Source: Rhodoferax sp. AJA081-3
Lineage (GTDB): Bacteria; Pseudomonadota; Gammaproteobacteria; Burkholderiales; Burkholderiaceae_C
Length of the DNA stretch: 64,000 bases
NCBI RefSeq assembly: GCF_017798165.1
Contig: NZ_CP059068.1
Span: forward strand, 3,100,001-3,164,000
Direction of reading: 5' to 3'
The notes beneath the pieces were generated by a model, which saw only the letters and a program-made list of their open reading frames with translations, did not search any database and was not told where the DNA came from. Shown one piece after another: positions 1-64,000 of this stretch. Position 1 is the stretch's first letter. Every line of letters begins with the position of its first letter. Both the position numbers and the translations under genes were made by a program.

Positions 1-148
1 GCAGCAGGCCGATGTGGGAATTGAGTTCGTCCACGTCGCCCATGGCGTGTACGCGCAGGCTGTCTTTGGAAACGCGGGTGTTGTCGCCCAGGCCGGTGGT
101 GCCGTTGTCCCCGGTGCGGGTGGCGATTTGTGTGAGGCGGTTGCCCAT
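1..148 (-). CDS. Cob(I)alamin adenosyltransferase, PduO type (N-terminal part only)
   Basis: Only the first 49 codons are present; the gene runs off the left edge. The start reads [20 protein letters not shown], followed by [10 protein letters not shown] and a [10 protein letters not shown] segment. This is the characteristic beginning of PduO-type ATP:corrinoid adenosyltransferases, where the TRTGD(N/D)G(T/E)TGL loop helps bind ATP. These cytosolic enzymes transfer the adenosyl group of ATP to cob(I)alamin to make coenzyme B12. A GGAG ribosome-binding site stands 7 bases before the ATG at 148. It is divergent from the FAD oxidase gene at 245. The family is clear; the rest of the protein cannot be judged. 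Confidence 0.85.
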
Positions 149-244
149 AGTCAGCTCCATGCAAGGACAAAAAAAGTCTCCCATCGTAAACTGATCCTCC
201 CAGCACCACCGCTCCGCGGCCGGCTGCCCCCAGGAGACACAACA

Positions 245-1669
245 ATGAACGCTCCCACGCCCCCCCTGCATTTATTGCCTGAAGTGAACCAGCGCCCGGT
301 TCCGCCGGAATTGGTTGAGGCGCTGCAAGCGCAATTCGGCACGCGCTGCTCCACGGCCCTGGTCGTGCGCGAGCAGCACGGGCGGGACGAATCTTCGTTC
401 GACGTGCCACCGCCTGGCGCCGTGGTCTTTGCCCACAGCACGGCCGAGGTCGCCCAGGTAGTCAAGCTGGCGGCGCAGTACCAGGTGCCGGTCATTCCCT
501 TCGGCGTGGGCACCTCGCTGGAGGGTCATTTGCTGGCCGTGCAGGGCGGCATCAGCCTGGATGTGAGCCAGATGAACAAGGTGTTGTCCATCAACGCCGA
601 AGACCTGACGGTGACGGTGCAGCCCGGCGTGACCCGCAAGCAGCTCAATGACGAGGTCAAGTCCACCGGTCTCTTCTTCCCCATAGACCCCGGCGCTGAC
701 GCCACGATTGGTGGCATGACCGCCACCCGCGCCAGCGGTACCAATGCCGTGCGCTACGGCACCATGCGTGAAAACGTGCTGGCACTGGAAGTGGTCACCG
801 CCCAGGGCGAAACCATACGCACCGGCACCCACGCCAAGAAATCCAGCGCTGGCTACGACCTGACACGGCTGATGGTGGGCAGTGAAGGCACGCTGGGCGT
901 GATCACCGAAGTGACCGTCAAGCTCTACCCGCTGCCCGAAGCCGTGATGGCGGCCACCTGCTGCTTCCCCAGCCTGGCCGATGCGGTCAACACCACGATA
1001 CAGATCATCCAGCTGGGCGTACCCATTGCGCGCTGCGAGCTGCTGGACTCCACCACCGTGAAGGTGGTCAATCAGCATTCCAAACTGAGCCTGCCCGAGA
1101 GCGCCATGCTGCTGATGGAATTCCACGGCTCACCGGCTGGCGTGCAGGAGCAGGTGGAAACGGTGCAGGCCATCGCTGCCGACAACAACGGCAGCGCCTT
1201 TGCCTGGGCCGCCACCCCCGAAGAGCGCACCAAGCTATGGACCGCGCGGCACAACGCCTACTTTGCCGGCGTGCAGTCGCGCCCCGGCTGCAAGGCCATC
1301 ACCACCGACACCTGTGTGCCGATCTCGCATCTGGCCGATGCGCTGCTGGACTCGGTGACCGAGGCACAAGAGGCGGGCATCCCCTACTTTTTGGTTGGCC
1401 ATGTGGGCGACGGCAACTTCCACATGGGCTACCTGATTGACCCCAATATCCCAGCCGAGCGCGAAACGGCCGAGCGGCTGAACCACCAGCTGGTGGAGCG
1501 CGCGCTCAAGTTGGGCGGCACCTGCACCGGTGAACACGGCGTGGGCCTGCACAAGCAGGGCTTCTTGGTGGCCGAGACCGGCGCGGGTGCGGTGGACATG
1601 ATGCGCGCCATCAAGCGGGCGTTGGACCCGCTGAACATCATGAACCCGGGGAAGATCTTTACGCTATAA
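245..1669 (+). CDS. FAD-binding 2-hydroxyacid oxidase/dehydrogenase (D-lactate dehydrogenase / GlcD type)
   Basis: 474 aa. The N-terminal half is a PCMH-type FAD domain: a [15 protein letters not shown] segment near residue 85, then [11 protein letters not shown] and [14 protein letters not shown] near 145-165, and [11 protein letters not shown] near 210. The C-terminal half is the FAD-oxidase C domain, with [12 protein letters not shown] near 390 and [13 protein letters not shown] near 425, the histidine-containing substrate and metal motifs of D-lactate/glycolate dehydrogenases. It probably oxidises a D-2-hydroxyacid and passes electrons to the respiratory chain. The ATG at 245 follows a CAGGAGACACAAC leader and begins where the family normally begins; an in-frame extension to position 14 is unlikely. 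The last codons (CTA TAA) lie inside repeat A1. D-lactate versus glycolate specificity cannot be decided. Confidence 0.88.
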
Positions 1670-1722
1670 ATTTGCTAGCTATTCAGATCCATCCGACGGG
1701 GGCTAGCGGCATAAATCGCTAC
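1662..1722 (-). repeat. Family A element, copy A1
   Basis: Read on the minus strand it contains TAGCCCCCGT and ends in the hairpin GCTAG-N7-ATAGC. It lies between two convergent genes and contains both stop codons: TAA of the upstream oxidase (1667-1669) and TAG of the downstream minus-strand oxidoreductase (1721-1719). Confidence 0.75.
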
Positions 1723-2855
1723 AACAACCTGTCTGCAGAGACATCTTCCTGTCGCACCCCCAAGGCGGCCATGGCTGTGGGCACCGGCAAGCCCCGCACC
1801 AGCGCCGCGGCCAGCTCACCCATGGCCGGCGCAGTCTGTATGCCATAACCCCCCTGCCCCGCCAGCCAGAAGAAGCCTGGCGCATCGGGCGCAAAACCCA
1901 CCACCGGCGTCTTGTCGGCCACAAACGACCGCAGCCCCGCCCACTTGCGCCGCACCTGGCGGATCTGCAGCGTGGTGGCGGTCTCGATACGGTCCACGGC
2001 GATGGCTACATCCAGCTCCTCCGGCTGCACGTCTTGCGGCTCTACCGCGTCTTCGTTGGCAGGGGACATCAGCAGCACACCGGCGTCGGGCTTGAAGTAG
2101 AAACTCTCGTGCGCATCAATGACCAATGGCCAGTGGCCGATGTCGCAGCCCGCGGGGGCTTCGGTGGTGAACGCGGTGCGGCGCTTGGGCACCAGGCCTA
2201 TGGGGGCCACACCTGCCAGCTGGGCCAGTGCATCACACCACGCACCCGCGGCGTTGATGACGATGGGTGCTGAAAAGCTGCCGGCTTCTGTGTCGACACG
2301 CCATGCACCTGCTTCGCGTTGCATGCGCTGCACACCGGCACCACACACCAGTTGTGCACCGGCGGCCTTGGCACCGCGCAGAAAACCCTGGTGGATGGCG
2401 TGTACGTCCATGTCCATGGCGTCGGGCTCGTACACACCGCAGTGCGCAGCCTCGGGCCGCAGCACGGGCACACGTTGCAGGATGTCGGCCTGGGTCCACC
2501 ACTGCACATCGGGCACCAGGGCGCGCAGGTCTTGCCAGACGGTGCGCAGGTGGTCGTGGTCCGCCGCTGCGCCCACAATCAGTGAGCCCCGTGGCGTGAC
2601 CAGCGGGTGCTCTGCAAACCCTGGCGGCGGGTTGAAATAAAACGGCCGGGACGCAGTGGTGATGGCCCGCACGGTGGCGTTGCCATAGGTCTCGGAGTAC
2701 ATGGCCGCTGACCGCCCGGTGGCGTGGTAGCCGGGCTGGGGCTCGCGCTCCAGCAGCAGCACGCGCACATGCGGCGCCAGAAAGTAGGCGGCCGATGCGC
2801 CGGCCATGCCTGCACCCACAATCAGAACATCAACAGACTGCATGGCATCACTCAT
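1719..2855 (-). CDS. FAD-dependent D-amino-acid (D-arginine type) dehydrogenase
   Basis: 378 aa. The N terminus carries a Rossmann dinucleotide-binding motif, VLIVGAGMAGASAAYFLA (residues about 9-27), followed by an acidic LLLERE strand end and GYHATGRSAAMYSETYGN, typical of the DAO/DadA superfamily and especially of D-arginine dehydrogenase-like members. The C-terminal end has WLAGQGGYGIQTAPAMG, the second FAD-contacting block of this family. It should oxidatively deaminate a D-amino acid or similar amine to the 2-oxo acid. The ATG at 2855 is the only sensible start because the Rossmann motif follows directly. It is convergent with the 2-hydroxyacid oxidase and shares repeat A1 with it; repeat A2 lies upstream. 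Substrate is inferred only from family resemblance. Confidence 0.82.
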   Translation of the reverse strand: MSDAMQSVDVLIVGAGMAGASAAYFLAPHVRVLLLEREPQPGYHATGRSAAMYSETYGNATVRAITTASRPFYFNPPPGFAEHPLVTPRGSLIVGAAADHDHLRTVWQDLRALVPDVQWWTQADILQRVPVLRPEAAHCGVYEPDAMDMDVHAIHQGFLRGAKAAGAQLVCGAGVQRMQREAGAWRVDTEAGSFSAPIVINAAGAWCDALAQLAGVAPIGLVPKRRTAFTTEAPAGCDIGHWPLVIDAHESFYFKPDAGVLLMSPANEDAVEPQDVQPEELDVAIAVDRIETATTLQIRQVRRKWAGLRSFVADKTPVVGFAPDAPGFFWLAGQGGYGIQTAPAMGELAAALVRGLPVPTAMAALGVRQEDVSADRLL

Positions 2856-2870
2856 ATATTCAGGTTTAGA

Positions 2871-2929
2871 CTGCTACTTTTTTGATAGCTATAGAGATAA
2901 CAATTACGGGGGCTATCGGCATATTTTGC
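2871..2929 (-). repeat. Family A element, copy A2 (abutted by the IS30 element)
   Basis: Minus-strand reading gives ATAGCCCCCGT and the hairpin GCTAT-N7-GTAGC. Its 5' end is directly followed by the left end of the insertion sequence at 2930, so the IS landed at the very edge of this copy. Confidence 0.75.
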
Positions 2930-2955
2930 GGCGGATTCAAGTACAAAGCGCAACG
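2930..2955 (+). repeat. IS30 element left inverted repeat
   Basis: It matches the reverse complement of 3998-4023 at 24 of 26 positions. The transposase stop codon (2937-2939) lies inside it. Confidence 0.85.
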
Positions 2956-3926
2956 GAATGCAGTGTAAGAGGTCTGACGGGTAGGTTGTAGAAGACCTCA
3001 TGCGGTGTGCGATAGCCCAGGCACTTACGAGGCCGATGATTGAGTAAGTACACAGCTTCATCGACCTGAGCCTGTGTCACCTTGAGCAAACTGCACCCCT
3101 TTGGAAAGAACTGTCGCAGCAGCCCGTTGGTGTTCTCATTGAGCCCACGCTGCCATGAGCAGTAGGGCTTGGCAAAGTACACCTTCGCCCTCAAACAACT
3201 TGCAATGAATTCGTGCTCAGCGAACTCCTTGCCGTTGTCAAAGGTCAGTGTCTTGCAGGCATGTCTGTGGGGGCGCAGCAAATCGACAATGGCCTGCGTC
3301 ACCCCCGCACTGTGCTTGGAGCGTAGTGGATGCGCCAAGGTATAGCGGGACTTGCGTTCCACCAGTGTCACCAACACGCCTTTGCGCCCCCCGCCGATCA
3401 CCGTATCGCCCTCCCAGTCGCCTATGCGCTTCTTGCTATCCACCACTGCGGGGCGATGTTCAATTCCGACCCGGTTCTTGAGTACCCCACGGCGCTCTCG
3501 ACCACTGGCATAGCGCTTTCTACGAAGTTTTTGACAGCGCAAGTACCCGACTAAATCACCGCCCTGGGCTTTGTTGGCATAGGCGTATTGGTAGATGGCT
3601 TCGGTGCTAATCGACAAACGATCCTCTAAAGCCAGGCGGTCACTGACTTGCTGGGGAGACAAGCTCAGGCGCAGATACAACTCCACGAGTTGCCACTGCT
3701 CTGGATCGAACTGGCGGGCATTGCGACGCTGTGTCTGTCTCTGAGTCGCTTTGTCTTGGGCCAGTGCAGGTTGGTAGCCCCGGGCACTGGCATTGCGCCT
3801 GAGCTCGCGGCTGATCGTCGAGCTGCTACGTCCAAGCTCTGCTGCAATTTGCGACAGATGAATGCCTTGGCGCGTGAGGTTGTGAATTTGGTATCGTTCT
3901 TCTTGGGTCAAGTGTGTATAGGTCAT
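2937..3926 (-). CDS. IS30-family transposase
   Basis: 329 aa. The N terminus (MTYTHLTQEERYQIHNL) is the IS30 helix-turn-helix signature, continuing IHLSQIAAELGRSSSTISREL (residues about 22-42). The catalytic core is a DDE integrase fold: WEGDTVIG near residue 172 gives the first Asp, LTFDNGKEFAEHE near 235 the second, and the Glu lies in GLNENTNGLLRQFFPKG near 265. All three acidic residues are present and the frame is open, so the enzyme is probably functional. The gene fills almost the whole element, as usual for IS30. It starts at ATG 3926, 72 bases inside the right inverted repeat. Confidence 0.95.
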   Translation of the reverse strand: MTYTHLTQEERYQIHNLTRQGIHLSQIAAELGRSSSTISRELRRNASARGYQPALAQDKATQRQTQRRNARQFDPEQWQLVELYLRLSLSPQQVSDRLALEDRLSISTEAIYQYAYANKAQGGDLVGYLRCQKLRRKRYASGRERRGVLKNRVGIEHRPAVVDSKKRIGDWEGDTVIGGGRKGVLVTLVERKSRYTLAHPLRSKHSAGVTQAIVDLLRPHRHACKTLTFDNGKEFAEHEFIASCLRAKVYFAKPYCSWQRGLNENTNGLLRQFFPKGCSLLKVTQAQVDEAVYLLNHRPRKCLGYRTPHEVFYNLPVRPLTLHSVALCT

Positions 3927-3997
3927 GGTGCAACGTTTGGGACTGGCCGGTCACAAAAGTGCATCCTATTCACTCTTGGCCCAACCCGTTTCTAAAA

Positions 3998-4023
3998 CGT
4001 TGCACTTCGTACTTGAATCCGCC
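3998..4023 (-). repeat. IS30 element right inverted repeat
   Basis: Partner of 2930-2955, with two mismatches. It lies on the promoter side of the transposase gene. The next bases, TGC at 4024-4026, repeat the three bases before the left end. Confidence 0.85.
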
Positions 4024-4128
4024 TGCACCAAGGCATTGGGCCGGGGCTGGCCATCCATATTTCCTCCACATTTGACGGCGACAGTTCCTTCCCAGCGATG
4101 CCACGGTGGCATCCACCAGGAGACTGCC

Positions 4129-5430
4129 ATGCACGACTACCGCCCCACATTTTGGAACCTGCTGCAGGCCGCCAGCGCCACAGCCCTGCTGGCACTGCTC
4201 AGCGGCTGCGGAGGCGGCGGCAGTGCGAGCGCGGTGGATGCCCCCGTCGCCGTGGCTGCCGACACCACCTCCGTGCAGGCCGATGCCGCGACACCGCCGC
4301 CCGCCCCTGTGTTGACCGACGACCGCGCCCGCCTGGGCCAACAAATCTTCACCGACCCCAACCTGTCCGAACCCCGCGGCACCGCCTGCGTGGCCTGCCA
4401 CCAGCCCAACCAGGGGTTTGCCGGCAATAACAACAATGGTGGCGCACGCATCGGCGTGGCGCGGGGTAGCCTGCCCACCAGCCTGGGCCTGCGCAATTCC
4501 ATGACCAATAGCTACCAGGGCTTCATCCCGGCTTTCGGCTTCCAGACCGAAGGCGGTGAGACCGAGGCCATAGGCGGCCACTTCTGGGATGGCCGGGTCG
4601 ACACCATGGCGCAGCAGGCGCTGGGGCCTTTTCTGAACCCGCTGGAGATGAACAACCCCAGCCGCCGCGCCGTGGTGGACAAGATTGCGGCCTCGCGTTA
4701 TGCGCCACTGTTCCGCCAGCAGTTTGGTACCAATATCTTCAATGACACCGACGCCGCCTTCACGCAGATCGGCGTGGCCATTGAAGCCTTTGAGCGTGCG
4801 GCGCTGCAGCCCTTCAGCTCCAAGTTTGACGCCATGGTGCGCGGACAGGCCACCTTCACACCGGCCGAGGCACGGGGCATGGCTTTGTTCATGGACCCTG
4901 CCCGCGCCAACTGTGCCGGCTGCCATGTGATGGACCCGACAACCGGCAAGCCAGAGGATTCGCTGTTCACCGAGTTCACCTACTACGCCAACGGCATTCC
5001 GCGCAACACGGCCATCCCCCGCAATGCCGACCCCGCCTTTTTTGACCTGGGCCTGTGCGGCCCCGAGCGCACCACACTGACCCTGCCTGCCGACGTGGTG
5101 CCAGGAACCACAGTCAGCAACTTCTGCGGCAAGTTCAAGATGCCCACCCTGCGCAACGTGGCCGAGCGGCCGGCCTTTATGCACAACGGCTTCTTTAACA
5201 ACCTGGCCGATGTGGTGCGCTTCTACTCCACCCGCAACACCAACCCGCAGCGCTGGTACGGCCCCAGCGGTGTCCCCAATGACCTGCCCGCCCAGTACCG
5301 CGGCAACATCGAATCGGTGAAAGCGCCGTTCAACCGCGCACCGACTGCTGGGCCACTGCTGACGGAACCCGAGGTCAACGATGTCGTCGCCTTCTTGCGC
5401 ACGCTGTCGGATGGCTTCCGTGCACCATGA
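4129..5430 (+). CDS. Di-haem cytochrome c peroxidase/MauG-family lipoprotein
   Basis: 433 aa. It begins with a short signal peptide ending in a lipobox (LLALLSGC, Cys about residue 24), then a Gly/Ala-rich linker, so it is probably anchored in the outer or inner membrane and faces the periplasm. Two c-type haem sites are visible: CVACH near residue 88 and CAGCH near 263. KMPTLRNVAERPAFMHNG near 340 is the C-terminal haem-domain signature of the CCP/MauG family. Members reduce peroxide or carry out haem-based oxidations. The ATG at 4129 has a CCAGGAGA ribosome-binding site 7 bases upstream; longer in-frame starts reach into the IS element and are rejected. The gene stands alone between the IS and repeat B1. 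Confidence 0.87.
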   Translation: MHDYRPTFWNLLQAASATALLALLSGCGGGGSASAVDAPVAVAADTTSVQADAATPPPAPVLTDDRARLGQQIFTDPNLSEPRGTACVACHQPNQGFAGNNNNGGARIGVARGSLPTSLGLRNSMTNSYQGFIPAFGFQTEGGETEAIGGHFWDGRVDTMAQQALGPFLNPLEMNNPSRRAVVDKIAASRYAPLFRQQFGTNIFNDTDAAFTQIGVAIEAFERAALQPFSSKFDAMVRGQATFTPAEARGMALFMDPARANCAGCHVMDPTTGKPEDSLFTEFTYYANGIPRNTAIPRNADPAFFDLGLCGPERTTLTLPADVVPGTTVSNFCGKFKMPTLRNVAERPAFMHNGFFNNLADVVRFYSTRNTNPQRWYGPSGVPNDLPAQYRGNIESVKAPFNRAPTAGPLLTEPEVNDVVAFLRTLSDGFRAP

Positions 5431-5451
5431 AACACCGTCGAGAAACCAGAA

Positions 5452-5548
5452 GCCGGGGCGGTAGAGCGTTCTGCGCAGGTAAAGGAGGAGCCCGCAGGCG
5501 CAAGCCGGAGGGCGGGGGACACGGAGCAGAACGCTCTACCGCCCCGGC
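5452..5548 (+). repeat. Family B long-arm palindrome, copy B1
   Basis: Perfect 23-bp inverted arms (5452-5474 and 5526-5548) enclose the conserved core GCAGGTAAAGGAGGAGCCC ... GGGGGACACGGAGC. The arms match each other but not those of other copies. It fills the gap between the peroxidase gene and the sensor kinase gene. Confidence 0.8.
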
Positions 5549-5572
5549 GCCTAGCCTGGCTAAGATGTGTTG

Positions 5573-7063
5573 ATGCGCACGCCACGCCGACTTCCCATAG
5601 CCCTGCAACTGTCGCTGCTGATCGCGTCAGCTGTCGTGATAGCAGTGCTGGTGGTGGGGGCCCTTAGCTTTCTAAACCTGCGCAGCGGCTTCAAAGACTA
5701 TTTACAAGTGCGCGACGAAGAGCAGCTGATGCGTTTTGTGGCCATGGTGGAGCGCCGCGCCGCCACCGACACCGAACTGCAGTGGCTGCGCCAGGACCCC
5801 GACCCCATGCGGGCGTTGATGGACGAATTCGCCGGCCGCGCCCCACGCGGCCAACGCCCACCCCCACCGCAACGGGGTTACGACCGCCCACCACCACCCC
5901 GCCCCGATGACGCATCGCCGCGCACACCCCGCGGCCAAGGCAGCCTGGGCGAACGCATGCTGCTGCGCGACGCCCAAGGCCAGCGCCTGGCCGGCCGTCC
6001 ACAACCACCTGGCGTGCAACGCACCACACGCGCCATCAAGGTGAATGGTGTGGAGATCGCGTTTGTGGACTTGCTACCCGAGCCAGAACCCGAAGGTGTG
6101 GACGCCCGCTTCCTGCAGCGCCAGACCAGCCGCCTGGTCTGGGCCGCGCTGGGCACCATACTCGCCGCCGTGCTGGCAGCGTGGTGGATGGCGGGCCGCT
6201 GGAGCCGCCCGCTCTTGGCCCTGCAAAGCGCCAGCCGCGAGATCGCCCGCGGCCGCCGACCCGAGCCCCTGCAGCCCACCGGTGCACGCGAGATTGCGCA
6301 GCTGATGGAAGACGTCAACACCATGACCGCCGAGCTGGCGCGGCTGGAGACCGCACGCCGCGTCTGGATCGCACAGATCTCGCACGAGCTGCGCACCCCT
6401 TTGTCGGTGCTGCGCGGCGAGATGGAAGCGATTGAAGATGGCGCCCGCCAGCCCACGCCGCAGGTGATGGCCAGCCTGCGCGATGAGGTGCTGCAGCTCA
6501 CACGCCTGGTCGATGACCTGCACACGCTGTCGGTGGCCGATGTGGATGGCCTGCGCTGCGACTTCACTGCGGGTGATGCCCATGCCAACCTGTGGCGCGT
6601 GGCCCAGCGTTTTGAAGCGCAGGCCCAACAACGCGGCCTGTCACTTTTGTTGCCTGCACAGGCCTTCACGCCCATGAACGTGAACTGGGACTTTGGCCGC
6701 ATCGAACAACTGCTGGCCAACCTGCTGACCAATAGCATGCGCTACACCGACGCACCCGGCAGCATTGCCGTGGACTGGCACAGCGACGGTCGCACCGTGA
6801 CACTCACCGTGGACGACAGCGCGCCCGGCGTCAGCGATACCGATATGCGTGAACTGTTTGAGCCGCTGTTCCGCGGCGACAAGGCGCGCCAGCGCGGTGA
6901 CGGCCAACACGGCAGCGGCCTGGGCTTGGCCATTGCACGCTCCATTGCCCACGCACACCAGGGCACGGTAACAGCCGGCGCGTCGCAGCGCGGTGGTTTG
7001 CAGATGACAGTGCGCCTGCCGGTGAACCCGAGCTCGGTCGCGGCGCAGAAAGGTGCAGCATGA
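5573..7063 (+). CDS. Two-component sensor histidine kinase, BaeS-like
   Basis: 496 aa inner-membrane sensor. A first membrane segment covers about residues 10-35. The periplasmic region contains a Pro/Arg-rich stretch (about 85-125). A second membrane segment (LVWAALGTILAAVLAAWWMA) lies near 190-210 and is followed by a HAMP linker. The H box ISHELRTPLSVLRGEME near residue 273 holds the phospho-accepting His. ATP-binding boxes follow: LLANLLTNSMRYT (N box), VDDSAPGVSD (D/G1 box) and GSGLGLAIARSIAHAH (G2). HELRTPLSVLRGE and the arrangement resemble BaeS. The ATG at 5573 is preferred over in-frame GTG/TTG codons at 5567/5570. It overlaps the regulator gene by 4 bases (ATGA), so the two are translationally coupled. 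The stimulus is unknown. Confidence 0.9.
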   Translation: MRTPRRLPIALQLSLLIASAVVIAVLVVGALSFLNLRSGFKDYLQVRDEEQLMRFVAMVERRAATDTELQWLRQDPDPMRALMDEFAGRAPRGQRPPPPQRGYDRPPPPRPDDASPRTPRGQGSLGERMLLRDAQGQRLAGRPQPPGVQRTTRAIKVNGVEIAFVDLLPEPEPEGVDARFLQRQTSRLVWAALGTILAAVLAAWWMAGRWSRPLLALQSASREIARGRRPEPLQPTGAREIAQLMEDVNTMTAELARLETARRVWIAQISHELRTPLSVLRGEMEAIEDGARQPTPQVMASLRDEVLQLTRLVDDLHTLSVADVDGLRCDFTAGDAHANLWRVAQRFEAQAQQRGLSLLLPAQAFTPMNVNWDFGRIEQLLANLLTNSMRYTDAPGSIAVDWHSDGRTVTLTVDDSAPGVSDTDMRELFEPLFRGDKARQRGDGQHGSGLGLAIARSIAHAHQGTVTAGASQRGGLQMTVRLPVNPSSVAAQKGAA

Positions 7064-7794
7064 ACACCAAGGCCACAGCACTCGGAAAGCAGCACATCCT
7101 GGTCGTAGAAGACGACACCAAGATCGCCGACATGTTGACCAACTACCTGCACATGCATGGCTTCGAGACCACGGTCTGCAGCAATGGCCTGGACGCCGTG
7201 CCCCTGGTGCGCGCCATCACCCCCGCGCTGGTGGTGCTGGACCTGATGCTGCCCGGCCAGGACGGCATCGCCGTATGTGAACAGTTGCGCGCCTTCTCCG
7301 CCGTGCCCATTATCATGGTGACGGCCCGTGTGGACGAGATCGACCGCCTGTTGGGGCTGGATACGGGTGCTGATGACTACGTCTGCAAACCCTTCAGCCC
7401 ACGCGAGGTGGTGGCCCGCATCCAAGCACTGCTGCGGCGTGCACAGGGCAGCCTGTCGGCGCAGGCGCACCACGCTGCACCCAACAGCGTTACGGCACCC
7501 GCAGCCGCCGCACTGGTGGCCGACGACACCACACTCAGCATCCGCTGGAACGGGCAACTGCTGCCGCTAACCCCGGTCGAGTTCCGCCTGCTACGCCTGT
7601 TGATGTCACGCCCCAGCCATGTGTTCAGCCGCGCGCGTCTGCTGGACCATGTGCACCACGACCTGCGCGATGTGAGCGACCGCGCCATCGACAGCCACAT
7701 CAAGAACCTGCGCCGCAAGCTAGACGCCGCGGGCGCCGTGGGGCACAGCGTGGCGTCGGTGTATGGGGTGGGGTACCGGTTTGAAGTAGATTAA
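7060..7794 (+). CDS. OmpR-family response regulator, BaeR-like
   Basis: 244 aa. The receiver domain (about 8-122) has the acidic pocket VVEDD, the phospho-acceptor Asp in VVLDLMLPGQDG, the conserved Thr in IIMVTAR and the Lys in YVCKPFSPREVV. The C-terminal winged helix (about 150-240) ends DRAIDSHIKNLRRKLDAAG and SVYGVGYRFEV, typical of OmpR/PhoB regulators. It is the cognate partner of the upstream kinase, whose stop codon overlaps its start. It should bind DNA after phosphorylation and control envelope-stress or efflux genes if the BaeSR analogy holds. No such target genes are adjacent. Confidence 0.92.
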   Translation: MNTKATALGKQHILVVEDDTKIADMLTNYLHMHGFETTVCSNGLDAVPLVRAITPALVVLDLMLPGQDGIAVCEQLRAFSAVPIIMVTARVDEIDRLLGLDTGADDYVCKPFSPREVVARIQALLRRAQGSLSAQAHHAAPNSVTAPAAAALVADDTTLSIRWNGQLLPLTPVEFRLLRLLMSRPSHVFSRARLLDHVHHDLRDVSDRAIDSHIKNLRRKLDAAGAVGHSVASVYGVGYRFEVD

Positions 7795-7842
7795 GCGAGT
7801 GTTCCGCGCGACCTAGAATAAAACCAGAAGGAGGGAATCCGC

Positions 7843-8391
7843 ATGGCAAAAACAAACATCGAGAAGTTGAAAGAGCTGGCTGTTGATACGGCATCGGCCA
7901 CCCAGCGGGGCTTGACCTCCGCCCAAGATGCCGCCAGCAAAGCTGGCGGTGTGGCTCTGGCAGCTGGGCGATCCGTACAACACGCGATCGGCGACGCGGT
8001 GGAGCATGACAACACCAAAGCCGCTGTGGCAAAAGTAAAAGGACTTGCAAGCTCCGCCACGCAGGAAGCGAAGAAACTGACGGGCCGCGTAGTAGACACC
8101 GTCAAGGCGGTCGATGCCAACCACAAGGACGTCGCCGACAAGGTCGAGACAGTGTCCATGGGCCTGGGCATCACCTCTGGCGTGGTGGCAGCGGGAGCGG
8201 CCTTGGCGGCGCCAAGTGGCTTGGGCGCCATCGGTGTTGCCCTGGGCGTAACCAGTGCCCCGCTGATCGTCACCGCGGCCCCCATCATCGGCGCTGCGGC
8301 GACCGCCGCGGGTGTGGTTTCAGGAGGCGCCTACTTTTATTCCAAGTGGAAATCCAAGCAGACGGATGAAGAGGATTCGGAGAAGCCGTAG
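7843..8391 (+). CDS. Uncharacterised protein: Lys/Ala-rich N terminus with glycine-alanine membrane-type C terminus
   Basis: 182 aa, not recognised. Residues 1-100 are rich in Ala, Lys, Asp and Val (for example KVKGLASSATQEAKKLTGRV) and should be helical. Residues about 105-165 are a long Gly/Ala/Val stretch able to form one or two membrane-spanning or glycine-zipper helices. The end is charged (KWKSKQTDEEDSEKP). A strong ribosome-binding site (AGAAGGAGGGA) precedes the ATG. The layout resembles small stress- or desiccation-linked bacterial proteins, but that is only a resemblance. It stands between the response regulator and the CPBP gene in the same direction, and might belong to the regulon. 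Confidence 0.7.
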   Translation: MAKTNIEKLKELAVDTASATQRGLTSAQDAASKAGGVALAAGRSVQHAIGDAVEHDNTKAAVAKVKGLASSATQEAKKLTGRVVDTVKAVDANHKDVADKVETVSMGLGITSGVVAAGAALAAPSGLGAIGVALGVTSAPLIVTAAPIIGAAATAAGVVSGGAYFYSKWKSKQTDEEDSEKP

Positions 8392-8457
8392 GTTTCTCTG
8401 AGGGATGTTGTGCGTGGTGATAATGCGGCACCACAAGAACGAGACAAGCTCCCATCC

Positions 8458-9324
8458 ATGCAAACATCTTCCCCGCAACCCGGCCGTTTTTACCGCGCAG
8501 TTTTGTTCCCCCCGGTCCGCGCGGTTCTGGGCTTCTTCTGGGTCGGTGGCGCCATAGGTATGGGCGCTGGTCTCGCCAGCCTGCTGCCCGAGAACCTGCA
8601 AGCCTGGTCGCCACTGCTGCTGGCACTGGGATCACTGGTGGGCTACTACACCTTTGTTCGTGTCGTCGAGCGGCGCCCGGTTACCGAGCTATGGTCCGTG
8701 GGTTGGCTGCTGGAAGCTGTGGCTGGCATTGCCATCGGTGTGGCCCTGTTCAGTGTTGTCATCGGCATACTTTTTCTGCTGGGCAGTTACACGGCCACGG
8801 TCGCAGCCAGCACCGCCGGCGTGATGCCGGCATTGACTGCCGCCGTCATGGCGGGGGTGACCGAAGAACTGTTGATACGTGCGGTGGCCTTTCGCATTCT
8901 GGAGAGCTGGCTGGGCAGCTGGATCGCCCTGGCCATCTCCGCCATCCTGTTCGGCGTGATGCACCTGCCCAACCCCGAAGCCACCGCGCTGAGCTCGGCA
9001 GCCATCGCGCTGGAGGCCGGCGTGATGCTGGCCGCCGCCTATATGCTCACGCGCCGGGTCTGGCTGGCGATTGGCATCCACATGGCATGGAACTTCACCC
9101 AAAGCGGCATCTTTGGCGCGCCTACATCTGGCGTGCCAAGCCCTGGTTTTCTGGAAGGCCAACTGCACGGGCCGGCATTGTTATCAGGTGGCAGTTTTGG
9201 GCCCGAGGCATCGATTGTGGCGGTCACCGTCTGCCTGGCTTTGGGCCTGTACATGTTGCGCCTGGCGCACGCCAGAGGACACATACTGAAGCCATCGTGG
9301 CGACGGGTTGAAGCTACGGTTTAA
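8458..9324 (+). CDS. CPBP-family intramembrane metalloprotease
   Basis: 288 aa with about seven to eight hydrophobic segments. The Abi/CPBP motifs are present: EELLIRAVAFRILE near residue 140 (motif 1, EExxxR), FGVMHLPNP near 177 (motif 2, FxxxH) and HMAWNF near 217 (motif 3). These supply the Glu and His residues of the intramembrane glutamic/metallo active site related to Rce1. Bacterial members process or protect against peptides, but substrates are mostly unknown. The ATG at 8458 is chosen because the 16 codons upstream do not look like coding sequence. The next gene starts 17 bases downstream. Confidence 0.85.
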   Translation: MQTSSPQPGRFYRAVLFPPVRAVLGFFWVGGAIGMGAGLASLLPENLQAWSPLLLALGSLVGYYTFVRVVERRPVTELWSVGWLLEAVAGIAIGVALFSVVIGILFLLGSYTATVAASTAGVMPALTAAVMAGVTEELLIRAVAFRILESWLGSWIALAISAILFGVMHLPNPEATALSSAAIALEAGVMLAAAYMLTRRVWLAIGIHMAWNFTQSGIFGAPTSGVPSPGFLEGQLHGPALLSGGSFGPEASIVAVTVCLALGLYMLRLAHARGHILKPSWRRVEATV

Positions 9325-9340
9325 GACGTCGCCCTTTGCC

Positions 9341-9925
9341 ATGGACCGCTTGTACAAGCCACATTTTCTGCAGCACGTGAAGCAGGCCATGGCGAATCGG
9401 TTTCCGGATTTCGTCCAACACTCGGTTCCCCGTGACCACCCCCAGCGCGAGCTGTTCAGTGGGGATCTGCTCTACCGCGCGCCTGTGTCCACCTGCGCAA
9501 CCGTGTGGCTGCGTTGGGTGCCCGGCCCCGGTGTGGAGCGCTACTTCAATGTCTACCTGGGTTGGAGCCCAGCGCCCAACCATCTGCCCCAACACCACAC
9601 GCAGGACTTTCGCCTCTACAGCCTCTCGGCACCCAGCCCCGAGTTTGCAGCCGCGTCGCTGGATCTGGAACAGATCGAAGGCAAAGCGGCCATCGGCGGT
9701 ATCACCATTCCGAGTCCGTGGGACCAGATCCTCACGGTAAAGGCAGCAGCACCCAGGCGCGAACAACAGGCCATTCAGAACAAGGCGTTTGCCGAAGCCC
9801 AGACCCTGAGTGATGCAGACCGCGCGAGTGCGGTGGCGACCACCATCGACGACGTTTGCAAGCGGGTGCAGGCGCAACTACCGGCGTTTACGGACCACCT
9901 GCGCGCCATAAGACATGGCGCATAA
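9341..9925 (+). CDS. Uncharacterised soluble protein
   Basis: 194 aa, not recognised. No signal peptide or membrane segment is visible. It starts MDRLYKPHFLQHVKQAM and has a central stretch with many aromatic residues (RYFNVYLGWSPAP near 70). The end is helical and basic (DDVCKRVQAQLPAFTDHLRAI). The codon use looks normal for the neighbourhood, so it is probably a real gene. It overlaps the next gene by 11 bases and follows the CPBP gene by 16 bases, suggesting one transcript 8458-10508. Confidence 0.65.
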   Translation: MDRLYKPHFLQHVKQAMANRFPDFVQHSVPRDHPQRELFSGDLLYRAPVSTCATVWLRWVPGPGVERYFNVYLGWSPAPNHLPQHHTQDFRLYSLSAPSPEFAAASLDLEQIEGKAAIGGITIPSPWDQILTVKAAAPRREQQAIQNKAFAEAQTLSDADRASAVATTIDDVCKRVQAQLPAFTDHLRAIRHGA

Positions 9926-10508
9926 ATCACCCTCTCATGCCGAAAGCCGTGATCGCCTGGTTGCACTCGCGCGCGAATCGCAGTGGCTCATGGACGCACT
10001 GGACGCCGTGCGCAGCCTGGGCCTTTCATCATGGTGCATTGGTGCCGGCGCTATCCGCAATCTGGTGTGGGATGCGCTTCACGACCGGGTCGTGCCGTCC
10101 GCGCTGGCGGATATCGATGTGGTGTATTTTGATGCCGACTGCCTTGCGCCGCAGCAAGACGTGGACATTCAAAACAGGCTGGTTGAACGGATGCCCGGGG
10201 TTCCGTGGGAGGTCACAAACCAGGCCGCCGTACACCATTGGTTTGAGGAATACTTTGGGCATGCGGTCCAACCGCTGGGGTCGCTGGAGGAAGCCGTAGC
10301 CTCTTGGCCGGAGTACGCAACGTCTGTTGGCCTCCGATTAGAAGCCGATGACTCCATTACGGTCATTGCGCCACACGGGCTGGAGGACTTGTTTAACTGC
10401 GTCGTGCGGCGCAATCCGGTCCGCGTCAGTGTTGACACCTACCGCCAGCGGGTCGTTCAAAAGCGGTACGCTGCGCGTTGGCCAAAGGTGCAGATTGTGC
10501 CGTGCTGA
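9915..10508 (+). CDS. Nucleotidyltransferase-fold protein (NTP_transf_6 / DUF925 family)
   Basis: 197 aa. The N-terminal region contains WCIGAGAIRNLVWD near residue 42 and ALADIDVVYFD near 66. This gives the G-x-G-(A/S)-I-R-N and DxDVV(Y/F)FD pattern of the DUF925/NTP_transf_6 family, a minimal nucleotidyltransferase fold. Further blocks are WEVTNQAAVHHWF near 98, WPEYATSVGLR near 132 and HGLEDLFNCVVRRNP near 155. The natural substrate of this family is unknown to me. The ATG overlaps the end of the preceding gene. Confidence 0.82.
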   Translation: MAHKSPSHAESRDRLVALARESQWLMDALDAVRSLGLSSWCIGAGAIRNLVWDALHDRVVPSALADIDVVYFDADCLAPQQDVDIQNRLVERMPGVPWEVTNQAAVHHWFEEYFGHAVQPLGSLEEAVASWPEYATSVGLRLEADDSITVIAPHGLEDLFNCVVRRNPVRVSVDTYRQRVVQKRYAARWPKVQIVPC

Positions 10509-10532
10509 AAACTACACGGGCTACGCGTCAGC

Positions 10533-11276
10533 TCACAGCGTAGCAATCTCCGCAATCGCATTCGCCATGTATTCGATCTTGTGCTGCATGTCGGCTTCGG
10601 TGTCGCCGTAGCGTTGGGCGATCTCGGCGAAGCTGTCCTGGATTTCGATGAAGGCGTCGACCATGTCGGGGTCGAAGTGGGTGCCGCGTTCGCTGAAGAT
10701 GATTTGCACTGCCTTGTCGTGCGGCACACCGTCTTTGTAGACCTTGCTGGTGATCAGCGCGTCGTACACATCGGCCAGGGCGATGATGCGGGCCGACACG
10801 GGGATGTCCGTGCCCGCCAGGGCGCGGGGGTAGCCGCTGCCGTCCCACTTTTCCTGGTGACACAAGACAATGTCCTTGACCATGGCCAGCAGGGGCGATG
10901 GGCGGCCCAGGGTTTTCTCGGCCCGCTCGATGGCGGCATGGCCCAGCGTGGTGTGGGTGCGCATGATGCCGATTTCGTCTGCCGTCAACCTGCCGGGCTT
11001 GAGCAGGATGCGGTCTGGCACACCGACCGAACCCATGTCGTACAAGGGCGCACTGCGGTACAGCATGTCAATGAAGGCGGGGGTGAGGACGGCCTCGAAT
11101 GTGGGGTGTTTGCTCAGCGCCTGGGTCAGGGCCAGCACATAGTGCTGCACGCGCAGGATGTGGCTCTCGGAGTCGGCCTCGCGCATTTCGGCCAAGGTTG
11201 CCATGGCAAAAACCAGCACCTGTTGGGCGTGCTGGACCTCGTCGGTCGCAGGCGTTTGCGGGCTTGGGGTGGGCAT
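10533..11276 (-). CDS. HD-GYP-like cyclic-di-GMP phosphodiesterase homologue with altered HD motif
   Basis: 247 aa. The GYP part is intact: HQEKWDGSGYP near residue 142, followed by ISVSARII-type and LADVYDALTS-type blocks (here VSARIIALADVYDALITSKVYKDG). The metal-binding HD motif, normally LHDIGK, reads LYDMGS near residue 85: the His of the HD pair is Tyr and the following Lys is Ser. The upstream His (HILRVQHYV) is present. A phosphodiesterase of this family would hydrolyse c-di-GMP; with this substitution the protein may be weakly active or a binding/regulatory form. A good AAGGAGAT site precedes the ATG at 11276. It follows the methyltransferase gene by 2 bases, in one operon. Confidence 0.85.
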   Translation of the reverse strand: MPTPSPQTPATDEVQHAQQVLVFAMATLAEMREADSESHILRVQHYVLALTQALSKHPTFEAVLTPAFIDMLYRSAPLYDMGSVGVPDRILLKPGRLTADEIGIMRTHTTLGHAAIERAEKTLGRPSPLLAMVKDIVLCHQEKWDGSGYPRALAGTDIPVSARIIALADVYDALITSKVYKDGVPHDKAVQIIFSERGTHFDPDMVDAFIEIQDSFAEIAQRYGDTEADMQHKIEYMANAIAEIATL

Positions 11277-11278
11277 GG

Positions 11279-12043
11279 TCAATCTCCTTGGGGGCCGTTC
11301 AGTGGCGCTTGGTACAACCATACCATTTTGCCACCCGGCTCGCTACAGCGGGCCGTTGGTTTTATCGCTTGCGCTTCAAACTCCAGGCTGACCAGCCACG
11401 CACCGGGGCGCAGTTCGGCCTGTGCTTTGGCCACGGCGCGCGGCATGCTCTCTGGCCGCTGGAACAGGTAAACCATGTCATAAGAAGACCAGTCTGCCGC
11501 CCAAATGTCGGCCCGGCGCACCTGCGCCCAGGGGCAACGCAGCGCACACAGGGCGCGCAGTGGCCAGCTCCACTCCAGGCCAAACAGTTGGGCTTGCGGG
11601 TAGGCGCGGCGCAGGGCTTTCAGACCATGGCCCAGGCCACAACCGGCGTCCAGCACATGGGCGCCGTTGGGCAGTGGGGCGTGCTGGGGCAGGCTGTCCA
11701 GCGCGTGTGCAGGTGTAGGGAATAGCGGCGCATCGCGCCAGGCATTCAGCGGGTAGACCGCCAGCAGCAGTAGCAGCGGGACCAGCCAGGCCCAGGCGGG
11801 CAACACGGCTGCCAAGCCCAGTGACGGAAGGCTTAAAGCCAATGACAGCGGAAAACCCGCAGCGATCAGTACCCGGCGCCACCAGCTGTTGCCCAGCAGG
11901 CTAAGGCCCACGCCCAGCGCGGTGGCGGTGACCAGTGCCCAGTGCTGCGCAATGCCCTGCCCCATCAGCGCCCGGAACAGCAGCCAGGCTGCGGCCCAGG
12001 TCAGTACGGCGGGCAGCGGCCAAGTGCCGAGGGCTTTGCGCAC
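11279..12043 (-). CDS. Membrane-anchored class I SAM-dependent methyltransferase
   Basis: 254 aa. The first about 100 residues contain three to four hydrophobic helices (TWAAAWLLFRALMG, WALVTATALGVGLSLLG, LPSLGLAAVLPAWAWLVPLLLLLAVYP). The second half is a short Rossmann methyltransferase domain, with motif I VLDAGCGLGHGLKAL near residue 129, an acidic LFGLEWS near 155 and a YDMVYLFQRPESM block near 190. It probably methylates a substrate at the membrane surface, but the substrate is unknown. It is next to parB upstream and the HD-GYP gene downstream on the same strand. Confidence 0.75.
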   Translation of the reverse strand: MRKALGTWPLPAVLTWAAAWLLFRALMGQGIAQHWALVTATALGVGLSLLGNSWWRRVLIAAGFPLSLALSLPSLGLAAVLPAWAWLVPLLLLLAVYPLNAWRDAPLFPTPAHALDSLPQHAPLPNGAHVLDAGCGLGHGLKALRRAYPQAQLFGLEWSWPLRALCALRCPWAQVRRADIWAADWSSYDMVYLFQRPESMPRAVAKAQAELRPGAWLVSLEFEAQAIKPTARCSEPGGKMVWLYQAPLNGPQGD

Positions 12044-12064
12044 AGCGTCCCTATGGGATGCAGC

Positions 12065-13045
12065 TTATCGGCTGGTGCCAGGCGACAGGCGTTCGATCAG
12101 TCCGTTCAACTCGTCCAGCGAGCCAAACTGGATGACAACCTCACCCATCTCTTCTACCCGGCCATTGCGCTTGACGCGTTTCTTGACCTGAATCTCGACC
12201 TGCGCCATCAGCAGATCGGAGAGTTCTTCTTCCACCCGTTTGAGGTCGCGCGACTTTTCTTTCTTGGGCTTGGGCGATGCAGTCAGTTCGAATTCAGCAC
12301 CCAACTTTTTGACCAGACCCTCGGCTTCGCGCACCGACATCTTTTTGGCGGCAATCTGGTTGGCAGCGGTGATCTGTGTACCCCGCTCCAGCGACAGCAG
12401 CGCACGGGCATGGCCCATGTCCAGGTCACCGGCCATCAGCATGGTCTGCACGGGTTCGGCCAGATTGAGCAGGCGCAACAGATTGCTGGCGGCGCTGCGC
12501 GAGCGGCCCACGGCCTGGGCGGCGGTTTCGTGTGTCAGGCCAAATTCCCGGATCAGCCGCTGCAGGCCCTGGGCCTCTTCCAGCGGATTCAGGTCTTCGC
12601 GCTGCATGTTTTCGATCAGCGCCATAGCGGCGGTGGCCTGGTCACTCACATCACGCACCAGCACGGGCACGCTGTCCAGCCCTGCCAGCTTGGCCGCGCG
12701 GAAGCGGCGTTCGCCGGCGATGATTTCGTACAGCGGGCGAACAGGCTCGTCACCCACTACATTGCGGTGCAACCGAGCTTGTTCGTCGCTCAAGCGACGA
12801 ACAAGTATCGGTTGCATGATGCCCTGGGCCTTGATGCTTTCGGCCAGCTCGTACAACGCGCCCTCGTCCATGTGGGTGCGGGGCTGGTATTTGCCGGCCA
12901 CCATATCGGTCAGCATCAGTGTGCTGGGTGGGCCGTCGGCTGCGGGGGTTGTGGAAGCGGCGTCCAGCGCCACGGGCTCCTTGACCTTGGGGCCAAGCAA
13001 TGCTTCCAGACCCATGCCCAGGCCCTTGGGTTTTTTCGTGACCAT
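12065..13045 (-). CDS. parB: Chromosome-partitioning protein ParB (with in-frame palindrome insert)
   Basis: 326 aa. ParB binds parS, spreads as a CTP-dependent clamp and recruits SMC and ParA. Seen here: KYQPRTHMDEGALYELAESI near residue 53, the ParB/Srx CTP-binding block YEIIAGERRFRAAKLAG near 109, ENMQREDLNPLEEAQGL near 150, a helix-turn-helix (LTHETAAQAVGRSRSAASNLLRLL near 172) and a C-terminal dimerisation region. Between QPILVRR and YEIIAGERR, where family members usually have only a few residues, this protein has about 21 extra (LSDEQARLHRN...). The DNA for part of them is a large hairpin, annotated separately. The parA gene is separated from it by a small hydrolase gene, which is 4 bases away. 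Confidence 0.95.
   Translation of the reverse strand: MVTKKPKGLGMGLEALLGPKVKEPVALDAASTTPAADGPPSTLMLTDMVAGKYQPRTHMDEGALYELAESIKAQGIMQPILVRRLSDEQARLHRNVVGDEPVRPLYEIIAGERRFRAAKLAGLDSVPVLVRDVSDQATAAMALIENMQREDLNPLEEAQGLQRLIREFGLTHETAAQAVGRSRSAASNLLRLLNLAEPVQTMLMAGDLDMGHARALLSLERGTQITAANQIAAKKMSVREAEGLVKKLGAEFELTASPKPKKEKSRDLKRVEEELSDLLMAQVEIQVKKRVKRNGRVEEMGEVVIQFGSLDELNGLIERLSPGTSR
12769..12815. repeat. In-frame palindrome inside parB
   Basis: Inner arms of 13 bases (12778-12790 and 12793-12805) pair perfectly around a 2-base loop. Outer arms of 8 bases (12769-12776 and 12808-12815) also pair perfectly. It coincides with a stretch of extra residues before the YEIIAGERR block of ParB and keeps the frame open. 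Confidence 0.75.
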
Positions 13046-13049
13046 ATGT

Positions 13050-13634
13050 TTAAACGTTCGCTTTCTTCGTATTCAAAAATGGGGCCAGCAGCGCCCGGCC
13101 CTCGGGCCAGTCGCCCAGGCCGGAGTCGGCGTTGATGTGGCCTTTGTTGCCGTAGTCGACAAAGGTGGAACCCCAGGCGCTGGCAAGCTGCTGCGCGCGT
13201 GCCAATGTGCAGTACGGGTCGTCATGGCTGCCCAAGAGCGTGCTGGCAAACGGCAGGCGCTGCAGGACGATGGGTGACCAGCTTTTGAGCGGGGCGCGGA
13301 ATTCTTCCCGCTCGGCATCACCCGGCGCCACCAGCAGTGCGCCAACCACGCGGTGTGTGTTGCGCGAGTGTTCTGCCCAGGCAGCAGTCAGCAGGCAGCC
13401 CAGGCTGTGGGCCGCCAGCACGACCGGGCCAGGTGGCGCGGCCAACACCGCTTCTTCCAACTGCATCATCCAGTCGCCACGCAGAGGTTGCATCCAGTCG
13501 TGCTGCTGCACACGCTGGTCGCCATACAGCGCTTCCCAGCGGCTTTGCCAGTGGTCGGGGCCCGAGTTTTGCCAGCCGGGCAGTATGAGGACGGTGGTGG
13601 TGGATGCAGTAGTCACGGTGGGTTTGTCAGGCAA
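13050..13634 (-). CDS. Small serine hydrolase, RBBP9/YdeN-type alpha/beta fold
   Basis: 194 aa. VLILPGWQNSGPDHWQ near residue 16 is the opening signature of this family. AHSLGCLLTAAW near 76 is the G-x-S-x-G-like nucleophile elbow (Ser in HSLG). The end has the YGNKGHINADSGLGDWPEG block near 165, which holds the catalytic His, and DDPYC near 139 gives a candidate Asp. The catalytic triad therefore looks complete; the substrate is unknown. No ATG precedes the first conserved block: the start is a TTG at 13634, directly after repeat A3, or a GTG at 13616. It lies between parA and parB on the same strand. Confidence 0.82.
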   Translation of the reverse strand: MPDKPTVTTASTTTVLILPGWQNSGPDHWQSRWEALYGDQRVQQHDWMQPLRGDWMMQLEEAVLAAPPGPVVLAAHSLGCLLTAAWAEHSRNTHRVVGALLVAPGDAEREEFRAPLKSWSPIVLQRLPFASTLLGSHDDPYCTLARAQQLASAWGSTFVDYGNKGHINADSGLGDWPEGRALLAPFLNTKKANV

Positions 13635-13635
13635 T

Positions 13636-13694
13636 TGCTATGATATTGAGAGCAATAGAGTGAGTATTTACGGGGGCTAGGGGCTTGTTTTGCT
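13636..13694 (-). repeat. Family A element, copy A3
   Basis: Minus-strand reading has CTAGCCCCCGT and the terminal ATCATAGCA. It fills most of the gap between parA and the hydrolase gene and ends one base before the likely TTG start codon of that gene. Confidence 0.72.
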
Positions 13695-13718
13695 TATAAC
13701 ATCTTGGCTGGACGCCCT

Positions 13719-14504
13719 TTACATCGCCGCAATACGTGCCACCATTTCCTGCGCAAACGCCACAAAAGCCTGCGCGCCCTTGGACGACGGGTCAAACACC
13801 ACACCCGGCACACCATAACTGGGCGCCTCGGCCAGGCGCACATTGCGCGGAATGACGGAGTCAAACACCTTGTCGCCAAAGTGGGCCTTGAGTTGTTCAC
13901 TCACCTGCATCTGCAAGGTGATGCGCGGGTCGAACATGACACGCAGCAGGCCGATGATCTGCAGGTCGTCGTTGAGGTTGGCCTTGACCTGCTTGATGGT
14001 GTTGACCAGGTCGGTCAGGCCTTCCAGCGCAAAGTATTCACACTGCATGGGCACGATGACGCCATGGGCGCAGCACAGGCCGTTGAGCGTCAGCATGCTC
14101 AGGGACGGCGGGCAGTCGATCAGCACAAAGTCGTATTCGGCATCCACGGCCTCGATGGCCTGCTTCAGGCGTTTCTCGCGCCGCTCCACTTCGACCAATT
14201 CCACCTCGGCACCGGCCAGCTCGCGGTTCGCACCCAGGATGTCGTAGCTGCAACCACCCTCTTTGAGCTTGTCACTCTGGGCGCGGGCCTCGGCGATGGT
14301 GGCAGATTCGAGCAACACGTCGTAGACGGTGAGCTCCAGCTTGCGCTTGTCCACGCCCGAGCCCATGGTGGCATTGCCCTGCGGGTCCAGGTCGATCATC
14401 AACACCCGCTGACCGACCTTGGCCAGGCCGGCTGCCAGGTTAACGGTGGTGGTGGTTTTGCCGACGCCGCCTTTTTGGTTGGCTACACAGAAGATCTTGG
14501 CCAT
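13719..14504 (-). CDS. parA: Chromosome-partitioning ATPase ParA
   Basis: 261 aa. The start MAKIFCVANQKGGVGKTTTTVNL shows the deviant Walker A motif (KGGVGKTT) with the signature Lys residues. LMIDLDPQGNATMGSG gives the Walker A' region near 40. FVLIDCPPSLSMLTLNGL near 117 is Walker B and the switch, and MFDPRITLQMQV lies near 190. ParA binds DNA in its ATP form and drives origin segregation with ParB. The ATG at 14504 is chosen because the family begins at this point; it lies one base from the end of the LysE gene. Three parS sites lie 1.1-3.6 kb upstream. Confidence 0.96.
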   Translation of the reverse strand: MAKIFCVANQKGGVGKTTTTVNLAAGLAKVGQRVLMIDLDPQGNATMGSGVDKRKLELTVYDVLLESATIAEARAQSDKLKEGGCSYDILGANRELAGAEVELVEVERREKRLKQAIEAVDAEYDFVLIDCPPSLSMLTLNGLCCAHGVIVPMQCEYFALEGLTDLVNTIKQVKANLNDDLQIIGLLRVMFDPRITLQMQVSEQLKAHFGDKVFDSVIPRNVRLAEAPSYGVPGVVFDPSSKGAQAFVAFAQEMVARIAAM

Positions 14505-14505
14505 A

Positions 14506-15120
14506 CTATTTGGACACCGCCAGCTTGATGCCAAAACCGATCAGGAACAGCCCGGCAATTTTCTCCAGCACTTGGGAGATGACGGGGTTGGCGCGAATAC
14601 GCTCTGCCAGATAGTGCGTCAACAGCACCGAGATAAGGCCGTACACAAACGTGATGGCGGCGATGGTGCCAGCCATAAAGCCATAGGTCAGCAATCCGCG
14701 TTGGCTGACCGGGTCCACAAACAGGGGGAAGAAGGCCATATAGAACAGGATGGCCTTTGGGTTGAACAGCGTGATCATCAGTGCCTGGCGGAAGTAGTGA
14801 CCAGCCGTGATATTGAGCACCGGCGCCGCGCCGGGTTTGGCCAGCAGCATCTTGGCACCCAGCCAGGCCAGGTAGGCAGCACCAATCCACTGCACCGCGT
14901 GGAAGGCATCCGGGTAAGCCGCCAGCAGCGCCGCCACCCCAGCCACGGCCGACCACATCAGTACTTGGTCTCCCGCAATCACCCCCATGGTGGCCGCCAG
15001 CCCGCCGCGGATACGACCTTTGCTGGTGGACGTGATCAGCGCCAGATTTCCGGGGCCGGGGATCAGCAGGAAGACGATGATGGTGACAACAAAAGTGCCG
15101 TAGTCGGTGACGCCAAGCAT
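14506..15120 (-). CDS. LysE/RhtB-family amino-acid exporter
   Basis: 204 aa with about six membrane segments. The signature IPGPGNLALITSTSKGRIRGGLAA near residue 20 matches the LysE family G-P-x-P-x-N pattern. FNPKAILFYMAFFPLFVDP near 115 is the second family block. It should export an amino acid or homoserine-type compound. It sits between rsmG and parA, on the same strand, with parA starting one base after its stop. A cargo-export gene inside the partition block is unrelated in function and probably shares only transcription. Confidence 0.88.
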   Translation of the reverse strand: MLGVTDYGTFVVTIIVFLLIPGPGNLALITSTSKGRIRGGLAATMGVIAGDQVLMWSAVAGVAALLAAYPDAFHAVQWIGAAYLAWLGAKMLLAKPGAAPVLNITAGHYFRQALMITLFNPKAILFYMAFFPLFVDPVSQRGLLTYGFMAGTIAAITFVYGLISVLLTHYLAERIRANPVISQVLEKIAGLFLIGFGIKLAVSK

Positions 15121-15204
15121 GGTGGTGTTCTTTCTGGGGAAAGGGCGAGTTTACATCCCGCATTCCTGTTCACTCGCGTTTTGGACTTTGGTCTTCGCAC
15201 GCAT

Positions 15205-15293
15205 CAGGCATGGGGTACGCGTTTTGCTCCGTGTCCCCCGCCCGCTGCGCGGGCTCCTCCTTTTACCTACGCAAAACGCATACCCCACGCCTG
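15205..15293 (-). repeat. Family B long-arm palindrome, copy B2
   Basis: Arms of about 23 bp (15205-15227 and 15271-15293) pair with only two or three mismatches around the conserved core, here in reverse orientation (GTGTCCCCCG ... CTCCTCCTTTTACCT). With B3 it occupies most of the gene-free stretch 15121-15518 between LysE and rsmG; I see no gene there. Confidence 0.78.
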
Positions 15294-15402
15294 GTGCTGA
15301 GGGTGTGTTCACACATACTCATACTGGTAGGCAGATAAGTAAGGCCTGCATTCGGTCTCAGGGGATTGTCTTCCGGCATATGCGTGCCAGCTCAGTAAGG
15401 CA

Positions 15403-15492
15403 GGATAGGTCGGGTTGCGCGTTCTGCGCAGGTAAAGGAGGAGCCCGGAACGGGCGGGGGACACGGAGCAGAACGCGTGACCCGACCTATCC
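15403..15492 (+). repeat. Family B long-arm palindrome, copy B3
   Basis: Arms begin GGATAGGTCGGGT and end in the inverse ACCCGACCTATCC, with an internal two-base mismatch, around the core GCAGGTAAAGGAGGAGCCC ... GGGGGACACGGAGC. It is in opposite orientation to B2, 109 bases away. Confidence 0.78.
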
Positions 15493-15518
15493 CACCCACC
15501 AAGCTACCCAGCCGACCA

Positions 15519-16202
15519 TCAAGTATCAGCCAAAGCCCGCCGCATCCAAACCATGCACCGCTCAGCATCCAACCCCGGCACCTTCAGTTGTTCCACGTGA
15601 AACACTTCCACCGTCGCCGGCAACACCGCTATCTCATCCCCCGGGTGCTTACCCTTCATCGCCATCCAGATTCCCCGCTCCGCCAACGCCCCACCCGACC
15701 AGTTGGTGAAATCAACCAGGGATGCAAAGGCCCGCGAACTGACCACGTCGTACGGCTCGGTCAACGACTCCACCCGCGCATGCAGGCCCCGCAGATTGGG
15801 CAGCTTCAGCGTTACCGCCACCTGCTGGATAAACGCAGCCTTCTTGGCCACCGTATCCACACAGTGCACCGTGATGTCGGGCCGGCAAATGGCAATCACA
15901 ATGCCGGGCAGCCCCGCGCCAGACCCCACATCCAGCAGCCGGATGGGTGCATCCGGTGTTGCGGCACGCAGGGATTGCAGTTGCCGGTCCAGTGGGGCCA
16001 GCGCCGCCAGACTGTCCAGCAGGTGGTGGGTCAGCATCTCGGCTGGGTCGCGCACGGCGGTCAGGTTGTAGACCTTGGTCCACTTCTGGATCAGCTCCAG
16101 GTAGGCCAACAAGGCGGTGATCTGGGTGGCGTCCAGCGTCAGGCCCAGCGCGGGTAGCGCCTGTTCCAGCACCTGGCGGTGGTTGGCAGGTGCTGTAGTC
16201 AT
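15519..16202 (-). CDS. rsmG: 16S rRNA (guanine-527 N7) methyltransferase RsmG (GidB)
   Basis: 227 aa. RsmG methylates G527 of 16S rRNA using SAM. WTKVYNLTAVRDPAEMLTHHLLDSL near residue 45 is the RsmG signature. RLLDVGSGAGLPGIVIAI near 83 is SAM motif I. VVSSRAFASLVDFTNW near 160 and MKGKHPGDEI near 185 complete the family pattern. The ATG at 16202 begins MTTAPANHR; a 15-codon longer frame is unlikely. The last part of the gene contains a parS site encoding FHVEQ. As usual it lies between mnmG and parA, though two unrelated small genes separate it from mnmG. Confidence 0.95.
   Translation of the reverse strand: MTTAPANHRQVLEQALPALGLTLDATQITALLAYLELIQKWTKVYNLTAVRDPAEMLTHHLLDSLAALAPLDRQLQSLRAATPDAPIRLLDVGSGAGLPGIVIAICRPDITVHCVDTVAKKAAFIQQVAVTLKLPNLRGLHARVESLTEPYDVVSSRAFASLVDFTNWSGGALAERGIWMAMKGKHPGDEIAVLPATVEVFHVEQLKVPGLDAERCMVWMRRALADT
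15589..15604. promoter_or_regulatory. parS site 1 (inside rsmG)
   Basis: TGTTCCACGTGAAACA, one mismatch from the palindromic ParB target TGTTTCACGTGAAACA. It is embedded in the rsmG coding sequence. Confidence 0.9.
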
Positions 16203-16206
16203 AGTG

Positions 16207-16806
16207 TTAGCGGCAGGCAATGGAAACCTCGTTTTGTTGGGCAGCAAAGGCCATTTTTTCTTTATCGGTCATACGGCCCAGGCGGGCACGGTCAGCGTCC
16301 AGAGTCTGGCGTAGCTTCTGGCAAGACGCTGCGTCCAGCGGCGCATTTTTGCCACTGGCCCCGCGGGCGTTTTCCTTGCGGGTGGCATCCACCACCTGGT
16401 CGGCACACTTACCTTCAAATTCACTGACCGCCCGTTTGACCTCGTCCATGGACGTATTGGAATCACTCTGCAACACCCGCGACGCGCGGTCGCCCAGGGT
16501 GCGGCATTCGGGCGTCAGGTTTTGGTGCACCCGGTCCCGCGCGGCCTTTTGCCGCACGGCTTCGACCGATGTGGTCGGCCCACCCGTGGCGGGTGTGTTG
16601 CCAGCCGCTGCGGCCTGTGCACCAGTGCCTGCGCCTTTTATGGCACCGCCGGTTTGGTCGTTGGGGCAGGCATGGTCGCTGAAGACCACCCGGCCATCGG
16701 CCTGGGTGCATTTGTAGACACCCGCGGCCCCGGCAGCCATGGCCGCGGACGACACCAGCAGAGCGACCAGGGTCATCCGCAGTCGTGGTGGGAAAAGTGG
16801 GTACAT
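16207..16806 (-). CDS. Secreted DUF4124-type protein
   Basis: 199 aa. A signal peptide (MTLVALLVSSAAMAAGAAG within the first 30 residues) is followed by VYKCTQADGRVVFSDHACP, the DUF4124 pattern of a short beta domain with paired cysteines. The rest is Ala/Lys/Asp-rich and probably helical, with further Cys at PECRTLG, GKCADQV, ASCQKL and the C-terminal ACR. It is probably periplasmic; its role is unknown. The ATG at 16806 is used because the only longer start is a TTG at 16818. It lies between rsmG and another small envelope-type gene on the same strand, and the gaps are small enough for one transcript. Confidence 0.75.
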   Translation of the reverse strand: MYPLFPPRLRMTLVALLVSSAAMAAGAAGVYKCTQADGRVVFSDHACPNDQTGGAIKGAGTGAQAAAAGNTPATGGPTTSVEAVRQKAARDRVHQNLTPECRTLGDRASRVLQSDSNTSMDEVKRAVSEFEGKCADQVVDATRKENARGASGKNAPLDAASCQKLRQTLDADRARLGRMTDKEKMAFAAQQNEVSIACR

Positions 16807-16818
16807 CGTAGAAATCAA

Positions 16819-17469
16819 TCAATCCCAGCAGTTGGCCGGTTTACCCGTGGAGTGCACCCAGTAGCGGCCAAAGCCACCAATGCCGGGGCCCATTTTTCCC
16901 TGCAGGGCCCACACATCGCCCCGCGCCTGGTGGTCGTAATGTTCATCGTCCGGGTGGTTGCCACCGTCGCCAAAGGCGGCCATGCGCCAGCCCGAGCCCA
17001 GTTCGCGTTCACACATCACCGAGGCCTGCAGCTCAGATTGCAGGGTTGCACCCATCACCGCCTGGGTGGCTCCCAGCTCGCCACGACTCCAGCCACTGCC
17101 GCTCAAGCCACCGGGTCGGGGCAGATCACCCTTGCGGATACACAAGACCGGCAGCACGATGCGGCAGCTGGTGTCGCCCACATTGGGGTTGCAGGCGCCT
17201 TTGTAGGCGCGGTCCAGCGTGGAGTCACCTGCGTCGCAGACCATATTGGCCACATCTTTGGGATCTTTGTCTTCCAGTGGCTGCAGGCCAAAGGTCAGAC
17301 CGTAACCAATGGGTTTGTTGCTGGGTGGCTCGGGGGGCGGGGTCAATGGCGCGCCCGACGGGGCGACCTTGATGGCAGGCGGCGGCTTGGGGCCAGAGCA
17401 TTTGCTGAACATCAGCGGAATCACCAGGATGCCCACCAGCACCCCCACCAAAACGACTGCTCGCTGCAT
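16819..17469 (-). CDS. Uncharacterised membrane-anchored, Pro-rich periplasmic protein
   Basis: 216 aa, not recognised. One N-terminal hydrophobic segment (VVLVGVLVGILVIPLMF, residues 5-21) precedes a Cys and a Pro-rich linker (PKPPPAIKVAPSGAPLTPPPEPP), suggesting an anchor with a periplasmic domain. The globular part has six Cys and many Gly/Trp (GFGRYWVHSTGKPANCWD at the end), so disulfides are likely. It ends 13 bases before the start of the DUF4124 gene and follows mnmG on the same strand. Confidence 0.65.
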   Translation of the reverse strand: MQRAVVLVGVLVGILVIPLMFSKCSGPKPPPAIKVAPSGAPLTPPPEPPSNKPIGYGLTFGLQPLEDKDPKDVANMVCDAGDSTLDRAYKGACNPNVGDTSCRIVLPVLCIRKGDLPRPGGLSGSGWSRGELGATQAVMGATLQSELQASVMCERELGSGWRMAAFGDGGNHPDDEHYDHQARGDVWALQGKMGPGIGGFGRYWVHSTGKPANCWD

Positions 17470-17509
17470 GCGCTGCCCTCCCCGGCTGCTCAGATAAAAA
17501 GGGCTAAGT

Positions 17510-19546
17510 TTACGCGGCCACTTTTTCGGCGAAGCCGCGGAAGTTGCCCTTCTTCAAATGGATCAGCAACAGAGAAATGGTCGCCGGCGTGATGCCCGAC
17601 ATGCGCGATGCCTGGCCCAGGGTTTCGGGGCGCTGCTTGTTCAGACGCTGGCGGGCTTCGATGCTCAGCGCCGTCACCTGCATATAGTCCAGCTCGGCGG
17701 GCAGGCGCAGGTTCTCGTAGTGGGCGGCGCGCTCCACCTCGTCGTTCTGGCGGTCGATGTAGCCGGAGTACTTGGCGGCAATCTCCACCTGCTCGATGAC
17801 GGCGGCTACGAATACATCCTGGGCCAAGACCGCCGCGGCAGCCTCAGAACCTTCCGCTGTTTCACGTGGAACATCTGGGGCAACCGTCGGCAGATCCCGG
17901 TTCGCATAACGCCCTTCGTCCAGCGACATCAGCGCCGCGTAGCCGATGTTCGGGCGCCGCAACAAGTCTGCCAGGTTGTATTCATGCTCAATGGATTTAC
18001 CCAGCACCCGCTCAGATTCGCTGGCCGCCAAATTCTTGGGGCTGACCCAGATGCTGCGCAGACGTTCTGTTTCACGTGAAACAGCATCGCGCTTGCGGCA
18101 GAAGGCATCCCAGCGTGCGTCGTCCACCAGACCCAGCTTGCGGCCGGTCTCAGTCAGGCGGGCGTCGGCATTGTCCTCGCGCAGCTGCAGGCGGAACTCG
18201 GCGCGGCTGGTAAACATGCGGTAAGGCTCGGTCACGCCCTTGGTGATCAGGTCGTCGACCAGCACACCCAGGTAGGCCTCGTTACGGCCGGGCACCCAGG
18301 TGTCCTGGCCCCACGCCGCAGACTGGGCAGCTGGGGCACCGGCTTGCAGCGCGGCATTGACGCCAGCGAACAATCCTTGCGCCGCCGCCTCTTCATACCC
18401 GGTCGTGCCGTTGATTTGACCGGCAAAAAACAGGCCGTTGATCTGGCGCGTCTCAAAGCTGTTCTTCAGCGAGCGCGGGTCAAAGTAGTCGTATTCAATC
18501 GCGTAGCCGGGCCGCAGGATGTGCACGTTCTCCAAGCCGGCCATGCTGCGCACCAGGTCGTACTGCACGTCAAACGGCAGGCTGGTGCTGATGCCGTTGG
18601 GGTAGTACTCGTTGGTCGTCAGGCCTTCGGGCTCCAGGAAAATCTGGTGGCTGTCTTTGTCGGCAAAGCGGTTGATTTTGTCTTCCACACTCGGGCAGTA
18701 GCGCGGGCCCACGCCTTCGATCTTGCCGGTGAACATGGGGCTGCGGTCAAAGCCGCTGCGGATGATGTCGTGCGTGCGCTCGTTGGTGTGGGTGATCCAG
18801 CACGGCATTTGTTGCGGGTGCATGTCCAGCCGGCCCATGAAGCTGAAGACCGGCATCACCGGGCTCATGCCACCTGCCACGCCGTCGCCGGGTTGTTCGA
18901 TGCACTTGCTGAAGTCGATCGTGCGGCCATCCAGCCGTGGTGGTGTGCCGGTTTTCAGGCGTCCTTGGGGCAGCTTCAATTCCTTCAGCCGTGCAGACAA
19001 GGACACGGCAGGCGGGTCCCCTGCCCGGCCGGCGGCGTAGTTGTTCAGCCCCACGTGGATCTTGCCGTCCAGGAACGTGCCCGCTGTCAGCACTACAGTC
19101 TTGCTGCGGAACTGGATACCCACCTGGGTCACCGCGCCCACCACGCGGTCGCCTTCAATCATCAGGTCGTCCACCGCCTGCTGGAACAGCCACAGGTTGG
19201 GCTGGTTCTCCAGCATGCGGCGAATGGCCGCCTTGTACAGCACCCGATCAGCTTGGGCACGGGTGGCACGCACGGCCGGGCCTTTGCTGGAATTGAGAAT
19301 GCGGAACTGGATGCCGCCCTCATCTGTAGCCAGCGCCATTGCGCCGCCCAGCGCGTCCACTTCCTTGACCAGATGGCCCTTGCCAATGCCACCGATGGAC
19401 GGGTTGCAGCTCATCTGCCCCAGCGTTTCGATGTTGTGGCTGAGCAGCAGCGTCTTGCTGCCCATGCGGGCAGCCGCGAGTGCAGCCTCGGTTCCGGCAT
19501 GGCCGCCGCCAACGACGATGACGTCGAAATCTTGTGGGTAAAGCAT
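17510..19546 (-). CDS. mnmG: tRNA uridine-5-carboxymethylaminomethyl modification enzyme MnmG (GidA)
   Basis: 678 aa. With MnmE it forms the complex that makes (c)mnm5U34 in certain tRNAs. The FAD site [21 protein letters not shown] is at residues about 9-30. [22 protein letters not shown] near 47 and [14 protein letters not shown] near 350 are the two PROSITE-type GidA signatures. [21 protein letters not shown] near 375 is the second FAD block, and the C-terminal helical domain binds MnmE and tRNA. Two parS sites lie within the gene (17858 and 18068) and encode VPRET and VSRET. mnmE is present at 47.4 kb, so both partners are in the window. Confidence 0.97.
17858..17873. promoter_or_regulatory. 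parS site 2 (inside mnmG)
   Basis: TGTTTCACGTGGAACA, one mismatch from the palindromic ParB target TGTTTCACGTGAAACA, within mnmG codons. Confidence 0.9.
18068..18083. promoter_or_regulatory. parS site 3 (inside mnmG)
   Basis: TGTTTCACGTGAAACA, a perfect parS palindrome, 195 bases from site 2. Confidence 0.95.
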
Positions 19547-19669
19547 GGTGTTCAGTGTGTGGGCGCAAGGCTAGTTGGCGTGCGCCCGGTGTGGGTAGCC
19601 CTCGATTTTACCGGTTGCACGGTTTTTTGGCACGTGGAGAGAATTCCACCTGACTGGGCTGGCTGGGTG

Positions 19670-19762
19670 GATCTGTTGGGCTGCACGTTTTGCTGCGTGT
19701 CCCCCGGCCTTGCAAGCAAGGCCTCCTCCTTTACCTCCGCAAAACGCACAGCCCAACAGATC
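19670..19762 (-). repeat. Family B long-arm palindrome, copy B4
   Basis: Arms of 24 bp (19670-19693 and 19739-19762) pair with two mismatches. The core is in reverse orientation. It lies in the 396-base gene-free stretch 19547-19942 upstream of mnmG; apart from B4 and B5 I see nothing else there. Confidence 0.8.
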
Positions 19763-19799
19763 TTGCGTTGCGGTGTTGGCAGAGCACAAACAAACTCCA

Positions 19800-19892
19800 G
19801 CGTCAGGCAAGGCGCGCGTGTTTTGCGCAGGTAAAAGGAGGAGGCCGAAGGCCGGGGGACACGGAGCAAAACACGCGCGCCTTGCCTGACGC
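19800..19892 (+). repeat. Family B long-arm palindrome, copy B5
   Basis: Perfect 27-bp arms (19800-19826 and 19866-19892) enclose GCAGGTAAAAGGAGGAGGCC ... GGGGGACACGGAGC. It faces B4 across 37 bases, as B3 faces B2. Confidence 0.85.
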
Positions 19893-19942
19893 GGGCGAGA
19901 GAACTAGACCCCACACACACCTGAAATGGTGACAATATCCCT

Positions 19943-20524
19943 ATGACCAAACTCCTCATCTTCGCGGGCAGCACCCGCCAACTCTCGTTCAACCGCCGCC
20001 TCGCAAATGCCGCCGCCACCCTGGCACGGGCCGAAGGTGCAGACGTCACCCACATCGAGCTGAGCGACTTTGATGTACCGCTGTACAACGCCGACCTGGA
20101 AGCACGCGGTACACCGGCCGACGTGATGCGCCTCAAGGCCATCGCGTACGACCACCCCGCCTGGATCATCTGCTCCCCCGAATACAACGGCTCCTACACC
20201 GGCCTGCTGAAAAACACGATCGACTGGATCAGCAGCCCCGTCAAAGGCGACCCCGTCTGGTCCGACGGCGACCGCTCCATGCGCGGCAAGATCGTCGGCC
20301 TGATGAGCGCATCCCCTGGCGCCCTGGGCGGCCTGCGTTCGCTGAGCCATCTGAACCCGCTGATGGCTAATGCCCAATGCTGGATCGCGCCCAAGCAGTT
20401 TGCCCTGGGCCGGGCAGGGGATGCATTTGATGAGAGTGGGGAACTGAAATTGCCAGCGCAGCGAGACAACGTGCTGGCGGTGGTGAAGCAGGTTTTGTGG
20501 GCGGCTGAGCGGTTGGCGGGCTGA
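19943..20524 (+). CDS. NADPH-dependent FMN reductase (flavodoxin-like)
   Basis: 193 aa. LLIFAGSTRQLSFNRRLANAA near residue 4 is the FMN phosphate loop of the NADPH-dependent FMN reductase family (chromate/quinone reductase group). ICSPEYNGSYTGLLKNTIDWIS near 75 is the second flavin loop with the diagnostic PEYNGS-x-x-x-L-K-N pattern, and GLMSASPGALGGLRSL lies near 118. It should reduce FMN, quinones or metal ions with NAD(P)H in the cytosol. It stands alone after the B4/B5 pair; the toxin-antitoxin pair follows 125 bases downstream. Confidence 0.9.
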   Translation: MTKLLIFAGSTRQLSFNRRLANAAATLARAEGADVTHIELSDFDVPLYNADLEARGTPADVMRLKAIAYDHPAWIICSPEYNGSYTGLLKNTIDWISSPVKGDPVWSDGDRSMRGKIVGLMSASPGALGGLRSLSHLNPLMANAQCWIAPKQFALGRAGDAFDESGELKLPAQRDNVLAVVKQVLWAAERLAG

Positions 20525-20648
20525 GCAAAGCCCGTTACCCACAGCGGGGAGTCTTCAACGGCTCCGCAGTGCACGAGACAACAAGGACGGCCACTGCATT
20601 TCCCGAAGATATGGCATGCTCACACCTAGGCACCAACAAGGAGGCACC

Positions 20649-20873
20649 ATGACCACCCCCGCCCACGACCTTGCAGCAGAAGTCCTTGAACTCCCTGCCG
20701 AAGAACGCGCCCGAATACTTCAGTTGCTCATCGCCAGCTTCGAGCCGAAGTCGAACGCGCAAAAGGCCTGGATGAATCTGGCCTTGGATCGGCGAGAAGA
20801 AGTGCGCAGTGGCAAAGTAGCGATGGTTCCTGGTGACGAAGCTTTGGCCCGTGTCAGAGCACGGATTGCGTGA
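20649..20873 (+). CDS. Antitoxin, putative addiction-module component family
   Basis: 74 aa. It begins MTTPAHDLAAEVLELPAEER and continues ARILQLLIASFE, the pattern of the short CHP02574-type addiction-module proteins, with the usual EVRSGKV segment near residue 56. It should form a helix that wraps and neutralises the RelE/ParE toxin encoded next. AAGGAGG stands 7 bases before the ATG. Its stop codon overlaps the toxin GTG start (GTGA), a typical coupled arrangement. Confidence 0.87.
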   Translation: MTTPAHDLAAEVLELPAEERARILQLLIASFEPKSNAQKAWMNLALDRREEVRSGKVAMVPGDEALARVRARIA

Positions 20874-21166
20874 GCTACTCCATACACCCCGACGCCGAGA
20901 CTGAACTCGGCGACGCAGCTGTGTACTACGCCACCCACGCCAACAGCATGATTGCGTTGGCGTTTCTCGCAGAGTATGAACGCGTGCTAGATCTCCTAAT
21001 CGAGAATCAACAGCGTGGCCCACACGGTGAAGATGGCCTGCGCATTTATCACTTTGATCGCTTTCCCTATACGGTGGTGTATGAAGAAGACCGCGTGAAC
21101 GGTCCCCAAATCTTCGCCATCGCACACCAGAGCCGTGAACCTGGCTATTGGAATGACCGCGTTTGA
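20870..21166 (+). CDS. RelE/ParE-family toxin
   Basis: 98 aa, starting at a GTG that overlaps the antitoxin stop. YSIHPDAETELGDAAVYYA at the N terminus and RIYHFDRFPYTVVYEED near residue 62 are the ParE/RelE fold signatures (strand then YxVxY core), ending AIAHQSREPGYW. RelE members cleave mRNA on the ribosome and ParE members poison gyrase; the sequence does not settle which. The pair looks intact. Confidence 0.88.
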   Translation: MSYSIHPDAETELGDAAVYYATHANSMIALAFLAEYERVLDLLIENQQRGPHGEDGLRIYHFDRFPYTVVYEEDRVNGPQIFAIAHQSREPGYWNDRV

Positions 21167-21187
21167 GCCCTGCAGCTAAGAAAGCCC

Positions 21188-21889
21188 TTAAGCCAACGCC
21201 CCCCTAACCTCCAATTCCCCCATCAACAGAATCTCAATCCGCCCATAACCCAGCCCCAGCACCCCATCCCGCACCAACACCTTCAACTCTTTTGAAAGTG
21301 TCTGCCGCGTAATCCCCAACATCATCGCCAGCGCCTCCTGCGACACGGCCACGCTGGCCCGCGCATCGCTGGCCTGGGTTGCATCCCCACGGGCCAGGGT
21401 CAACAAACGCCGTGCGATACGCGTGCGGGTGGAGCGCAGCATGGCGTCTTCCACCAAGCCATACAACACGCGCACCCGGCCACACATCAGCACCGCCATG
21501 GCGCGGGCAAAGGCGCTGCGCTGCATCAGGCGTTTGAAGGCCTGGGGCTGGATCACAAGCACAGTGCTGGCCAACACGGCCGTGGCGTCGTGGGGCCGCG
21601 GCAGCCCGTCAATCAAGGTGGCTTCGCCAAACCAATTGCCAGCCTCGATCACTGACAGAATGCCTTCGCGCCCGTCTTCGCCAAGAGTCGATATCTTGAC
21701 GGCGCCCTGCACCACGCAATAGAAGCCACCTGTGGCATCCCCCTTGCGGTAGAGCATTTCCCCCGCACGCACCGGCACCGCGTCGCCCGCCGCGGCCAGC
21801 ATGGCCTTGCGTTCGGTCAGCGGCAGCGCACCAAACCAGGGGTTGGTTGACAAAGTTCCCAGCAGTAAATCGGCTTTTGAGTCGGCCAT
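21188..21889 (-). CDS. Crp/Fnr-family transcriptional regulator
   Basis: 233 aa. The cNMP-binding beta roll covers about residues 15-130 (VRAGEMLYRKGDATGGFYCVVQGAVKIS, NWFGEATLIDGLPRPHDATAV). The C-terminal winged helix has SQEALAMMLGITRQTLSKELKVL near 188 as recognition helix. There is no cluster of N-terminal cysteines as in FNR, so an Fe-S sensor is unlikely. The ATG at 21889 is chosen over longer frames because the 36 extra codons would cover the promoter. It is divergent from the aldolase-aldehyde dehydrogenase-GMC operon, and an inverted repeat lies between them, so it probably regulates that operon or itself. Confidence 0.88.
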   Translation of the reverse strand: MADSKADLLLGTLSTNPWFGALPLTERKAMLAAAGDAVPVRAGEMLYRKGDATGGFYCVVQGAVKISTLGEDGREGILSVIEAGNWFGEATLIDGLPRPHDATAVLASTVLVIQPQAFKRLMQRSAFARAMAVLMCGRVRVLYGLVEDAMLRSTRTRIARRLLTLARGDATQASDARASVAVSQEALAMMLGITRQTLSKELKVLVRDGVLGLGYGRIEILLMGELEVRGALA

Positions 21890-21917
21890 CCATTTCTTCC
21901 CGGTGATTACCCTAAAT

Positions 21918-21941
21918 TGTAAGATTTTTAACAGTCTTACA
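21918..21941. promoter_or_regulatory. Inverted repeat, candidate operator of the Crp/Fnr regulator
   Basis: Perfect 7-base arms TGTAAGA (21918-21924) and TCTTACA (21935-21941) with a 10-base AT-rich spacer, in the 94-base gap between the divergent regulator and aldolase genes. Confidence 0.6.
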
Positions 21942-21983
21942 GCTTGCAGGCGGTTAAGGTGAACGTCCGAACTCCCCAAGGCC

Positions 21984-22745
21984 ATGCCCATGCACATTCC
22001 TTCGCTCCAAAACCAGGTCAGCCCTGAAGAATGGCAGCTGCGTGTGGACCTGGCGGCCTGTTACCGCCTGGTGGCCGCCTATGGGTGGAGCGACCTGGTG
22101 TTCACCCACATCAGCGCCCGCATCCCCGGCCCCGAGCACCACTTTTTGATCAACCCCTATGGGCTGATGTTCGACGAGATCACTGCCAGCAGCCTGGTCA
22201 AGGTGGACCAGCAGTGCAACAAGCTGATCGACTCGCCCTTCCCCGTCAACCCGGCCGGTTTTGTGATCCACAGCGCCGTGCACGAAGTGCGCGAGGACGC
22301 GGGTTGTGTCATGCACACCCACACCCGTGCGGGCGTCGCCGTCAGCGCGCAAAAAGGCGGCGTGTTGCCCATCAGCCAGCAGTCCACCTTTGTGCTGGGC
22401 TCACTGGCCTACCACGACTACGAAGGTGTGGCCTTCCGCGACGAGGAAAAGCCACGCCTGCAGGCCGACCTGGGCAATGCCAACTTTTTGATGCTGCGCA
22501 ACCACGGCCTGCTGACGGTGGGCAAGACCATTGCCGACGCCTTTTTGTCCATGTACACATTTGAATCCACCTGCCAGATCCAGATCAGCGCCCAAGCCGG
22601 CGGCGAACTGACCCAGGTGAACCCGCTCATTGTCAAAGGTGTGGCCGAGGCCATGCGTGTACAGACCGGCGGCATGGGCGGTGCCTTTGCCTGGCCCGCC
22701 CTGCTGCGCAAGGCCGACCGCCTGGACCCCAGCTACAAGACCTGA
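21984..22745 (+). CDS. Class II aldolase/adducin-family protein
   Basis: 253 aa. WSDLVFTHISARIPGPEHHFLI near residue 35 begins the fold. CVMHTHTRAGVAVS near 107 provides the metal-binding His-x-His pair, with a third His in RNHGLLTVG near 172, the normal zinc ligands of class II aldolases. Several bacterial members of this subgroup are not aldolases but decarboxylase-like or unknown, and this one belongs to the adducin-like branch. It is the first gene of an operon with an aldehyde dehydrogenase, a Tat protein and a GMC oxidoreductase, so a role in the same oxidation pathway is inferred. Confidence 0.85.
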   Translation: MPMHIPSLQNQVSPEEWQLRVDLAACYRLVAAYGWSDLVFTHISARIPGPEHHFLINPYGLMFDEITASSLVKVDQQCNKLIDSPFPVNPAGFVIHSAVHEVREDAGCVMHTHTRAGVAVSAQKGGVLPISQQSTFVLGSLAYHDYEGVAFRDEEKPRLQADLGNANFLMLRNHGLLTVGKTIADAFLSMYTFESTCQIQISAQAGGELTQVNPLIVKGVAEAMRVQTGGMGGAFAWPALLRKADRLDPSYKT

Positions 22746-22792
22746 TAACCCCAACCAAATTTGTTCTCTCTGTTTCTATAAGAGCCCACCCC

Positions 22793-24235
22793 ATGCCCGC
22801 ACGTTCTCTGCACGCCGTTACCCCCATCGATACCATCCGCATCGAATTGGAAGACACCCTCGCACTCCAGCGCGCCGCCTACCTGGCCCACCCCAACCCG
22901 ACCTTTGCCGAGCGCAAGGCCGACCTGCTCAAGCTCAAGGCCTTTGTGGTCGACAACCGCGACGCCATTGTGGAAGCCATCAGCAAAGACTACGGCAACC
23001 GCTCGCGCCATGAGTCCCTGTTTGCCGAAATCTTCAGCATCATCGATGGCGTAGGCCACACGCTCAAACACCTCAAGGAGTGGATGAAGCCGCAGAGCCG
23101 CCACATCGACATCAAGAATTTCATAGGCGCCTCCAACCGCGTCATCCCCCAGCCGCTGGGTGTGGTGGGTGCCATCATTCCGTGGAACTTCCCCATCTGG
23201 ACGAGCTTCAACGGACTGATCTGCACCTTTGCCGCGGGCAACCGTTCCATGGTCAAGATGTCGGAGAACTCGCGCCACATCACAGCGCCTGCTAATGGAA
23301 AAATACCCGACTACTTTCCGCGCGACAAGCTGGCCTTTTTTGACGAGACCGGTGGTGTGGGTGTGGAGTTTTCCAAGCTCAAGTTCGACCACCTGATCTT
23401 CACTGGCTCGGGCCAGACCGGCCGCTCGGTCATGGCCGCAGCCGCCGCCAACCTGTGCCCAGTGACACTGGAGCTGGGTGGCAAATCACCCGGCATCGTG
23501 CTCGATGATTTCCCGCTGCGCACCGCGGCCCAGCGCCTGCTGTTCGGCAAGTGTTTCAACGCCGGCCAGGTCTGCACCACGGTTGACCATTTGTATGTGC
23601 CGCAGGCCAAGGTGGACGCCTTTGTAGACATGGCCAAGACCATCATCAGCGGGCGTTACCCCACGCTGGACACGCCCGACTACACCTCCATCATCGACGA
23701 CCGGTCCTTCAACCGCATCACCGAAGCCTTGACCGAGGCCAAGGAACGCGGCGCCACGCTGGTGCAGCTGATACCCGGCAAGCCCTGGGACAAAAAGACA
23801 CGCAAGATCGCACCCCACGTGGTGCTCAACGCACCCGCCGACTGTGCGCTGCGCACGCGCGAAATCTTTGGCCCGGTGCTACCCGTCATTGGTTACACCG
23901 ATATGGATGCCGTCATCAACACCATCAACAGCGGCCCACGGCCACTGGCGCTGTACCCCTTCAGCAACCACAAGAAAAAAATTCAGCACCTGATCACCCA
24001 CGTGATGTCGGGTGGTGTCACCGTGAACGACGGCATCCTGCACACCGCGCAGCACGACATGCCCTTTGGTGGTGTGGGTGACAGCGGCATGGGCCACTAC
24101 CACGGCTACGAAGGTTTTGTGACCTTCTCCAAGATGCGCCCGGTGTTCTACCAGGCACCGTTCAGCGCGATCAAATTTCTGTACCCACCGTACGGCAAGT
24201 TCGCCACCAAGTACCTCGATTTTTTGACAAAGTAA
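22793..24235 (+). CDS. Aldehyde dehydrogenase, coniferyl-aldehyde dehydrogenase type
   Basis: 480 aa. Family residues are present: PWNFP near residue 125 with the oxyanion Asn, FTGSGQTGR near 205 in the Rossmann fold, LELGGKSPGIVLDD near 228 with the general-base Glu, and CFNAGQVCTTVDH near 260 with the nucleophilic Cys. The overall pattern, including SENSRH and the FDETGGVGVEFSKL block, resembles coniferyl aldehyde dehydrogenases (CalB) and the membrane-linked ALDH3 group. It should convert an aldehyde to the acid with NAD(P)+. The aldehyde is probably supplied by the GMC enzyme downstream; this is inference from the operon. Confidence 0.9.
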   Translation: MPARSLHAVTPIDTIRIELEDTLALQRAAYLAHPNPTFAERKADLLKLKAFVVDNRDAIVEAISKDYGNRSRHESLFAEIFSIIDGVGHTLKHLKEWMKPQSRHIDIKNFIGASNRVIPQPLGVVGAIIPWNFPIWTSFNGLICTFAAGNRSMVKMSENSRHITAPANGKIPDYFPRDKLAFFDETGGVGVEFSKLKFDHLIFTGSGQTGRSVMAAAAANLCPVTLELGGKSPGIVLDDFPLRTAAQRLLFGKCFNAGQVCTTVDHLYVPQAKVDAFVDMAKTIISGRYPTLDTPDYTSIIDDRSFNRITEALTEAKERGATLVQLIPGKPWDKKTRKIAPHVVLNAPADCALRTREIFGPVLPVIGYTDMDAVINTINSGPRPLALYPFSNHKKKIQHLITHVMSGGVTVNDGILHTAQHDMPFGGVGDSGMGHYHGYEGFVTFSKMRPVFYQAPFSAIKFLYPPYGKFATKYLDFLTK

Positions 24236-24237
24236 TC

Positions 24238-24768
24238 ATGAGCAATTACGGACCTCCCCACTTGCAACGAAGAACACTTCTCAAACTGGGCCTTGCCTCA
24301 GCCGTCGTACTGGCTGTAGCCGGCGGCGCCGTCGCGCTGATGCAGCCGGGCCTACAAAACGGCAAGCTGAGCGAAGGCGCACGGCTGATTTTTGCCCGCG
24401 CGGGCGAGACCATTCTGGCAGGCACCCTACCCACCGACGAAGGTCCCAAGCAGATCGCCATCAACTCGCTGCTGGACCGCATTGAAGCCTTTATCGCCGG
24501 CACACCAGAGCATGTGCAGGCCGAGCTGTCACAGCTGCTGGGCTTGCTCAACACCGCGGCCGGACGGCGCGGCGTGGTGGGCCTGTCGCCAGACTGGCAC
24601 GAGGCCAGCGTGGGTGAGATCGCCACCGCCTTCCAGACCATGCGTGTCTCCAGCGTATCGCTGCGGGTGCAGGCCTACCAGGGGCTGCACGACATTGTGA
24701 GCGCCTCGTATTTTTCCGGCCAGGAATCCTGGGCCGTGCTGGGCTACCCCGGCCCTCGCGCCATTTGA
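24238..24768 (+). CDS. Tat-exported small subunit, gluconate 2-dehydrogenase subunit 3-like
   Basis: 176 aa. The N terminus carries a twin-arginine signal (LQRRTLLKLGLASAVVLAVAGG, RR at residues 11-12) followed by a small helical domain. Small Tat-signal proteins in front of GMC flavoenzymes are known from gluconate and fructose dehydrogenases, where they carry the cofactor-loaded large subunit across the membrane and shield it. That assignment is by position and shape; sequence similarity to those subunits is weak to my eye. It starts 2 bases after the aldehyde dehydrogenase stop and ends 35 bases before the GMC gene. Confidence 0.7.
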   Translation: MSNYGPPHLQRRTLLKLGLASAVVLAVAGGAVALMQPGLQNGKLSEGARLIFARAGETILAGTLPTDEGPKQIAINSLLDRIEAFIAGTPEHVQAELSQLLGLLNTAAGRRGVVGLSPDWHEASVGEIATAFQTMRVSSVSLRVQAYQGLHDIVSASYFSGQESWAVLGYPGPRAI

Positions 24769-24803
24769 ACCCTATCCCCTTCGTTGGAACGGAAAAAAAC
24801 TTT

Positions 24804-26423
24804 ATGAGCAGCTTACCGGACCCCATCCAAGAGGGACTCGCCCGCGGATGGAAAGTATTGGGCGGTGCGCACGGCGCACTACCCGCCAGCATCACCTGCG
24901 ACGTGGCCATCATCGGCTCAGGCGCGGGCGCCGGCATCACCGCAGAACTGTTGACCAAAGCCGGCCTCAAGGTCGTCATCATTGAAGAAGGCCAGCTCAA
25001 GAGCAGCAAAGACTTCAAGCAGCGTGAGCCCGAAGCCTATGCCTCGCTCTACCAGGAGGCCGCGGGCCGCCAGACCAAGGACAAGGGCATCACCATCCTG
25101 CAGGGCCGCAGCGTAGGTGGCACCACCACCGTCAACTGGACCAGCTCGTTTCGCACGCCACCGGCCACACTGAAATATTGGCAAGAAAAATTCGGCCTGA
25201 CCGACTACACCCCCGAGGCCCTGGCGCCGTATTTCAAGCAGGCCGAAGAACGCCTCAACATCGCCCCCTGGCAGACCGACCCCAACGAAAACAACGAGCT
25301 GCTGCGCCGCGGCGCGGCCAAGCTGGGCATCAAGGCCGAAGTCATTCCGCGCAACGTCAAGGGTTGCTACAACCTGGGCTCCTGTGGCATGGGCTGCCCG
25401 GTCAATGCCAAACAGTCCATGCTGGTGACCACCATCCCGTTTGCACTCGATGGCGGTGCCACCCTGTTGGTGGAAACACGGGCCGAGAAGTTTGACATCA
25501 GCAACGGACGTGTCCAGGGCCTGAGTTGTATAGCGGTAAAACCCAATGCAGCCCCCGTCAATGCTAATGGTGTAGCTACACAAATCGTAGCAAAACACTA
25601 TGTGCTGGCAGGTGGCTCCATCAACTCCCCCGCACTGCTGCTGCGCTCCAAGGCGCCAGACCCGCACAAACAGCTGGGCACCCGCACCTTTTTGCACCCG
25701 GTGGCCATCACCACCGCCATCATGGCCAACGCCGTGAAGGCGTGGGACGGCGCGCCCCAGTCCATCTACTCCGACCACTACCTCAACACCCAGGCCATTG
25801 ACGGCCCCATCGGCTTCAAGCTGGAGGTGGCGCCGCTGCACCCCGTCTTCTTTGGCGCCAACCTGCCCGGCTTTGGCGAAAAGCAGGCCCAGCTGTTCCG
25901 CCAGTACCCCAATGCCAACGTCATGCTGGCGCTGATGCGCGACGGGTTCCACGACCAGGCCGTGGGCGGCAAGGTGGAGCTGCGCAGCAGCGGCGCACCC
26001 CTGCTGGACTACCCGCTGACCGACTATGTGCTGGAGGGCGCCCGCCGCTCCATGCTGGCCATGGCAGAGATCCAGTTTGAAGCCGGCGCCAAAACGGTTT
26101 ACCCCGGCCACGAAATGGGTGAAGGCACGACCACCTGGCTTGAGACCAAAGCGGCAATCAACGCCCTGCCCATGAAACCCCTGCTCACCAAGATCGGCAG
26201 CGCCCACGTCATGGGCGGCTGTGGCCTGGCCGCAGACGACAAACGCGGCGTCACCCGACCGGACGGTGTGCACTGGCAGCTGGAGAACCTGTCCATCCAC
26301 GATGGCTCCCTCTTCCCCACCAGCATCGGCGCCAACCCCCAGTTGTCCATCTATGGCAATGTGAACCGCCTGGCCCAAGGCCTGGCCCAACGCTTGACCA
26401 ACAAAGCGGTAAGCCTGGTCTAG
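24804..26423 (+). CDS. GMC-family FAD oxidoreductase (with in-frame family A element)
   Basis: 539 aa. CDVAIIGSGAGAGITAELLTK near residue 32 is the FAD-binding Rossmann motif. GRSVGGTTTVNWTSSFR near 102 is the GMC signature 1 region, and AGGSINSPALLLRSKAPDP near 270 signature 2. The C-terminal domain holds HVMGGCGLAADD near 470 and DGSLFPTSIGANPQLSIYG near 497, with the usual catalytic His/Asn positions. No signal peptide is seen, consistent with co-export by the Tat subunit encoded before it. It should oxidise an alcohol or sugar to the aldehyde handled by the upstream dehydrogenase. Residues about 245-263 (VKPNAAPVNANGVATQIVA) are encoded by a family A repeat. The start at ATG 24804 is preferred over a TTG at 24765. 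Confidence 0.88.
   Translation: MSSLPDPIQEGLARGWKVLGGAHGALPASITCDVAIIGSGAGAGITAELLTKAGLKVVIIEEGQLKSSKDFKQREPEAYASLYQEAAGRQTKDKGITILQGRSVGGTTTVNWTSSFRTPPATLKYWQEKFGLTDYTPEALAPYFKQAEERLNIAPWQTDPNENNELLRRGAAKLGIKAEVIPRNVKGCYNLGSCGMGCPVNAKQSMLVTTIPFALDGGATLLVETRAEKFDISNGRVQGLSCIAVKPNAAPVNANGVATQIVAKHYVLAGGSINSPALLLRSKAPDPHKQLGTRTFLHPVAITTAIMANAVKAWDGAPQSIYSDHYLNTQAIDGPIGFKLEVAPLHPVFFGANLPGFGEKQAQLFRQYPNANVMLALMRDGFHDQAVGGKVELRSSGAPLLDYPLTDYVLEGARRSMLAMAEIQFEAGAKTVYPGHEMGEGTTTWLETKAAINALPMKPLLTKIGSAHVMGGCGLAADDKRGVTRPDGVHWQLENLSIHDGSLFPTSIGANPQLSIYGNVNRLAQGLAQRLTNKAVSLV
25536..25592 (+). repeat. Family A element, copy A4, inside the GMC oxidoreductase gene
   Basis: Contains CAGCCCCCGT and the 3' hairpin GCTAC-N7-GTAGC, in which both arms differ from the commoner GCTAT/ATAGC but still pair. 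It is read in frame and adds no stop. Confidence 0.75.
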
Positions 26424-26426
26424 GCC

Positions 26427-27242
26427 TCAGTCCGGCATGCGCGGGCCGCGGTACACAATGCCGCGTGCCTGGTCCAAGGGCATAAAGTCCTGCATGATCT
26501 TCAGCATGGTCTGGTCTTTCAGAATGCCCACCACCAGCGCTTCCCAGCGCGCCGCCTGCTCGGCCGTAAACGACTTGCGCGAAAAAACCAGACTGCCTAC
26601 CGAAAACTGCTCCGGCGGCGCCCAGTCCCGCTGGACCATTTCGCGCTGGATGCGTTCGGCGTCCAGGTACTCCCGGAAGACTATGGGCTGACTCACCACG
26701 GCATCCACCATGCCACGCTCCAGGTACTTGAACAGCTCGGCTACGTCGGCCACCTCCGTCACACGGCCCTGGGTCGCCAAGCGGCCCAGCCAGGTGTCGT
26801 ATGCAGGCTCGTGTTTGAAACCGCGCACCATACCCACCCGCAGGTTGCTACCCTCAAACGCCGCCATGGATTCGGGCACTGCCCCAACCGACTTGCGCAC
26901 CAGCACGATATTGCGCGTCGTCAGGTACGGCATGAGGTAAGCAAACGCCTTGCGCTCCGGCGTGGGAATAGCTGCCGTGGCCATGTCCAGGCTGCCGGCC
27001 TGCAGCTCGGCCCAAATGCGGGCACGGGGCATCACCACCCGCTCAAACACACAACCACTGCGCTGGCTCAACACATCGAGCAAGCGGCTGTCCACACCTT
27101 CACCCGAGCCGCCACGGTACAAAATGCCAAACTCAAACATCGCCACCCGCACCGGCTTGGAGCAATAGTCCTGCGCACCGGCCGCCCCCGCGCCTTTGGC
27201 CAGCAACACCGCCAAGATCAAGAAAGTCGCCATTCGTTTCAT
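26427..27242 (-). CDS. Periplasmic solute-binding protein (amino-acid ABC type, family 3)
   Basis: 271 aa. A signal peptide (MKRMATFLILAVLLAKGAGAAGA) precedes a family 3 binding fold: VRVAMFEFGILY near 28, GVDSRLLDVLSQRSGCVFE near 43, and LDMATAAIPTPERKAFAYLMPYL near 80 (the usual D-x-x-x-x-x-x-x-x-P-x-R region). It probably binds a small amino-acid-like ligand in the periplasm. No permease or ATPase gene is adjacent, so it may be an orphan or a receptor. The ATG at 27242 is chosen because it starts the signal peptide; a longer frame to 27284 is not needed. Confidence 0.78.
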   Translation of the reverse strand: MKRMATFLILAVLLAKGAGAAGAQDYCSKPVRVAMFEFGILYRGGSGEGVDSRLLDVLSQRSGCVFERVVMPRARIWAELQAGSLDMATAAIPTPERKAFAYLMPYLTTRNIVLVRKSVGAVPESMAAFEGSNLRVGMVRGFKHEPAYDTWLGRLATQGRVTEVADVAELFKYLERGMVDAVVSQPIVFREYLDAERIQREMVQRDWAPPEQFSVGSLVFSRKSFTAEQAARWEALVVGILKDQTMLKIMQDFMPLDQARGIVYRGPRMPD

Positions 27243-27360
27243 GGCCCGGTTATACGACTCGGAGGTTTGGCTCGCAAGTGCCAAAAGTCACGTCTCTGCA
27301 AGAAAGTTCAAACTCCTTTAGCATGGGCGGCCCTGACCAACCCAACTGAGCGATACCCCC

Positions 27361-27969
27361 ATGAAGCTGTACTACTCCCCCGGCGCCTGCTCCCTGTCGC
27401 CCCACATCGCCCTGCACGAAGCCGGCCTGGCGTTTGAAGCCATCCCCGCCCCCACCAAAACCCACAAGCTGCCCGACGGCACCGACTACTACACCATCAA
27501 CCCCCTGGGCTACGTACCCTACCTGACGCTGGACGACGGACGCAGCCTGCACGAAGGCCCGGCCATCGTGCAATACATCGCCGACCAAGTGCCCACCAAA
27601 AACCTGGCCCCCGCCAACGGCACCTACGAGCGTTACAAGCTGCAAGAGTGGCTGACCTTCATCGGCACCGAACTGCACCGCAGCTTCTCGCCCCTGTTTG
27701 CACCCACCACACCGGCCGAGACCAAGGCCACGTTCATCACCAAACTACAGGGCCGCCTGAAATGGGTGGACGGCGAACTGGCCGGCAAGCAGTACCTGAT
27801 GGGCGACCACTTCACCGTGGCCGATGCGTATCTGTTCACCGTCACCAACTGGGCTCCGCGTGTGGAGGTGGACCTGTCACCCTATTCCAACCTGCTGGCC
27901 TACCGCGCCCGCGTCGGCGCACGCCCTGCCGTGGTGGCCGCGATGACGGCCGAAGGCCTGCTCAAGTAA
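27361..27969 (+). CDS. Glutathione S-transferase (bacterial beta type)
   Basis: 202 aa. MKLYYSPGACSLSPHIALHEAG is the classical start of beta-class GSTs, with Ser and Cys at positions 6-10 as glutathione-contacting residues. The cis-proline region is YVPYLTLDDG near 57, and EGPAIVQYIAD near 62-72 binds the gamma-glutamyl part. The helical C-terminal domain includes YLMGDHFTVADAYLFTV near 145, the N-capping box. It should conjugate or reduce glutathione adducts in the cytosol. The GNAT gene follows 23 bases downstream on the same strand. Confidence 0.92.
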   Translation: MKLYYSPGACSLSPHIALHEAGLAFEAIPAPTKTHKLPDGTDYYTINPLGYVPYLTLDDGRSLHEGPAIVQYIADQVPTKNLAPANGTYERYKLQEWLTFIGTELHRSFSPLFAPTTPAETKATFITKLQGRLKWVDGELAGKQYLMGDHFTVADAYLFTVTNWAPRVEVDLSPYSNLLAYRARVGARPAVVAAMTAEGLLK

Positions 27970-27992
27970 ACCGCGGTAACAGGAGCCAGCGA

Positions 27993-28604
27993 ATGCAAGT
28001 ACCAACCCTGATGCTGCGCACCTTCGCCGCGCCGGTGGAGCTGCGCACGCCGCGCCTGCTGTTGCGCCAGTGGAAAGACAACGACAGTGAGGCCTGGGCC
28101 ACCATGAATGCCGACCCCGAAGTCCGCCGTTATTTCCCCAGCGTGCACACCCGCAGCGAGGCCCAGGGCGAGGCCGACCGCATCCGCGCCAGCATCACCC
28201 AGCGCGGCTGGGGCATGTGGGCGGTCGAGGTGCCCGGTGTGCATGCCTTTGCCGGTTTTGTCGGGCTGAACCTGCCGGCGTATGAAGCGCCGTGGATGCC
28301 AGCCGTGGAAATCGGCTGGCGCCTGGCCCCGCCGCCTGGGCACCAGGGTTACGCCACCGAGGGCGCGGCCGCTGCACTGCACTTTGCGTTCACGCATCTG
28401 GAACTGCCGCAGGTAGTGGCCATGTCGGTCCCCACCAACGGGCCCTCACACAGCGTCATGGAGCGCATCGGCATGGTGCGTGATGCCAGTGCCGACTTCG
28501 ACCACCCACGCGTACCCGCCGACTGGCCGCTCAAGCGCCATATCCTCCACCGCATCACAGCCGAGCAATGGCGGCTGCACCAGGCTCCAGTCAAAAAGGC
28601 TTAA
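27993..28604 (+). CDS. GNAT-family N-acetyltransferase (RimJ/RimL type)
   Basis: 203 aa. LRTPRLLLRQWKDNDSEAWATM near residue 15 opens the RimJ/RimL-like fold, and YATEGAAAALHFAF near 117 follows the acetyl-CoA pyrophosphate loop (here APPPGHQGYA). VVAMSVPTNGPSHSVMERIGM near 142 is the C-terminal beta-alpha block. It transfers acetyl groups from acetyl-CoA to an amine; the substrate is unknown. AGGAG precedes the ATG at 27993. Its stop codon is immediately followed by repeat A5. Confidence 0.87.
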   Translation: MQVPTLMLRTFAAPVELRTPRLLLRQWKDNDSEAWATMNADPEVRRYFPSVHTRSEAQGEADRIRASITQRGWGMWAVEVPGVHAFAGFVGLNLPAYEAPWMPAVEIGWRLAPPPGHQGYATEGAAAALHFAFTHLELPQVVAMSVPTNGPSHSVMERIGMVRDASADFDHPRVPADWPLKRHILHRITAEQWRLHQAPVKKA

Positions 28605-28660
28605 GCCAAACTGGCCTATAGCCCCCGTGAAATATAACGATATCGCTATCGTATTTATAG
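28605..28660 (+). repeat. Family A element, copy A5
   Basis: Contains TATAGCCCCCGT and GCTAT-N7-ATAGT. It lies in the 60-base gap between the convergent GNAT and wax-ester-synthase-like genes, starting right after the GNAT stop. Confidence 0.75.
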
Positions 28661-28664
28661 TGAC

Positions 28665-30170
28665 TTACAGCTCAGGTTTACCCACCGCCCGCACCAGCCG
28701 CTCAAACTCCGGCGCAAACTGGTCGATGATGGCCTGCGGGTCGGGGCACAACGCCGCGTCGGCAATCACACCAAACTGCACGCCCCCGCCATAGCTCAGT
28801 ATCGACACACCCAGCCCCACCGAGCCCGACTGCGGCACCCAGAACAGCGACTGCTCCACGGTGGCACCCAAGAAGCGCATCTTCTCCTTGGGGCCAATCA
28901 CGTTGGTCATCACCGCCGTGGTCTTGCGCGAGAACAACGCCAGCAGCGCGTCCTGCACCGGTTGGGTCAGCGCACCGGCCACGGCCAGCAGCCCAAATGC
29001 CATCAGCGGCTGCAGGCTGCCTTTGAGGTCTGCCATGCGGCGGTGCACCTCGCGCACCCGGGCCACGGGGCTGCGGATACCAATGGGCAACAGCAGCGGC
29101 GCCAGGCCAAACTGGTTGCCCAACTGGTAGGCCTGCTCGATCGGGCGCAGGTTGACCGGCACCATGGCCCGGATCTCCAAGCCGTGGATATCGTCACCAC
29201 TGTCGTGCAAATAGTGGCCGATGGCTCCTGCCACACAGCCCAGCAGCACGTCGTTGACTGAGCAGTCCATATGTTTGCTCAAGGCCTTCACCCGTGCCAG
29301 CGGCAGGGGCTGGCACCAGGCCACACGTTTCACACCACTGGGTGTTCCCTTGAGGCGGGTATGTGAATCGTCGGGCATCAACGCCATGGCCGCGGCATCA
29401 CTCACCCCGTGCAGCACCCATTTGGTGGAGGCCCAGACGTTGCGCAAGCCATGCTCCAGCGTGCGGCGCGGGGCATGGGCAAAGGCCCACGATGTTTTGG
29501 CCCCCAGGCTGGCCGCACCCCAGGCCAATGTGGAGGCCCGCCCTGCGGGAGCAAAGACCCAGGTGTCCAGCAAGGCCTCGGCCCGGTCCAACAAACCGTG
29601 GCCGTGGGAGCGGCGGGGGCTTCGTGGTGGCAACACACCGCCATCCACCAGCGACTGCATCACCGCCACCAGGGCCACACCATCGGCAATGCAGTGGTGG
29701 ATGCGCACAATCAGCGCGGAGCCTCCGGCATACCGCTCCACCAGGTGGAACTGCCACAGCGGCCGCCGGGCATCGAGCGGTTGCACCGCCAGTGCGGCCA
29801 CCCGGTCCTGCAGCAAGGCCTGCTGTTGGCCGGCGCGGGCCCGCGGCAGGCTCTCGGAAACAATGTGGTGGTCCAGCGCAAAGTTGCTATCGGGCTCCCA
29901 GCGCACACCACCATCTGGCCCGTGCTGGGCGCACTGTATAAAACGCGGATAGCGCAGCAGGGTGTCCTGCACGCGGGCACACAGCGCGTCGCGGTGGATG
30001 CCGGGCTTGAGCACCCACACGCCCACAATCACCATGCGGTTGACGGCACTGTCCATGCGCAGCCAGGCCGTGTCCACCGCGCCCATGGGCACCACACGCT
30101 GCTCAGGCACCATGGCCAGTGCTTGTTCCCAATCCGCTACCGGATGGGCTACCCGTTTAACGCGTGCCAT
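28665..30170 (-). CDS. Wax ester synthase/diacylglycerol acyltransferase (WS/DGAT family)
   Basis: 501 aa. The active-site motif HHCIADG (HHxxxDG) is at residues 158-164. The protein begins PMGAVDTAWLRMDS near 28, like family members, and has the late blocks SVNDVLLGCVAGAIGHYL near 300, VPVNLRP near 335 and VMTNVIGPKEKM near 425. Such enzymes esterify acyl-CoA with a fatty alcohol or diacylglycerol at the membrane surface. The ATG at 30170 overlaps the end of the upstream reductase gene by 14 bases, so the two are translationally coupled. Together they could make and use an acyl product, but a fatty-aldehyde reductase is not seen here. Confidence 0.88.
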   Translation of the reverse strand: MARVKRVAHPVADWEQALAMVPEQRVVPMGAVDTAWLRMDSAVNRMVIVGVWVLKPGIHRDALCARVQDTLLRYPRFIQCAQHGPDGGVRWEPDSNFALDHHIVSESLPRARAGQQQALLQDRVAALAVQPLDARRPLWQFHLVERYAGGSALIVRIHHCIADGVALVAVMQSLVDGGVLPPRSPRRSHGHGLLDRAEALLDTWVFAPAGRASTLAWGAASLGAKTSWAFAHAPRRTLEHGLRNVWASTKWVLHGVSDAAAMALMPDDSHTRLKGTPSGVKRVAWCQPLPLARVKALSKHMDCSVNDVLLGCVAGAIGHYLHDSGDDIHGLEIRAMVPVNLRPIEQAYQLGNQFGLAPLLLPIGIRSPVARVREVHRRMADLKGSLQPLMAFGLLAVAGALTQPVQDALLALFSRKTTAVMTNVIGPKEKMRFLGATVEQSLFWVPQSGSVGLGVSILSYGGGVQFGVIADAALCPDPQAIIDQFAPEFERLVRAVGKPEL

Positions 30171-32265
30171 GTTGTGCCCCCTTGGTCTTGCGTGGCGCCT
30201 TGGGTGCGCTGGCCTTGCGGGATAGCTTGGGTAGGCCGCCCTTGCGGGCCGCGAGCGCCAGTTTGCGCACCTGGGCAATGTCAGCATCCGAGAACACGCC
30301 GTTGACGCCCGACACTGCCGCCAGTTGCATACCGTGTTTGAGCCCCAGGCGGTAGATCTCGCGCACCCGCTCCCATTCAATCTCGCGGCCCACGGTGAAG
30401 TTTTCAAACCGCCCGTCCAGCGCCAACACAATGGTTTCTGCCAGGCAAGCATAGGCCACGTTGGGCGGCAAACCGATGTTTTTCATCTGCACCTCACCCG
30501 GCAACCGGATTTCGCCTGACTCCACCACCAGCACATCGGGGCGCTTGGCCACCTCGGTGGGCGGCAGATCCAGCGGGCGGGCCACATCGGTGATCACACA
30601 GCCGGGTTTGACCCGCATGATGTCCAACACCTTTTTGCCAGCGCCCGAGGTGGCCGTCACGATCATGTCCATGTCGGCAATGTGTGTGTCAGCCCGGGCA
30701 CTGAGGAACAGGCGGGCATCGGGTGTCTCGCGCAGGATCGATTCCTTCAAGACCAACAGCTTGGCTGGCTCCGGCGAGACCATGTAAACCTCATGGGCCG
30801 TGGTGGCCAGCAAGCGGGCGCACACCGAACCGATGGCCCCCGTGGCACCCACCACCATGGCCTTGAAGGCGGCCTTTTTCCCCTTGGCCGGTGCCTTCAC
30901 CAGCCCCAGCCTGCGCATGGCATCGTGCGCCGCCCACAGTGCGCCCGAGGCGCTGTAGCTATTGCCGGTCGTAATGGGTAAGGGTGCCCGCTTGGCTACC
31001 GTCACACCGGCGTCGCCCACCACCTTGGTAAAGGCACCCAGGCCCATGATCTGTGCGCCCAGTCCGCGGGCCAGCTCGGCAGCGGCCAGCAGCCGGCGGT
31101 AGGTGAATTCGGGGTCGTGCGCCATGATCTCCTTGGGCGTACCGCCCACCGAGATCAACCAGCCCTCGGCCTGTGCACCCGTGGGTGAACGTATGCCCGT
31201 GACCTTGGAGTACACAAACGGTGGCGCATAGGCCATGGCCTTTTCCAGCGTGTCCATCACCACCGGGGGCGACACATGGGACAACAACTCGATCGGCTTG
31301 ACCTTCTTGAAATACTCCTGTGACAGCGGGTGGATCACAAACGCAAAGCGGTTCATCCGCGTGGGACCGTTGGGGTAGAGGATGCGCGGCTCCAGGCCCT
31401 CCTGCGTCAGCATGCCCAGGTAGTCATCGGTGTCCAGGTCATCGCCATCACGGCCGGTGGCCGCTATCAGCATGGCATCCAGCGTGGCAGGGCTCAGCAC
31501 ATGGCCGGCTATGGCGGGGGCTGCATCCACAATGGTGTGCACACCCAGCGCACCCCATTTGGCGGCACGTTCCGCATTCACCCCCACACTCACCACCACC
31601 TTGCCCGCCAGTGCCCGGGCAGTGAGGCCGTCCACCTCGTGGGGCATGGCCACCAGCACGGTCGATTCTTGCAAGGCAGACTGCAGCACAAAATCGGCCC
31701 ACTGCTGCACCGGTGTGTTGTCGGTCACCACATCGGGTACCCAGCCGGACACCAGGTGGGCGCCCCGTGTGTACAGCTCCAGGTCGTGCACACTTTGCAA
31801 TATCTTGGGCACACCGTGCTGCACCACCGGGTCGGCAAACTGCAGGTTGTGCGTGTATTCGGCCAGGCACAGGGCCAGGCGGTACTGCTCCTTGCCGGAC
31901 CAGAACAACACCCGCGCGTTGCTGAAAAACTGAGGCAAAGTGGTCTGCACATGGCGCACCGCCCACTCTTGCAGAATGTCCTGCAGGCGTGCACCGGTGG
32001 TCACTGGTATACGTGTGACCGCGCGTTTGAGTGCCACGCTATCGGGCTCGGCATACTGCTTGCCGGCCACGCTGTAGTGATCCCTAGCCACACCCAGGCC
32101 CAGCACATCGGCGCGCGACTCCCATTGGCGCAGCAGGGTCACCGCCTTGCTGGCGCTACCGTCGGTACCCAGCCGGCGCACCTGCATGGGCTGGCCCATG
32201 AAGTCGGTGTGTAGGTCAAAGTTGTTGTGGGACGCACCCAGGCTGATACTGACAATGTGTTTCAT
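30157..32265 (-). CDS. Long acyl-ACP/acyl-CoA reductase-like protein (AAR, COG5322 type) with an unassigned N-terminal domain
   Basis: 702 aa. Residues about 295-650 look like cyanobacterial acyl-ACP reductase: GLGAFTKVV (aldehyde-forming domain), PITTGNSYSASG, the Rossmann motif MVVGATGAIGSVCARLL, then ACLAETIVLALDG, where the Cys aligns with the acyl-thioester Cys of cyanobacterial AAR (there CFAEAM). The N-terminal about 290 residues (starting MKHIVSISLGASHNNFDLHT) are not a domain I recognise; cyanobacterial AAR is only about 340 aa and lacks them. The C-terminal tail is Lys/Arg-rich. A GGAG site precedes the ATG at 32265. It overlaps the WS/DGAT gene and is divergent from a CoA-transferase gene. 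Substrate (acyl-ACP or acyl-CoA) is inferred. Confidence 0.8.
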   Translation of the reverse strand: MKHIVSISLGASHNNFDLHTDFMGQPMQVRRLGTDGSASKAVTLLRQWESRADVLGLGVARDHYSVAGKQYAEPDSVALKRAVTRIPVTTGARLQDILQEWAVRHVQTTLPQFFSNARVLFWSGKEQYRLALCLAEYTHNLQFADPVVQHGVPKILQSVHDLELYTRGAHLVSGWVPDVVTDNTPVQQWADFVLQSALQESTVLVAMPHEVDGLTARALAGKVVVSVGVNAERAAKWGALGVHTIVDAAPAIAGHVLSPATLDAMLIAATGRDGDDLDTDDYLGMLTQEGLEPRILYPNGPTRMNRFAFVIHPLSQEYFKKVKPIELLSHVSPPVVMDTLEKAMAYAPPFVYSKVTGIRSPTGAQAEGWLISVGGTPKEIMAHDPEFTYRRLLAAAELARGLGAQIMGLGAFTKVVGDAGVTVAKRAPLPITTGNSYSASGALWAAHDAMRRLGLVKAPAKGKKAAFKAMVVGATGAIGSVCARLLATTAHEVYMVSPEPAKLLVLKESILRETPDARLFLSARADTHIADMDMIVTATSGAGKKVLDIMRVKPGCVITDVARPLDLPPTEVAKRPDVLVVESGEIRLPGEVQMKNIGLPPNVAYACLAETIVLALDGRFENFTVGREIEWERVREIYRLGLKHGMQLAAVSGVNGVFSDADIAQVRKLALAARKGGLPKLSRKASAPKAPRKTKGAQHGTR

Positions 32266-32365
32266 CGTGGCTCCTGACCGATGCTTCGGTTGTACCGCCA
32301 AGCACCGTACCGCTGTTTGAGCCACATCAAGGCAAACCCAATGGAATGGGCGCAGAGTACGGTCC

Positions 32366-34480
32366 ATGACACACACCATCACCTCCCTCGCCGCCGCCGT
32401 GGACCACGTGCTGGACACCATCCAGGGCCCCATCGTGCTGGGCATACCCCTGGGTGTGGGTAAGCCCAACCCTTTTGTCAATGCGCTGTACCGCCGCATC
32501 AAGGACAGCGCCACGCGGGAGCTGACCATCATCACCGCGCTGTCACTGGAAAAGCCGGTGGGTCACAGCGACCTGGAGCGCCACTTCCTGGAGCCGTTGG
32601 TGGAGCGGGTGTTTGCCGACTACCCCGACCTGGACTATGTGAAAGACTCCCGTTCGGGCCACCTGCCACCCAACATCCACGTACGCGAGTTTTTCCTGAA
32701 GACCGGCGACTACCTGGGCAATGACCTCGCGCAGCAAAGCTACATCTCCACCAACTACACATTTGTCGCACGCGACATGGCGGTGCAGGGCATCAACCTG
32801 CTGGCACAGGCGGTGGCCAGCCGGCACGACGCCGGCACCCTGCGCCTGAGCCTCTCCAGCAACCCCGATGTGACCCGTGAAGTGGTGGAGCGCCTGCGCT
32901 TATCCGGCGGGCAGCTGTTGACGGTGGGTGTGGTCAACCAGGCCATGCCGTTCATGCCCAATGGCGCCGAAGTGGCCGGTGATTACTTTGACGTCCTGGT
33001 GACCGACCCCGCCGCCACCCATGCGGTGTTTGCGCCACCCAATGCCAAGGTCAGCCCCGCCGACTACGCCATTGGTTTGCATGCGGCCAGCCTGGTGCGC
33101 GACGGTGGCACGCTGCAGATCGGCATTGGTTCGCTAGGCGACGCCATAGGCCAGGCCCTGATCGTGCGAGACCGCCATGGCGAGGCCTTTCGCAGCATGC
33201 TGGAATCACTGTGCCCCAATGGCACCAGTGGGCGCGAACTCGGGCGCTTTGACCAAGGCCTCTACGGCTGCTCCGAGATGTTTGTCAACGCCTTCCTGAA
33301 ACTGATGGAGGCCGGCATCATCCGCCGCGAGGTGTTTGCCGATGCCGTGCTGCAGCAGTGCATCAACAACGGCACGGTGGCGGTGGACACCGTCACCCTG
33401 GACAGCCTGCACGCCCTGCTGGCGGTCGGACGTATCCACCGCAAGCTCACGGCCCTGGACCTGCAGTTTCTGCAGACATTTGGCTTGCTCAAGGCGGGCG
33501 TGGCGTTGCTGGACAACACCCTAACTCTGGATGGCATCAGTTGCACCAACGACTTGCACGACCCCGCCAGTGCGGAGGCCATCACCGAACACATGCTGGG
33601 CGCACGTCTGCAAGGCGGCATCTGCATGACGGGCGGGTTCTTCCTGGGGCCCAACGACTTCTACCAGCGCCTGCGCGCCAGCCCACCGCATGCACTGGCA
33701 AAGATCGACATGACCCGCATCGACTTCATCAACCAGCTGTATGGCGACGATGCACTCAAGCGCGCCCAGCGGGTCAAGGCCAGTTTTATCAACACCACCA
33801 TGATGGTGACGCTGCTGGGCGCGGCAGTGAGCGACGCACTGGACACCGGCCAGGTGGTCAGCGGCGTGGGCGGGCAGTACAACTTTGTCGCCATGTCCCA
33901 CGCCCTGCCCGATGCCCGCCTGATGATGATGCTACGTGCCACGCACCAGACCAAAAACGGCACGGTGAGCAGCATCGTGTGGAACTACGGCCACACCACC
34001 ATTCCGCGGCATCTGCGCGATGTGGTCATCACCGAATACGGCGTGGCCGAGCTGCGTGGCCAGTCCGACAGCGAGGTGGTCAAACGCCTGATCGCCGTTG
34101 CCGACTCCCGCTTCCAGGACGAGCTGGTCGAACAGGCCAAGGCCAACGGCAAGTTGGAGGCCAGCTACACCGTGCCCGAGTGTTACCGCCAAAACCTGCC
34201 CGAGGCGCTGGAGCACACCCTGCACCCCTGGCTAACCGCTGGCATGTTGCCCGACTACCCGTTTGGCACCGACCTGACCGACGACGAGTTACGCATGGTC
34301 CGCGCCATGCAAAAGATCAAACATGCCAGCCAGCACCCCACCGAACTGCTGACCATGGCTGTCAAGAGCCTGTGGGAAGGCCGCGAGGCGCCGCCTGCCT
34401 ACCTGGAGCGCCTGGGGCTGACGGAGGCGCACAGCTTCAAGGATTTGTTGATACGAAGGCTGTTCAGTGGCAATGTTTGA
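32366..34480 (+). CDS. Acetyl-CoA hydrolase/transferase family protein
   Basis: 704 aa, longer than the usual about 500 aa members. It begins with a CoA-transferase fold (LGIPLGVGKPNPFVNALY near residue 27). LQIGIGSLGDAIGQAL near 251 resembles the acetyl-CoA hydrolase signature, GQYNFVAMSHALPDARLMMML near 502 is a C-domain block, and RHLRDVVITEYGVAELRG near 550 is the C-terminal signature. It should exchange or hydrolyse acyl-CoA thioesters in the cytosol. It starts 100 bases from the divergent AAR-like gene, so it may supply or dispose of acyl-CoA for that pathway; this is inference. Confidence 0.85.
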   Translation: MTHTITSLAAAVDHVLDTIQGPIVLGIPLGVGKPNPFVNALYRRIKDSATRELTIITALSLEKPVGHSDLERHFLEPLVERVFADYPDLDYVKDSRSGHLPPNIHVREFFLKTGDYLGNDLAQQSYISTNYTFVARDMAVQGINLLAQAVASRHDAGTLRLSLSSNPDVTREVVERLRLSGGQLLTVGVVNQAMPFMPNGAEVAGDYFDVLVTDPAATHAVFAPPNAKVSPADYAIGLHAASLVRDGGTLQIGIGSLGDAIGQALIVRDRHGEAFRSMLESLCPNGTSGRELGRFDQGLYGCSEMFVNAFLKLMEAGIIRREVFADAVLQQCINNGTVAVDTVTLDSLHALLAVGRIHRKLTALDLQFLQTFGLLKAGVALLDNTLTLDGISCTNDLHDPASAEAITEHMLGARLQGGICMTGGFFLGPNDFYQRLRASPPHALAKIDMTRIDFINQLYGDDALKRAQRVKASFINTTMMVTLLGAAVSDALDTGQVVSGVGGQYNFVAMSHALPDARLMMMLRATHQTKNGTVSSIVWNYGHTTIPRHLRDVVITEYGVAELRGQSDSEVVKRLIAVADSRFQDELVEQAKANGKLEASYTVPECYRQNLPEALEHTLHPWLTAGMLPDYPFGTDLTDDELRMVRAMQKIKHASQHPTELLTMAVKSLWEGREAPPAYLERLGLTEAHSFKDLLIRRLFSGNV

Positions 34481-34578
34481 GGGGCATCGAGTTATCCGAT
34501 GCTGGCATCGAAGAAAAATCCATTGGCTTTGGAGTGGGTCGCTCTATAGGATTGCGCCCACAGACGACCAGCCGAACT

Positions 34579-35145
34579 ATGACCTCCAAGCTTGCCCCCA
34601 AAACGGTTCTGCGCAACTACTTCCATGCCAAGGACGAGAACCGTCCGCATTTGATGCGTGAGGCTTTCAGCGAAACGGCCGTGCTTCGGATGCAGGTGCA
34701 GACCGAAAACATAACCTTCCCCGCCGTGTCACACGGTCTTGAGGCCATCACCGACGTGCTGGTACGCCAGTTCGGCACGCGTTACGAGAACGTCTATTCT
34801 TTCTATCTGAAGCGACCCTACACCCATGCGCCGAAGTTTTCCTGCCATTGGCTTGTGGGCATGTCCGAAAAGAAGAGTGGAAACGTCCGCGTCGGATGTG
34901 GCCGCTACGACTGGAGTTTTGGTCACAACCCGCGCGGCCTGGCAACCCAACTGGGCATCTCCATCGCCGTCATGCAGGTTCTTCCGCCACAGCAGTTCAA
35001 ACCTGTTTTTGACTGGCTGGCCACGCTGAGCTACCCCTGGACATCGGCCAGCAAACTTGCAACCCATGCCCCGGATATTGAATTGCTGTTACCCGTTCTG
35101 CAATACCTGCAAGTCGGTGAGGTGCCTCTACCAGCGCCCCAATGA
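34579..35145 (+). CDS. SnoaL/NTF2-like uncharacterised protein
   Basis: 188 aa. The N-terminal part (RNYFHAKDENRPHLMREAFSETAVL) has the usual opening of NTF2/SnoaL-like folds, a helix pair followed by an acidic A-x-V-L strand, and the middle is aromatic-rich (YENVYSFYLKRPY). The fold assignment is by look only. No clear Shine-Dalgarno precedes the ATG at 34579; an internal start cannot be excluded. It follows the CoA-transferase gene by about 100 bases and is convergent with the GGDEF/EAL gene. Confidence 0.55.
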   Translation: MTSKLAPKTVLRNYFHAKDENRPHLMREAFSETAVLRMQVQTENITFPAVSHGLEAITDVLVRQFGTRYENVYSFYLKRPYTHAPKFSCHWLVGMSEKKSGNVRVGCGRYDWSFGHNPRGLATQLGISIAVMQVLPPQQFKPVFDWLATLSYPWTSASKLATHAPDIELLLPVLQYLQVGEVPLPAPQ

Positions 35146-35157
35146 AGCGGTAAATGC

Positions 35158-37332
35158 TCAGCCTGTATGCGCAGGCAGCGCATCAAACCAGGCCTGCAAC
35201 TTCTCCCCATACAGCGGCCGGCTGGCCAGGTAGCCTTGCATCACATCCACGCCCAAGCGCGTAATCGTCTCGCGCTCGGCCTCGGTCTCCACACCTTCGG
35301 CGGTCACCATCAGGTCCAGCCCATGGCCCATCTCCGTCATGGCGCGCACCAGCTTTTGGGTGCCGGGGGACTGGTCCAGCTTGTCGATAAAACTACGGTC
35401 TATTTTTAGTTCACTGACCGGCAGTTTTTGCAAGTAGGCCAGTGAGGAATACCCGGTGCCAAAGTCGTCGATCGACAACGGTGTGCCGATCTCGCGCAGT
35501 GTATGCAACAGGGCCACACTGTGCGTGGGGTCGTCCATCAGGCCGCTCTCGGTGATCTCCAGGCGCAGGCGTTTGGCGGGCACACCACTGGCCTCGACCA
35601 TCCGGGCCACACGCTCGGCGAAACCCTTGTGTTGCAGGTCGCGCGTGCTCACGTTAACGGCGATGCTGAGTTCAGGGTGGGTGGGTGCCCATGCGGCCAA
35701 GGTGCGCAGGGCCTGCTCCAGCATCCAGTTTGTGACCATCGTGATGTAGCCGGCCTGTTCGGCAAAGGGCACAAACTCGGCCGGTGACACAAATCCGCGC
35801 GTGGGGTGCTGCCAGCGCACCAGGGCTTCGGTGCCCACCGCGTGGCCGGTAAGCAGTGAAAACTTGGGTTGCAGCCACATTTGCAATTGCGAGGTGGCCA
35901 CGGCCTGGCGCAGATCCGACAGCAGACTGAGGTGGCCCAGGCGTGCGGCCTCTTGCGCAGCGCTGTGCCAGGCAAAACCCATGGCCGCGCGTTTGGCGCT
36001 GTGCAGGGCGACTTCGGCATTGCGCAGCAACGTGTCCACCGGCAGTGCCTTGGCGCCGGCCTGCGACAGGTCACCCGAATCGGCCAGGCCATAGTTCAGG
36101 CTCAAATCCACACTGTGGCCACTGCAATGCACGGGTGCACCCATGGCCATTTCAATACGTTCGCGCAGGGCCTCGACCGCGGCGCGGTGGGGTGCACAAA
36201 AGGCGGCGGCAAAGGTTCCACCCGACAGGCGGGCGACCACCGGGCTGGGGCCAATCAGTCCATCCGCTGCAGCCTGTTGCAGGGCCAGGCTGGCTCGCTC
36301 GGCGGTTTGCACAATCAGCGTGTCGCCGGTGGTGTAGCCCAGGGTTTCGTTGATGGCCTTGAGGCGGGCCAGGTCCATCAGGGCCAGGCAGTTGGGCGCA
36401 GCGCCCGCATCCGCCGCGGGTTTGAGCAGGGCTGTGCGGTTGGGCAAACCGGTCAGCGGGTCATGGAAGGCCAGGTGCACGATGTCGCGCTCGCGCTGGG
36501 CCACGGCTTCGGTCATGGTGTTCAGCGCCTGGCCCACGCGGTCCACCTCCTGGGTGCGGGTGGTGGGCACCGGGCTGGTGTAGTCACCATTGGTGATGCG
36601 TTTGGCCGCGCGCTCCAGCGTGGCCAGCGGGCCGACCACGCTGCGGGTGGTGCGCACGCCCAGCCACACGGCCAGAACCACCGCCAATACAGACAGGCCC
36701 GCCACCCAGAGGGCCACGCGGTCGAACAGCATTTGGGCGTCTTCCAGCCGCGTTTCTATGCGCTGGCGCTCACGCGACAGCAGGGCGTTGGATTCCACCA
36801 GCATGGACTTGAGCGCCGGGTTGACCCGCTCGTCCAGCAGGTGCAGGGCGCCGTCGCGGTTGCCGGCCTCGATTTCATCGGCGGTGGCAATAAAAGCCTC
36901 GGCGTAGGCCGCACGCCACTGCACCAGGCGCTGCAGGTTTTGCGCCTGGTCGTCGTCATGCATATCACTGGCCAGCGACTCCACAATGCCGTCGATGCGC
37001 CGGTTGCGTTCGTCCACATCGGCATACTCCTTGACCCGGCTTTCCAGCGGTGCATTGATCAGGCGGATCAGCGCATTGCCCACCCCCTCGGTCTGCAAGC
37101 TCAGGGCCTGCACCCGCAGCAGGCGCTGCATGTCGCCGGTGGCAAAACGCTGGGTCACACCGGTGATGTTGTGGATCTGGAAAATGGCCTGGGCCAGGGC
37201 GACCAGCATCAAGGCCACCAGCACACCAAAACCCAGGGCCAGACGCCAGCCTATGCGCCGCGGCCACCAGGCCTGCCAGCCACGGGTTTCAGTCACAGGC
37301 GCAAATGAGGGGTCAGCGTGTTGTGGTGCCAT
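35158..37332 (-). CDS. Membrane c-di-GMP protein with degenerate GGDEF and EAL domain
   Basis: 724 aa. N-terminal membrane segment (ALGFGVLVALMLVALAQAIF near residue 32), a periplasmic helical region, a second membrane segment near 205 and a HAMP domain (TLERAAKRITNGDYTSPVP). The GGDEF domain begins DPLTGLPNRTALL near 290, but the signature reads LSGGTF instead of GGDEF, so it is unlikely to make c-di-GMP. The EAL domain is well formed: TEALVRWQHP near 500, NVSTRDL near 560, LEITESGL near 590, DDFGTGYSSL near 610 and MQGYLASRPL near 700. It is probably a phosphodiesterase tuned by the other domains. It starts 4 bases after bufC ends, in the same transcript. Confidence 0.9.
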   Translation of the reverse strand: MAPQHADPSFAPVTETRGWQAWWPRRIGWRLALGFGVLVALMLVALAQAIFQIHNITGVTQRFATGDMQRLLRVQALSLQTEGVGNALIRLINAPLESRVKEYADVDERNRRIDGIVESLASDMHDDDQAQNLQRLVQWRAAYAEAFIATADEIEAGNRDGALHLLDERVNPALKSMLVESNALLSRERQRIETRLEDAQMLFDRVALWVAGLSVLAVVLAVWLGVRTTRSVVGPLATLERAAKRITNGDYTSPVPTTRTQEVDRVGQALNTMTEAVAQRERDIVHLAFHDPLTGLPNRTALLKPAADAGAAPNCLALMDLARLKAINETLGYTTGDTLIVQTAERASLALQQAAADGLIGPSPVVARLSGGTFAAAFCAPHRAAVEALRERIEMAMGAPVHCSGHSVDLSLNYGLADSGDLSQAGAKALPVDTLLRNAEVALHSAKRAAMGFAWHSAAQEAARLGHLSLLSDLRQAVATSQLQMWLQPKFSLLTGHAVGTEALVRWQHPTRGFVSPAEFVPFAEQAGYITMVTNWMLEQALRTLAAWAPTHPELSIAVNVSTRDLQHKGFAERVARMVEASGVPAKRLRLEITESGLMDDPTHSVALLHTLREIGTPLSIDDFGTGYSSLAYLQKLPVSELKIDRSFIDKLDQSPGTQKLVRAMTEMGHGLDLMVTAEGVETEAERETITRLGVDVMQGYLASRPLYGEKLQAWFDALPAHTG

Positions 37333-37336
37333 AGGC

Positions 37337-38134
37337 TCAAGTCTGCGCCACTGGACCGGCGGTGTCTACTGCAACAACACCCAGCACCAGGCCGCTTGGT
37401 ACGGCCAGCGGCAGCCACTGGCCAAAGTCCAGTGTGGGTGCGGCGTCCAGCGCCGCTGCCAACGATCCACCGTTCAACAGCACCTGCAAAGCGTCCACTT
37501 CGCCCGCCAGTGCCAGGCGCACACGTGGGCGCAGCCCGGCACGCCAGACCACGGTGTCTTGCGCCTCCCCACGGCGCAGTTGGGCACCAGCCTCTTGCAA
37601 CGATGGGCTGCCCTCCAGGTGTGCACCAACTATGCTGGCCACCGGCCAGGTGCTGCGCAGCACCGCGCAGCCCGGGGCCAGGCGCAGCTGCAATTGCTCG
37701 GGCGCCTGAGTGGTCAGCAGGGCCAGTGTTGCCAGGTCCGCTTCGGCGTCGGCCACGCCGGCGCACTGGTGCAGGGCCCATTCGACCCGGGCCACATCGG
37801 CCAGGTAGGGTTCGTCCTGCAACTGGGCGCTGTTCTCCAGAAACCCGGACAGCCCCATGCCCCACTGGGCGATGTCGCCCTGTGCTGGCGGCTGGGCATG
37901 CCACAGGGCATGGGCCAAATCGGTAAAACTCTCGTCACCCACCAGTTGCGCCACGACAGGGTAGGCAGACTGCAGTGCACTGGCTGCCAGGGCGTGGCCA
38001 TTGGCCTTATAGGCTTTTAGGCCTCTAGCCCCCGTATCCATTGACTCATTAGCTACTATTTTCATAGCGTTTGCAGCAGGCCATGCGAACAGGGCATCCA
38101 GCAGAATCTGCTGCTGTTGGGCCAGACGGCTCAT
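37337..38134 (-). CDS. bufC: BufC/HvfC-type DUF2063 protein (with in-frame family A element)
   Basis: 265 aa. [22 protein letters not shown] and [11 protein letters not shown] near residues 40-70 match the DUF2063 opening, and the C-terminal half is a helical then beta-rich domain ([18 protein letters not shown]). Partner proteins of DUF692 enzymes in bufferin and related peptide systems bind the precursor peptide and present it. The N-terminal stretch [20 protein letters not shown] is encoded by repeat A6. Its start overlaps the end of bufB (ATGA). Role follows from operon context. Confidence 0.8.
38013..38069 (+). repeat. Family A element, copy A6, inside bufC
   Basis: Contains CTAGCCCCCGT and GCTAC-N7-ATAGC. 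It is read in the minus-strand bufC frame without a stop, near the protein's N terminus. Confidence 0.72.
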
Positions 38135-39060
38135 GCGCAGGCTCCCAGGGCGTGGGTGCGGGCACGTCCGGCTTCGTCCAGCAGCACGTCCAGCGCAGGC
38201 ACATCGGTGTCCCATTCGATGAGCGTGGGCACGGGGCCAAAGCGGGTGATAGCGTGGCGGTACAGGTCCCACACGGCGTCGCAGACGCGGCTGCCGTGGT
38301 CGTCGATCACGATGTCGCCGTGTGCATCGTTCACATGGCAGTGGCCCGCCAGATGGATCTCCCCCACAACATCGGCGGGGATGGCGTCCAGCCAGCTGCG
38401 GCAGCTGTGTATCGCATCGACCGTTTCGCCAAAACGCGTACGGGCGTTCAGGGCATTGACATAAATATTGTTGACGTCCACCAGCAGCTGGCAGCCGGTG
38501 CGCCTTGCCAGGGTGGTCAGGAATTCGGTCTCGGCCCAGACGCGTTCGGCATCGGGCACGTTCCAGCGCAGGTAGGCCGACAGGTTTTCCACCATGAACA
38601 CACGCTGCAAACGGTCTTGCACCTGGTCTACATGGGTGCACAACACATCCAGGGCTTCGGTGGTGAAGGGAATGGGCAACAGGTCGGCCGCATGCACGAC
38701 CTGGCCCTGAAAATTACCCCGCGCAAAACACGCATGGTCACTCACCCGCACCGGGTCTATGCGCTGCACCAGGCGCGCCAGCTGGTCCAGGTGCCAGGCA
38801 TCCAGCCCCACGGCAGAGCCCAGTGACAGCCCCACACCGTGCAGGCTGATCGGGTAATAGGCCCGGCCCTGCTCCAATACGGCCAGGGCGGCGCCCCCAG
38901 GGGCGAAAAAATTCTCGGAATGCACTTCCAGAAAAGCCAGCGCGGGCTGGCGTTCCAGAAGCTCGGCGTAATGGGGGTGCCGCCAGCCTATGCCCACGTT
39001 GTCCGCGCCTGCCACGCCGCCCACAGGGCTGCGCATGGCGGGTGTCGCGGGACGGGGCAT
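38131..39060 (-). CDS. bufB: BufB/HvfB-type DUF692 multinuclear iron oxidative enzyme
   Basis: 309 aa. [20 protein letters not shown] opening (here [19 protein letters not shown]) and LEVHSENFF near residue 42, [13 protein letters not shown] near 70, VSDHACFA near 106, [12 protein letters not shown] near 190 and [24 protein letters not shown] near 227 supply the conserved His, Asp and Glu metal ligands of DUF692 (MNIO). Members use iron to modify cysteines of a precursor peptide, such as converting them to oxazolone/thioamide or thiooxazole groups for metal binding. The ligand set looks complete. It follows bufA by 10 bases and overlaps bufC. Confidence 0.92.
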
Positions 39061-39070
39061 GTGCTTACCC

Positions 39071-39343
39071 TTACTTCTTGGTCGCGGCCTTGGCTTCGTC
39101 TTGGGAGAGGCCCTTCATGCCTTTGCAAGTGCCTTTGGCCACGTATTTCCACTCGGACTTGTCCATGTCCACCTTGGACTGGCCCGCACAGGAGTGGCTG
39201 CCGCTGATGCTGGCGCAATCGTTTTGGCCGGCTTTGGCAATGCCGTAGCACTTTTCCTTTTCCTGCGCAGCGGCAGGCATCGCCACAAAAGACAGGGACA
39301 TCACAGCAGCTGCAGTGGCAGCGATCATGGCACGTTGGGTCAT
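39071..39343 (-). CDS. bufA: Bufferin-type metal-binding precursor peptide (BufA1/DUF2282)
   Basis: 90 aa. A signal peptide (ending AMPAAAQ near residue 26) is followed by a short Lys-rich core with four cysteines: EKCYG, NDCAS, HSCAG and GTCKG. This is the DUF2282 pattern of bufferin-like RiPP precursors, whose cysteines are modified by DUF692 enzymes to bind copper or related metals in the periplasm. It is the first gene of the operon, and its GGAG site stands before the ATG at 39343. The divergent sigma/anti-sigma pair probably controls it. Confidence 0.87.
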
Positions 39344-39475
39344 TTTGAATTCTCCAGAGAAGGACAGGTTAAAGTTGAACCAGCAGGTGCTTGTCGGACA
39401 TGCACCCCGTTGCTAGTTGACGGTTAGTCTGGTGCAGGCGTCCATTCTTACAGGCTTGAGGAAAAAAATCACCCC

Positions 39476-40045
39476 ATGAACAGCTTCGAAGACCAGATCG
39501 TGGGCCTGCGGGACTACCTGCTCAAGTTCGCACGCCTGCAGCTGCGCAACGACGCATGGGCGGAGGACGCCGTGTCAGACACGGTGCTGGCGGCGCTGGC
39601 CAAACCGCAGGCGTTTGGCAACCGTTCACAGCTCAAGACCTGGCTGGTGGGCATTCTGAAACACAAGGTGGTCGACGCGCTGCGCCACCATCACCGCGAA
39701 GTCAGCGGCCTGGACAACACCGACGATGACAACAACGCCGACCCGCTGGAGGCCATGGCCTTCAAGGCCGATGGCCATTTCACCGAGCAGCCCGCCGAAT
39801 GGGGCAACCCGGAGCAGCAGGCCAGCAGCCAGCAGTTCTTCGCCATCCTGGAAGCCTGTGCCAGCAAATTACCCGCCACCCAGGGGCGCCTGTTCCTGAT
39901 GCGTGAATGGCTGGAGCTTTCCAGCGAAGAGATTTGTAAGGAACTGCAGCTGACGCCGACCAACCTGTATGTGCAATTGCACCGGGCCCGCCTGCGTTTG
40001 CGGGAATGCCTGGAACTCCATTGGTTCAACCCAGCCAGCGCGTGA
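39476..40045 (+). CDS. ECF-type RNA polymerase sigma factor
   Basis: 189 aa. Region 2 is recognisable in LRDYLLKFARLQLRNDAWAEDAVSDTVLAAL near residue 11 and LKTWLVGILKHKVVDALRHH near 60. Region 4 is in LPATQGRLFLMREWLELSSEEICKELQLTPTNLYVQLHRARLRLRECL near 130-178, with a helix-turn-helix. A linker between regions is long (about 40 residues, acidic). It should transcribe a small regulon, plausibly including bufABC, which it faces across 132 bases. The anti-sigma gene follows 2 bases after its stop. Confidence 0.9.
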   Translation: MNSFEDQIVGLRDYLLKFARLQLRNDAWAEDAVSDTVLAALAKPQAFGNRSQLKTWLVGILKHKVVDALRHHHREVSGLDNTDDDNNADPLEAMAFKADGHFTEQPAEWGNPEQQASSQQFFAILEACASKLPATQGRLFLMREWLELSSEEICKELQLTPTNLYVQLHRARLRLRECLELHWFNPASA

Positions 40046-40047
40046 AC

Positions 40048-40263
40048 ATGACCTATCCATTCCAAAGAACCTGCAAGGAAGTTACCGCCCTGGTCGTGGC
40101 GCGGGAAGACCGCGAACTCAGCCTGGCCGACCGCCTGGCCCTGCGCATGCACATGGCGATTTGTGACGCCTGCCCCCGGTTTGAGCGCCAAATGTTGACC
40201 ATGCGCAACGGCTTGCGCGCCTGGCGCAACGACAGCGGGCCCGACGATTCGGCCCAGCCCTGA
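40048..40263 (+). CDS. Zinc-finger anti-sigma factor (HxxxCxxC type)
   Basis: 71 aa. HMAICDACPRF near residue 33 gives the H-x3-C-x2-C zinc motif of ZAS anti-sigma factors, preceded by a His/Arg-rich helix (LSLADRLALRMHM). There is no membrane segment, so it is cytosolic. It should hold the ECF sigma encoded just upstream until zinc or redox state changes. The ATG at 40048 follows the sigma stop by 2 bases. Confidence 0.85.
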   Translation: MTYPFQRTCKEVTALVVAREDRELSLADRLALRMHMAICDACPRFERQMLTMRNGLRAWRNDSGPDDSAQP

Positions 40264-40476
40264 ATTTCAGCAGCCCAACAACGGCTGGACAACATTCCAA
40301 ATAAAAATTAGGTAAGTTCCAGAATTACCCGCATAATGGTGCGGTATTGCCGAAAAACGGTATACGGGTTTGCGGTGATTTACCAGTTTCGCGTCTGCTT
40401 TAAGTCTTCATTGGTTTGTTGATTGCGGGTTTGGACACCATCGCGTTTTGAGAGTTAGTTTTTGAGGAGTCCTTAC

Positions 40477-40905
40477 ATGGGCAACAAACTTTACGTGGGC
40501 AACCTGCCCTATTCCTTCCGTGATGAAGACTTGCAACAAGCGTTTGCAGCTTACGGTTCCGTTTCCAGCGCCAAAGTCATGATGGAACGTGACACTGGCC
40601 GTTCCAAAGGCTTCGGCTTTGTGGAAATGGGCAGCGATGCTGAAGCGCAAGCTGCTATCGGCGGCATGAACGGTCAACAATTTGGTGGCCGCGGTTTGGT
40701 CGTCAACGAAGCACGTCCTATGGAAGCACGTCCTCCCCGCACTGGCGGCGGTGGCTTCGGTGGTGGTGCTGGCGGCGGCCGTAGCGGCGGCGGCGGCTAC
40801 GGTGGTGGCGGCGGCGGTGGTGGTTACGGCGGTGGCGCTGGCGGCGGCCGTAGCGGCGGCGGCGGCGGCGGTGGTGGTTACGGCGGTGGCCGTAGCAGCT
40901 ACTAA
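40477..40905 (+). CDS. Glycine-rich RNA-binding protein with one RRM
   Basis: 142 aa. LYVGNLPYSF (RNP2, residues 4-13) and KGFGFVEM (RNP1, near 45-52) form a complete RRM of about 80 residues. The tail is almost only Gly with Arg, Ser and Tyr (GGGGYGG-type repeats, RSSY end), a low-complexity RNA-binding tail. Such proteins bind RNA in cold or stress conditions. A TTGAGGAG site precedes the ATG at 40477. A strong hairpin terminator follows the stop. Confidence 0.93.
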   Translation: MGNKLYVGNLPYSFRDEDLQQAFAAYGSVSSAKVMMERDTGRSKGFGFVEMGSDAEAQAAIGGMNGQQFGGRGLVVNEARPMEARPPRTGGGGFGGGAGGGRSGGGGYGGGGGGGGYGGGAGGGRSGGGGGGGGYGGGRSSY

Positions 40906-40932
40906 GCAGCTACCCGGAGAATCTCTCCAATC

Positions 40933-40958
40933 AAAAAAGGGCCTTCGGGCCCTTTTTT
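40933..40958. terminator. Bidirectional intrinsic terminator
   Basis: A perfect stem AAAAAAGGGCC with loop TTCG and inverse arm GGCCCTTTTTT. Both strands end in A/T runs, so it can stop the RRM gene and the convergent SDR gene. Confidence 0.92.
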
Positions 40959-40978
40959 GTTGCCTGCGCCACGTCGGA

Positions 40979-41755
40979 TCAGGCTTCGGTGATGCGTTTT
41001 TTGCGCGGCCGGCCCGACAAGACCTTGTCATACAACCAGTTGGGCAACAGGCGCAGGGCCTTGGCCACCACCCCCATTTGCCAGGGAATCACGCGGTAGC
41101 TGTCACCCGCGGTGATGGTGGCAAAGGCCTTGTCGGCAAACACATCGGCCTGCATCAGGAAGGGCATGGAGTACCGGTTGTGCCGCGTCAACGGTGTGTC
41201 GATGTAACCGGGGCAAATCGTTACCACCTGGACCCCGCTGTCGCGTAACTCTCCACGCAGACTTTCACAGTAGGCAACAACCGCTGCCTTGCTGGCGCAG
41301 TAGGCGCCATGGCCCGGCAGACCTCGGATGGCCGCCACACTGCCAATGCCTACCAGGGCTCCCGAGCCCCGGCGCACCATGGGATCGATAAAAGCATGGA
41401 AGGTGGCAGCCAGGCCCACGTTGTTGATGGCAAAGGTGCGCGACATCACGTCCAGGTCGCCCCGCACCGCGCTGTCCATGCCGATGCTGACCCCGGCGTT
41501 GGCGATCACCACATCGGGTACACCCTGCGTCTGCACACACTGCTCAGTCGCCGCCACAATGCTTTCGACCACGGCCACATCGGCACTGTAAATCTGGTAG
41601 CGCAGTGGATCCAGTCCTTGTTTGTGGGCCCAGGCCTGCATCTCTTCGGTGCGCCGGGCGACCAATGCCAGCGAGTAGCCCGCCTGGTAATAGCGCCAAG
41701 CAAGTGCCTGGCCAATACCGCTGGATGCACCGGTGACAAATAGCAGTGGCGCCAT
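40979..41755 (-). CDS. Short-chain dehydrogenase/reductase (SDR)
   Basis: 258 aa. The cofactor site TGASSGIG is near residue 8, NAG in VIANAGVSIG near 90, and catalytic Ser in GIGSVAAIRG near 138 with YCASKAAV near 150 (Tyr-x3-Lys). All catalytic residues are present. The end is Lys/Arg-rich (SGRPRKKRI). It reduces or oxidises a carbonyl/alcohol with NAD(P)H; substrate unknown. It follows lptC by 18 bases on the same strand, where lptA might have been expected. Confidence 0.9.
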   Translation of the reverse strand: MAPLLFVTGASSGIGQALAWRYYQAGYSLALVARRTEEMQAWAHKQGLDPLRYQIYSADVAVVESIVAATEQCVQTQGVPDVVIANAGVSIGMDSAVRGDLDVMSRTFAINNVGLAATFHAFIDPMVRRGSGALVGIGSVAAIRGLPGHGAYCASKAAVVAYCESLRGELRDSGVQVVTICPGYIDTPLTRHNRYSMPFLMQADVFADKAFATITAGDSYRVIPWQMGVVAKALRLLPNWLYDKVLSGRPRKKRITEA

Positions 41756-41773
41756 GTCGATCTCCTCTGAATA

Positions 41774-42388
41774 CTATTTGGACGCCGGCAGCAAAGTAGC
41801 CCTGACCCGACCACTCAACTGCAAAACCTGCTCCACATTGTCAAAGTCCAGCCGGTCGGCCGAAAACCGATCGCCTCCCCGCAAAAACTCCACCGGCAAA
41901 TGGGACTGCACACGCTCGGTGTGCATGAAAGCATGCAAAAACTCGCTGCGGAACTCCATGCGCGGCGCAGGGTTTGTTGCCTCGGCCGCGTCCGCCTCCC
42001 GCACGACCCTGGCCTCACCCATCAACTGGACCTCAGACGAGTCTTCATTGGTCAGGCCCCGTTTCGCAGTGGCCGTTGTCACCCGCCCCTGTTCATCAAA
42101 GGACCGCACGCGGATGTTGTCAATCTCCAGCCACTGGGTGTCCGGGTAATGGCGGGCCTTGGCACCCACCACCTCAGTACGCACACGCCCGGTTGCGTCA
42201 AAGGTGCGCACCGAAAAATTTTCCATGAAGTAGTCGGGCTCGTGCCGCACCACGCGCTCCACCGCGGGGCCACCGCTGGGCGGCGTGCTGCGCACCAGCC
42301 AATAGGTGCCCAGCGCCAATATGCCCATGGACACCAGTGGAAAGTAGAGCAGGGACCGATCCCAGGCATCACGCAACAACTGCATCAT
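41774..42388 (-). CDS. lptC: LPS export protein LptC
   Basis: 204 aa. One N-terminal membrane segment (LLYFPLVSMGILALGTYWLV, residues 11-30) is followed by a beta jelly-roll of the OstA/LptC type: EPDYFMENFSVRTFDATGRVRTEVVGAKARHYPDT near 55-90 and an end with FSADRLDFDNVEQVLQLSGRVRATLL. LptC is the inner-membrane/periplasmic bridge of the Lpt machine that moves LPS to the outer membrane. Its start (ATG 42388) overlaps the kdsC stop. No lptA or lptB gene follows. Confidence 0.88.
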   Translation of the reverse strand: MMQLLRDAWDRSLLYFPLVSMGILALGTYWLVRSTPPSGGPAVERVVRHEPDYFMENFSVRTFDATGRVRTEVVGAKARHYPDTQWLEIDNIRVRSFDEQGRVTTATAKRGLTNEDSSEVQLMGEARVVREADAAEATNPAPRMEFRSEFLHAFMHTERVQSHLPVEFLRGGDRFSADRLDFDNVEQVLQLSGRVRATLLPASK

Positions 42389-42957
42389 CGGGTGTAGTGC
42401 TCCAGTAGGTCTACATACCGGCCACTGGCCACCAGCAGAACGTCGCAAAACTCGCGCGCCGCGCCCTCACCGCCCCTTGCCGTCGTCACGTGGTGCGCAA
42501 CTGCCAACACCTCGGTATGGGCATTCACAGGGGCGCATGCAAACGCACAGCGACGCATCACCGGCAGATCGGGCCAGTCGTCCCCCATGGCAGCGGCCTG
42601 GCTCCAGTCCAAGCCCAGTGCGGCCAGCGTTTGTTCGGCAGCCGGTTGTTTGTCTTCGGTGCCAAAGTAGGCATGCTGCACACCCAGAGCCTGCAGTCGC
42701 ACACGCAGGGGTTTGGAGTCGCGCCCGGTAATGACCACCGGCGTGATGCCGCCCTGTTGCAGCAGTTTGATGCCATGGCCATCCAGTGTGTTGAAGCGCT
42801 TGAGCGTTTCGCCCGTCTCGGAAAACAGCAACCCGCCATCGGTCAGTACACCGTCGACATCAAAAAATGCCACCCGAATGCCTTGCGCCTTGAGCAGCAG
42901 GGCCGGGTCGAAATTCAGCGCGGGCGCGTGACGCGGCAGTGCATTGGGGCCCGTCAT
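42385..42957 (-). CDS. kdsC: 3-deoxy-D-manno-octulosonate 8-phosphate phosphatase KdsC
   Basis: 190 aa. VAFFDVDGVLTDGGL near residue 29 is HAD motif I with the D-x-D pair. VVITGR near 74 is motif II (Thr), KPAAEQTLAALG-type spacing provides Lys (here DKQPAAEQTL near 103) and MGDDWPDLPVM near 123 is motif IV. Lengths fit KdsC. It dephosphorylates KDO-8-phosphate. It overlaps kdsD upstream and lptC downstream by 4 bases each. Confidence 0.93.
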   Translation of the reverse strand: MTGPNALPRHAPALNFDPALLLKAQGIRVAFFDVDGVLTDGGLLFSETGETLKRFNTLDGHGIKLLQQGGITPVVITGRDSKPLRVRLQALGVQHAYFGTEDKQPAAEQTLAALGLDWSQAAAMGDDWPDLPVMRRCAFACAPVNAHTEVLAVAHHVTTARGGEGAAREFCDVLLVASGRYVDLLEHYTR

Positions 42958-43955
42958 ATAACTTTCGCGCGCATCAGGTCATTGCTGTTGAGCGCGCCAC
43001 ACAAGCGGCCATCGGCGTCTACGACCAGCACGCTGGTAATGCGGTTGCGCTCCATCAGTTCGGCGGCATCCACAGCCAGGGCCAGATGGTCTATGGTGCT
43101 GGGTGCGTGGTGCATCACGTCCTGGGCGGTGGTGCCGCGCAAATCGGCACCCTGCTCGACCAGGCGGCGCAAATCACCATCGGTAAAGATGCCCAGAACG
43201 TGGTTGTCCGCGTCCACCACAGCCGTTGCGCCCAGGCCTTTGGCACTCATCTCACGCATCAAGGCGCTGAAATTGGCGTCGGGTGGCACACGTGGCACTG
43301 CGTCGCCGGAACGCATCACATCGCTGACATGGGTCAGCAGTTTGCGCCCCAGTGCACCACCCGGGTGGGAGCGCGCAAAGTCTTCCGCCCGGAAACCGCG
43401 CGCATCGAGCAGGGCCACGGCCAGCGCATCGCCCAGAGCTAACTGGGCCGTCGTGCTGGCAGTAGGCGCCAGATTCAGCGGGCAGGCCTCTTTGTCGACA
43501 GCACTATCCAGCCAGAGATCGGCGTGTTGGGCCATCGTGGACGTGCCGTTCGCTGTCATGGCCACCATGGGTGCGCCCAGGCGCTTCAGAACGGGCAGGA
43601 TGGTCGACATTTCCTGGGACTCGCCACTGTTGGAAATGGCCAGCACCAGGTCGGCGGCGGTGATCATGCCCAGATCCCCGTGGCTGGCCTCGGCCGGGTG
43701 CACAAACATCGCGGGTGTTCCGGTAGACGCCAGCGTGGCGGCAATCTTGCGGCCGATATGGCCACTTTTGCCCATACCCATCACCACCACCCGGCCCTGC
43801 AAGCCCAGGATCAGATCCACAGCCCGGGCAAATGAGGGCCCTACCCGGCTTTTGAGACCCAACACTGCCGCGGCTTCGATATCAAAGGTCTCCTGTGCGA
43901 GCGCAATGGCGCGATCGGCGGAGGCGGCGGCGTGGCGCTTGGCGGGATCTGTCAT
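42954..43955 (-). CDS. kdsD: Arabinose-5-phosphate isomerase KdsD (KpsF/GutQ family)
   Basis: 333 aa. The SIS domain (about 40-190) includes GRVVVMGMGKSGHIGRKIAATLASTGTP near 53, FVHPAEASHGDLGM near 83 and ISNSGESQEM near 105. Two CBS domains follow (VMRSGDAVPRVPP near 212 and VMHHAPSTIDHL near 280). It converts ribulose-5-phosphate to arabinose-5-phosphate, the first step of KDO synthesis. Overlap with kdsC shows one operon kdsD-kdsC-lptC. The Kef-type antiporter gene is divergent upstream. Confidence 0.95.
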   Translation of the reverse strand: MTDPAKRHAAASADRAIALAQETFDIEAAAVLGLKSRVGPSFARAVDLILGLQGRVVVMGMGKSGHIGRKIAATLASTGTPAMFVHPAEASHGDLGMITAADLVLAISNSGESQEMSTILPVLKRLGAPMVAMTANGTSTMAQHADLWLDSAVDKEACPLNLAPTASTTAQLALGDALAVALLDARGFRAEDFARSHPGGALGRKLLTHVSDVMRSGDAVPRVPPDANFSALMREMSAKGLGATAVVDADNHVLGIFTDGDLRRLVEQGADLRGTTAQDVMHHAPSTIDHLALAVDAAELMERNRITSVLVVDADGRLCGALNSNDLMRAKVI

Positions 43956-43999
43956 GCAGGCATTTTATAGACGCGCACGGCTCTTGCTAGTATCTGGAC

Positions 44000-45985
44000 A
44001 TGACTGGACTGGAAATCACGCTTCTCTATCTGCTGGCCGCCGTGTTGGGGGTGGTCACCTGCCGTTATTTTCAGCTCCCACCCATGCTGGGTTACCTGGC
44101 CGTCGGTGTGGCCATTGGCCCCAATGCGCTGGGCCTTTCACAAAACTCGGACGGCGTGCGCCACGTGGGCGAATTCGGTGTGGTGTTCCTGATGTTTGTC
44201 ATCGGGCTGGAGTTCAATCTGCCCAAGCTGCGTGCCATGCGCCAGCATGTATTTGGTCTGGGTCTGCTACAGGTGGCTGTCACCATCCTGGTGGCCACGC
44301 TGGCGACCATAGGGCTGTCCGCTGCGCTGCCTGAAATGCTGGGCATGTCCTGGCAGGCTGCATTGGCCCTGTCCTGTGCCCTGGCCATGAGCAGCACGGC
44401 GATTCTGGTCAAGCTGATGGTGGAGAGGCTGGAGCGGGAATCCGAACACGGCAAACGCGTCATGGGGGTCTTGTTGTTCCAGGATCTGGCCGTTGTGCCC
44501 TTGCTGGTTTTGATCCCCGCGCTGGGCGCCTCGGGTGAAGAATTGGCGGGCGCCCTGGTGATCGCTGCGATCAAGGCCACGCTGCTCATCACCGTTTTGC
44601 TGGTGGGCGGGCAACACGTGATGCGCCGCTGGCTGACCCTGGTGGCGCGCCGCAAGAGCGAAGAACTGTTCGTACTAAACCTGCTGCTCATCACACTGGG
44701 CCTGGCCTGGCTGACGGAGCTTGCTGGCCTCAGCCTTGCGTTGGGCGCATTTATCGCCGGCATGCTGATATCCGAAACCGAGTTCAAGCACCAGGTGGAG
44801 ACCGACATACGCCCCTTCCACGATGTTTTGCTGGGATTGTTTTTCATCAGTATCGGCATGTTGCTGGACTGGCGGTTGGTGCTGGAGCGCTGGCCCCTGG
44901 TGCTGGTTTTGCTGGTCGTCCCCACCCTGTTCAAGGCGGCGCTGGTAACGGGTCTGTCCAAGTTTTTGGGCGCAAGCTCGGGTGTTTCCCTCCGAACGGG
45001 CCTGTACCTCGCGCAGGCTGGTGAGTTCGGATTTGTGCTGCTGACCCTGGCACAGGCCAATGCACTGGTGCCACCGGCATTGTTGAACCCCATTCTGGCC
45101 AGCATGGTGCTGTCGATGTTGGCCACACCATTCATCGTCATGTACAGCAACCGCATTGTGATGAAGCTGGTGTCCAGCGAGTGGTTGCTCCAGTCGCTGC
45201 AGATGACCACCATCGCCCGTAAGTCCATCAACGCCAAACGGCACGTCATTATTTGTGGATATGGGCGCTGCGGCCAAAACTTGGCCAAGATGCTGGAGGG
45301 CGAAGGCATTCCCTATATCGCGCTGGACCTGGACCCCGACCGGGTGCGCCAGGCCGCTGCCGCGGGGGATTCGGTGGTGTTCGGCGACGCCGTTCGTCTG
45401 CAGGCCCTGATCGCTTCCGGTCTGGCCCGCGCCAGCGCGGTGGTCATCACCTACCTGGACGTAGCCAGTGCGCTCAAAGTGCTGAGCCACACCCGCGCCC
45501 ATGCCCCGCAGGTGCCTGTGATCGTACGCACCCAGGATGATCTGAACCTCGAAGTACTGCAGACCGCCGGTGCCACCGAAGTGGTGCCCGAGACCATAGA
45601 AGGCTCATTGATGCTGGCCAGCCATGCGCTGGCCCTGGTCGGTGTGCCCATGCGGCGGGTGATACGCATCGTGCAAGACCAGCGTGACGCACGTTACAAC
45701 CTGCTGCGCGGGTTCTTCCGGGGTGCCGACGACGACTCGGTGGACGAGCTCCAGTATGAACGCCTGGCCACGCTCAGCATCGCTGCGGACGCCAAGGCCG
45801 TCGGACGCACGCTGGAATCACTTGGGCTGCAGTCCCTGGACGTGCGTGTGGTGAGTCTGCGCCACCACGACGGAAAAAGCGGGGCCATCGACGCAAGCGC
45901 AGTGCTGCTGGCGGGCGACACCCTGGTGTTGTCGGGCAAGGCCGAGGCCCTGGCTGTCGCCGAGCAACAAATCCTCAAGTCCTAG
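44000..45985 (+). CDS. Kef-type monovalent cation:proton antiporter with TrkA-N domain
   Basis: 661 aa. The first about 400 residues contain some 11-12 membrane segments of the CPA2 type, with a GLEFNLPKLRAM block near 72. HVIICGYGRCGQNLAKMLEG near 415 is the Rossmann NAD-binding motif of a TrkA-N/RCK domain. A TrkA-C domain (TLSIAADAKAVGRTLESLGLQSLDV) ends the protein. It exchanges K+ or Na+ for H+, gated by nucleotide or glutathione adducts in Kef proteins. It is divergent from kdsD with a 44-base gap. Confidence 0.9.
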   Translation: MTGLEITLLYLLAAVLGVVTCRYFQLPPMLGYLAVGVAIGPNALGLSQNSDGVRHVGEFGVVFLMFVIGLEFNLPKLRAMRQHVFGLGLLQVAVTILVATLATIGLSAALPEMLGMSWQAALALSCALAMSSTAILVKLMVERLERESEHGKRVMGVLLFQDLAVVPLLVLIPALGASGEELAGALVIAAIKATLLITVLLVGGQHVMRRWLTLVARRKSEELFVLNLLLITLGLAWLTELAGLSLALGAFIAGMLISETEFKHQVETDIRPFHDVLLGLFFISIGMLLDWRLVLERWPLVLVLLVVPTLFKAALVTGLSKFLGASSGVSLRTGLYLAQAGEFGFVLLTLAQANALVPPALLNPILASMVLSMLATPFIVMYSNRIVMKLVSSEWLLQSLQMTTIARKSINAKRHVIICGYGRCGQNLAKMLEGEGIPYIALDLDPDRVRQAAAAGDSVVFGDAVRLQALIASGLARASAVVITYLDVASALKVLSHTRAHAPQVPVIVRTQDDLNLEVLQTAGATEVVPETIEGSLMLASHALALVGVPMRRVIRIVQDQRDARYNLLRGFFRGADDDSVDELQYERLATLSIAADAKAVGRTLESLGLQSLDVRVVSLRHHDGKSGAIDASAVLLAGDTLVLSGKAEALAVAEQQILKS

Positions 45986-46057
45986 ACGCCCCACAGGGCC
46001 GCACCAAGGGCACAATGCAGGCTGCTGCCGCATTGGGCGGCCCTACCGCTTACGACC

Positions 46058-46612
46058 ATGCAAAACATCAGCATCAACCAGTACCTGAGAAACCACATCC
46101 GCACCGTGCCGGACTGGCCCGCACCGGGTGTGCAGTTCCGCGACATCACACCCCTGCTGCAGGATGCAAAAGTCTTCCGGGTGTTGATTGACGCCTTTGT
46201 CCACCGCTACATGGACCCCGGCATGCGGCCCGACGTGGTGGCCGGGTTGGACGCCCGGGGGTTCATTCTGGGCGCGGTCGTGGCCTATGAGCTGAATGTG
46301 GGTTTTGTGCCCATTCGCAAGAAAGGCAAACTGCCGTTTACCACCGTAGAAGAAACCTATGAGCTGGAGTACGGCAGTGCCACCGTAGAGCTGCACACCG
46401 ATGCCGTCAAACCCGGCGACCGCGTCCTGTTGATTGACGACCTGATTGCCACGGGCGGCACCATGATGGCCGGCAAGAAGCTGCTGGAGAAGCTGGGCGC
46501 CACCGTTACCGAAGGTGCGGCGATTGTCGACCTGCCCGAACTGGGCGGGTCACAGAAACTGCGTGAGTCCGGCCTGCCGCTGTTTACGCTGATCGATTTC
46601 AGCGGGCACTAG
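46058..46612 (+). CDS. apt: Adenine phosphoribosyltransferase
   Basis: 184 aa. [21 protein letters not shown] near residue 15 and [17 protein letters not shown] near 64 are APT signatures. [17 protein letters not shown] near 125 is the PRPP-binding loop of type I phosphoribosyltransferases (here with the two acidic residues IDD). It salvages adenine to AMP with PRPP in the cytosol. It stands alone 72 bases after the antiporter gene and is convergent with the next gene. Confidence 0.95.
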
Positions 46613-46632
46613 CGGACACTAAACCACGCGGG

Positions 46633-47373
46633 CTACAGATCGCCGTATTGGGTTCCGCTCAGTGGCGAGGGGCGGTCGTCAAACTCGGTATCGTCAAAGG
46701 TCGGTGGCGGAGCCGGATTGCGCCGCCCTGACTTGACAATTTCTCCCGGTGCAGACAACGGGCCAGGCGCCGCAACCGACGCCAGCGCCTGTTTAAAAGC
46801 CGCAACCTCTTCAGGATGCAGGGGCTCGTAAGGTGGCTTGGCCGGCGCAGCGGGCGGACTGGCATCTGCAGGCTTCTGGGCAACCGGGGGCCGTATCGGT
46901 ACCACCGTCGCGGGTGTACTGACCCGCGACAAACCCGCGGTCACATGTTCATTGATACGCCAGTACACCGCCGTCACCAAAATATCGTGGCGGGCTTTGG
47001 CATGCTGGGCAATGAGGCCTTCTATCTCCGCCAGCCGAGACGTCTCGCCGGCGTACTGGCGGGCCATGTCCATCATGATCAGGTACTGGCGACCGCGAGA
47101 ATCCAGTGACAACACCTTGAACTTGTAGGTTGACGACAACACGCCCGCCCGGATCATGGCCTCGCGCACCACGGCGTACAGCATTTCCCGGCGCTCCAGA
47201 CGCTCACCCTTGCGGTTGGCCGCACTGCCAGGTGGTGTGCTTGGCACACGGCCCCGCAGCTTGCCCGAAGCACTGAAGGGCACGGTGGCGTCGACATGGC
47301 CCAACCCAGAACTCTCCATGGGCAACGACGAACCGGAGGACGGCTTTTTGGTAAACCAATTGAGTAGCGACAT
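46633..47373 (-). CDS. Uncharacterised protein with Pro/Ala-rich C-terminal half
   Basis: 246 aa, not recognised. Residues about 55-135 seem folded (RREMLYAVVREAMIRAGVLSS, YKFKVLSLDSRGRQYLIMMDM, HAKARHDILVTAVYWRINEHV). From about 150 on it is Pro/Ala-rich and likely disordered (PPVAQKPADASPPAAPAKPPYEP). No membrane segment or signal peptide. It lies between apt (convergent) and mnmE (same strand, 43 bases), so it may be the last gene of the mnmE transcript. Confidence 0.7.
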   Translation of the reverse strand: MSLLNWFTKKPSSGSSLPMESSGLGHVDATVPFSASGKLRGRVPSTPPGSAANRKGERLERREMLYAVVREAMIRAGVLSSTYKFKVLSLDSRGRQYLIMMDMARQYAGETSRLAEIEGLIAQHAKARHDILVTAVYWRINEHVTAGLSRVSTPATVVPIRPPVAQKPADASPPAAPAKPPYEPLHPEEVAAFKQALASVAAPGPLSAPGEIVKSGRRNPAPPPTFDDTEFDDRPSPLSGTQYGDL

Positions 47374-47416
47374 TCGTTTTGCTTTCGTCTACCAGGACCA
47401 TCCAAGTGTATGCCAG

Positions 47417-48823
47417 CTACTTGCCAATGCAAAATTTGGAAAAGATCACACCCAACAGGTCGTCCGAGCTGAATGCACCGGTAATTTCGCTCAGGGCGTT
47501 TTGCCCCAAGCGCAATTCTTCGGCCATCAGATCCAGTGACTGGTCCTGTGCGGCCAGGTGCTCGGCCGCCAACGCCAGGTGCTCGTCCACCCGGCGCAGT
47601 GCGTGGATATGCCGTTCCCGTGCAATAAAGACCCCGCCGCTGGACGCCTGCCAGCCAGCAGCAGCCAACAGAGCGCGGCGCAAACTGTCCAGGCCCAGGC
47701 CGGTCTTGGCCGACAACACAATACCGGTTGGGGGGTCGGCCAACGGCGCCGCATCGGCCTTGTTCCAGACATCGATCACTGGCACTTTGTTTGAGAGTTT
47801 TTGGCCTATAGCCCCCGTGATTGCTGCATCTTCCGCTATGTAATCAATAGCATTCTTGCGGGTCAAATCGTGCAGAAACAATACCGCATCCGCTCCGGCA
47901 ATGGCCTCCCAGGCGCGGGCGATGCCAATCTTTTCCACATCGTCATCACTGTGGCGAAGGCCAGCGGTATCCACCACGTGGATGGGCACACCCTCTATCT
48001 GTATGGTCTGCTGGACCTTGTCCCGTGTGGTGCCAGCTATGGGTGTGACGATGGCCAGTTCGGCACCCGCCAGTGCGTTGAGCAACGACGACTTGCCTGC
48101 GTTGGGCTGGCCGGCAATGACCACGGTAATGCCTTCACGCAGCAGCGCACCCTGCGAGGCTTTTTGTAACACGGTGTTCAGACCCTGTTGTAAACGCAGC
48201 AACTGCCCTTTGGCATCGGACTTTTCCAGGAAATCAATTTCTTCCTCGGGAAAGTCCAGCGTGGCCTCCACCAGCATGCGCAGGTGGATCAACGCATCAC
48301 GCAGCCCGTGGATCTCGCGGGAAAAAGCTCCGGACAGGGACTGCGTGGCGCTGCGCGCAGCCGCCTCGGTGCTGGCATCGATCAGGTCGGCAATGGCCTC
48401 GGCCTGCGCCAGGTCTATCTTGTCGTTGAGAAACGCGCGTTCGGAGAATTCACCGGGCTGTGCAATCCGCATGCCGCTCAGGTAGGGACGGCCGGTTGCC
48501 ACATCGGTGTCCAACGCCGACTCCAGGCAGCGTGCCAGCAACAACTGCAGGACCACCGGCCCGCCATGGGCCTGCAGCTCCAGCACGTCCTCGCCGGTGA
48601 AGGAGTTGGGGCCGGGGAAAAACAACGCCAGCCCCTGGTCCAGCGGCACGCCGTGGCGGTCATTGAACGGTAGATACGTCGCCTCGCGCGGCCGCAGCGT
48701 GCGCCCCAACAGATGCGCCACCCAAGGCCCCAGGTTTTTGCCACTGACCCGCACAATGCCCACTGCGCCGCGTCCTGCTGCGGTGGCAATGGCGACAATG
48801 GGTTCCTGGTGGCGTGCAAGCAT
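47417..48823 (-). CDS. mnmE: tRNA modification GTPase MnmE (with in-frame family A element)
   Basis: 468 aa. The N-terminal formyl-THF-binding domain starts [20 protein letters not shown] at residue 9. [28 protein letters not shown] near 155 begins the helical domain. The G domain has [19 protein letters not shown] near 225 (P loop), DTAGLR near 278 and NKAD near 345, and the end is CIGK, with the Cys required for tRNA modification. Partner of MnmG. Residues about 323-341 ([19 protein letters not shown]) within the G domain are encoded by repeat A7. A start at ATG 48823 matches the family. Confidence 0.95.
47797..47852 (+). repeat. Family A element, copy A7, inside mnmE
   Basis: Contains TATAGCCCCCGT and GCTAT-N7-ATAGC (a perfectly paired hairpin) and is read in the minus-strand mnmE frame with no stop. 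Confidence 0.78.
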
Positions 48824-48853
48824 AGTAGACGGCGGAGTGGGAGTCCTACCAGG

Positions 48854-48926
48854 GATACCGTGGAACCGGCTTTGCCGGGCCACTGGTATCGCCCCCTTTC
48901 AAAGGGGGAGGCGCGCAGCGCCTCGG
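48854..48926. repeat. Compound hairpin between yidC and mnmE
   Basis: Nested inverted repeats: GATACC...GGTATC (48854-48889) around CCGGC-TTT-GCCGG, then CCCCCTTTCAAAGGGGG (48892-48908), then GGCGCGCAGCGCC (48910-48922). It fills the short intergenic space after the yidC stop and may terminate transcription. Its GCCCCCTTTC...GGGGG part looks like a common intergenic repeat type. Confidence 0.6.
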
Positions 48927-48929
48927 GGG

Positions 48930-50660
48930 TTAGCTAAATTTCGGCAAGTTGAACTGCGGCGGCACACCCATGCGGGTGTTGATGATCCACTGCTGGGCGA
49001 TAGACAAGATGTTGTTGGTGATCCAGTACAACACCAGGCCTGCCGGGAAGAAGAAGAACATCACACTGAAAATCAGCGGCATGAACCACATCATCTTGGC
49101 CTGCATGGGGTCTGTCGGCGTCGGGTTCAGCGCTGTTTGCAGCACGGTTGTCAGGGTCATCACCAGCGGCAGAATGAAGTAGGGATCGGGAGAAGAAAGG
49201 TCCTTGATCCACAGAATCCACGGCACGTTGCGCATCTCGACGCTGGACAACAAGACCCAGTACAGGGCAATAAACACCGGAATCTGGATCATGATGGGGA
49301 AGCAGCCCCCCATGGGGTTGACCTTTTCCTCGCGGTAGATGCGCATCATCTCCTGCTGCATCTGCTGCGGGTTGTCTTTCAGGCGCTCACGCATCTCCAT
49401 GATCTTGGGGTTGACAGCCTTCATCTTGGCCATGCTGGCGTAGGCCTTGGCATTGAGCCAGTAGAACGCAATCTTCAACAGCACCACCAGGGCGACGATG
49501 GACCAACCCCAGTTCTGGATGAAGCCATGCAATTTGTCGAGCAACCAGTACAGGGGCCTGGCCAGAATGGTCAGCACGCCATAGTCTTTGACGAGGTCCA
49601 ATCCTGGGGTCAGGGTGGTCAGCATGGTTTCCTGTTGGGGACCAGCGAAGAACTTGGCATCAATCACCTTGGTGGTGTCCGGGGCAATCGCCTCGGGGAC
49701 GGTAATCACCGTGGCGCGGTAGCAGCAATCGGCAACCGACGAACCAATGTCCACGCCATCCAACGAAATCGTGCGCTGCACACCTTCGGGCAATATCCAG
49801 GCGCTGGCAAAGTAATGCTGCACCATGGCCACATAACCGTCGGCAGACTGCTTCTCGTATTCGGCCTTTTTCTTCTTGACGTCCGAGAACTCGACCTTCT
49901 GGTACTTCTTGGCCTCGGTGTACACCGCAGGACCGGTGAAGGTGGAATAGAACGACGACTCGCCCGGCGGCTTGTTGCCATCACGCACCAACTGCAGGTA
50001 GAGCTGGGGCGACAGTGGCGCGCTGGATACGTTGGTCAACTCGTGTTTGACCGCCATGTCATAGGCACCACGGCGCAGCGTATAGGTCTTGACCAGTTTG
50101 ATGCCACCCACATCGGCCGAGGTGAACTTCACCACCAACTCGTTGTCACCGTCCTTGAGCGCGCGTGCGCCACTCACGGTCATGGGGGTTTTGTGTGTCG
50201 GGAAGGCGCCGACGCCACCAATCACGCCGGTCTGCGCCATATAAACGCGGTCCTTGCTGTCATCGAGCAGCACAAAGTTCTTGCGCTTGTCGTCCATGTC
50301 AGCGTGTTGGAGAAACTCGGTGCGCACCAGAGAGCCGCCCTCGGTCTCAAAGGTCAGCTTCAAAACATCGGTGGTGACCTCAATGCGCTCTTTGGGCACG
50401 GCTGCTGCCACCGGGCTGGCCGCGCCAGGAACCGCCGCAACGTTGGCAGCGGCACCCGCTGCGACCACTGCTGTGGGCACACCCGCCGTGTTGTTGGCAC
50501 CGGGCACGGATGCGGGCTGGGCAGCCGATGGCGCCGTCTGCTGGGCAGGGCTAGGGAAAAACGTGGCCTTCTTGCCGTTGTACACCTGCCACTGGTCCCA
50601 TAACATGACCATGGAAAAGCCAAAGATCACCCACAAAATGGTGCGGCGAATATCGTTCAT
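48930..50660 (-). CDS. yidC: Membrane protein insertase YidC
   Basis: 576 aa. YidC inserts membrane proteins with or without SecYEG. An N-terminal membrane segment (TILWVIFGFSMVMLWDQW) is followed by an Ala/Pro-rich linker and the large periplasmic beta domain. The conserved core begins near residue 370 (LARPLYWLLDKLHGFIQNWGWSIVALVVLLKIAFYWLNAKAYASMAKMK) and includes GCFPIMIQIPVFIALYWVLLSSVEM near 460. It ends FNLPKFS. It follows yidD with a 4-base overlap and precedes mnmE, as usual. Confidence 0.97.
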   Translation of the reverse strand: MNDIRRTILWVIFGFSMVMLWDQWQVYNGKKATFFPSPAQQTAPSAAQPASVPGANNTAGVPTAVVAAGAAANVAAVPGAASPVAAAVPKERIEVTTDVLKLTFETEGGSLVRTEFLQHADMDDKRKNFVLLDDSKDRVYMAQTGVIGGVGAFPTHKTPMTVSGARALKDGDNELVVKFTSADVGGIKLVKTYTLRRGAYDMAVKHELTNVSSAPLSPQLYLQLVRDGNKPPGESSFYSTFTGPAVYTEAKKYQKVEFSDVKKKKAEYEKQSADGYVAMVQHYFASAWILPEGVQRTISLDGVDIGSSVADCCYRATVITVPEAIAPDTTKVIDAKFFAGPQQETMLTTLTPGLDLVKDYGVLTILARPLYWLLDKLHGFIQNWGWSIVALVVLLKIAFYWLNAKAYASMAKMKAVNPKIMEMRERLKDNPQQMQQEMMRIYREEKVNPMGGCFPIMIQIPVFIALYWVLLSSVEMRNVPWILWIKDLSSPDPYFILPLVMTLTTVLQTALNPTPTDPMQAKMMWFMPLIFSVMFFFFPAGLVLYWITNNILSIAQQWIINTRMGVPPQFNLPKFS

Positions 50661-50929
50661 GAAGGTTTCTTTTCGGAAGGAGAAGAGATCAGCCGGGTAA
50701 ACAGCCGGGGGGGTTCAACAGGCACGGGGTCCGCGCCACCTGCACACCAGGGATGGCAGCGCCCAATGCGCGCTACGGTGAGATAACTGCCGGCTGCCGC
50801 ACCATGGGCTTCCAGTGCCTGCAGGGCATAGACGGAGCAGGTGGGTTCAAACCGGCAGGCAGAGCCCAGCCAGGGGCTCAGAAAAATCCGATACGCCTTC
50901 ACCACGCCCATCAGCAGCGATTGCATCAT
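50657..50929 (-). CDS. yidD: Membrane protein insertion efficiency factor YidD
   Basis: 90 aa. YRIFLSPWLGSACRFEPTCSVYALQALEAHGA near residue 13 and CHPWCAGGADPVP near 59 are the YidD signatures, with the characteristic cysteines. It helps YidC-dependent insertion. It overlaps rnpA and yidC by 4 bases on either side. Confidence 0.95.
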   Translation of the reverse strand: MMQSLLMGVVKAYRIFLSPWLGSACRFEPTCSVYALQALEAHGAAAGSYLTVARIGRCHPWCAGGADPVPVEPPRLFTRLISSPSEKKPS

Positions 50930-51342
50930 GGCGTGACCGTGCCAGCCGGCACGGGAAGGCGGGAAAAAAGTTGCTGCAACTCGGCCCGAACGGCTGCTTT
51001 GAGCACGTCGGAGCTGGCGCTGACAAATTGGCTGCGGTCAAACGCAGCGCGCAACCGAACCAGGTGGGCACGTTCGTTCAACAGCGGCTCGAAATCAGCA
51101 CTCACGTTGTAGATCTGGCGTTTGATGGCATTGCGCGTGACTGCACGCTTGGCCCACCGTTTGGGGACCATGGCACCCAACCACACTGCGGATTTCGGAA
51201 ACAAGACAGGCGTTGCAACGCCCTGCACCACTGCCACAGGCGACTCCAGCGCACAACAATGCAAAGCAAAATGTGCTGTCCTGGCAAGTGTTTGACCTGC
51301 CAGAACCGCCTGGAACTGGGGCCGAGTCTTCAATCGTTGCAC
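50926..51342 (-). CDS. rnpA: Ribonuclease P protein component
   Basis: 138 aa from a GTG start at 51342. It begins MQRLKTRPQFQAVLAG, typical of Burkholderiales RnpA. AKRAVTRNAIKRQIYNV near residue 67 is the RNR motif that binds the P RNA. The frame is open further upstream to 51462 but that would overlap rpmH and gives no family match, so the GTG is chosen. It lies between rpmH and yidD. Confidence 0.93.
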   Translation of the reverse strand: MQRLKTRPQFQAVLAGQTLARTAHFALHCCALESPVAVVQGVATPVLFPKSAVWLGAMVPKRWAKRAVTRNAIKRQIYNVSADFEPLLNERAHLVRLRAAFDRSQFVSASSDVLKAAVRAELQQLFSRLPVPAGTVTP

Positions 51343-51421
51343 GGTGGTATCACACCCAACCCGCACACCAGCAATGCCTGTAAATGCATGCGCTGGATCG
51401 AAGTGGCCCGCTTCAGGTTTC

Positions 51422-51556
51422 TTAGACGGCCAGGCGCTTGCGGCCCTTGGCGCGGCGTGCATTGATCACGGCGCGGCCACCGCGGGTCTTCATGCGAACC
51501 AGGAAACCGTGGGTACGGGCGCGGCGGATTTTGGAAGGTTGGTAAGTGCGTTTCAT
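51422..51556 (-). CDS. rpmH: 50S ribosomal protein L34
   Basis: 44 aa, too short for the usual ORF cut-off. The complete sequence starts [20 protein letters not shown], then [20 protein letters not shown], and ends RLAV: the full L34 pattern. Upstream is a promoter (51650-51678, minus strand). It is the first gene of rpmH-rnpA-yidD-yidC. Confidence 0.98.
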
Positions 51557-51649
51557 TTGGAATTCCTAACAGGCTCAGTTCTGATCCTGCCCCTTTTCAC
51601 GGAGCAGATCTCGGTCAAATCGCCCCGAACACAATCAGGGGAACCGCCG

Positions 51650-51678
51650 ATTATCGCAAATTTTCTGAACCGCGGCAA
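51650..51678 (-). promoter_or_regulatory. Candidate rpmH promoter
   Basis: On the minus strand TTGCCG (51678-51673), a 17-base spacer, and GATAAT (51655-51650). It is a good sigma-70 match, about 95 bases from the rpmH start. Confidence 0.65.
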
Positions 51679-51732
51679 CACCTTACATCCGACACAGGGC
51701 GTAATGCTGTAAGTTCGGGGTAGCCGCAAAAA

Positions 51733-51761
51733 TTGTGGATAAGGTTTTGATAATTTACAAT
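51733..51761 (+). promoter_or_regulatory. Candidate dnaA promoter, -35 overlapping a DnaA box
   Basis: TTGTGG (51733-51738), exactly 17 bases, TACAAT (51756-51761). The -35 lies within a perfect DnaA box, which suggests autoregulation of dnaA. Confidence 0.7.
51734..51742 (-). promoter_or_regulatory. DnaA box 1 (perfect)
   Basis: TGTGGATAA, the reverse complement of TTATCCACA. Confidence 0.8.
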
Positions 51762-51782
51762 CCGCGGCGCAGCAATTAATAA

Positions 51783-51791
51783 CTATCCACA
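51783..51791 (+). promoter_or_regulatory. DnaA box 2 (one mismatch)
   Basis: CTATCCACA, 17 bases before the dnaA start codon. Confidence 0.6.
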
Positions 51792-51807
51792 GAAGCTGAA
51801 AAGAATA

Positions 51808-53220
51808 ATGTCTGAGGGACCCCCCACCAACCATGCCCTTTCTCAGGGCCTGGACATAGGCCAAAGCCTTTGGCAAAGTTGTGTCGACCAACTGGCCCAG
51901 GAGCTACCTGAGCAGCAATTCAACACCTGGATCAAACCCCTGAGCGCCCAGGTGCAGGAAGACTTTTCCAAAGTCACCATCTTTGTTGCCAACCGGTTCA
52001 AACTGGACTGGGTGCGTGCCCAATACAGCACCCGCATTGCAGCACTGCTGGAAAAGATGTATGGCCAGCCGGTACTGGTTGAGTTAGCGATCACTCCACG
52101 GGAAACCATTACCAGATCAGCATTTGTTCCGCAAGCTACAGAAATGATCGCGGCGGAAGAAAGTGTGCAAACCGGCGAACCCACACCGTCCGGGCTACCC
52201 AAGAACCGTCTCAACGGATCACTGACCTTCGAGAACCTGGTCGAGGGTACCGCCAACCGCATGGCCCGTGCCGCCGCCATGCACGTGGCCACCATTCCCG
52301 GCCACCTGTACAACCCCTTGTTCATCTACGGCGGCGTGGGTTTGGGCAAGACCCACCTGATGCACGCGGTGGGCAACCGGTTGCTGGCCGACAAGCCGGG
52401 CAGCAAAGTTCTCTACATCCATGCCGAACAGTTTGTCTCGGATGTGGTTAAAGCCTACCAGCGCAAGACTTTTGACGAATTCAAGGAGCGTTACCACTCC
52501 CTGGATTTGCTGCTGATCGACGATGTGCAGTTTTTTGCCAACAAGGACCGCACACAAGAGGAGTTTTTCAACGCCTTTGAGGCTCTGCTGGCCAAAAAAT
52601 CACACATTGTGATGACCAGCGACACCTATCCCAAGGGGCTGACTGATATCCACGAACGCCTGGTGTCCCGTTTTGACTCCGGTCTGACCGTTGCGATTGA
52701 ACCACCCGAACTCGAAATGCGGGTGGCGATTCTAATCAACAAGGCCCGCGTCGAGGGTTCGGAAATGCCCGAAGAGGTGGCTTTTTTCGTCGCCAAAAAC
52801 GTGCGCTCCAACGTGCGCGAGCTGGAAGGCGCGTTGCGCAAGATCCTGGCCTATTCCCGCTTCAACCAGAAGGAAATCTCCATCCAGTTGGCCCGGGAAG
52901 CCCTGCGCGACCTGTTGTCCATCCAGAACCGGCAGATTTCTGTGGAAAACATTCAGAAAACGGTGGCTGATTACTACAAGATCAAGGTCGCCGACATGTA
53001 CTCCAAAAAGCGTCCGGCCAGCATTGCCCGCCCGCGCCAGATTGCGATGTACCTGGCCAAGGAATTGACACAAAAAAGCCTTCCGGAAATCGGAGAATTG
53101 TTTGGTGGCCGCGACCACACGACGGTTCTGCACGCCGTGCGCAAAATCGGCGGTGAACGCCAGCAGATGACCGAACTCAACCAGCAGTTGCACGTGCTGG
53201 AACAGACGCTCAAAGGCTGA
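51808..53220 (+). CDS. dnaA: Chromosomal replication initiator DnaA
   Basis: 470 aa. Domain I begins with [25 protein letters not shown]. The AAA+ domain has [16 protein letters not shown] near residue 172 (Walker A) and [21 protein letters not shown] near 232 (Walker B). The C-terminal DNA-binding domain has [40 protein letters not shown] near 408-450, including the DnaA signature. It binds DnaA boxes at the origin. The ATG at 51808 gives the family N terminus. Confidence 0.98.
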
Positions 53221-53340
53221 TCAGGAATAAAACGCCAAAGCGCCGAAAGTAGGGCTTAAAACTGGGAAAATGGCGGGATTTCAGAAAAATTGGGCACGGG
53301 GGCAAAAGGTGCCACAGCAGACATTAAAGAAGAGGTAGAC

Positions 53341-54447
53341 ATGATCGTATTGAAGGCAACGCAGGACAAGGTCCTATCGGTACTGCAGTCCGTGGCAGGT
53401 ATTGTGGAGCGTCGCCACACTCTGCCTATTCTTGCCAACGTGCTGGTCCGTAAAACCGGTACCTCTCTCCAGGTCACCACCAGCGATCTGGAAATCCAGA
53501 TTCGCACCACGGCCGAACTGGGTGGCGACACCGGCAACTTCACGACCACCATCGGTGCCCGCAAACTGATCGACATCCTGCGCACCATGCCATCGGACCA
53601 GACCGTATCGCTGGAGTCCAGCCAGAGCAAGATCATCCTCAAAGGTGGCAAGAGCAAGTTCACACTGCAAACCATGGCGGCAGAAGACTTTCCACTGGTG
53701 CAAGAATCCGCCAGTTTTGGCCCCATCTTCAGCGTGCCCCAAAAAACGCTCAAGAGCCTGCTGAGCCAAGTCTCCTTTGCCATGGCTGTGCATGACATCC
53801 GTTACTACCTCAACGGCATTCTGTTTGTGGCCGAAGGCAAGCAGCTGAGCCTGGTCGCGACCGACGGCCACCGCCTGGCCTTTGCCTCCGCTACGCTGGA
53901 TGTGGAAGTGCCCAAGCAGGAAGTGATTCTGCCGCGCAAGACTGTGGTCGAACTGCAGCGCCTGCTGTCGGATGCCGAAGGCGCCATCGAGATGCAATTC
54001 GCCAACAACCAGGCCAAGTTTGTATTCGACGGCATGGAGTTCGTTACCAAACTGGTCGAGGGCAAATTCCCTGACTACAACCGCGTCATCCCCAAGAACC
54101 ACAAGAACAGCATCACGCTGGGTCGCGATGCGCTGTTGAAGACTCTGCAACGCACCGCCATCCTGACCAGCGACAAGTTCAAGGGTGTGCGCCTGAACAT
54201 CGACCCCGGCAGCCTGCGTGTAGCCTCCAACAATGCCGAGCAAGAAGAAGCCGTGGACGAACTCGACATCGACTACGGCGGTGACAGCATAGAGATCGGT
54301 TTCAACGTGACCTACCTGATCGACGCGCTGGCCAATATGAGCCAGGACATGGTGAAACTGGAACTGTCGGACGGCAACAGCTCGGCACTGTTCACGATTC
54401 CGGAGAACGCCACCTTCAAATACGTCGTGATGCCGATGAGAATTTGA
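53341..54447 (+). CDS. dnaN: DNA polymerase III beta sliding clamp
   Basis: 368 aa. MIVLKATQDKVLSVLQSVAGIVERRHTLPILANVL is a typical start. Three clamp domains follow, and the end is FKYVVMPMRI, the DnaN C-terminal signature. It tethers polymerase III to DNA. The start at 53341 follows AGAAGAGG; a 17-codon longer frame is unlikely. It lies 120 bases after dnaA and is followed by a terminator-like hairpin. Confidence 0.98.
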   Translation: MIVLKATQDKVLSVLQSVAGIVERRHTLPILANVLVRKTGTSLQVTTSDLEIQIRTTAELGGDTGNFTTTIGARKLIDILRTMPSDQTVSLESSQSKIILKGGKSKFTLQTMAAEDFPLVQESASFGPIFSVPQKTLKSLLSQVSFAMAVHDIRYYLNGILFVAEGKQLSLVATDGHRLAFASATLDVEVPKQEVILPRKTVVELQRLLSDAEGAIEMQFANNQAKFVFDGMEFVTKLVEGKFPDYNRVIPKNHKNSITLGRDALLKTLQRTAILTSDKFKGVRLNIDPGSLRVASNNAEQEEAVDELDIDYGGDSIEIGFNVTYLIDALANMSQDMVKLELSDGNSSALFTIPENATFKYVVMPMRI

Positions 54448-54466
54448 TGCTACAAAAATAGTAGCT
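54448..54466 (-). repeat. Family A half element, copy A8
   Basis: Only the 3' hairpin is kept: GCTAC-N7-GTAGC with both arms changed together. It starts directly after the dnaN stop codon; the CCCCCGT part is missing. Confidence 0.5.
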
Positions 54467-54477
54467 GGATGACTAGC

Positions 54478-54500
54478 AAACCCCCGGGCTCCGGGGGTTT
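54478..54500 (+). terminator. Hairpin after dnaN
   Basis: AAACCCCCGG-GCT-CCGGGGGTTT, a 10-bp stem. Only three T follow, so it may be a weak terminator or attenuator before gyrB. Confidence 0.6.
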
Positions 54501-54584
54501 ATGCATTCAAGAATGCTGAGATTTGCAGGCCAGACCGTCAGTTCTGTCCCCAACTGATTGAAATTTGTGAGAGAGAAGCAAGCC

Positions 54585-57187
<2,603 letters not shown>

Positions 57188-57224
57188 TAAACCAACACCG
57201 CTGGTCCTCTCAGAGACCAGGCGT

Positions 57225-57253
57225 AAAAAAGGGCTGCAACTGCAGCCCTTTTT
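57225..57253. terminator. Intrinsic terminator after gyrB
   Basis: AAAAAAGGGCTGCA paired with TGCAGCCCTTTTT; T run on both strands, so it may also end the convergent infA transcript. A second small hairpin (CTGGTC...GACCAG, 57201-57220) lies just upstream. Confidence 0.9.
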
Positions 57254-57264
57254 GATGGGTGCGC

Positions 57265-57513
57265 TTAACGGCGCGGCGTCATCGGCCCGCGGCCTTCGAT
57301 GTGGCGGAAGTTGATACGGCCCTTGCTCAGGTCGTAAGGGGACAACTCCAGCGACACCTTGTCACCCGCCAGAATGCGGATGTGGTTCTTGCGCATCTTG
57401 CCTGCGGAATAGGCAATCAGTTGGTGGCCGTTGTCCAGCGTCACGCGAAAACGCGTATCGGGCAACACTTCGTTCACGACGCCCATCATCTCGATCAGGT
57501 CTTCTTTAGCCAT
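57265..57513 (-). CDS. infA: Translation initiation factor IF-1 (longer Burkholderiales type)
   Basis: 82 aa. [35 protein letters not shown] and [33 protein letters not shown] form the S1/OB fold of IF-1. It has about 10 residues beyond the usual 72 ([11 protein letters not shown] tail), as in the second infA of Burkholderiales. It sits alone, convergent with gyrB. A TAGTACTCCTGT-type leader (GGAG on the minus strand) precedes the start. Confidence 0.93.
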
Positions 57514-57539
57514 GGTGTAGTACTCCTGTAAAACTAAAT

Positions 57540-57746
57540 TCAGTGTGGGCGTGTGATGTCACGCACCCAGTCAATCCCTTGTGCAATGGCGAAGCGCGCT
57601 GCTGCGTCGTGCGAGGGAAACTCATCGTGGAATCGCATCACACGATCGGTGGAAGCGCTGCCGCGGCCGCTGGCAATGGAAACCTGTGCGGCGTACTGCC
57701 CACATGGTAATTGACGGGGGCAGGCTGCGATGCGGTATTTGCCCAT
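57540..57746 (-). CDS. Small uncharacterised protein
   Basis: 68 aa from ATG 57746 ([14 protein letters not shown]); the frame is open to 57785. It has the block [20 protein letters not shown] then [20 protein letters not shown] near residues 20-60, which looks like a small alpha/beta protein. Not recognised. It lies 26 bases upstream of infA on the same strand. Confidence 0.6.
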
Positions 57747-57969
57747 TGTGATGGGCGTTTCTTTTATTGTTGTCGTAAAAATCATTAAAAATCAAACATG
57801 CGCGGGGCGAATTGGCCCATGGCGCGGGAAGCAAATTGGCATGCCCTCATGCCGAGGCACCCTTCTCATCCATCCAGCACGCCGTTCTTCTATAGAACCA
57901 CAGGCTGGCTTACTCGCCATAGCAGGGGCGAAGTCGACAGAGGGGGAAAAAGCCACCAAGCCGTGAGAA

Positions 57970-58074
57970 GACTGGTGTGAACGCAGTTGAGGGGCTGGAC
58001 TGGCAACCCCTCTGCCGGGGGTGTTCGCGTGAACCACCTAGGGTGGATTTACGTGACCAGTCGCCAAAAGCGAC
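57970..58074. other. Structured intergenic region, candidate non-coding RNA
   Basis: In the 373-base stretch without a gene (57747-58119) a set of inverted repeats clusters: GACTGGT (57970-57976) with ACCAGTC (58056-58062) encloses GAGGGG...CCCCTC (57989-58012), GTTC-GCGT-GAAC (58023-58034) and CCACC-TAG-GGTGG (58034-58046); GTCGC-N5-GCGAC (58060-58074) follows. A closed multi-branch shape is therefore possible. No riboswitch or known RNA consensus was recognised, and the strand is unknown. The rest of the stretch (57747-57969) shows nothing I can name. Confidence 0.35.
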
Positions 58075-58119
58075 CCCCGAATATACCACGTCTTGAAAAA
58101 TAGCGCACCCGACCCCGTA

Positions 58120-59337
58120 TCAGCGCGGCGCCGCCGCCGCCTTGACCGGCACCAGAAACCATAAAAACGCCAACACCTGGGCCACCAGCAAGCCACCCAG
58201 CGTGGCCCGGAAGGCATCCGCCCGGCCCATGCCTCCGGACACAAACCCGTCCACCGCCGCGCCTATGCCCCACTGCAAACCAAAGGCGCCCACAAACACC
58301 AGCAGGTTCAGCGCCGTGTTCACCCGGCCCGACAACGCCACCGGGAAGGCCGCCGTCAGCTGCGAATAGGCAATATTGCCCAGGCTGAACGACACACCCA
58401 GCAGCGGCCACAACGATGCGGGCGGCGCCAGACCCAACAGAATGGCCAATTCCACAACCAGCGCCAACCCCATGCCGGCACGCAACAAGACCATGGGTGT
58501 GATGCCGCGCCGCGCCAGGGCCGTTGAACAGGTGGCGACGAACAAAAACCCCGCCAGCATGGCCAGCGACATCAGGAACAACACACCGGCCGCATCACCC
58601 CGCGTGGCGCCATTCACCTCCATCAGCCAAGGCACGGCCCACAGGCCTTGGATGGCCATGAAGCCGCCCATGATGACGCAACCCTGGGGTGCAAACCGCC
58701 AGAACACACGGTTGCCGTAGATCTGCCCAAGGCTACGGATCTGCTGGCCCAGGGTCTCGCGCTCAGCCTTGGCGCTGTGGTCCGGCACGGTCATCAAAAA
58801 GCCCGCCGCCAGCACCAGCAGGGCGGCCACCAGCCAGAACACACCCCGCCAACCAACAAAAGGCAGCGCAGCGGCCACCGGCACACTGGCCGACAACGCG
58901 CCCAGCCCCCCCGCCACCATGATGGTGGCCGTCAGCGACGGCAGGCGTTCACTGGGAAACCACTGGCTAAACGCCTTGAAACTGGCCATCAAACAGGCGG
59001 ACACGCCCAAGCCTATCAGCGCACGCCCCAGCGCCAGCGCCTCCAAAGACCTGCCCATCGCAAACACCGCACTGCCCACTGCCGCTACCAGCAACAAGGC
59101 CGCCTCTACCCGGCGTGGGCCAAACCGGTCCAGCAACAAACCCAGCGGCAACTGGAACAGGCCAAAGGCGAGAAAATAGGCCGAGGTCAACAAACCCAGG
59201 CCGGTGGCGGTGATGTCCATCTCCTGCATCAGTTCAGGCGCAATCACCGCATTCACACTGCGCAAACCATAGGACAGAAAATACCCGGCGGCATAGGCCG
59301 GTACCAGGCGAAACCACAGACGCAGGTGCTCATTCAT
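58120..59337 (-). CDS. Major facilitator superfamily transporter
   Basis: 405 aa with about 12 membrane segments. DRFGPRRVEAALLL near residue 75 is the A-motif-like loop between TM2 and TM3. FLSYGLRSVNAVIAPEL near 20 and MASFKAFSQWFPSERLPSL near 117 resemble the MFS group of sugar-phosphate/hexuronate-like carriers. It should move a small solute with protons. The ATG at 59337 is used because the first membrane segment follows directly; the frame to 59352 adds 5 residues. Upstream is repeat A9 and then the divergent aroG. Confidence 0.85.
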   Translation of the reverse strand: MNEHLRLWFRLVPAYAAGYFLSYGLRSVNAVIAPELMQEMDITATGLGLLTSAYFLAFGLFQLPLGLLLDRFGPRRVEAALLLVAAVGSAVFAMGRSLEALALGRALIGLGVSACLMASFKAFSQWFPSERLPSLTATIMVAGGLGALSASVPVAAALPFVGWRGVFWLVAALLVLAAGFLMTVPDHSAKAERETLGQQIRSLGQIYGNRVFWRFAPQGCVIMGGFMAIQGLWAVPWLMEVNGATRGDAAGVLFLMSLAMLAGFLFVATCSTALARRGITPMVLLRAGMGLALVVELAILLGLAPPASLWPLLGVSFSLGNIAYSQLTAAFPVALSGRVNTALNLLVFVGAFGLQWGIGAAVDGFVSGGMGRADAFRATLGGLLVAQVLAFLWFLVPVKAAAAPR

Positions 59338-59392
59338 GGCGTCAATTGTCACAGCAGGTGGCAGCGAAGACCGCCCAGCAACAGCCTTGCAG

Positions 59393-59450
59393 GCAAAATA
59401 TGCCCCTAGCCCCCGTGTAATCTACCTAAGCAGCTATAAAATTCATAGTA
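59393..59450 (+). repeat. Family A element, copy A9, directly before aroG
   Basis: Contains CTAGCCCCCGT and GCTAT-N7-ATAGT. Its final base is followed at once by the ATG of aroG, so the element forms the whole proximal leader and no Shine-Dalgarno is present. Confidence 0.78.
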
Positions 59451-60530
59451 ATGAAAACCGAACTCAGCACCCACGACACCACCCGCATCGACGACCTCCG
59501 CATCGGTGCGGTGCGCCCCCTGATCACCCCGGCGCTTTTGGAAGAAAAACTTCCCGTGCCAGACGCTGCCCAGGCCCTGGTGGAGAGCAGCCGCGCGGCC
59601 ATCTCCAACATCCTGCACGGCAAGGATGACCGCCTGATCGTCGTGGTCGGCCCCTGTTCCATCCACGACCACGAACAGGCCATGGACTACGCCTGGCAGC
59701 TCAAGGAACAGGCCGAGGCCCTGAAGGATGACCTGCTAGTGGTAATGCGTGTGTACTTCGAAAAACCCCGCACCACGGTGGGATGGAAGGGTTACATCAA
59801 CGACCCGCACCTGGACGGCAGCTTCGCCATCAACGAAGGTCTGGAGATGGCGCGCAAGCTGCTGTTGGACATCCTGGCCATCGACATGCCGGTGGGCACC
59901 GAATTTCTGGACCTGCTCTCACCCCAGTTCATCAGTGAGCTGGTCAGCTGGGGCGCCATCGGCGCGCGCACCACCGAGAGCCAGAGCCACCGCCAACTGG
60001 CCAGTGGTTTGAGCTGCCCCGTGGGTTTCAAGAACGGCACGGACGGCGGCATCAAAGTGGCGACCGACGCCATCCAGGCAGCAAGGGCCAGCCACTCCTT
60101 CATGGGCATGACCAAGATGGGCCAGGCCGCCATCTTCGAGACCCGCGGCAATGACGACTGCCACGTCATCTTGCGCGGCGGCAAGGCCACCAACTACAGC
60201 AAGGCCGATGTGGACGCAGCCTGCGCACTGCTCAAAGCTGCGGGCCTGCGCGAGCAGGTGATGATTGACGTCAGCCACGCCAACAGCAGCAAACAACACG
60301 CCCGTCAGATCGTGGTGGCGGCGGATGTGGCACAACAAATCGCCGCCGGCGACCGCCGCATCACCGGCATCATGATCGAAAGCCACCTGAACGAGGGCCG
60401 CCAGGACATCCTGCCCGGCACACCGTTGCAGCACGGCGTGTCCGTCACCGACGCCTGCATCAGCATGGAACAAACCGTGCCGGTGCTGAAGGAGCTGGCG
60501 GCAGCGGTCAGAGCCCGTAGAGGCCACTAG
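59451..60530 (+). CDS. aroG: 3-deoxy-7-phosphoheptulonate synthase (DAHP synthase, class I AroG/F/H type)
   Basis: 359 aa. RIGAVRPLITPALLEEKLP near residue 20, VVVGPCSIHDHEQAMDYAWQL near 65 (metal-binding Cys), YFEKPRTTVGWKGYINDPHLDGSF near 100 and GLSCPVGFKNGTDGGIKVATDA near 190 are class I signatures. MIDVSHANSSKQH near 278 and GIMIESHLNEGRQ near 300 bind metal and PEP. It makes DAHP from PEP and erythrose-4-phosphate, the first step of the shikimate pathway. Repeat A9 is its leader and its stop codon lies within repeat A10. Which aromatic amino acid inhibits it is not visible. Confidence 0.95.
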   Translation: MKTELSTHDTTRIDDLRIGAVRPLITPALLEEKLPVPDAAQALVESSRAAISNILHGKDDRLIVVVGPCSIHDHEQAMDYAWQLKEQAEALKDDLLVVMRVYFEKPRTTVGWKGYINDPHLDGSFAINEGLEMARKLLLDILAIDMPVGTEFLDLLSPQFISELVSWGAIGARTTESQSHRQLASGLSCPVGFKNGTDGGIKVATDAIQAARASHSFMGMTKMGQAAIFETRGNDDCHVILRGGKATNYSKADVDAACALLKAAGLREQVMIDVSHANSSKQHARQIVVAADVAQQIAAGDRRITGIMIESHLNEGRQDILPGTPLQHGVSVTDACISMEQTVPVLKELAAAVRARRGH

Positions 60531-60570
60531 CCCCCGTTCATACTGCCTGTATAGCTATCACCTTTATAGC
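60521..60570 (+). repeat. Family A element, copy A10, between aroG and the amidotransferase gene
   Basis: The TAG of its CTAGCCCCCGT is the aroG stop codon (60528-60530). Its hairpin GCTAT-N7-ATAGC ends one base before the next gene's ATG at 60572. Confidence 0.78.
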
Positions 60571-60571
60571 A

Positions 60572-61291
60572 ATGAAAATCTGCATCCTGGACAATGACAC
60601 GCTGGACGGTGAACTGGCCCGCCGCTACACCAGCTTTGGCGCCATGTTTGTGCAGCTGTTTAACAGCGTGGGGGCCCAGTGGACCTATGACATCTTCAGC
60701 ACCCAGCGGGGTGAATACCCGGCTTCGTTTGATGCCTATGACGCAGTGCTGCTGACCGGCAGTGCATCGGACGCGTTTTCCGATGAAGCCTGGGTGGTCG
60801 AACTGCGCCGGCGCGTCACGCAGCTATTGGCCGAACGCAAAAAAATGGTGGGCGTGTGTTTTGGCCACCAGTTGATCGGCCTGTGTATGGGGGGGCCTGT
60901 GGGCCGCGCGCCACAGGGCTGGGGCAAAGGGCGCATGGCCTACGACTGGCACCGCCAAGATTTGCCAAATTGCCAAGATCGCCAGCAGATTGCGCTCTAT
61001 GTCAGCCACCAGGACCAGGTGCTGGCCTTGCCCCCGGGCGCCAGCCTGGTCGCCAGCAGCGACTTCTGCCCCGTGGCGGCTTTCACGGTGGATGACTACG
61101 TGTTTTGTGTGCAGGCCCATCCCGAATTCGACACGTTTTTCAGCCAGTACTTGCTGGACGAACACCGCGAACGATTGGGTGAAGCCGAATACGCCGCCAA
61201 GAGCAAGGGCTTGCTGGCCGGCCACGAGGGTGGCGATGTGGCGCGGTTGGTGGTGGCATTTCTGGAAAACAGCCCCCGGAGCGCTGGATAA
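60572..61291 (+). CDS. Class I glutamine amidotransferase-like protein (GMP-synthase type domain)
   Basis: 239 aa. VGVCFGHQLIGLCMGG near residue 95 holds the catalytic Cys, and CVQAHPEFD near 175 holds the catalytic His, with the Glu two residues on. YVSHQDQVLALPPGA near 148 is a further family block. It is a stand-alone amidotransferase domain of the kind that degrades or transfers glutamine/gamma-glutamyl groups; the partner is unknown. Its leader is repeat A10 with no Shine-Dalgarno. Confidence 0.88.
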   Translation: MKICILDNDTLDGELARRYTSFGAMFVQLFNSVGAQWTYDIFSTQRGEYPASFDAYDAVLLTGSASDAFSDEAWVVELRRRVTQLLAERKKMVGVCFGHQLIGLCMGGPVGRAPQGWGKGRMAYDWHRQDLPNCQDRQQIALYVSHQDQVLALPPGASLVASSDFCPVAAFTVDDYVFCVQAHPEFDTFFSQYLLDEHRERLGEAEYAAKSKGLLAGHEGGDVARLVVAFLENSPRSAG

Positions 61292-61337
61292 ATTGGCCCC
61301 GGGGTTGGGAAGTTTTGCAAGTCCAGTCCTTGTGGGT

Positions 61338-61353
61338 CCGGTTGCGCAACCGG
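61338..61353. other. 16-bp perfect palindrome upstream of the Lrp-type gene
   Basis: CCGGTTGCGCAACCGG, in the 210-base gap between the amidotransferase and the Lrp-type regulator gene. It may be an operator; nothing else in that gap was recognised. Confidence 0.35.
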
Positions 61354-61501
61354 GGCTTGTGGCCCGGGTCGCATGGAGGTTCTGTCGGTAACAGATGTTT
61401 CCAGTGTAGGTCTGCAGCGCTGGCAGAAGATTGCGTAGTGGCCCATGTGCAGCAAATTTTCGGCATACTCTGTCTCAAATGACATAAATACTGGCAGAAA
61501 C

Positions 61502-61978
61502 ATGAAACTGGATCGCTACGACCAACATATTCTGGAAATCCTGCAGGCAGACGGCCGCATCAACAACCAGGACCTGGCCGACCGCATCGGCCTGTCGCCC
61601 TCTCCCTGCCTGCGCCGGGTACGGGCCCTGGAGGAATCGGGCCTCATCGTCGGTTACCGCGCCCTGTTGGATGCCAAAAAGCTGGGCCTGACACTCACCG
61701 CCCTGATCCATATCTCCATGGACAAACACACACCCGAGCGTTTTGCCAACTTCGAGGCCACGGTCAGCCTGCTACCGGAGGTGCTGGAGTGCCTGCTGAT
61801 CACCGGCCAGAACGCCGACTACCAATTGAAAGTGGCCGTGCGCGATATGGACCACTACCAGGCCCTGCTGCTGAACAAGCTGGCCAGCATCACCGGTGTG
61901 ACCGGTGTGCACTCCAGTTTTGTGCTGCGCCAGGTCTTATCCAAAACGGCATTGGCCGTGTCCACCGGCACGGTGTAG
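61502..61978 (+). CDS. Lrp/AsnC-family transcriptional regulator
   Basis: 158 aa. The helix-turn-helix is LDRYDQHILEILQADGRINNQDLADRIGLSPSPCLRRVRALEESGLI (residues 3-50). The RAM ligand-binding domain follows (VLECLLITGQNADYQLKVAVRDMDHY near 95). The start at ATG 61502 follows a CTGGCAGAAAC leader without a strong ribosome-binding site. It is a small metabolite-responsive regulator, ligand unknown; the neighbouring aroG and transporter genes are possible targets only by position. Confidence 0.92.
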   Translation: MKLDRYDQHILEILQADGRINNQDLADRIGLSPSPCLRRVRALEESGLIVGYRALLDAKKLGLTLTALIHISMDKHTPERFANFEATVSLLPEVLECLLITGQNADYQLKVAVRDMDHYQALLLNKLASITGVTGVHSSFVLRQVLSKTALAVSTGTV

Positions 61979-61986
61979 GGGCAACC

Positions 61987-62772
61987 ATGTGCCTGATCGC
62001 CTGGAACTGGCAACCCCACAGTGCCACACCTCTGCTGTTACTGGCCAACCGCGACGAGTTTTATGCCCGCCCCGCCTTGCCCCTGCATTGGTGGGCGCCT
62101 GATGCGAATGGCGCCCAGATCCTGGCCGGCAAGGACGTGCAGGGTGGCGGCACCTGGCTGGGCCTGAGCCGCACCGGGCGCCTGGCCGCCCTCACCAACT
62201 TCCGCAGCGCCGAGCCCCAGCGTACCAATACACCCTCTCGCGGGGAACTGGTGGCGGGCTTTCTGCACAGTGATCTCCCCGCGCATGCCTACCTGCAGCA
62301 ACTGGCACGGCACTGTGCAGACTACAACCCCTTCAACCTGCTGGTGTTTGACGGCCAGCAGCTGATGGGGCTGGAGAGCCGTGGCGCCAAGGTGTTGCAC
62401 CACACGCCGGGCCTGGGCGCGGTCTCCAACGCCGACTTCCACACCCCCTGGCCAAAACTGACACAACTGCAAAATGGACTGGCCGCACAACCCCCCGCCA
62501 GTGGTGCTGCGGGCCTGCGCCACTACCTACCCTTGTTGCAGGACCGCAGCCTGGTGCCCGACGCCGCCCTGCCCAACACCGGCGTCCCGCTAGAACTGGA
62601 ACGGGTGTTGTCCGCCGTCTTCATCGCTACCCCTGGCTACGGCACACGGGCCTGCAGCGTACTTGCGCTGCACCAGGACCATGCGGAATTCTTGGAACAG
62701 AGTTTGGGTCCGCAGGGGTTGTTGGGCGAAATAGAAGAGCGGTTCGCGCTCCAGCGAGCGGAATTCACCTGA
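61987..62772 (+). CDS. NRDE-family (TANGO2-like) protein
   Basis: 261 aa. MCLIAWNWQPHSATPLLLLANRDEFYARPALPLHWW is the NRDE signature (Asn-Arg-Asp-Glu at about 21-24), then GGTWLGLSRTGRLAALTNFR near 55-75. The Cys at position 2 is the predicted nucleophile of an N-terminal nucleophile fold. The function in bacteria is not established. It begins 9 bases after the Lrp-type gene and converges with the multicopper oxidase gene. Confidence 0.9.
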   Translation: MCLIAWNWQPHSATPLLLLANRDEFYARPALPLHWWAPDANGAQILAGKDVQGGGTWLGLSRTGRLAALTNFRSAEPQRTNTPSRGELVAGFLHSDLPAHAYLQQLARHCADYNPFNLLVFDGQQLMGLESRGAKVLHHTPGLGAVSNADFHTPWPKLTQLQNGLAAQPPASGAAGLRHYLPLLQDRSLVPDAALPNTGVPLELERVLSAVFIATPGYGTRACSVLALHQDHAEFLEQSLGPQGLLGEIEERFALQRAEFT

Positions 62773-62776
62773 CAAC

Positions 62777-64000
62777 CTAGGCCACCACCTCCACCAGTTG
62801 CATCATGCCCAGGTCCTCATGGTCCAGCGCATGGCAGTGCCACACGTATTTGCCTATGAAGTCCGTGAAGCGCATCCGGAAGGTGATGCTTCCGCCATTG
62901 GGAGGTACCGGCAAGGTGTCTGCCCAGTAGGGCGTGACGGCTTCGCCGTTGACCTTGACCACATAACTGTCGTTGACATGGATGTGGAAGGGATGGGGGT
63001 ATCCGTTGATGTTCTGGATCGTCCACTCCTCCACCGCGTTCAGGGCCACGGTCTGGGTTGCCGTCAATGACGACTGGAAGGGCGACAGCTTCGCGCTGGA
63101 ACTGGCATCCCCCGACGAGAAGACGGTGTTGGCCATGCCGTCGGCACCATCACCCAGAGGAATAAACCAGCTTTCGCCCGCCGGAATGGGTGAAGCCAGG
63201 CGGTCGCTGGTGCTGGGCAAGATGGCCAGCACCAGGTTGCGCTGTTTGCCACCATGGCTGGCCAGCTCGGCGTCGGTGATGGGCAGGTGGTCGACATACC
63301 GGGGCAGGTCAGTGGCCAGCGGCAGCGCTGTGGACACCGGGAAACCTTCAACCACGATGCGGGCCACCACTTCATCCTTGTCGCTAGAAATGGCTTTTAC
63401 CGAACGCAGGTAGTAGGTGCCGGGCACATTGCTGGCCTTGACGATGACCGAGTTGCGGTTGCCCGGATACAGCACATTGCCCGGCCACTTCTGGTTGTTG
63501 ACCGTGCTGCCAGACCCATAGTCGCCAGAGGTTGCCAGGTTGACGGACTTGAAGGTGCGGTCCAGCACATTGCCGTCCTTGGCATAAAGCAGCATGGTGT
63601 GGTCGTCCAGCACCGGGTTGAACGGGTAGAACGACGCCGTGTTGATGAAGTGCCAGTTTTGCACCTCGCCCGGGCGCATCACGATGGTGGGCTGGTAGGC
63701 ACCGTTCAACAGGAAGGACGATGCATCGGAGTTGACCGAATCGTAGAAGGACTCGGTCTTGCCATCCTTGTTCAGCGTGACCTTGTGCACATGGATCACC
63801 CGCTCGCGGATGTCAGACGACGTGATGAACTTGTCGGCTGGGTCACGGATGAGGATGGCACCAAACATGCCGCTGGAGACCTGCACATTGGACGATCCAT
63901 GCAGATGCGGGTGGTACCAGTAGATGCCATTGGTGTGGTCCATGGGAATGGTCACCTCGTGCTGGCGGCTGGCGCCGGGCAGCACACCGGCCTCTGCCAC
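62777..64000 (-). CDS. Multicopper oxidase, C-terminal 407 residues (5' end beyond window)
   Basis: The N terminus is missing at the window edge. Copper ligands are seen in YWYHPHLHG near residue 29, HPFHIHVND near 337 and the C-terminal HCHALDHEDLGMMQLVEV, which contains the His-Cys-His and type 1 Met/Leu positions. These oxidise phenols, bilirubin-like compounds or metal ions with O2. Secretion cannot be judged without the start. Confidence 0.9.
   Translation of the reverse strand: MAEAGVLPGASRQHEVTIPMDHTNGIYWYHPHLHGSSNVQVSSGMFGAILIRDPADKFITSSDIRERVIHVHKVTLNKDGKTESFYDSVNSDASSFLLNGAYQPTIVMRPGEVQNWHFINTASFYPFNPVLDDHTMLLYAKDGNVLDRTFKSVNLATSGDYGSGSTVNNQKWPGNVLYPGNRNSVIVKASNVPGTYYLRSVKAISSDKDEVVARIVVEGFPVSTALPLATDLPRYVDHLPITDAELASHGGKQRNLVLAILPSTSDRLASPIPAGESWFIPLGDGADGMANTVFSSGDASSSAKLSPFQSSLTATQTVALNAVEEWTIQNINGYPHPFHIHVNDSYVVKVNGEAVTPYWADTLPVPPNGGSITFRMRFTDFIGKYVWHCHALDHEDLGMMQLVEVVA

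Follow-up and report, generated by a model that had tools for sequence, protein, structure and literature searches.

A family of ~95-base hairpin repeats is dispersed in Rhodoferax sp. AJA081-3 and its relatives, and the two arms of each copy have been kept complementary after insertion. Plain divergence from one ancestor is therefore insufficient to account for them, as the initial annotation of this DNA had argued. On balance, we favour the view that the repeats are dispersed, non-coding and non-autonomous structured elements of the REP/REPIN kind, belonging to Burkholderiales and relatives, and that their folded core-bearing strand is what is recognised. The analysis started from a 64,000-nucleotide stretch of the genome (contig NZ_CP059068.1, positions 3,100,001 to 3,164,000; here called the window), to which the coordinates of copies and genes given below as plain positions refer.

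Anatomy and arrangement of the hairpin repeats

The core-bearing strand was taken as the '+' strand. On this strand, the left arm, which ends in TT(C/T)TGC, is followed by GCAGGTAAAGGAGGAG, a GC-rich inner hairpin whose sequence varies between copies, CGGGGGACACGGA and the right arm, which starts with GCA(G/A)AA. With 28 arm bases counted on each side, the element spans 91-107 nt. Copies were collected genome-wide, as the initial annotation had proposed: in the 5.17 Mb genome of AJA081-3, at least 76 distinct places were found among the matches listed (E up to 1e-4). The 61 copies parsed in full, for which both core halves were required, have arms of 23-37 bp; matches to the core motif outside this set are a half copy (L001), two copies with a different 3' loop (L073 and L074) and L075. 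The inner 20 pairs are perfect in 17 of the 61 copies, and at least 19 of the 20 are paired (G.T allowed) in 58. For copy L016, the predicted folding energy is -69.4 kcal/mol for the RNA form (z -9.8) and -40.8 kcal/mol for the DNA form (z -9.6).

All five copies reported earlier in the window were recovered by the scan. B1, a single copy indicated by the unfiltered scan and by its sequence, extends over 5447..5553 (+); it is preceded by a di-haem cytochrome c peroxidase-like gene (3925-5430, +) and followed by a sensor histidine kinase gene (5567-7063, +). Its 23-bp left arm (5452..5474, +) pairs perfectly with the right arm (5526..5548, +), and these enclose the 5' core GCAGGTAAAGGAGGAG (5475..5490, +), an inner hairpin (5491..5512, +) of a long form likewise present in copies L021+ and L026+, and the 3' core CGGGGGACACGGA (5513..5525, +). 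The other copies form head-to-head pairs. B2 (15200..15298, -; P-type) is the partner of B3 (15400..15495, +; Q-type), with rsmG (15519-16247, -) and a LysE-type transporter gene (14506-15120, -) as neighbours; B4 (19666..19766, -; Q-type) is the partner of B5 (19799..19893, +; P-type), next to mnmG (17510-19546, -) and an NADPH-dependent FMN reductase gene (19943-20524, +). The 27-bp arms of B5 are perfect, which agrees, as for B1, with what had been noted initially.

Besides B1-B5 and their opposite-strand echoes, the unfiltered window scan returned five weak matches, the strongest of them at 12767 with E 0.028; these were left out of the copy count. A search with the 16-mer core, allowing at most 3 mismatches, gave 4 matches in the window, compared to an expectation of 0.29 from shuffles; three fall inside B1, B3 and B4, and the fourth, at 39251, lies outside any copy. 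B2 and B5 were not caught by this search because of an extra A. No window match reached the Rfam gathering score. At E up to 1, five subthreshold matches were obtained in two loci, to microRNA and CRISPR-repeat families (the best, mir-4891, with 34 of the 100 bits needed); we took these as general palindrome likeness and rejected Rfam membership.

Arms match within a copy, as first described: at 17 positions of the 61 copies in our genome, 97% of the pairs are formed within copies (G.T allowed) compared to 60% between copies. The accompanying claim, that arms differ completely between copies, holds only in so far as they are partly copy-specific. Indeed, the inner TT(C/T)TGC is near-constant among copies, and in 21 of the 61 the motif (C/T)TGGG / CCCA(G/A) lies in both arms exactly 21 nt from the core, the arm motif of these copies being variants of GGAG(C/T)CTGGGCGGCAGAGCG. 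Two arm types were assigned by eye, P resembling CAGGCATGGGGTGGG and Q resembling GATCAGTTGGGCTGTG, and head-to-head pairs combine, again by eye, one P and one Q arm type. The common motif and the P and Q types indicate that the arms are inherited features of the family that have since diverged.

Neighbouring copies are mostly inverted. Among neighbours less than 320 bp apart, 54 are arranged '-+' and 3 '+-' (8 and 1, respectively, in our genome alone), so that inverted doublets are over-represented, as they are in REPINs; none of the 57 is in tandem head-to-tail arrangement. With respect to the neighbouring genes, the copies of our genome show no preferred direction (19 with and 16 against, besides 9 convergent, 4 divergent and 13 unresolved). 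Replication was also considered, with dnaA located and the terminus assumed opposite to it. No clear strand bias was observed for single copies over three genomes (56 head-on, 43 co-directional, p=0.23; 36 versus 22, p=0.09, in our genome alone), which leaves insertion biased to one replication strand unsupported. An autonomous transposon with the hairpins as its ends was also rejected, since in three wide '-...+' arrangements, the ones whose frames were listed, the enclosed gene reads from its translation as RecQ (our genome, 3.018-3.020 Mb), MetH (G003 C274) and an acyl-CoA synthetase (G003 C251), respectively.

Arm covariation and the constrained strand

In an alignment of 57 of the 61 copies (L051, L062, L066 and L067 being excluded), the covariation score was 0.631, whereas shuffled controls gave 0.167 and slid partners no more than 0.107. 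Changes on both sides were found at 24 of the 28 arm pairs and 4 of the 6 inner-hairpin pairs. Covariation also extends into the loop: in the 214 elements passing the filter, the bases that precede AGG and follow CACG form C-G (142), T.G (31), T-A (20), G-C (7) or other combinations (14), indicating therefore a further base pair, which is flanked by G.A and A.G oppositions. Copy L067 carries an 8-nt insertion that is mirrored in both arms, and this could be a nested insertion. As a separate point, equal distances of a motif in the two arms are a trivial outcome of complementarity and are not evidence for mirrored indels.

If the arms were maintained by a process symmetrical with respect to the DNA strands, lone transitions would give G.T and A.C mismatches equally. 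The observed G.T excess departs from this equality, with 69 G.T versus 9 A.C in our genome (20 fixed pairs, 61 copies). Over 18 inner pairs of 304 unique elements, in which G.T and A.C were scored alike, we counted 4844 Watson-Crick (WC) pairs, 430 G.T, 34 A.C and 164 others. The excess is found in copies reading with and against the genes, as the strand-specific fold of REPINs would have it: among singles, the G.T:A.C ratio is 70:6 where both neighbours run in the direction of the copy and 59:3 where both run against it, and the corresponding values for pair members are 28:0 and 22:4, gene directions being those of a codon-usage score trained on the window. Since the excess persists where adjoining genes read the other strand, the '+' strand itself appears to be constrained, and the constrained molecule is best read as the folded core-bearing strand and not as the local mRNA.

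Changes could also be followed in place. Among 16 congener regions orthologous to the B2/B3 site, eight (G022, G009, G020, G007, G026, G001, G015 and G014) hold a pair with different but complementary arms; a single fused hairpin is present in G003 and, with unmatched arms, in G013, a half arm in G032, and the site is empty in G018, G028, G035, G004 and G024. The B4/B5 site is filled by a pair in G022, G009, G003 and G012. At orthologous sites whose flanks are ~84% identical, the arms alter in concert, including by changes without a G.T intermediate, and some orthologous copies are so different that replacement by another copy may apply.

To count such changes, 293 pairs of orthologous copies were reduced to 67 disjoint ones; requiring an identical core variant and changes at no more than half of the positions then left 49 or 50. 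The 49 comparisons (980 cells) contain 103 WC-to-WC double changes, 81 single WC/G.T and 11 single WC/A.C changes, 18 singles to other mismatches and 32 mixed changes. Doubles thus occupy 10.5% of the cells, compared to the ~1% that we estimate for arms evolving independently of each other at rates like those of the flanks, and they divide into 51 transition pairs and 52 transversion pairs, which have no G.T bridge. Where flank identity is at least 90%, 6 comparisons gave 9 singles and no WC-WC double (7 comparisons, 11 singles and 1 double without the core-variant filter), whereas 11 comparisons at 86-90% gave 22 doubles and 27 singles. Thus, the mismatch in an arm seems to come first, and the pair to be restored later.

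When these changes were sorted by gene direction, sense copies (20 comparisons) showed 34 G.T, 4 A.C, 10 other single and 57 double WC-WC changes, antisense copies (17 comparisons) 36, 4, 3 and 30, and unclassed copies (13 comparisons) 13, 3, 5 and 21, respectively, the G.T:A.C ratio being alike in sense and antisense copies. Doubles make up 57 of 105 classed changes in sense and 30 of 73 in antisense copies (Fisher p=0.095), a relative surplus that leaves room for some RNA-level effect.

Element-free sites and distribution

Relatives lacking a copy were compared at three sites. At the B1 site, G009 has the upstream stop codon, 12 bases and the next start, with no arms (by eye), and G032 resembles it (flanks 65-79% identical). 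The hrpA gene (named by NCBIfam) contains an in-frame copy in our genome; G007 has neither copy nor, by eye, arms. At the third site, a MAG contig (L236) has Q and P, while our genome has only Q and, by eye, no P arms. Arms and core are therefore present or absent together at the sites compared, and both arms present at an empty site as ordinary terminators, an outcome that the initial annotation had named as contrary to its reading, were not seen at any of the three. The flanks of the element-free sites (65-83% identical) are too diverged to show element ends or a target-site duplication, and absence may reflect loss as well as non-insertion. At the B3 site, G032 retains a single Q-like arm stretch, which is probably a remnant; the core and the other arm are absent there.

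The element is present in 31 of the 36 congeners examined, copy counts in relatives being lower bounds. Among 300 genomes sampled from the order, at least 14 (our genome included), from at least 8 of 133 genera, gave matches with E no higher than 1e-5, again a lower bound since stricter filters were used. Close neighbours in the 13 other genomes of this sample are arranged '-+' in 9 cases (hand count) and in no other orientation, G219 and some others holding singles only. A scan of genome contigs gave at least 120 contigs; among the 80 titles listed, the resolved names are all betaproteobacterial and include Rhodoferax, Hydrogenophaga, Curvibacter, Aquabacterium, Rhizobacter, Methylibium, Roseateles and Janthinobacterium, as well as an Oxalobacteraceae bacterium and a Rhodocyclaceae bacterium, with a few unresolved names. 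One IMG/VR contig carries a copy, and plasmid and phage collections gave no match to one 66-base core query.

Explanations and relation to described repeats

According to the reading we favour, the unit would be the hairpin as a whole, from the arms through the asymmetric internal loop to the inner hairpin. Many copies are paired head-to-head as P and Q. Constraint would act on the core-bearing strand in its folded state, in the simplest case as single-stranded DNA, and a protein that makes use of the element or spreads it would recognise this form; an RNA made from each copy's own promoter would be an alternative recognised form. Mismatches in the arms would arise and later be compensated by selection, perhaps aided by polymerase template switching between the arms, including for transversion pairs, and the G.T bias would follow from selection acting on the fold. 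Counting against this reading are the Q-like arm without a core in G032 and the fused hairpin with unmatched arms in G013, as well as the failure to find a mobilising enzyme in the loci and genomes compared, the lack of a clear replication-strand bias, the strong divergence of some orthologous copies and the relative surplus of doubles in sense copies.

Template switching inside the palindrome (quasipalindrome correction) could by itself explain the matched arms, and it is a process described for RNA stems, in which it maintains hairpins through multi-base compensatory changes (PMC8794818). The 52 of 103 doubles that are transversion pairs without a G.T route speak for it, as does the mirrored 8-nt insertion of L067, unless that is nested. 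However, template switching is a mutational process and not an element, it gives no reason for G.T over A.C (430:34), and the 9 singles without a WC-WC double at 90% flank identity or more (11 singles and 1 double among unfiltered core variants) count against it; as the sole cause we hold it to be unlikely. Action of the hairpins in the mRNA of flanking genes, as terminator, stabiliser or attenuator, with RNA selection keeping the arms paired, seems improbable to us. Many copies do lie between co-directed genes, G.T tolerance is typical of RNA helices and doubles are somewhat commoner in sense copies, but orientation is even (19 versus 16), the G.T excess is also seen where the mRNA is the other strand, and a T-run directly 3' of the hairpin occurs in 0 of 297 elements, compared to 6 of 297 at the control position, on which ground intrinsic terminators were rejected.

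That the repeats are true REPs spread by the RAYT-like Y1 transposase of the genome is a poor prospect, even though at least one Y1_Tnp gene was found in 35 of the 37 genus genomes and doublets and strand specificity are as in REPINs (PMC3116915). None of the 30 Y1_Tnp loci examined (model R1; a subset of the Y1 genes found) contains an element copy. Moreover, gene and element do not go together: five genomes without an element match have Y1_Tnp, and two genomes with at least 12 and at least 37 matches show none. A 5' GTAG tag was seen in 10 of 292 elements (control 3) and CGTC in 7 (control 6), and the stems are 23-37 bp long. The Y1 transposase was hence rejected as mobiliser, and neither its loci nor gene and element co-occurrence revealed a mobilising enzyme. 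Least credible, and indeed very improbable, is insertion of the core into hairpins already in place, one of two mechanisms offered by the initial annotation. It would suit a single core between inverted arms of differing sequence and the coreless Q-like arm of G032, and REP dimers inside other palindromes are a related published case (PMC3733652); it is disfavoured because the element-free sites of relatives lack arm sequence at all three places, and family motifs are common to the arms. The other mechanism, inverted copying of one flank at insertion, is not needed, because family motifs recur among the arms, which move together with the element.

Returning to a recognised folded strand, we raise only tentatively the possibility of an undescribed class of structured single-stranded DNA element in Burkholderiales, often in head-to-head doublets, with a near-invariant asymmetric loop, one-strand recognition by a non-RAYT protein, selection independent of local transcription and hundreds of arm pairs in different species that record compensatory DNA evolution. 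If single-stranded DNA is the recognised form, a large bacterial order would possess a new factor that recognises hairpins, and intergenic palindromes would be under selection that bypasses the mRNA of flanking genes. In any case, hundreds of copies, many of them at matched sites, constitute a natural experiment on the upkeep of pairing in long stems, in which comparing the strands serves as an inherent test and allows selection on the fold to be told apart from symmetrical DNA processes.

The core and architecture were not recognised in the literature searched, including the parts of PMC2267715 and PMC2817692 covered. A close likeness is to REPIN/REP-BIME with RAYT (TnpA-REP), which share dispersed, mostly intergenic palindromes, head-to-head doublets, a variable spacer and a strand-specific hairpin, and in whose stems compensatory changes are reported to be common (PMC3116915, PMC8266576). 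In contrast to REPINs, every unit here folds into a hairpin of its own, in which the internal loop is conserved and asymmetric and the arms vary far more than the core; the family has no GTAG tag, and no transposase gene was found adjoining copies. REPs are short palindromes of 20-50 nt, whereas the arms here are 23-37 bp long and the elements 91-107 nt (28 arm bases per side), and the RAYT gene flanked by copies that marks REP/RAYT systems was not seen in the 30 Y1_Tnp loci.

The betaproteobacterial repeat element BRE (Hot et al. 2011) overlaps the present family in taxa and length: it is ~75-91 bp long (partial forms ~40-60 bp), GC-rich and mostly intergenic, and occurs in Bordetella and Comamonadaceae, including Rhodoferax ferrireducens with 4 copies (PMC3110155). 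However, BRE is described as forming tandem arrays varying in number, whereas all 57 close neighbours in our family are inverted, and the section describing BRE mentions neither hairpin-arm covariation nor inverted pairs (PMC3110155); in sequence, the two may prove to be the same. GTAG- and CGTC-tagged repeats and Rickettsia palindromic elements likewise form head-to-head dimers or heterodimers and insert inside genes, but, according to PMC3733652, their stems measure 5-13 bp, a tag is present at the terminus and a conserved asymmetric core is lacking. In our genome, the hrpA frame holds, besides its in-frame copy, a second one in the opposite direction.

Element sites in related genomes

At the site corresponding to the head-to-head pair B2/B3, one Rhodoferax relative (G032) carries a single arm resembling type Q, one of the two arm types that we assigned by eye, with neither the core nor a second arm (locus L165, 1486-1850). 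In another relative, G003, a small insertion of two genes immediately follows the B5 orthologue (L146, about 2050-2860), and these genes read like an antitoxin of the FitA/VapB type and a PIN-domain toxin, as we presume. Moreover, an element copy or pair at loci L010, L202 and their orthologues adjoins one gene, which we take from its translation to be propionyl-CoA carboxylase beta-like, and this arrangement is retained across genera.

Unusual copies in the genome of strain AJA081-3

The hrpA gene of this strain (L350, 649-3999; 550.5-554.5 kb) contains two element copies, which are both in frame and mutually opposite in orientation. In the copy L067 (478-571; 4.947 Mb), each arm is lengthened by 8 nt at mirrored positions, perhaps representing a nested element. 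Two variant copies, L073 and L074 (551.0 and 1156.2 kb, respectively), have a normal 5' core, together with a longer and different 3' loop that has GGGGAGC at its end.

Other features of the window

Three copies of another dispersed repeat, distinct from the hairpin element, were found in the window (1662-1719, 2872-2929 and 13636-13693), with the pattern TGCTA...GATAGC...ACGGGGGCTA..GGC. A stretch resembling this repeat follows the hairpin-element copy at L243. The window probably includes the replication-origin region, since a DnaA domain is located at 52210-52692. The GGC/GGT-rich repeat at 40744-40923 looks, from its sequence, like the putative end of a glycine-rich protein.
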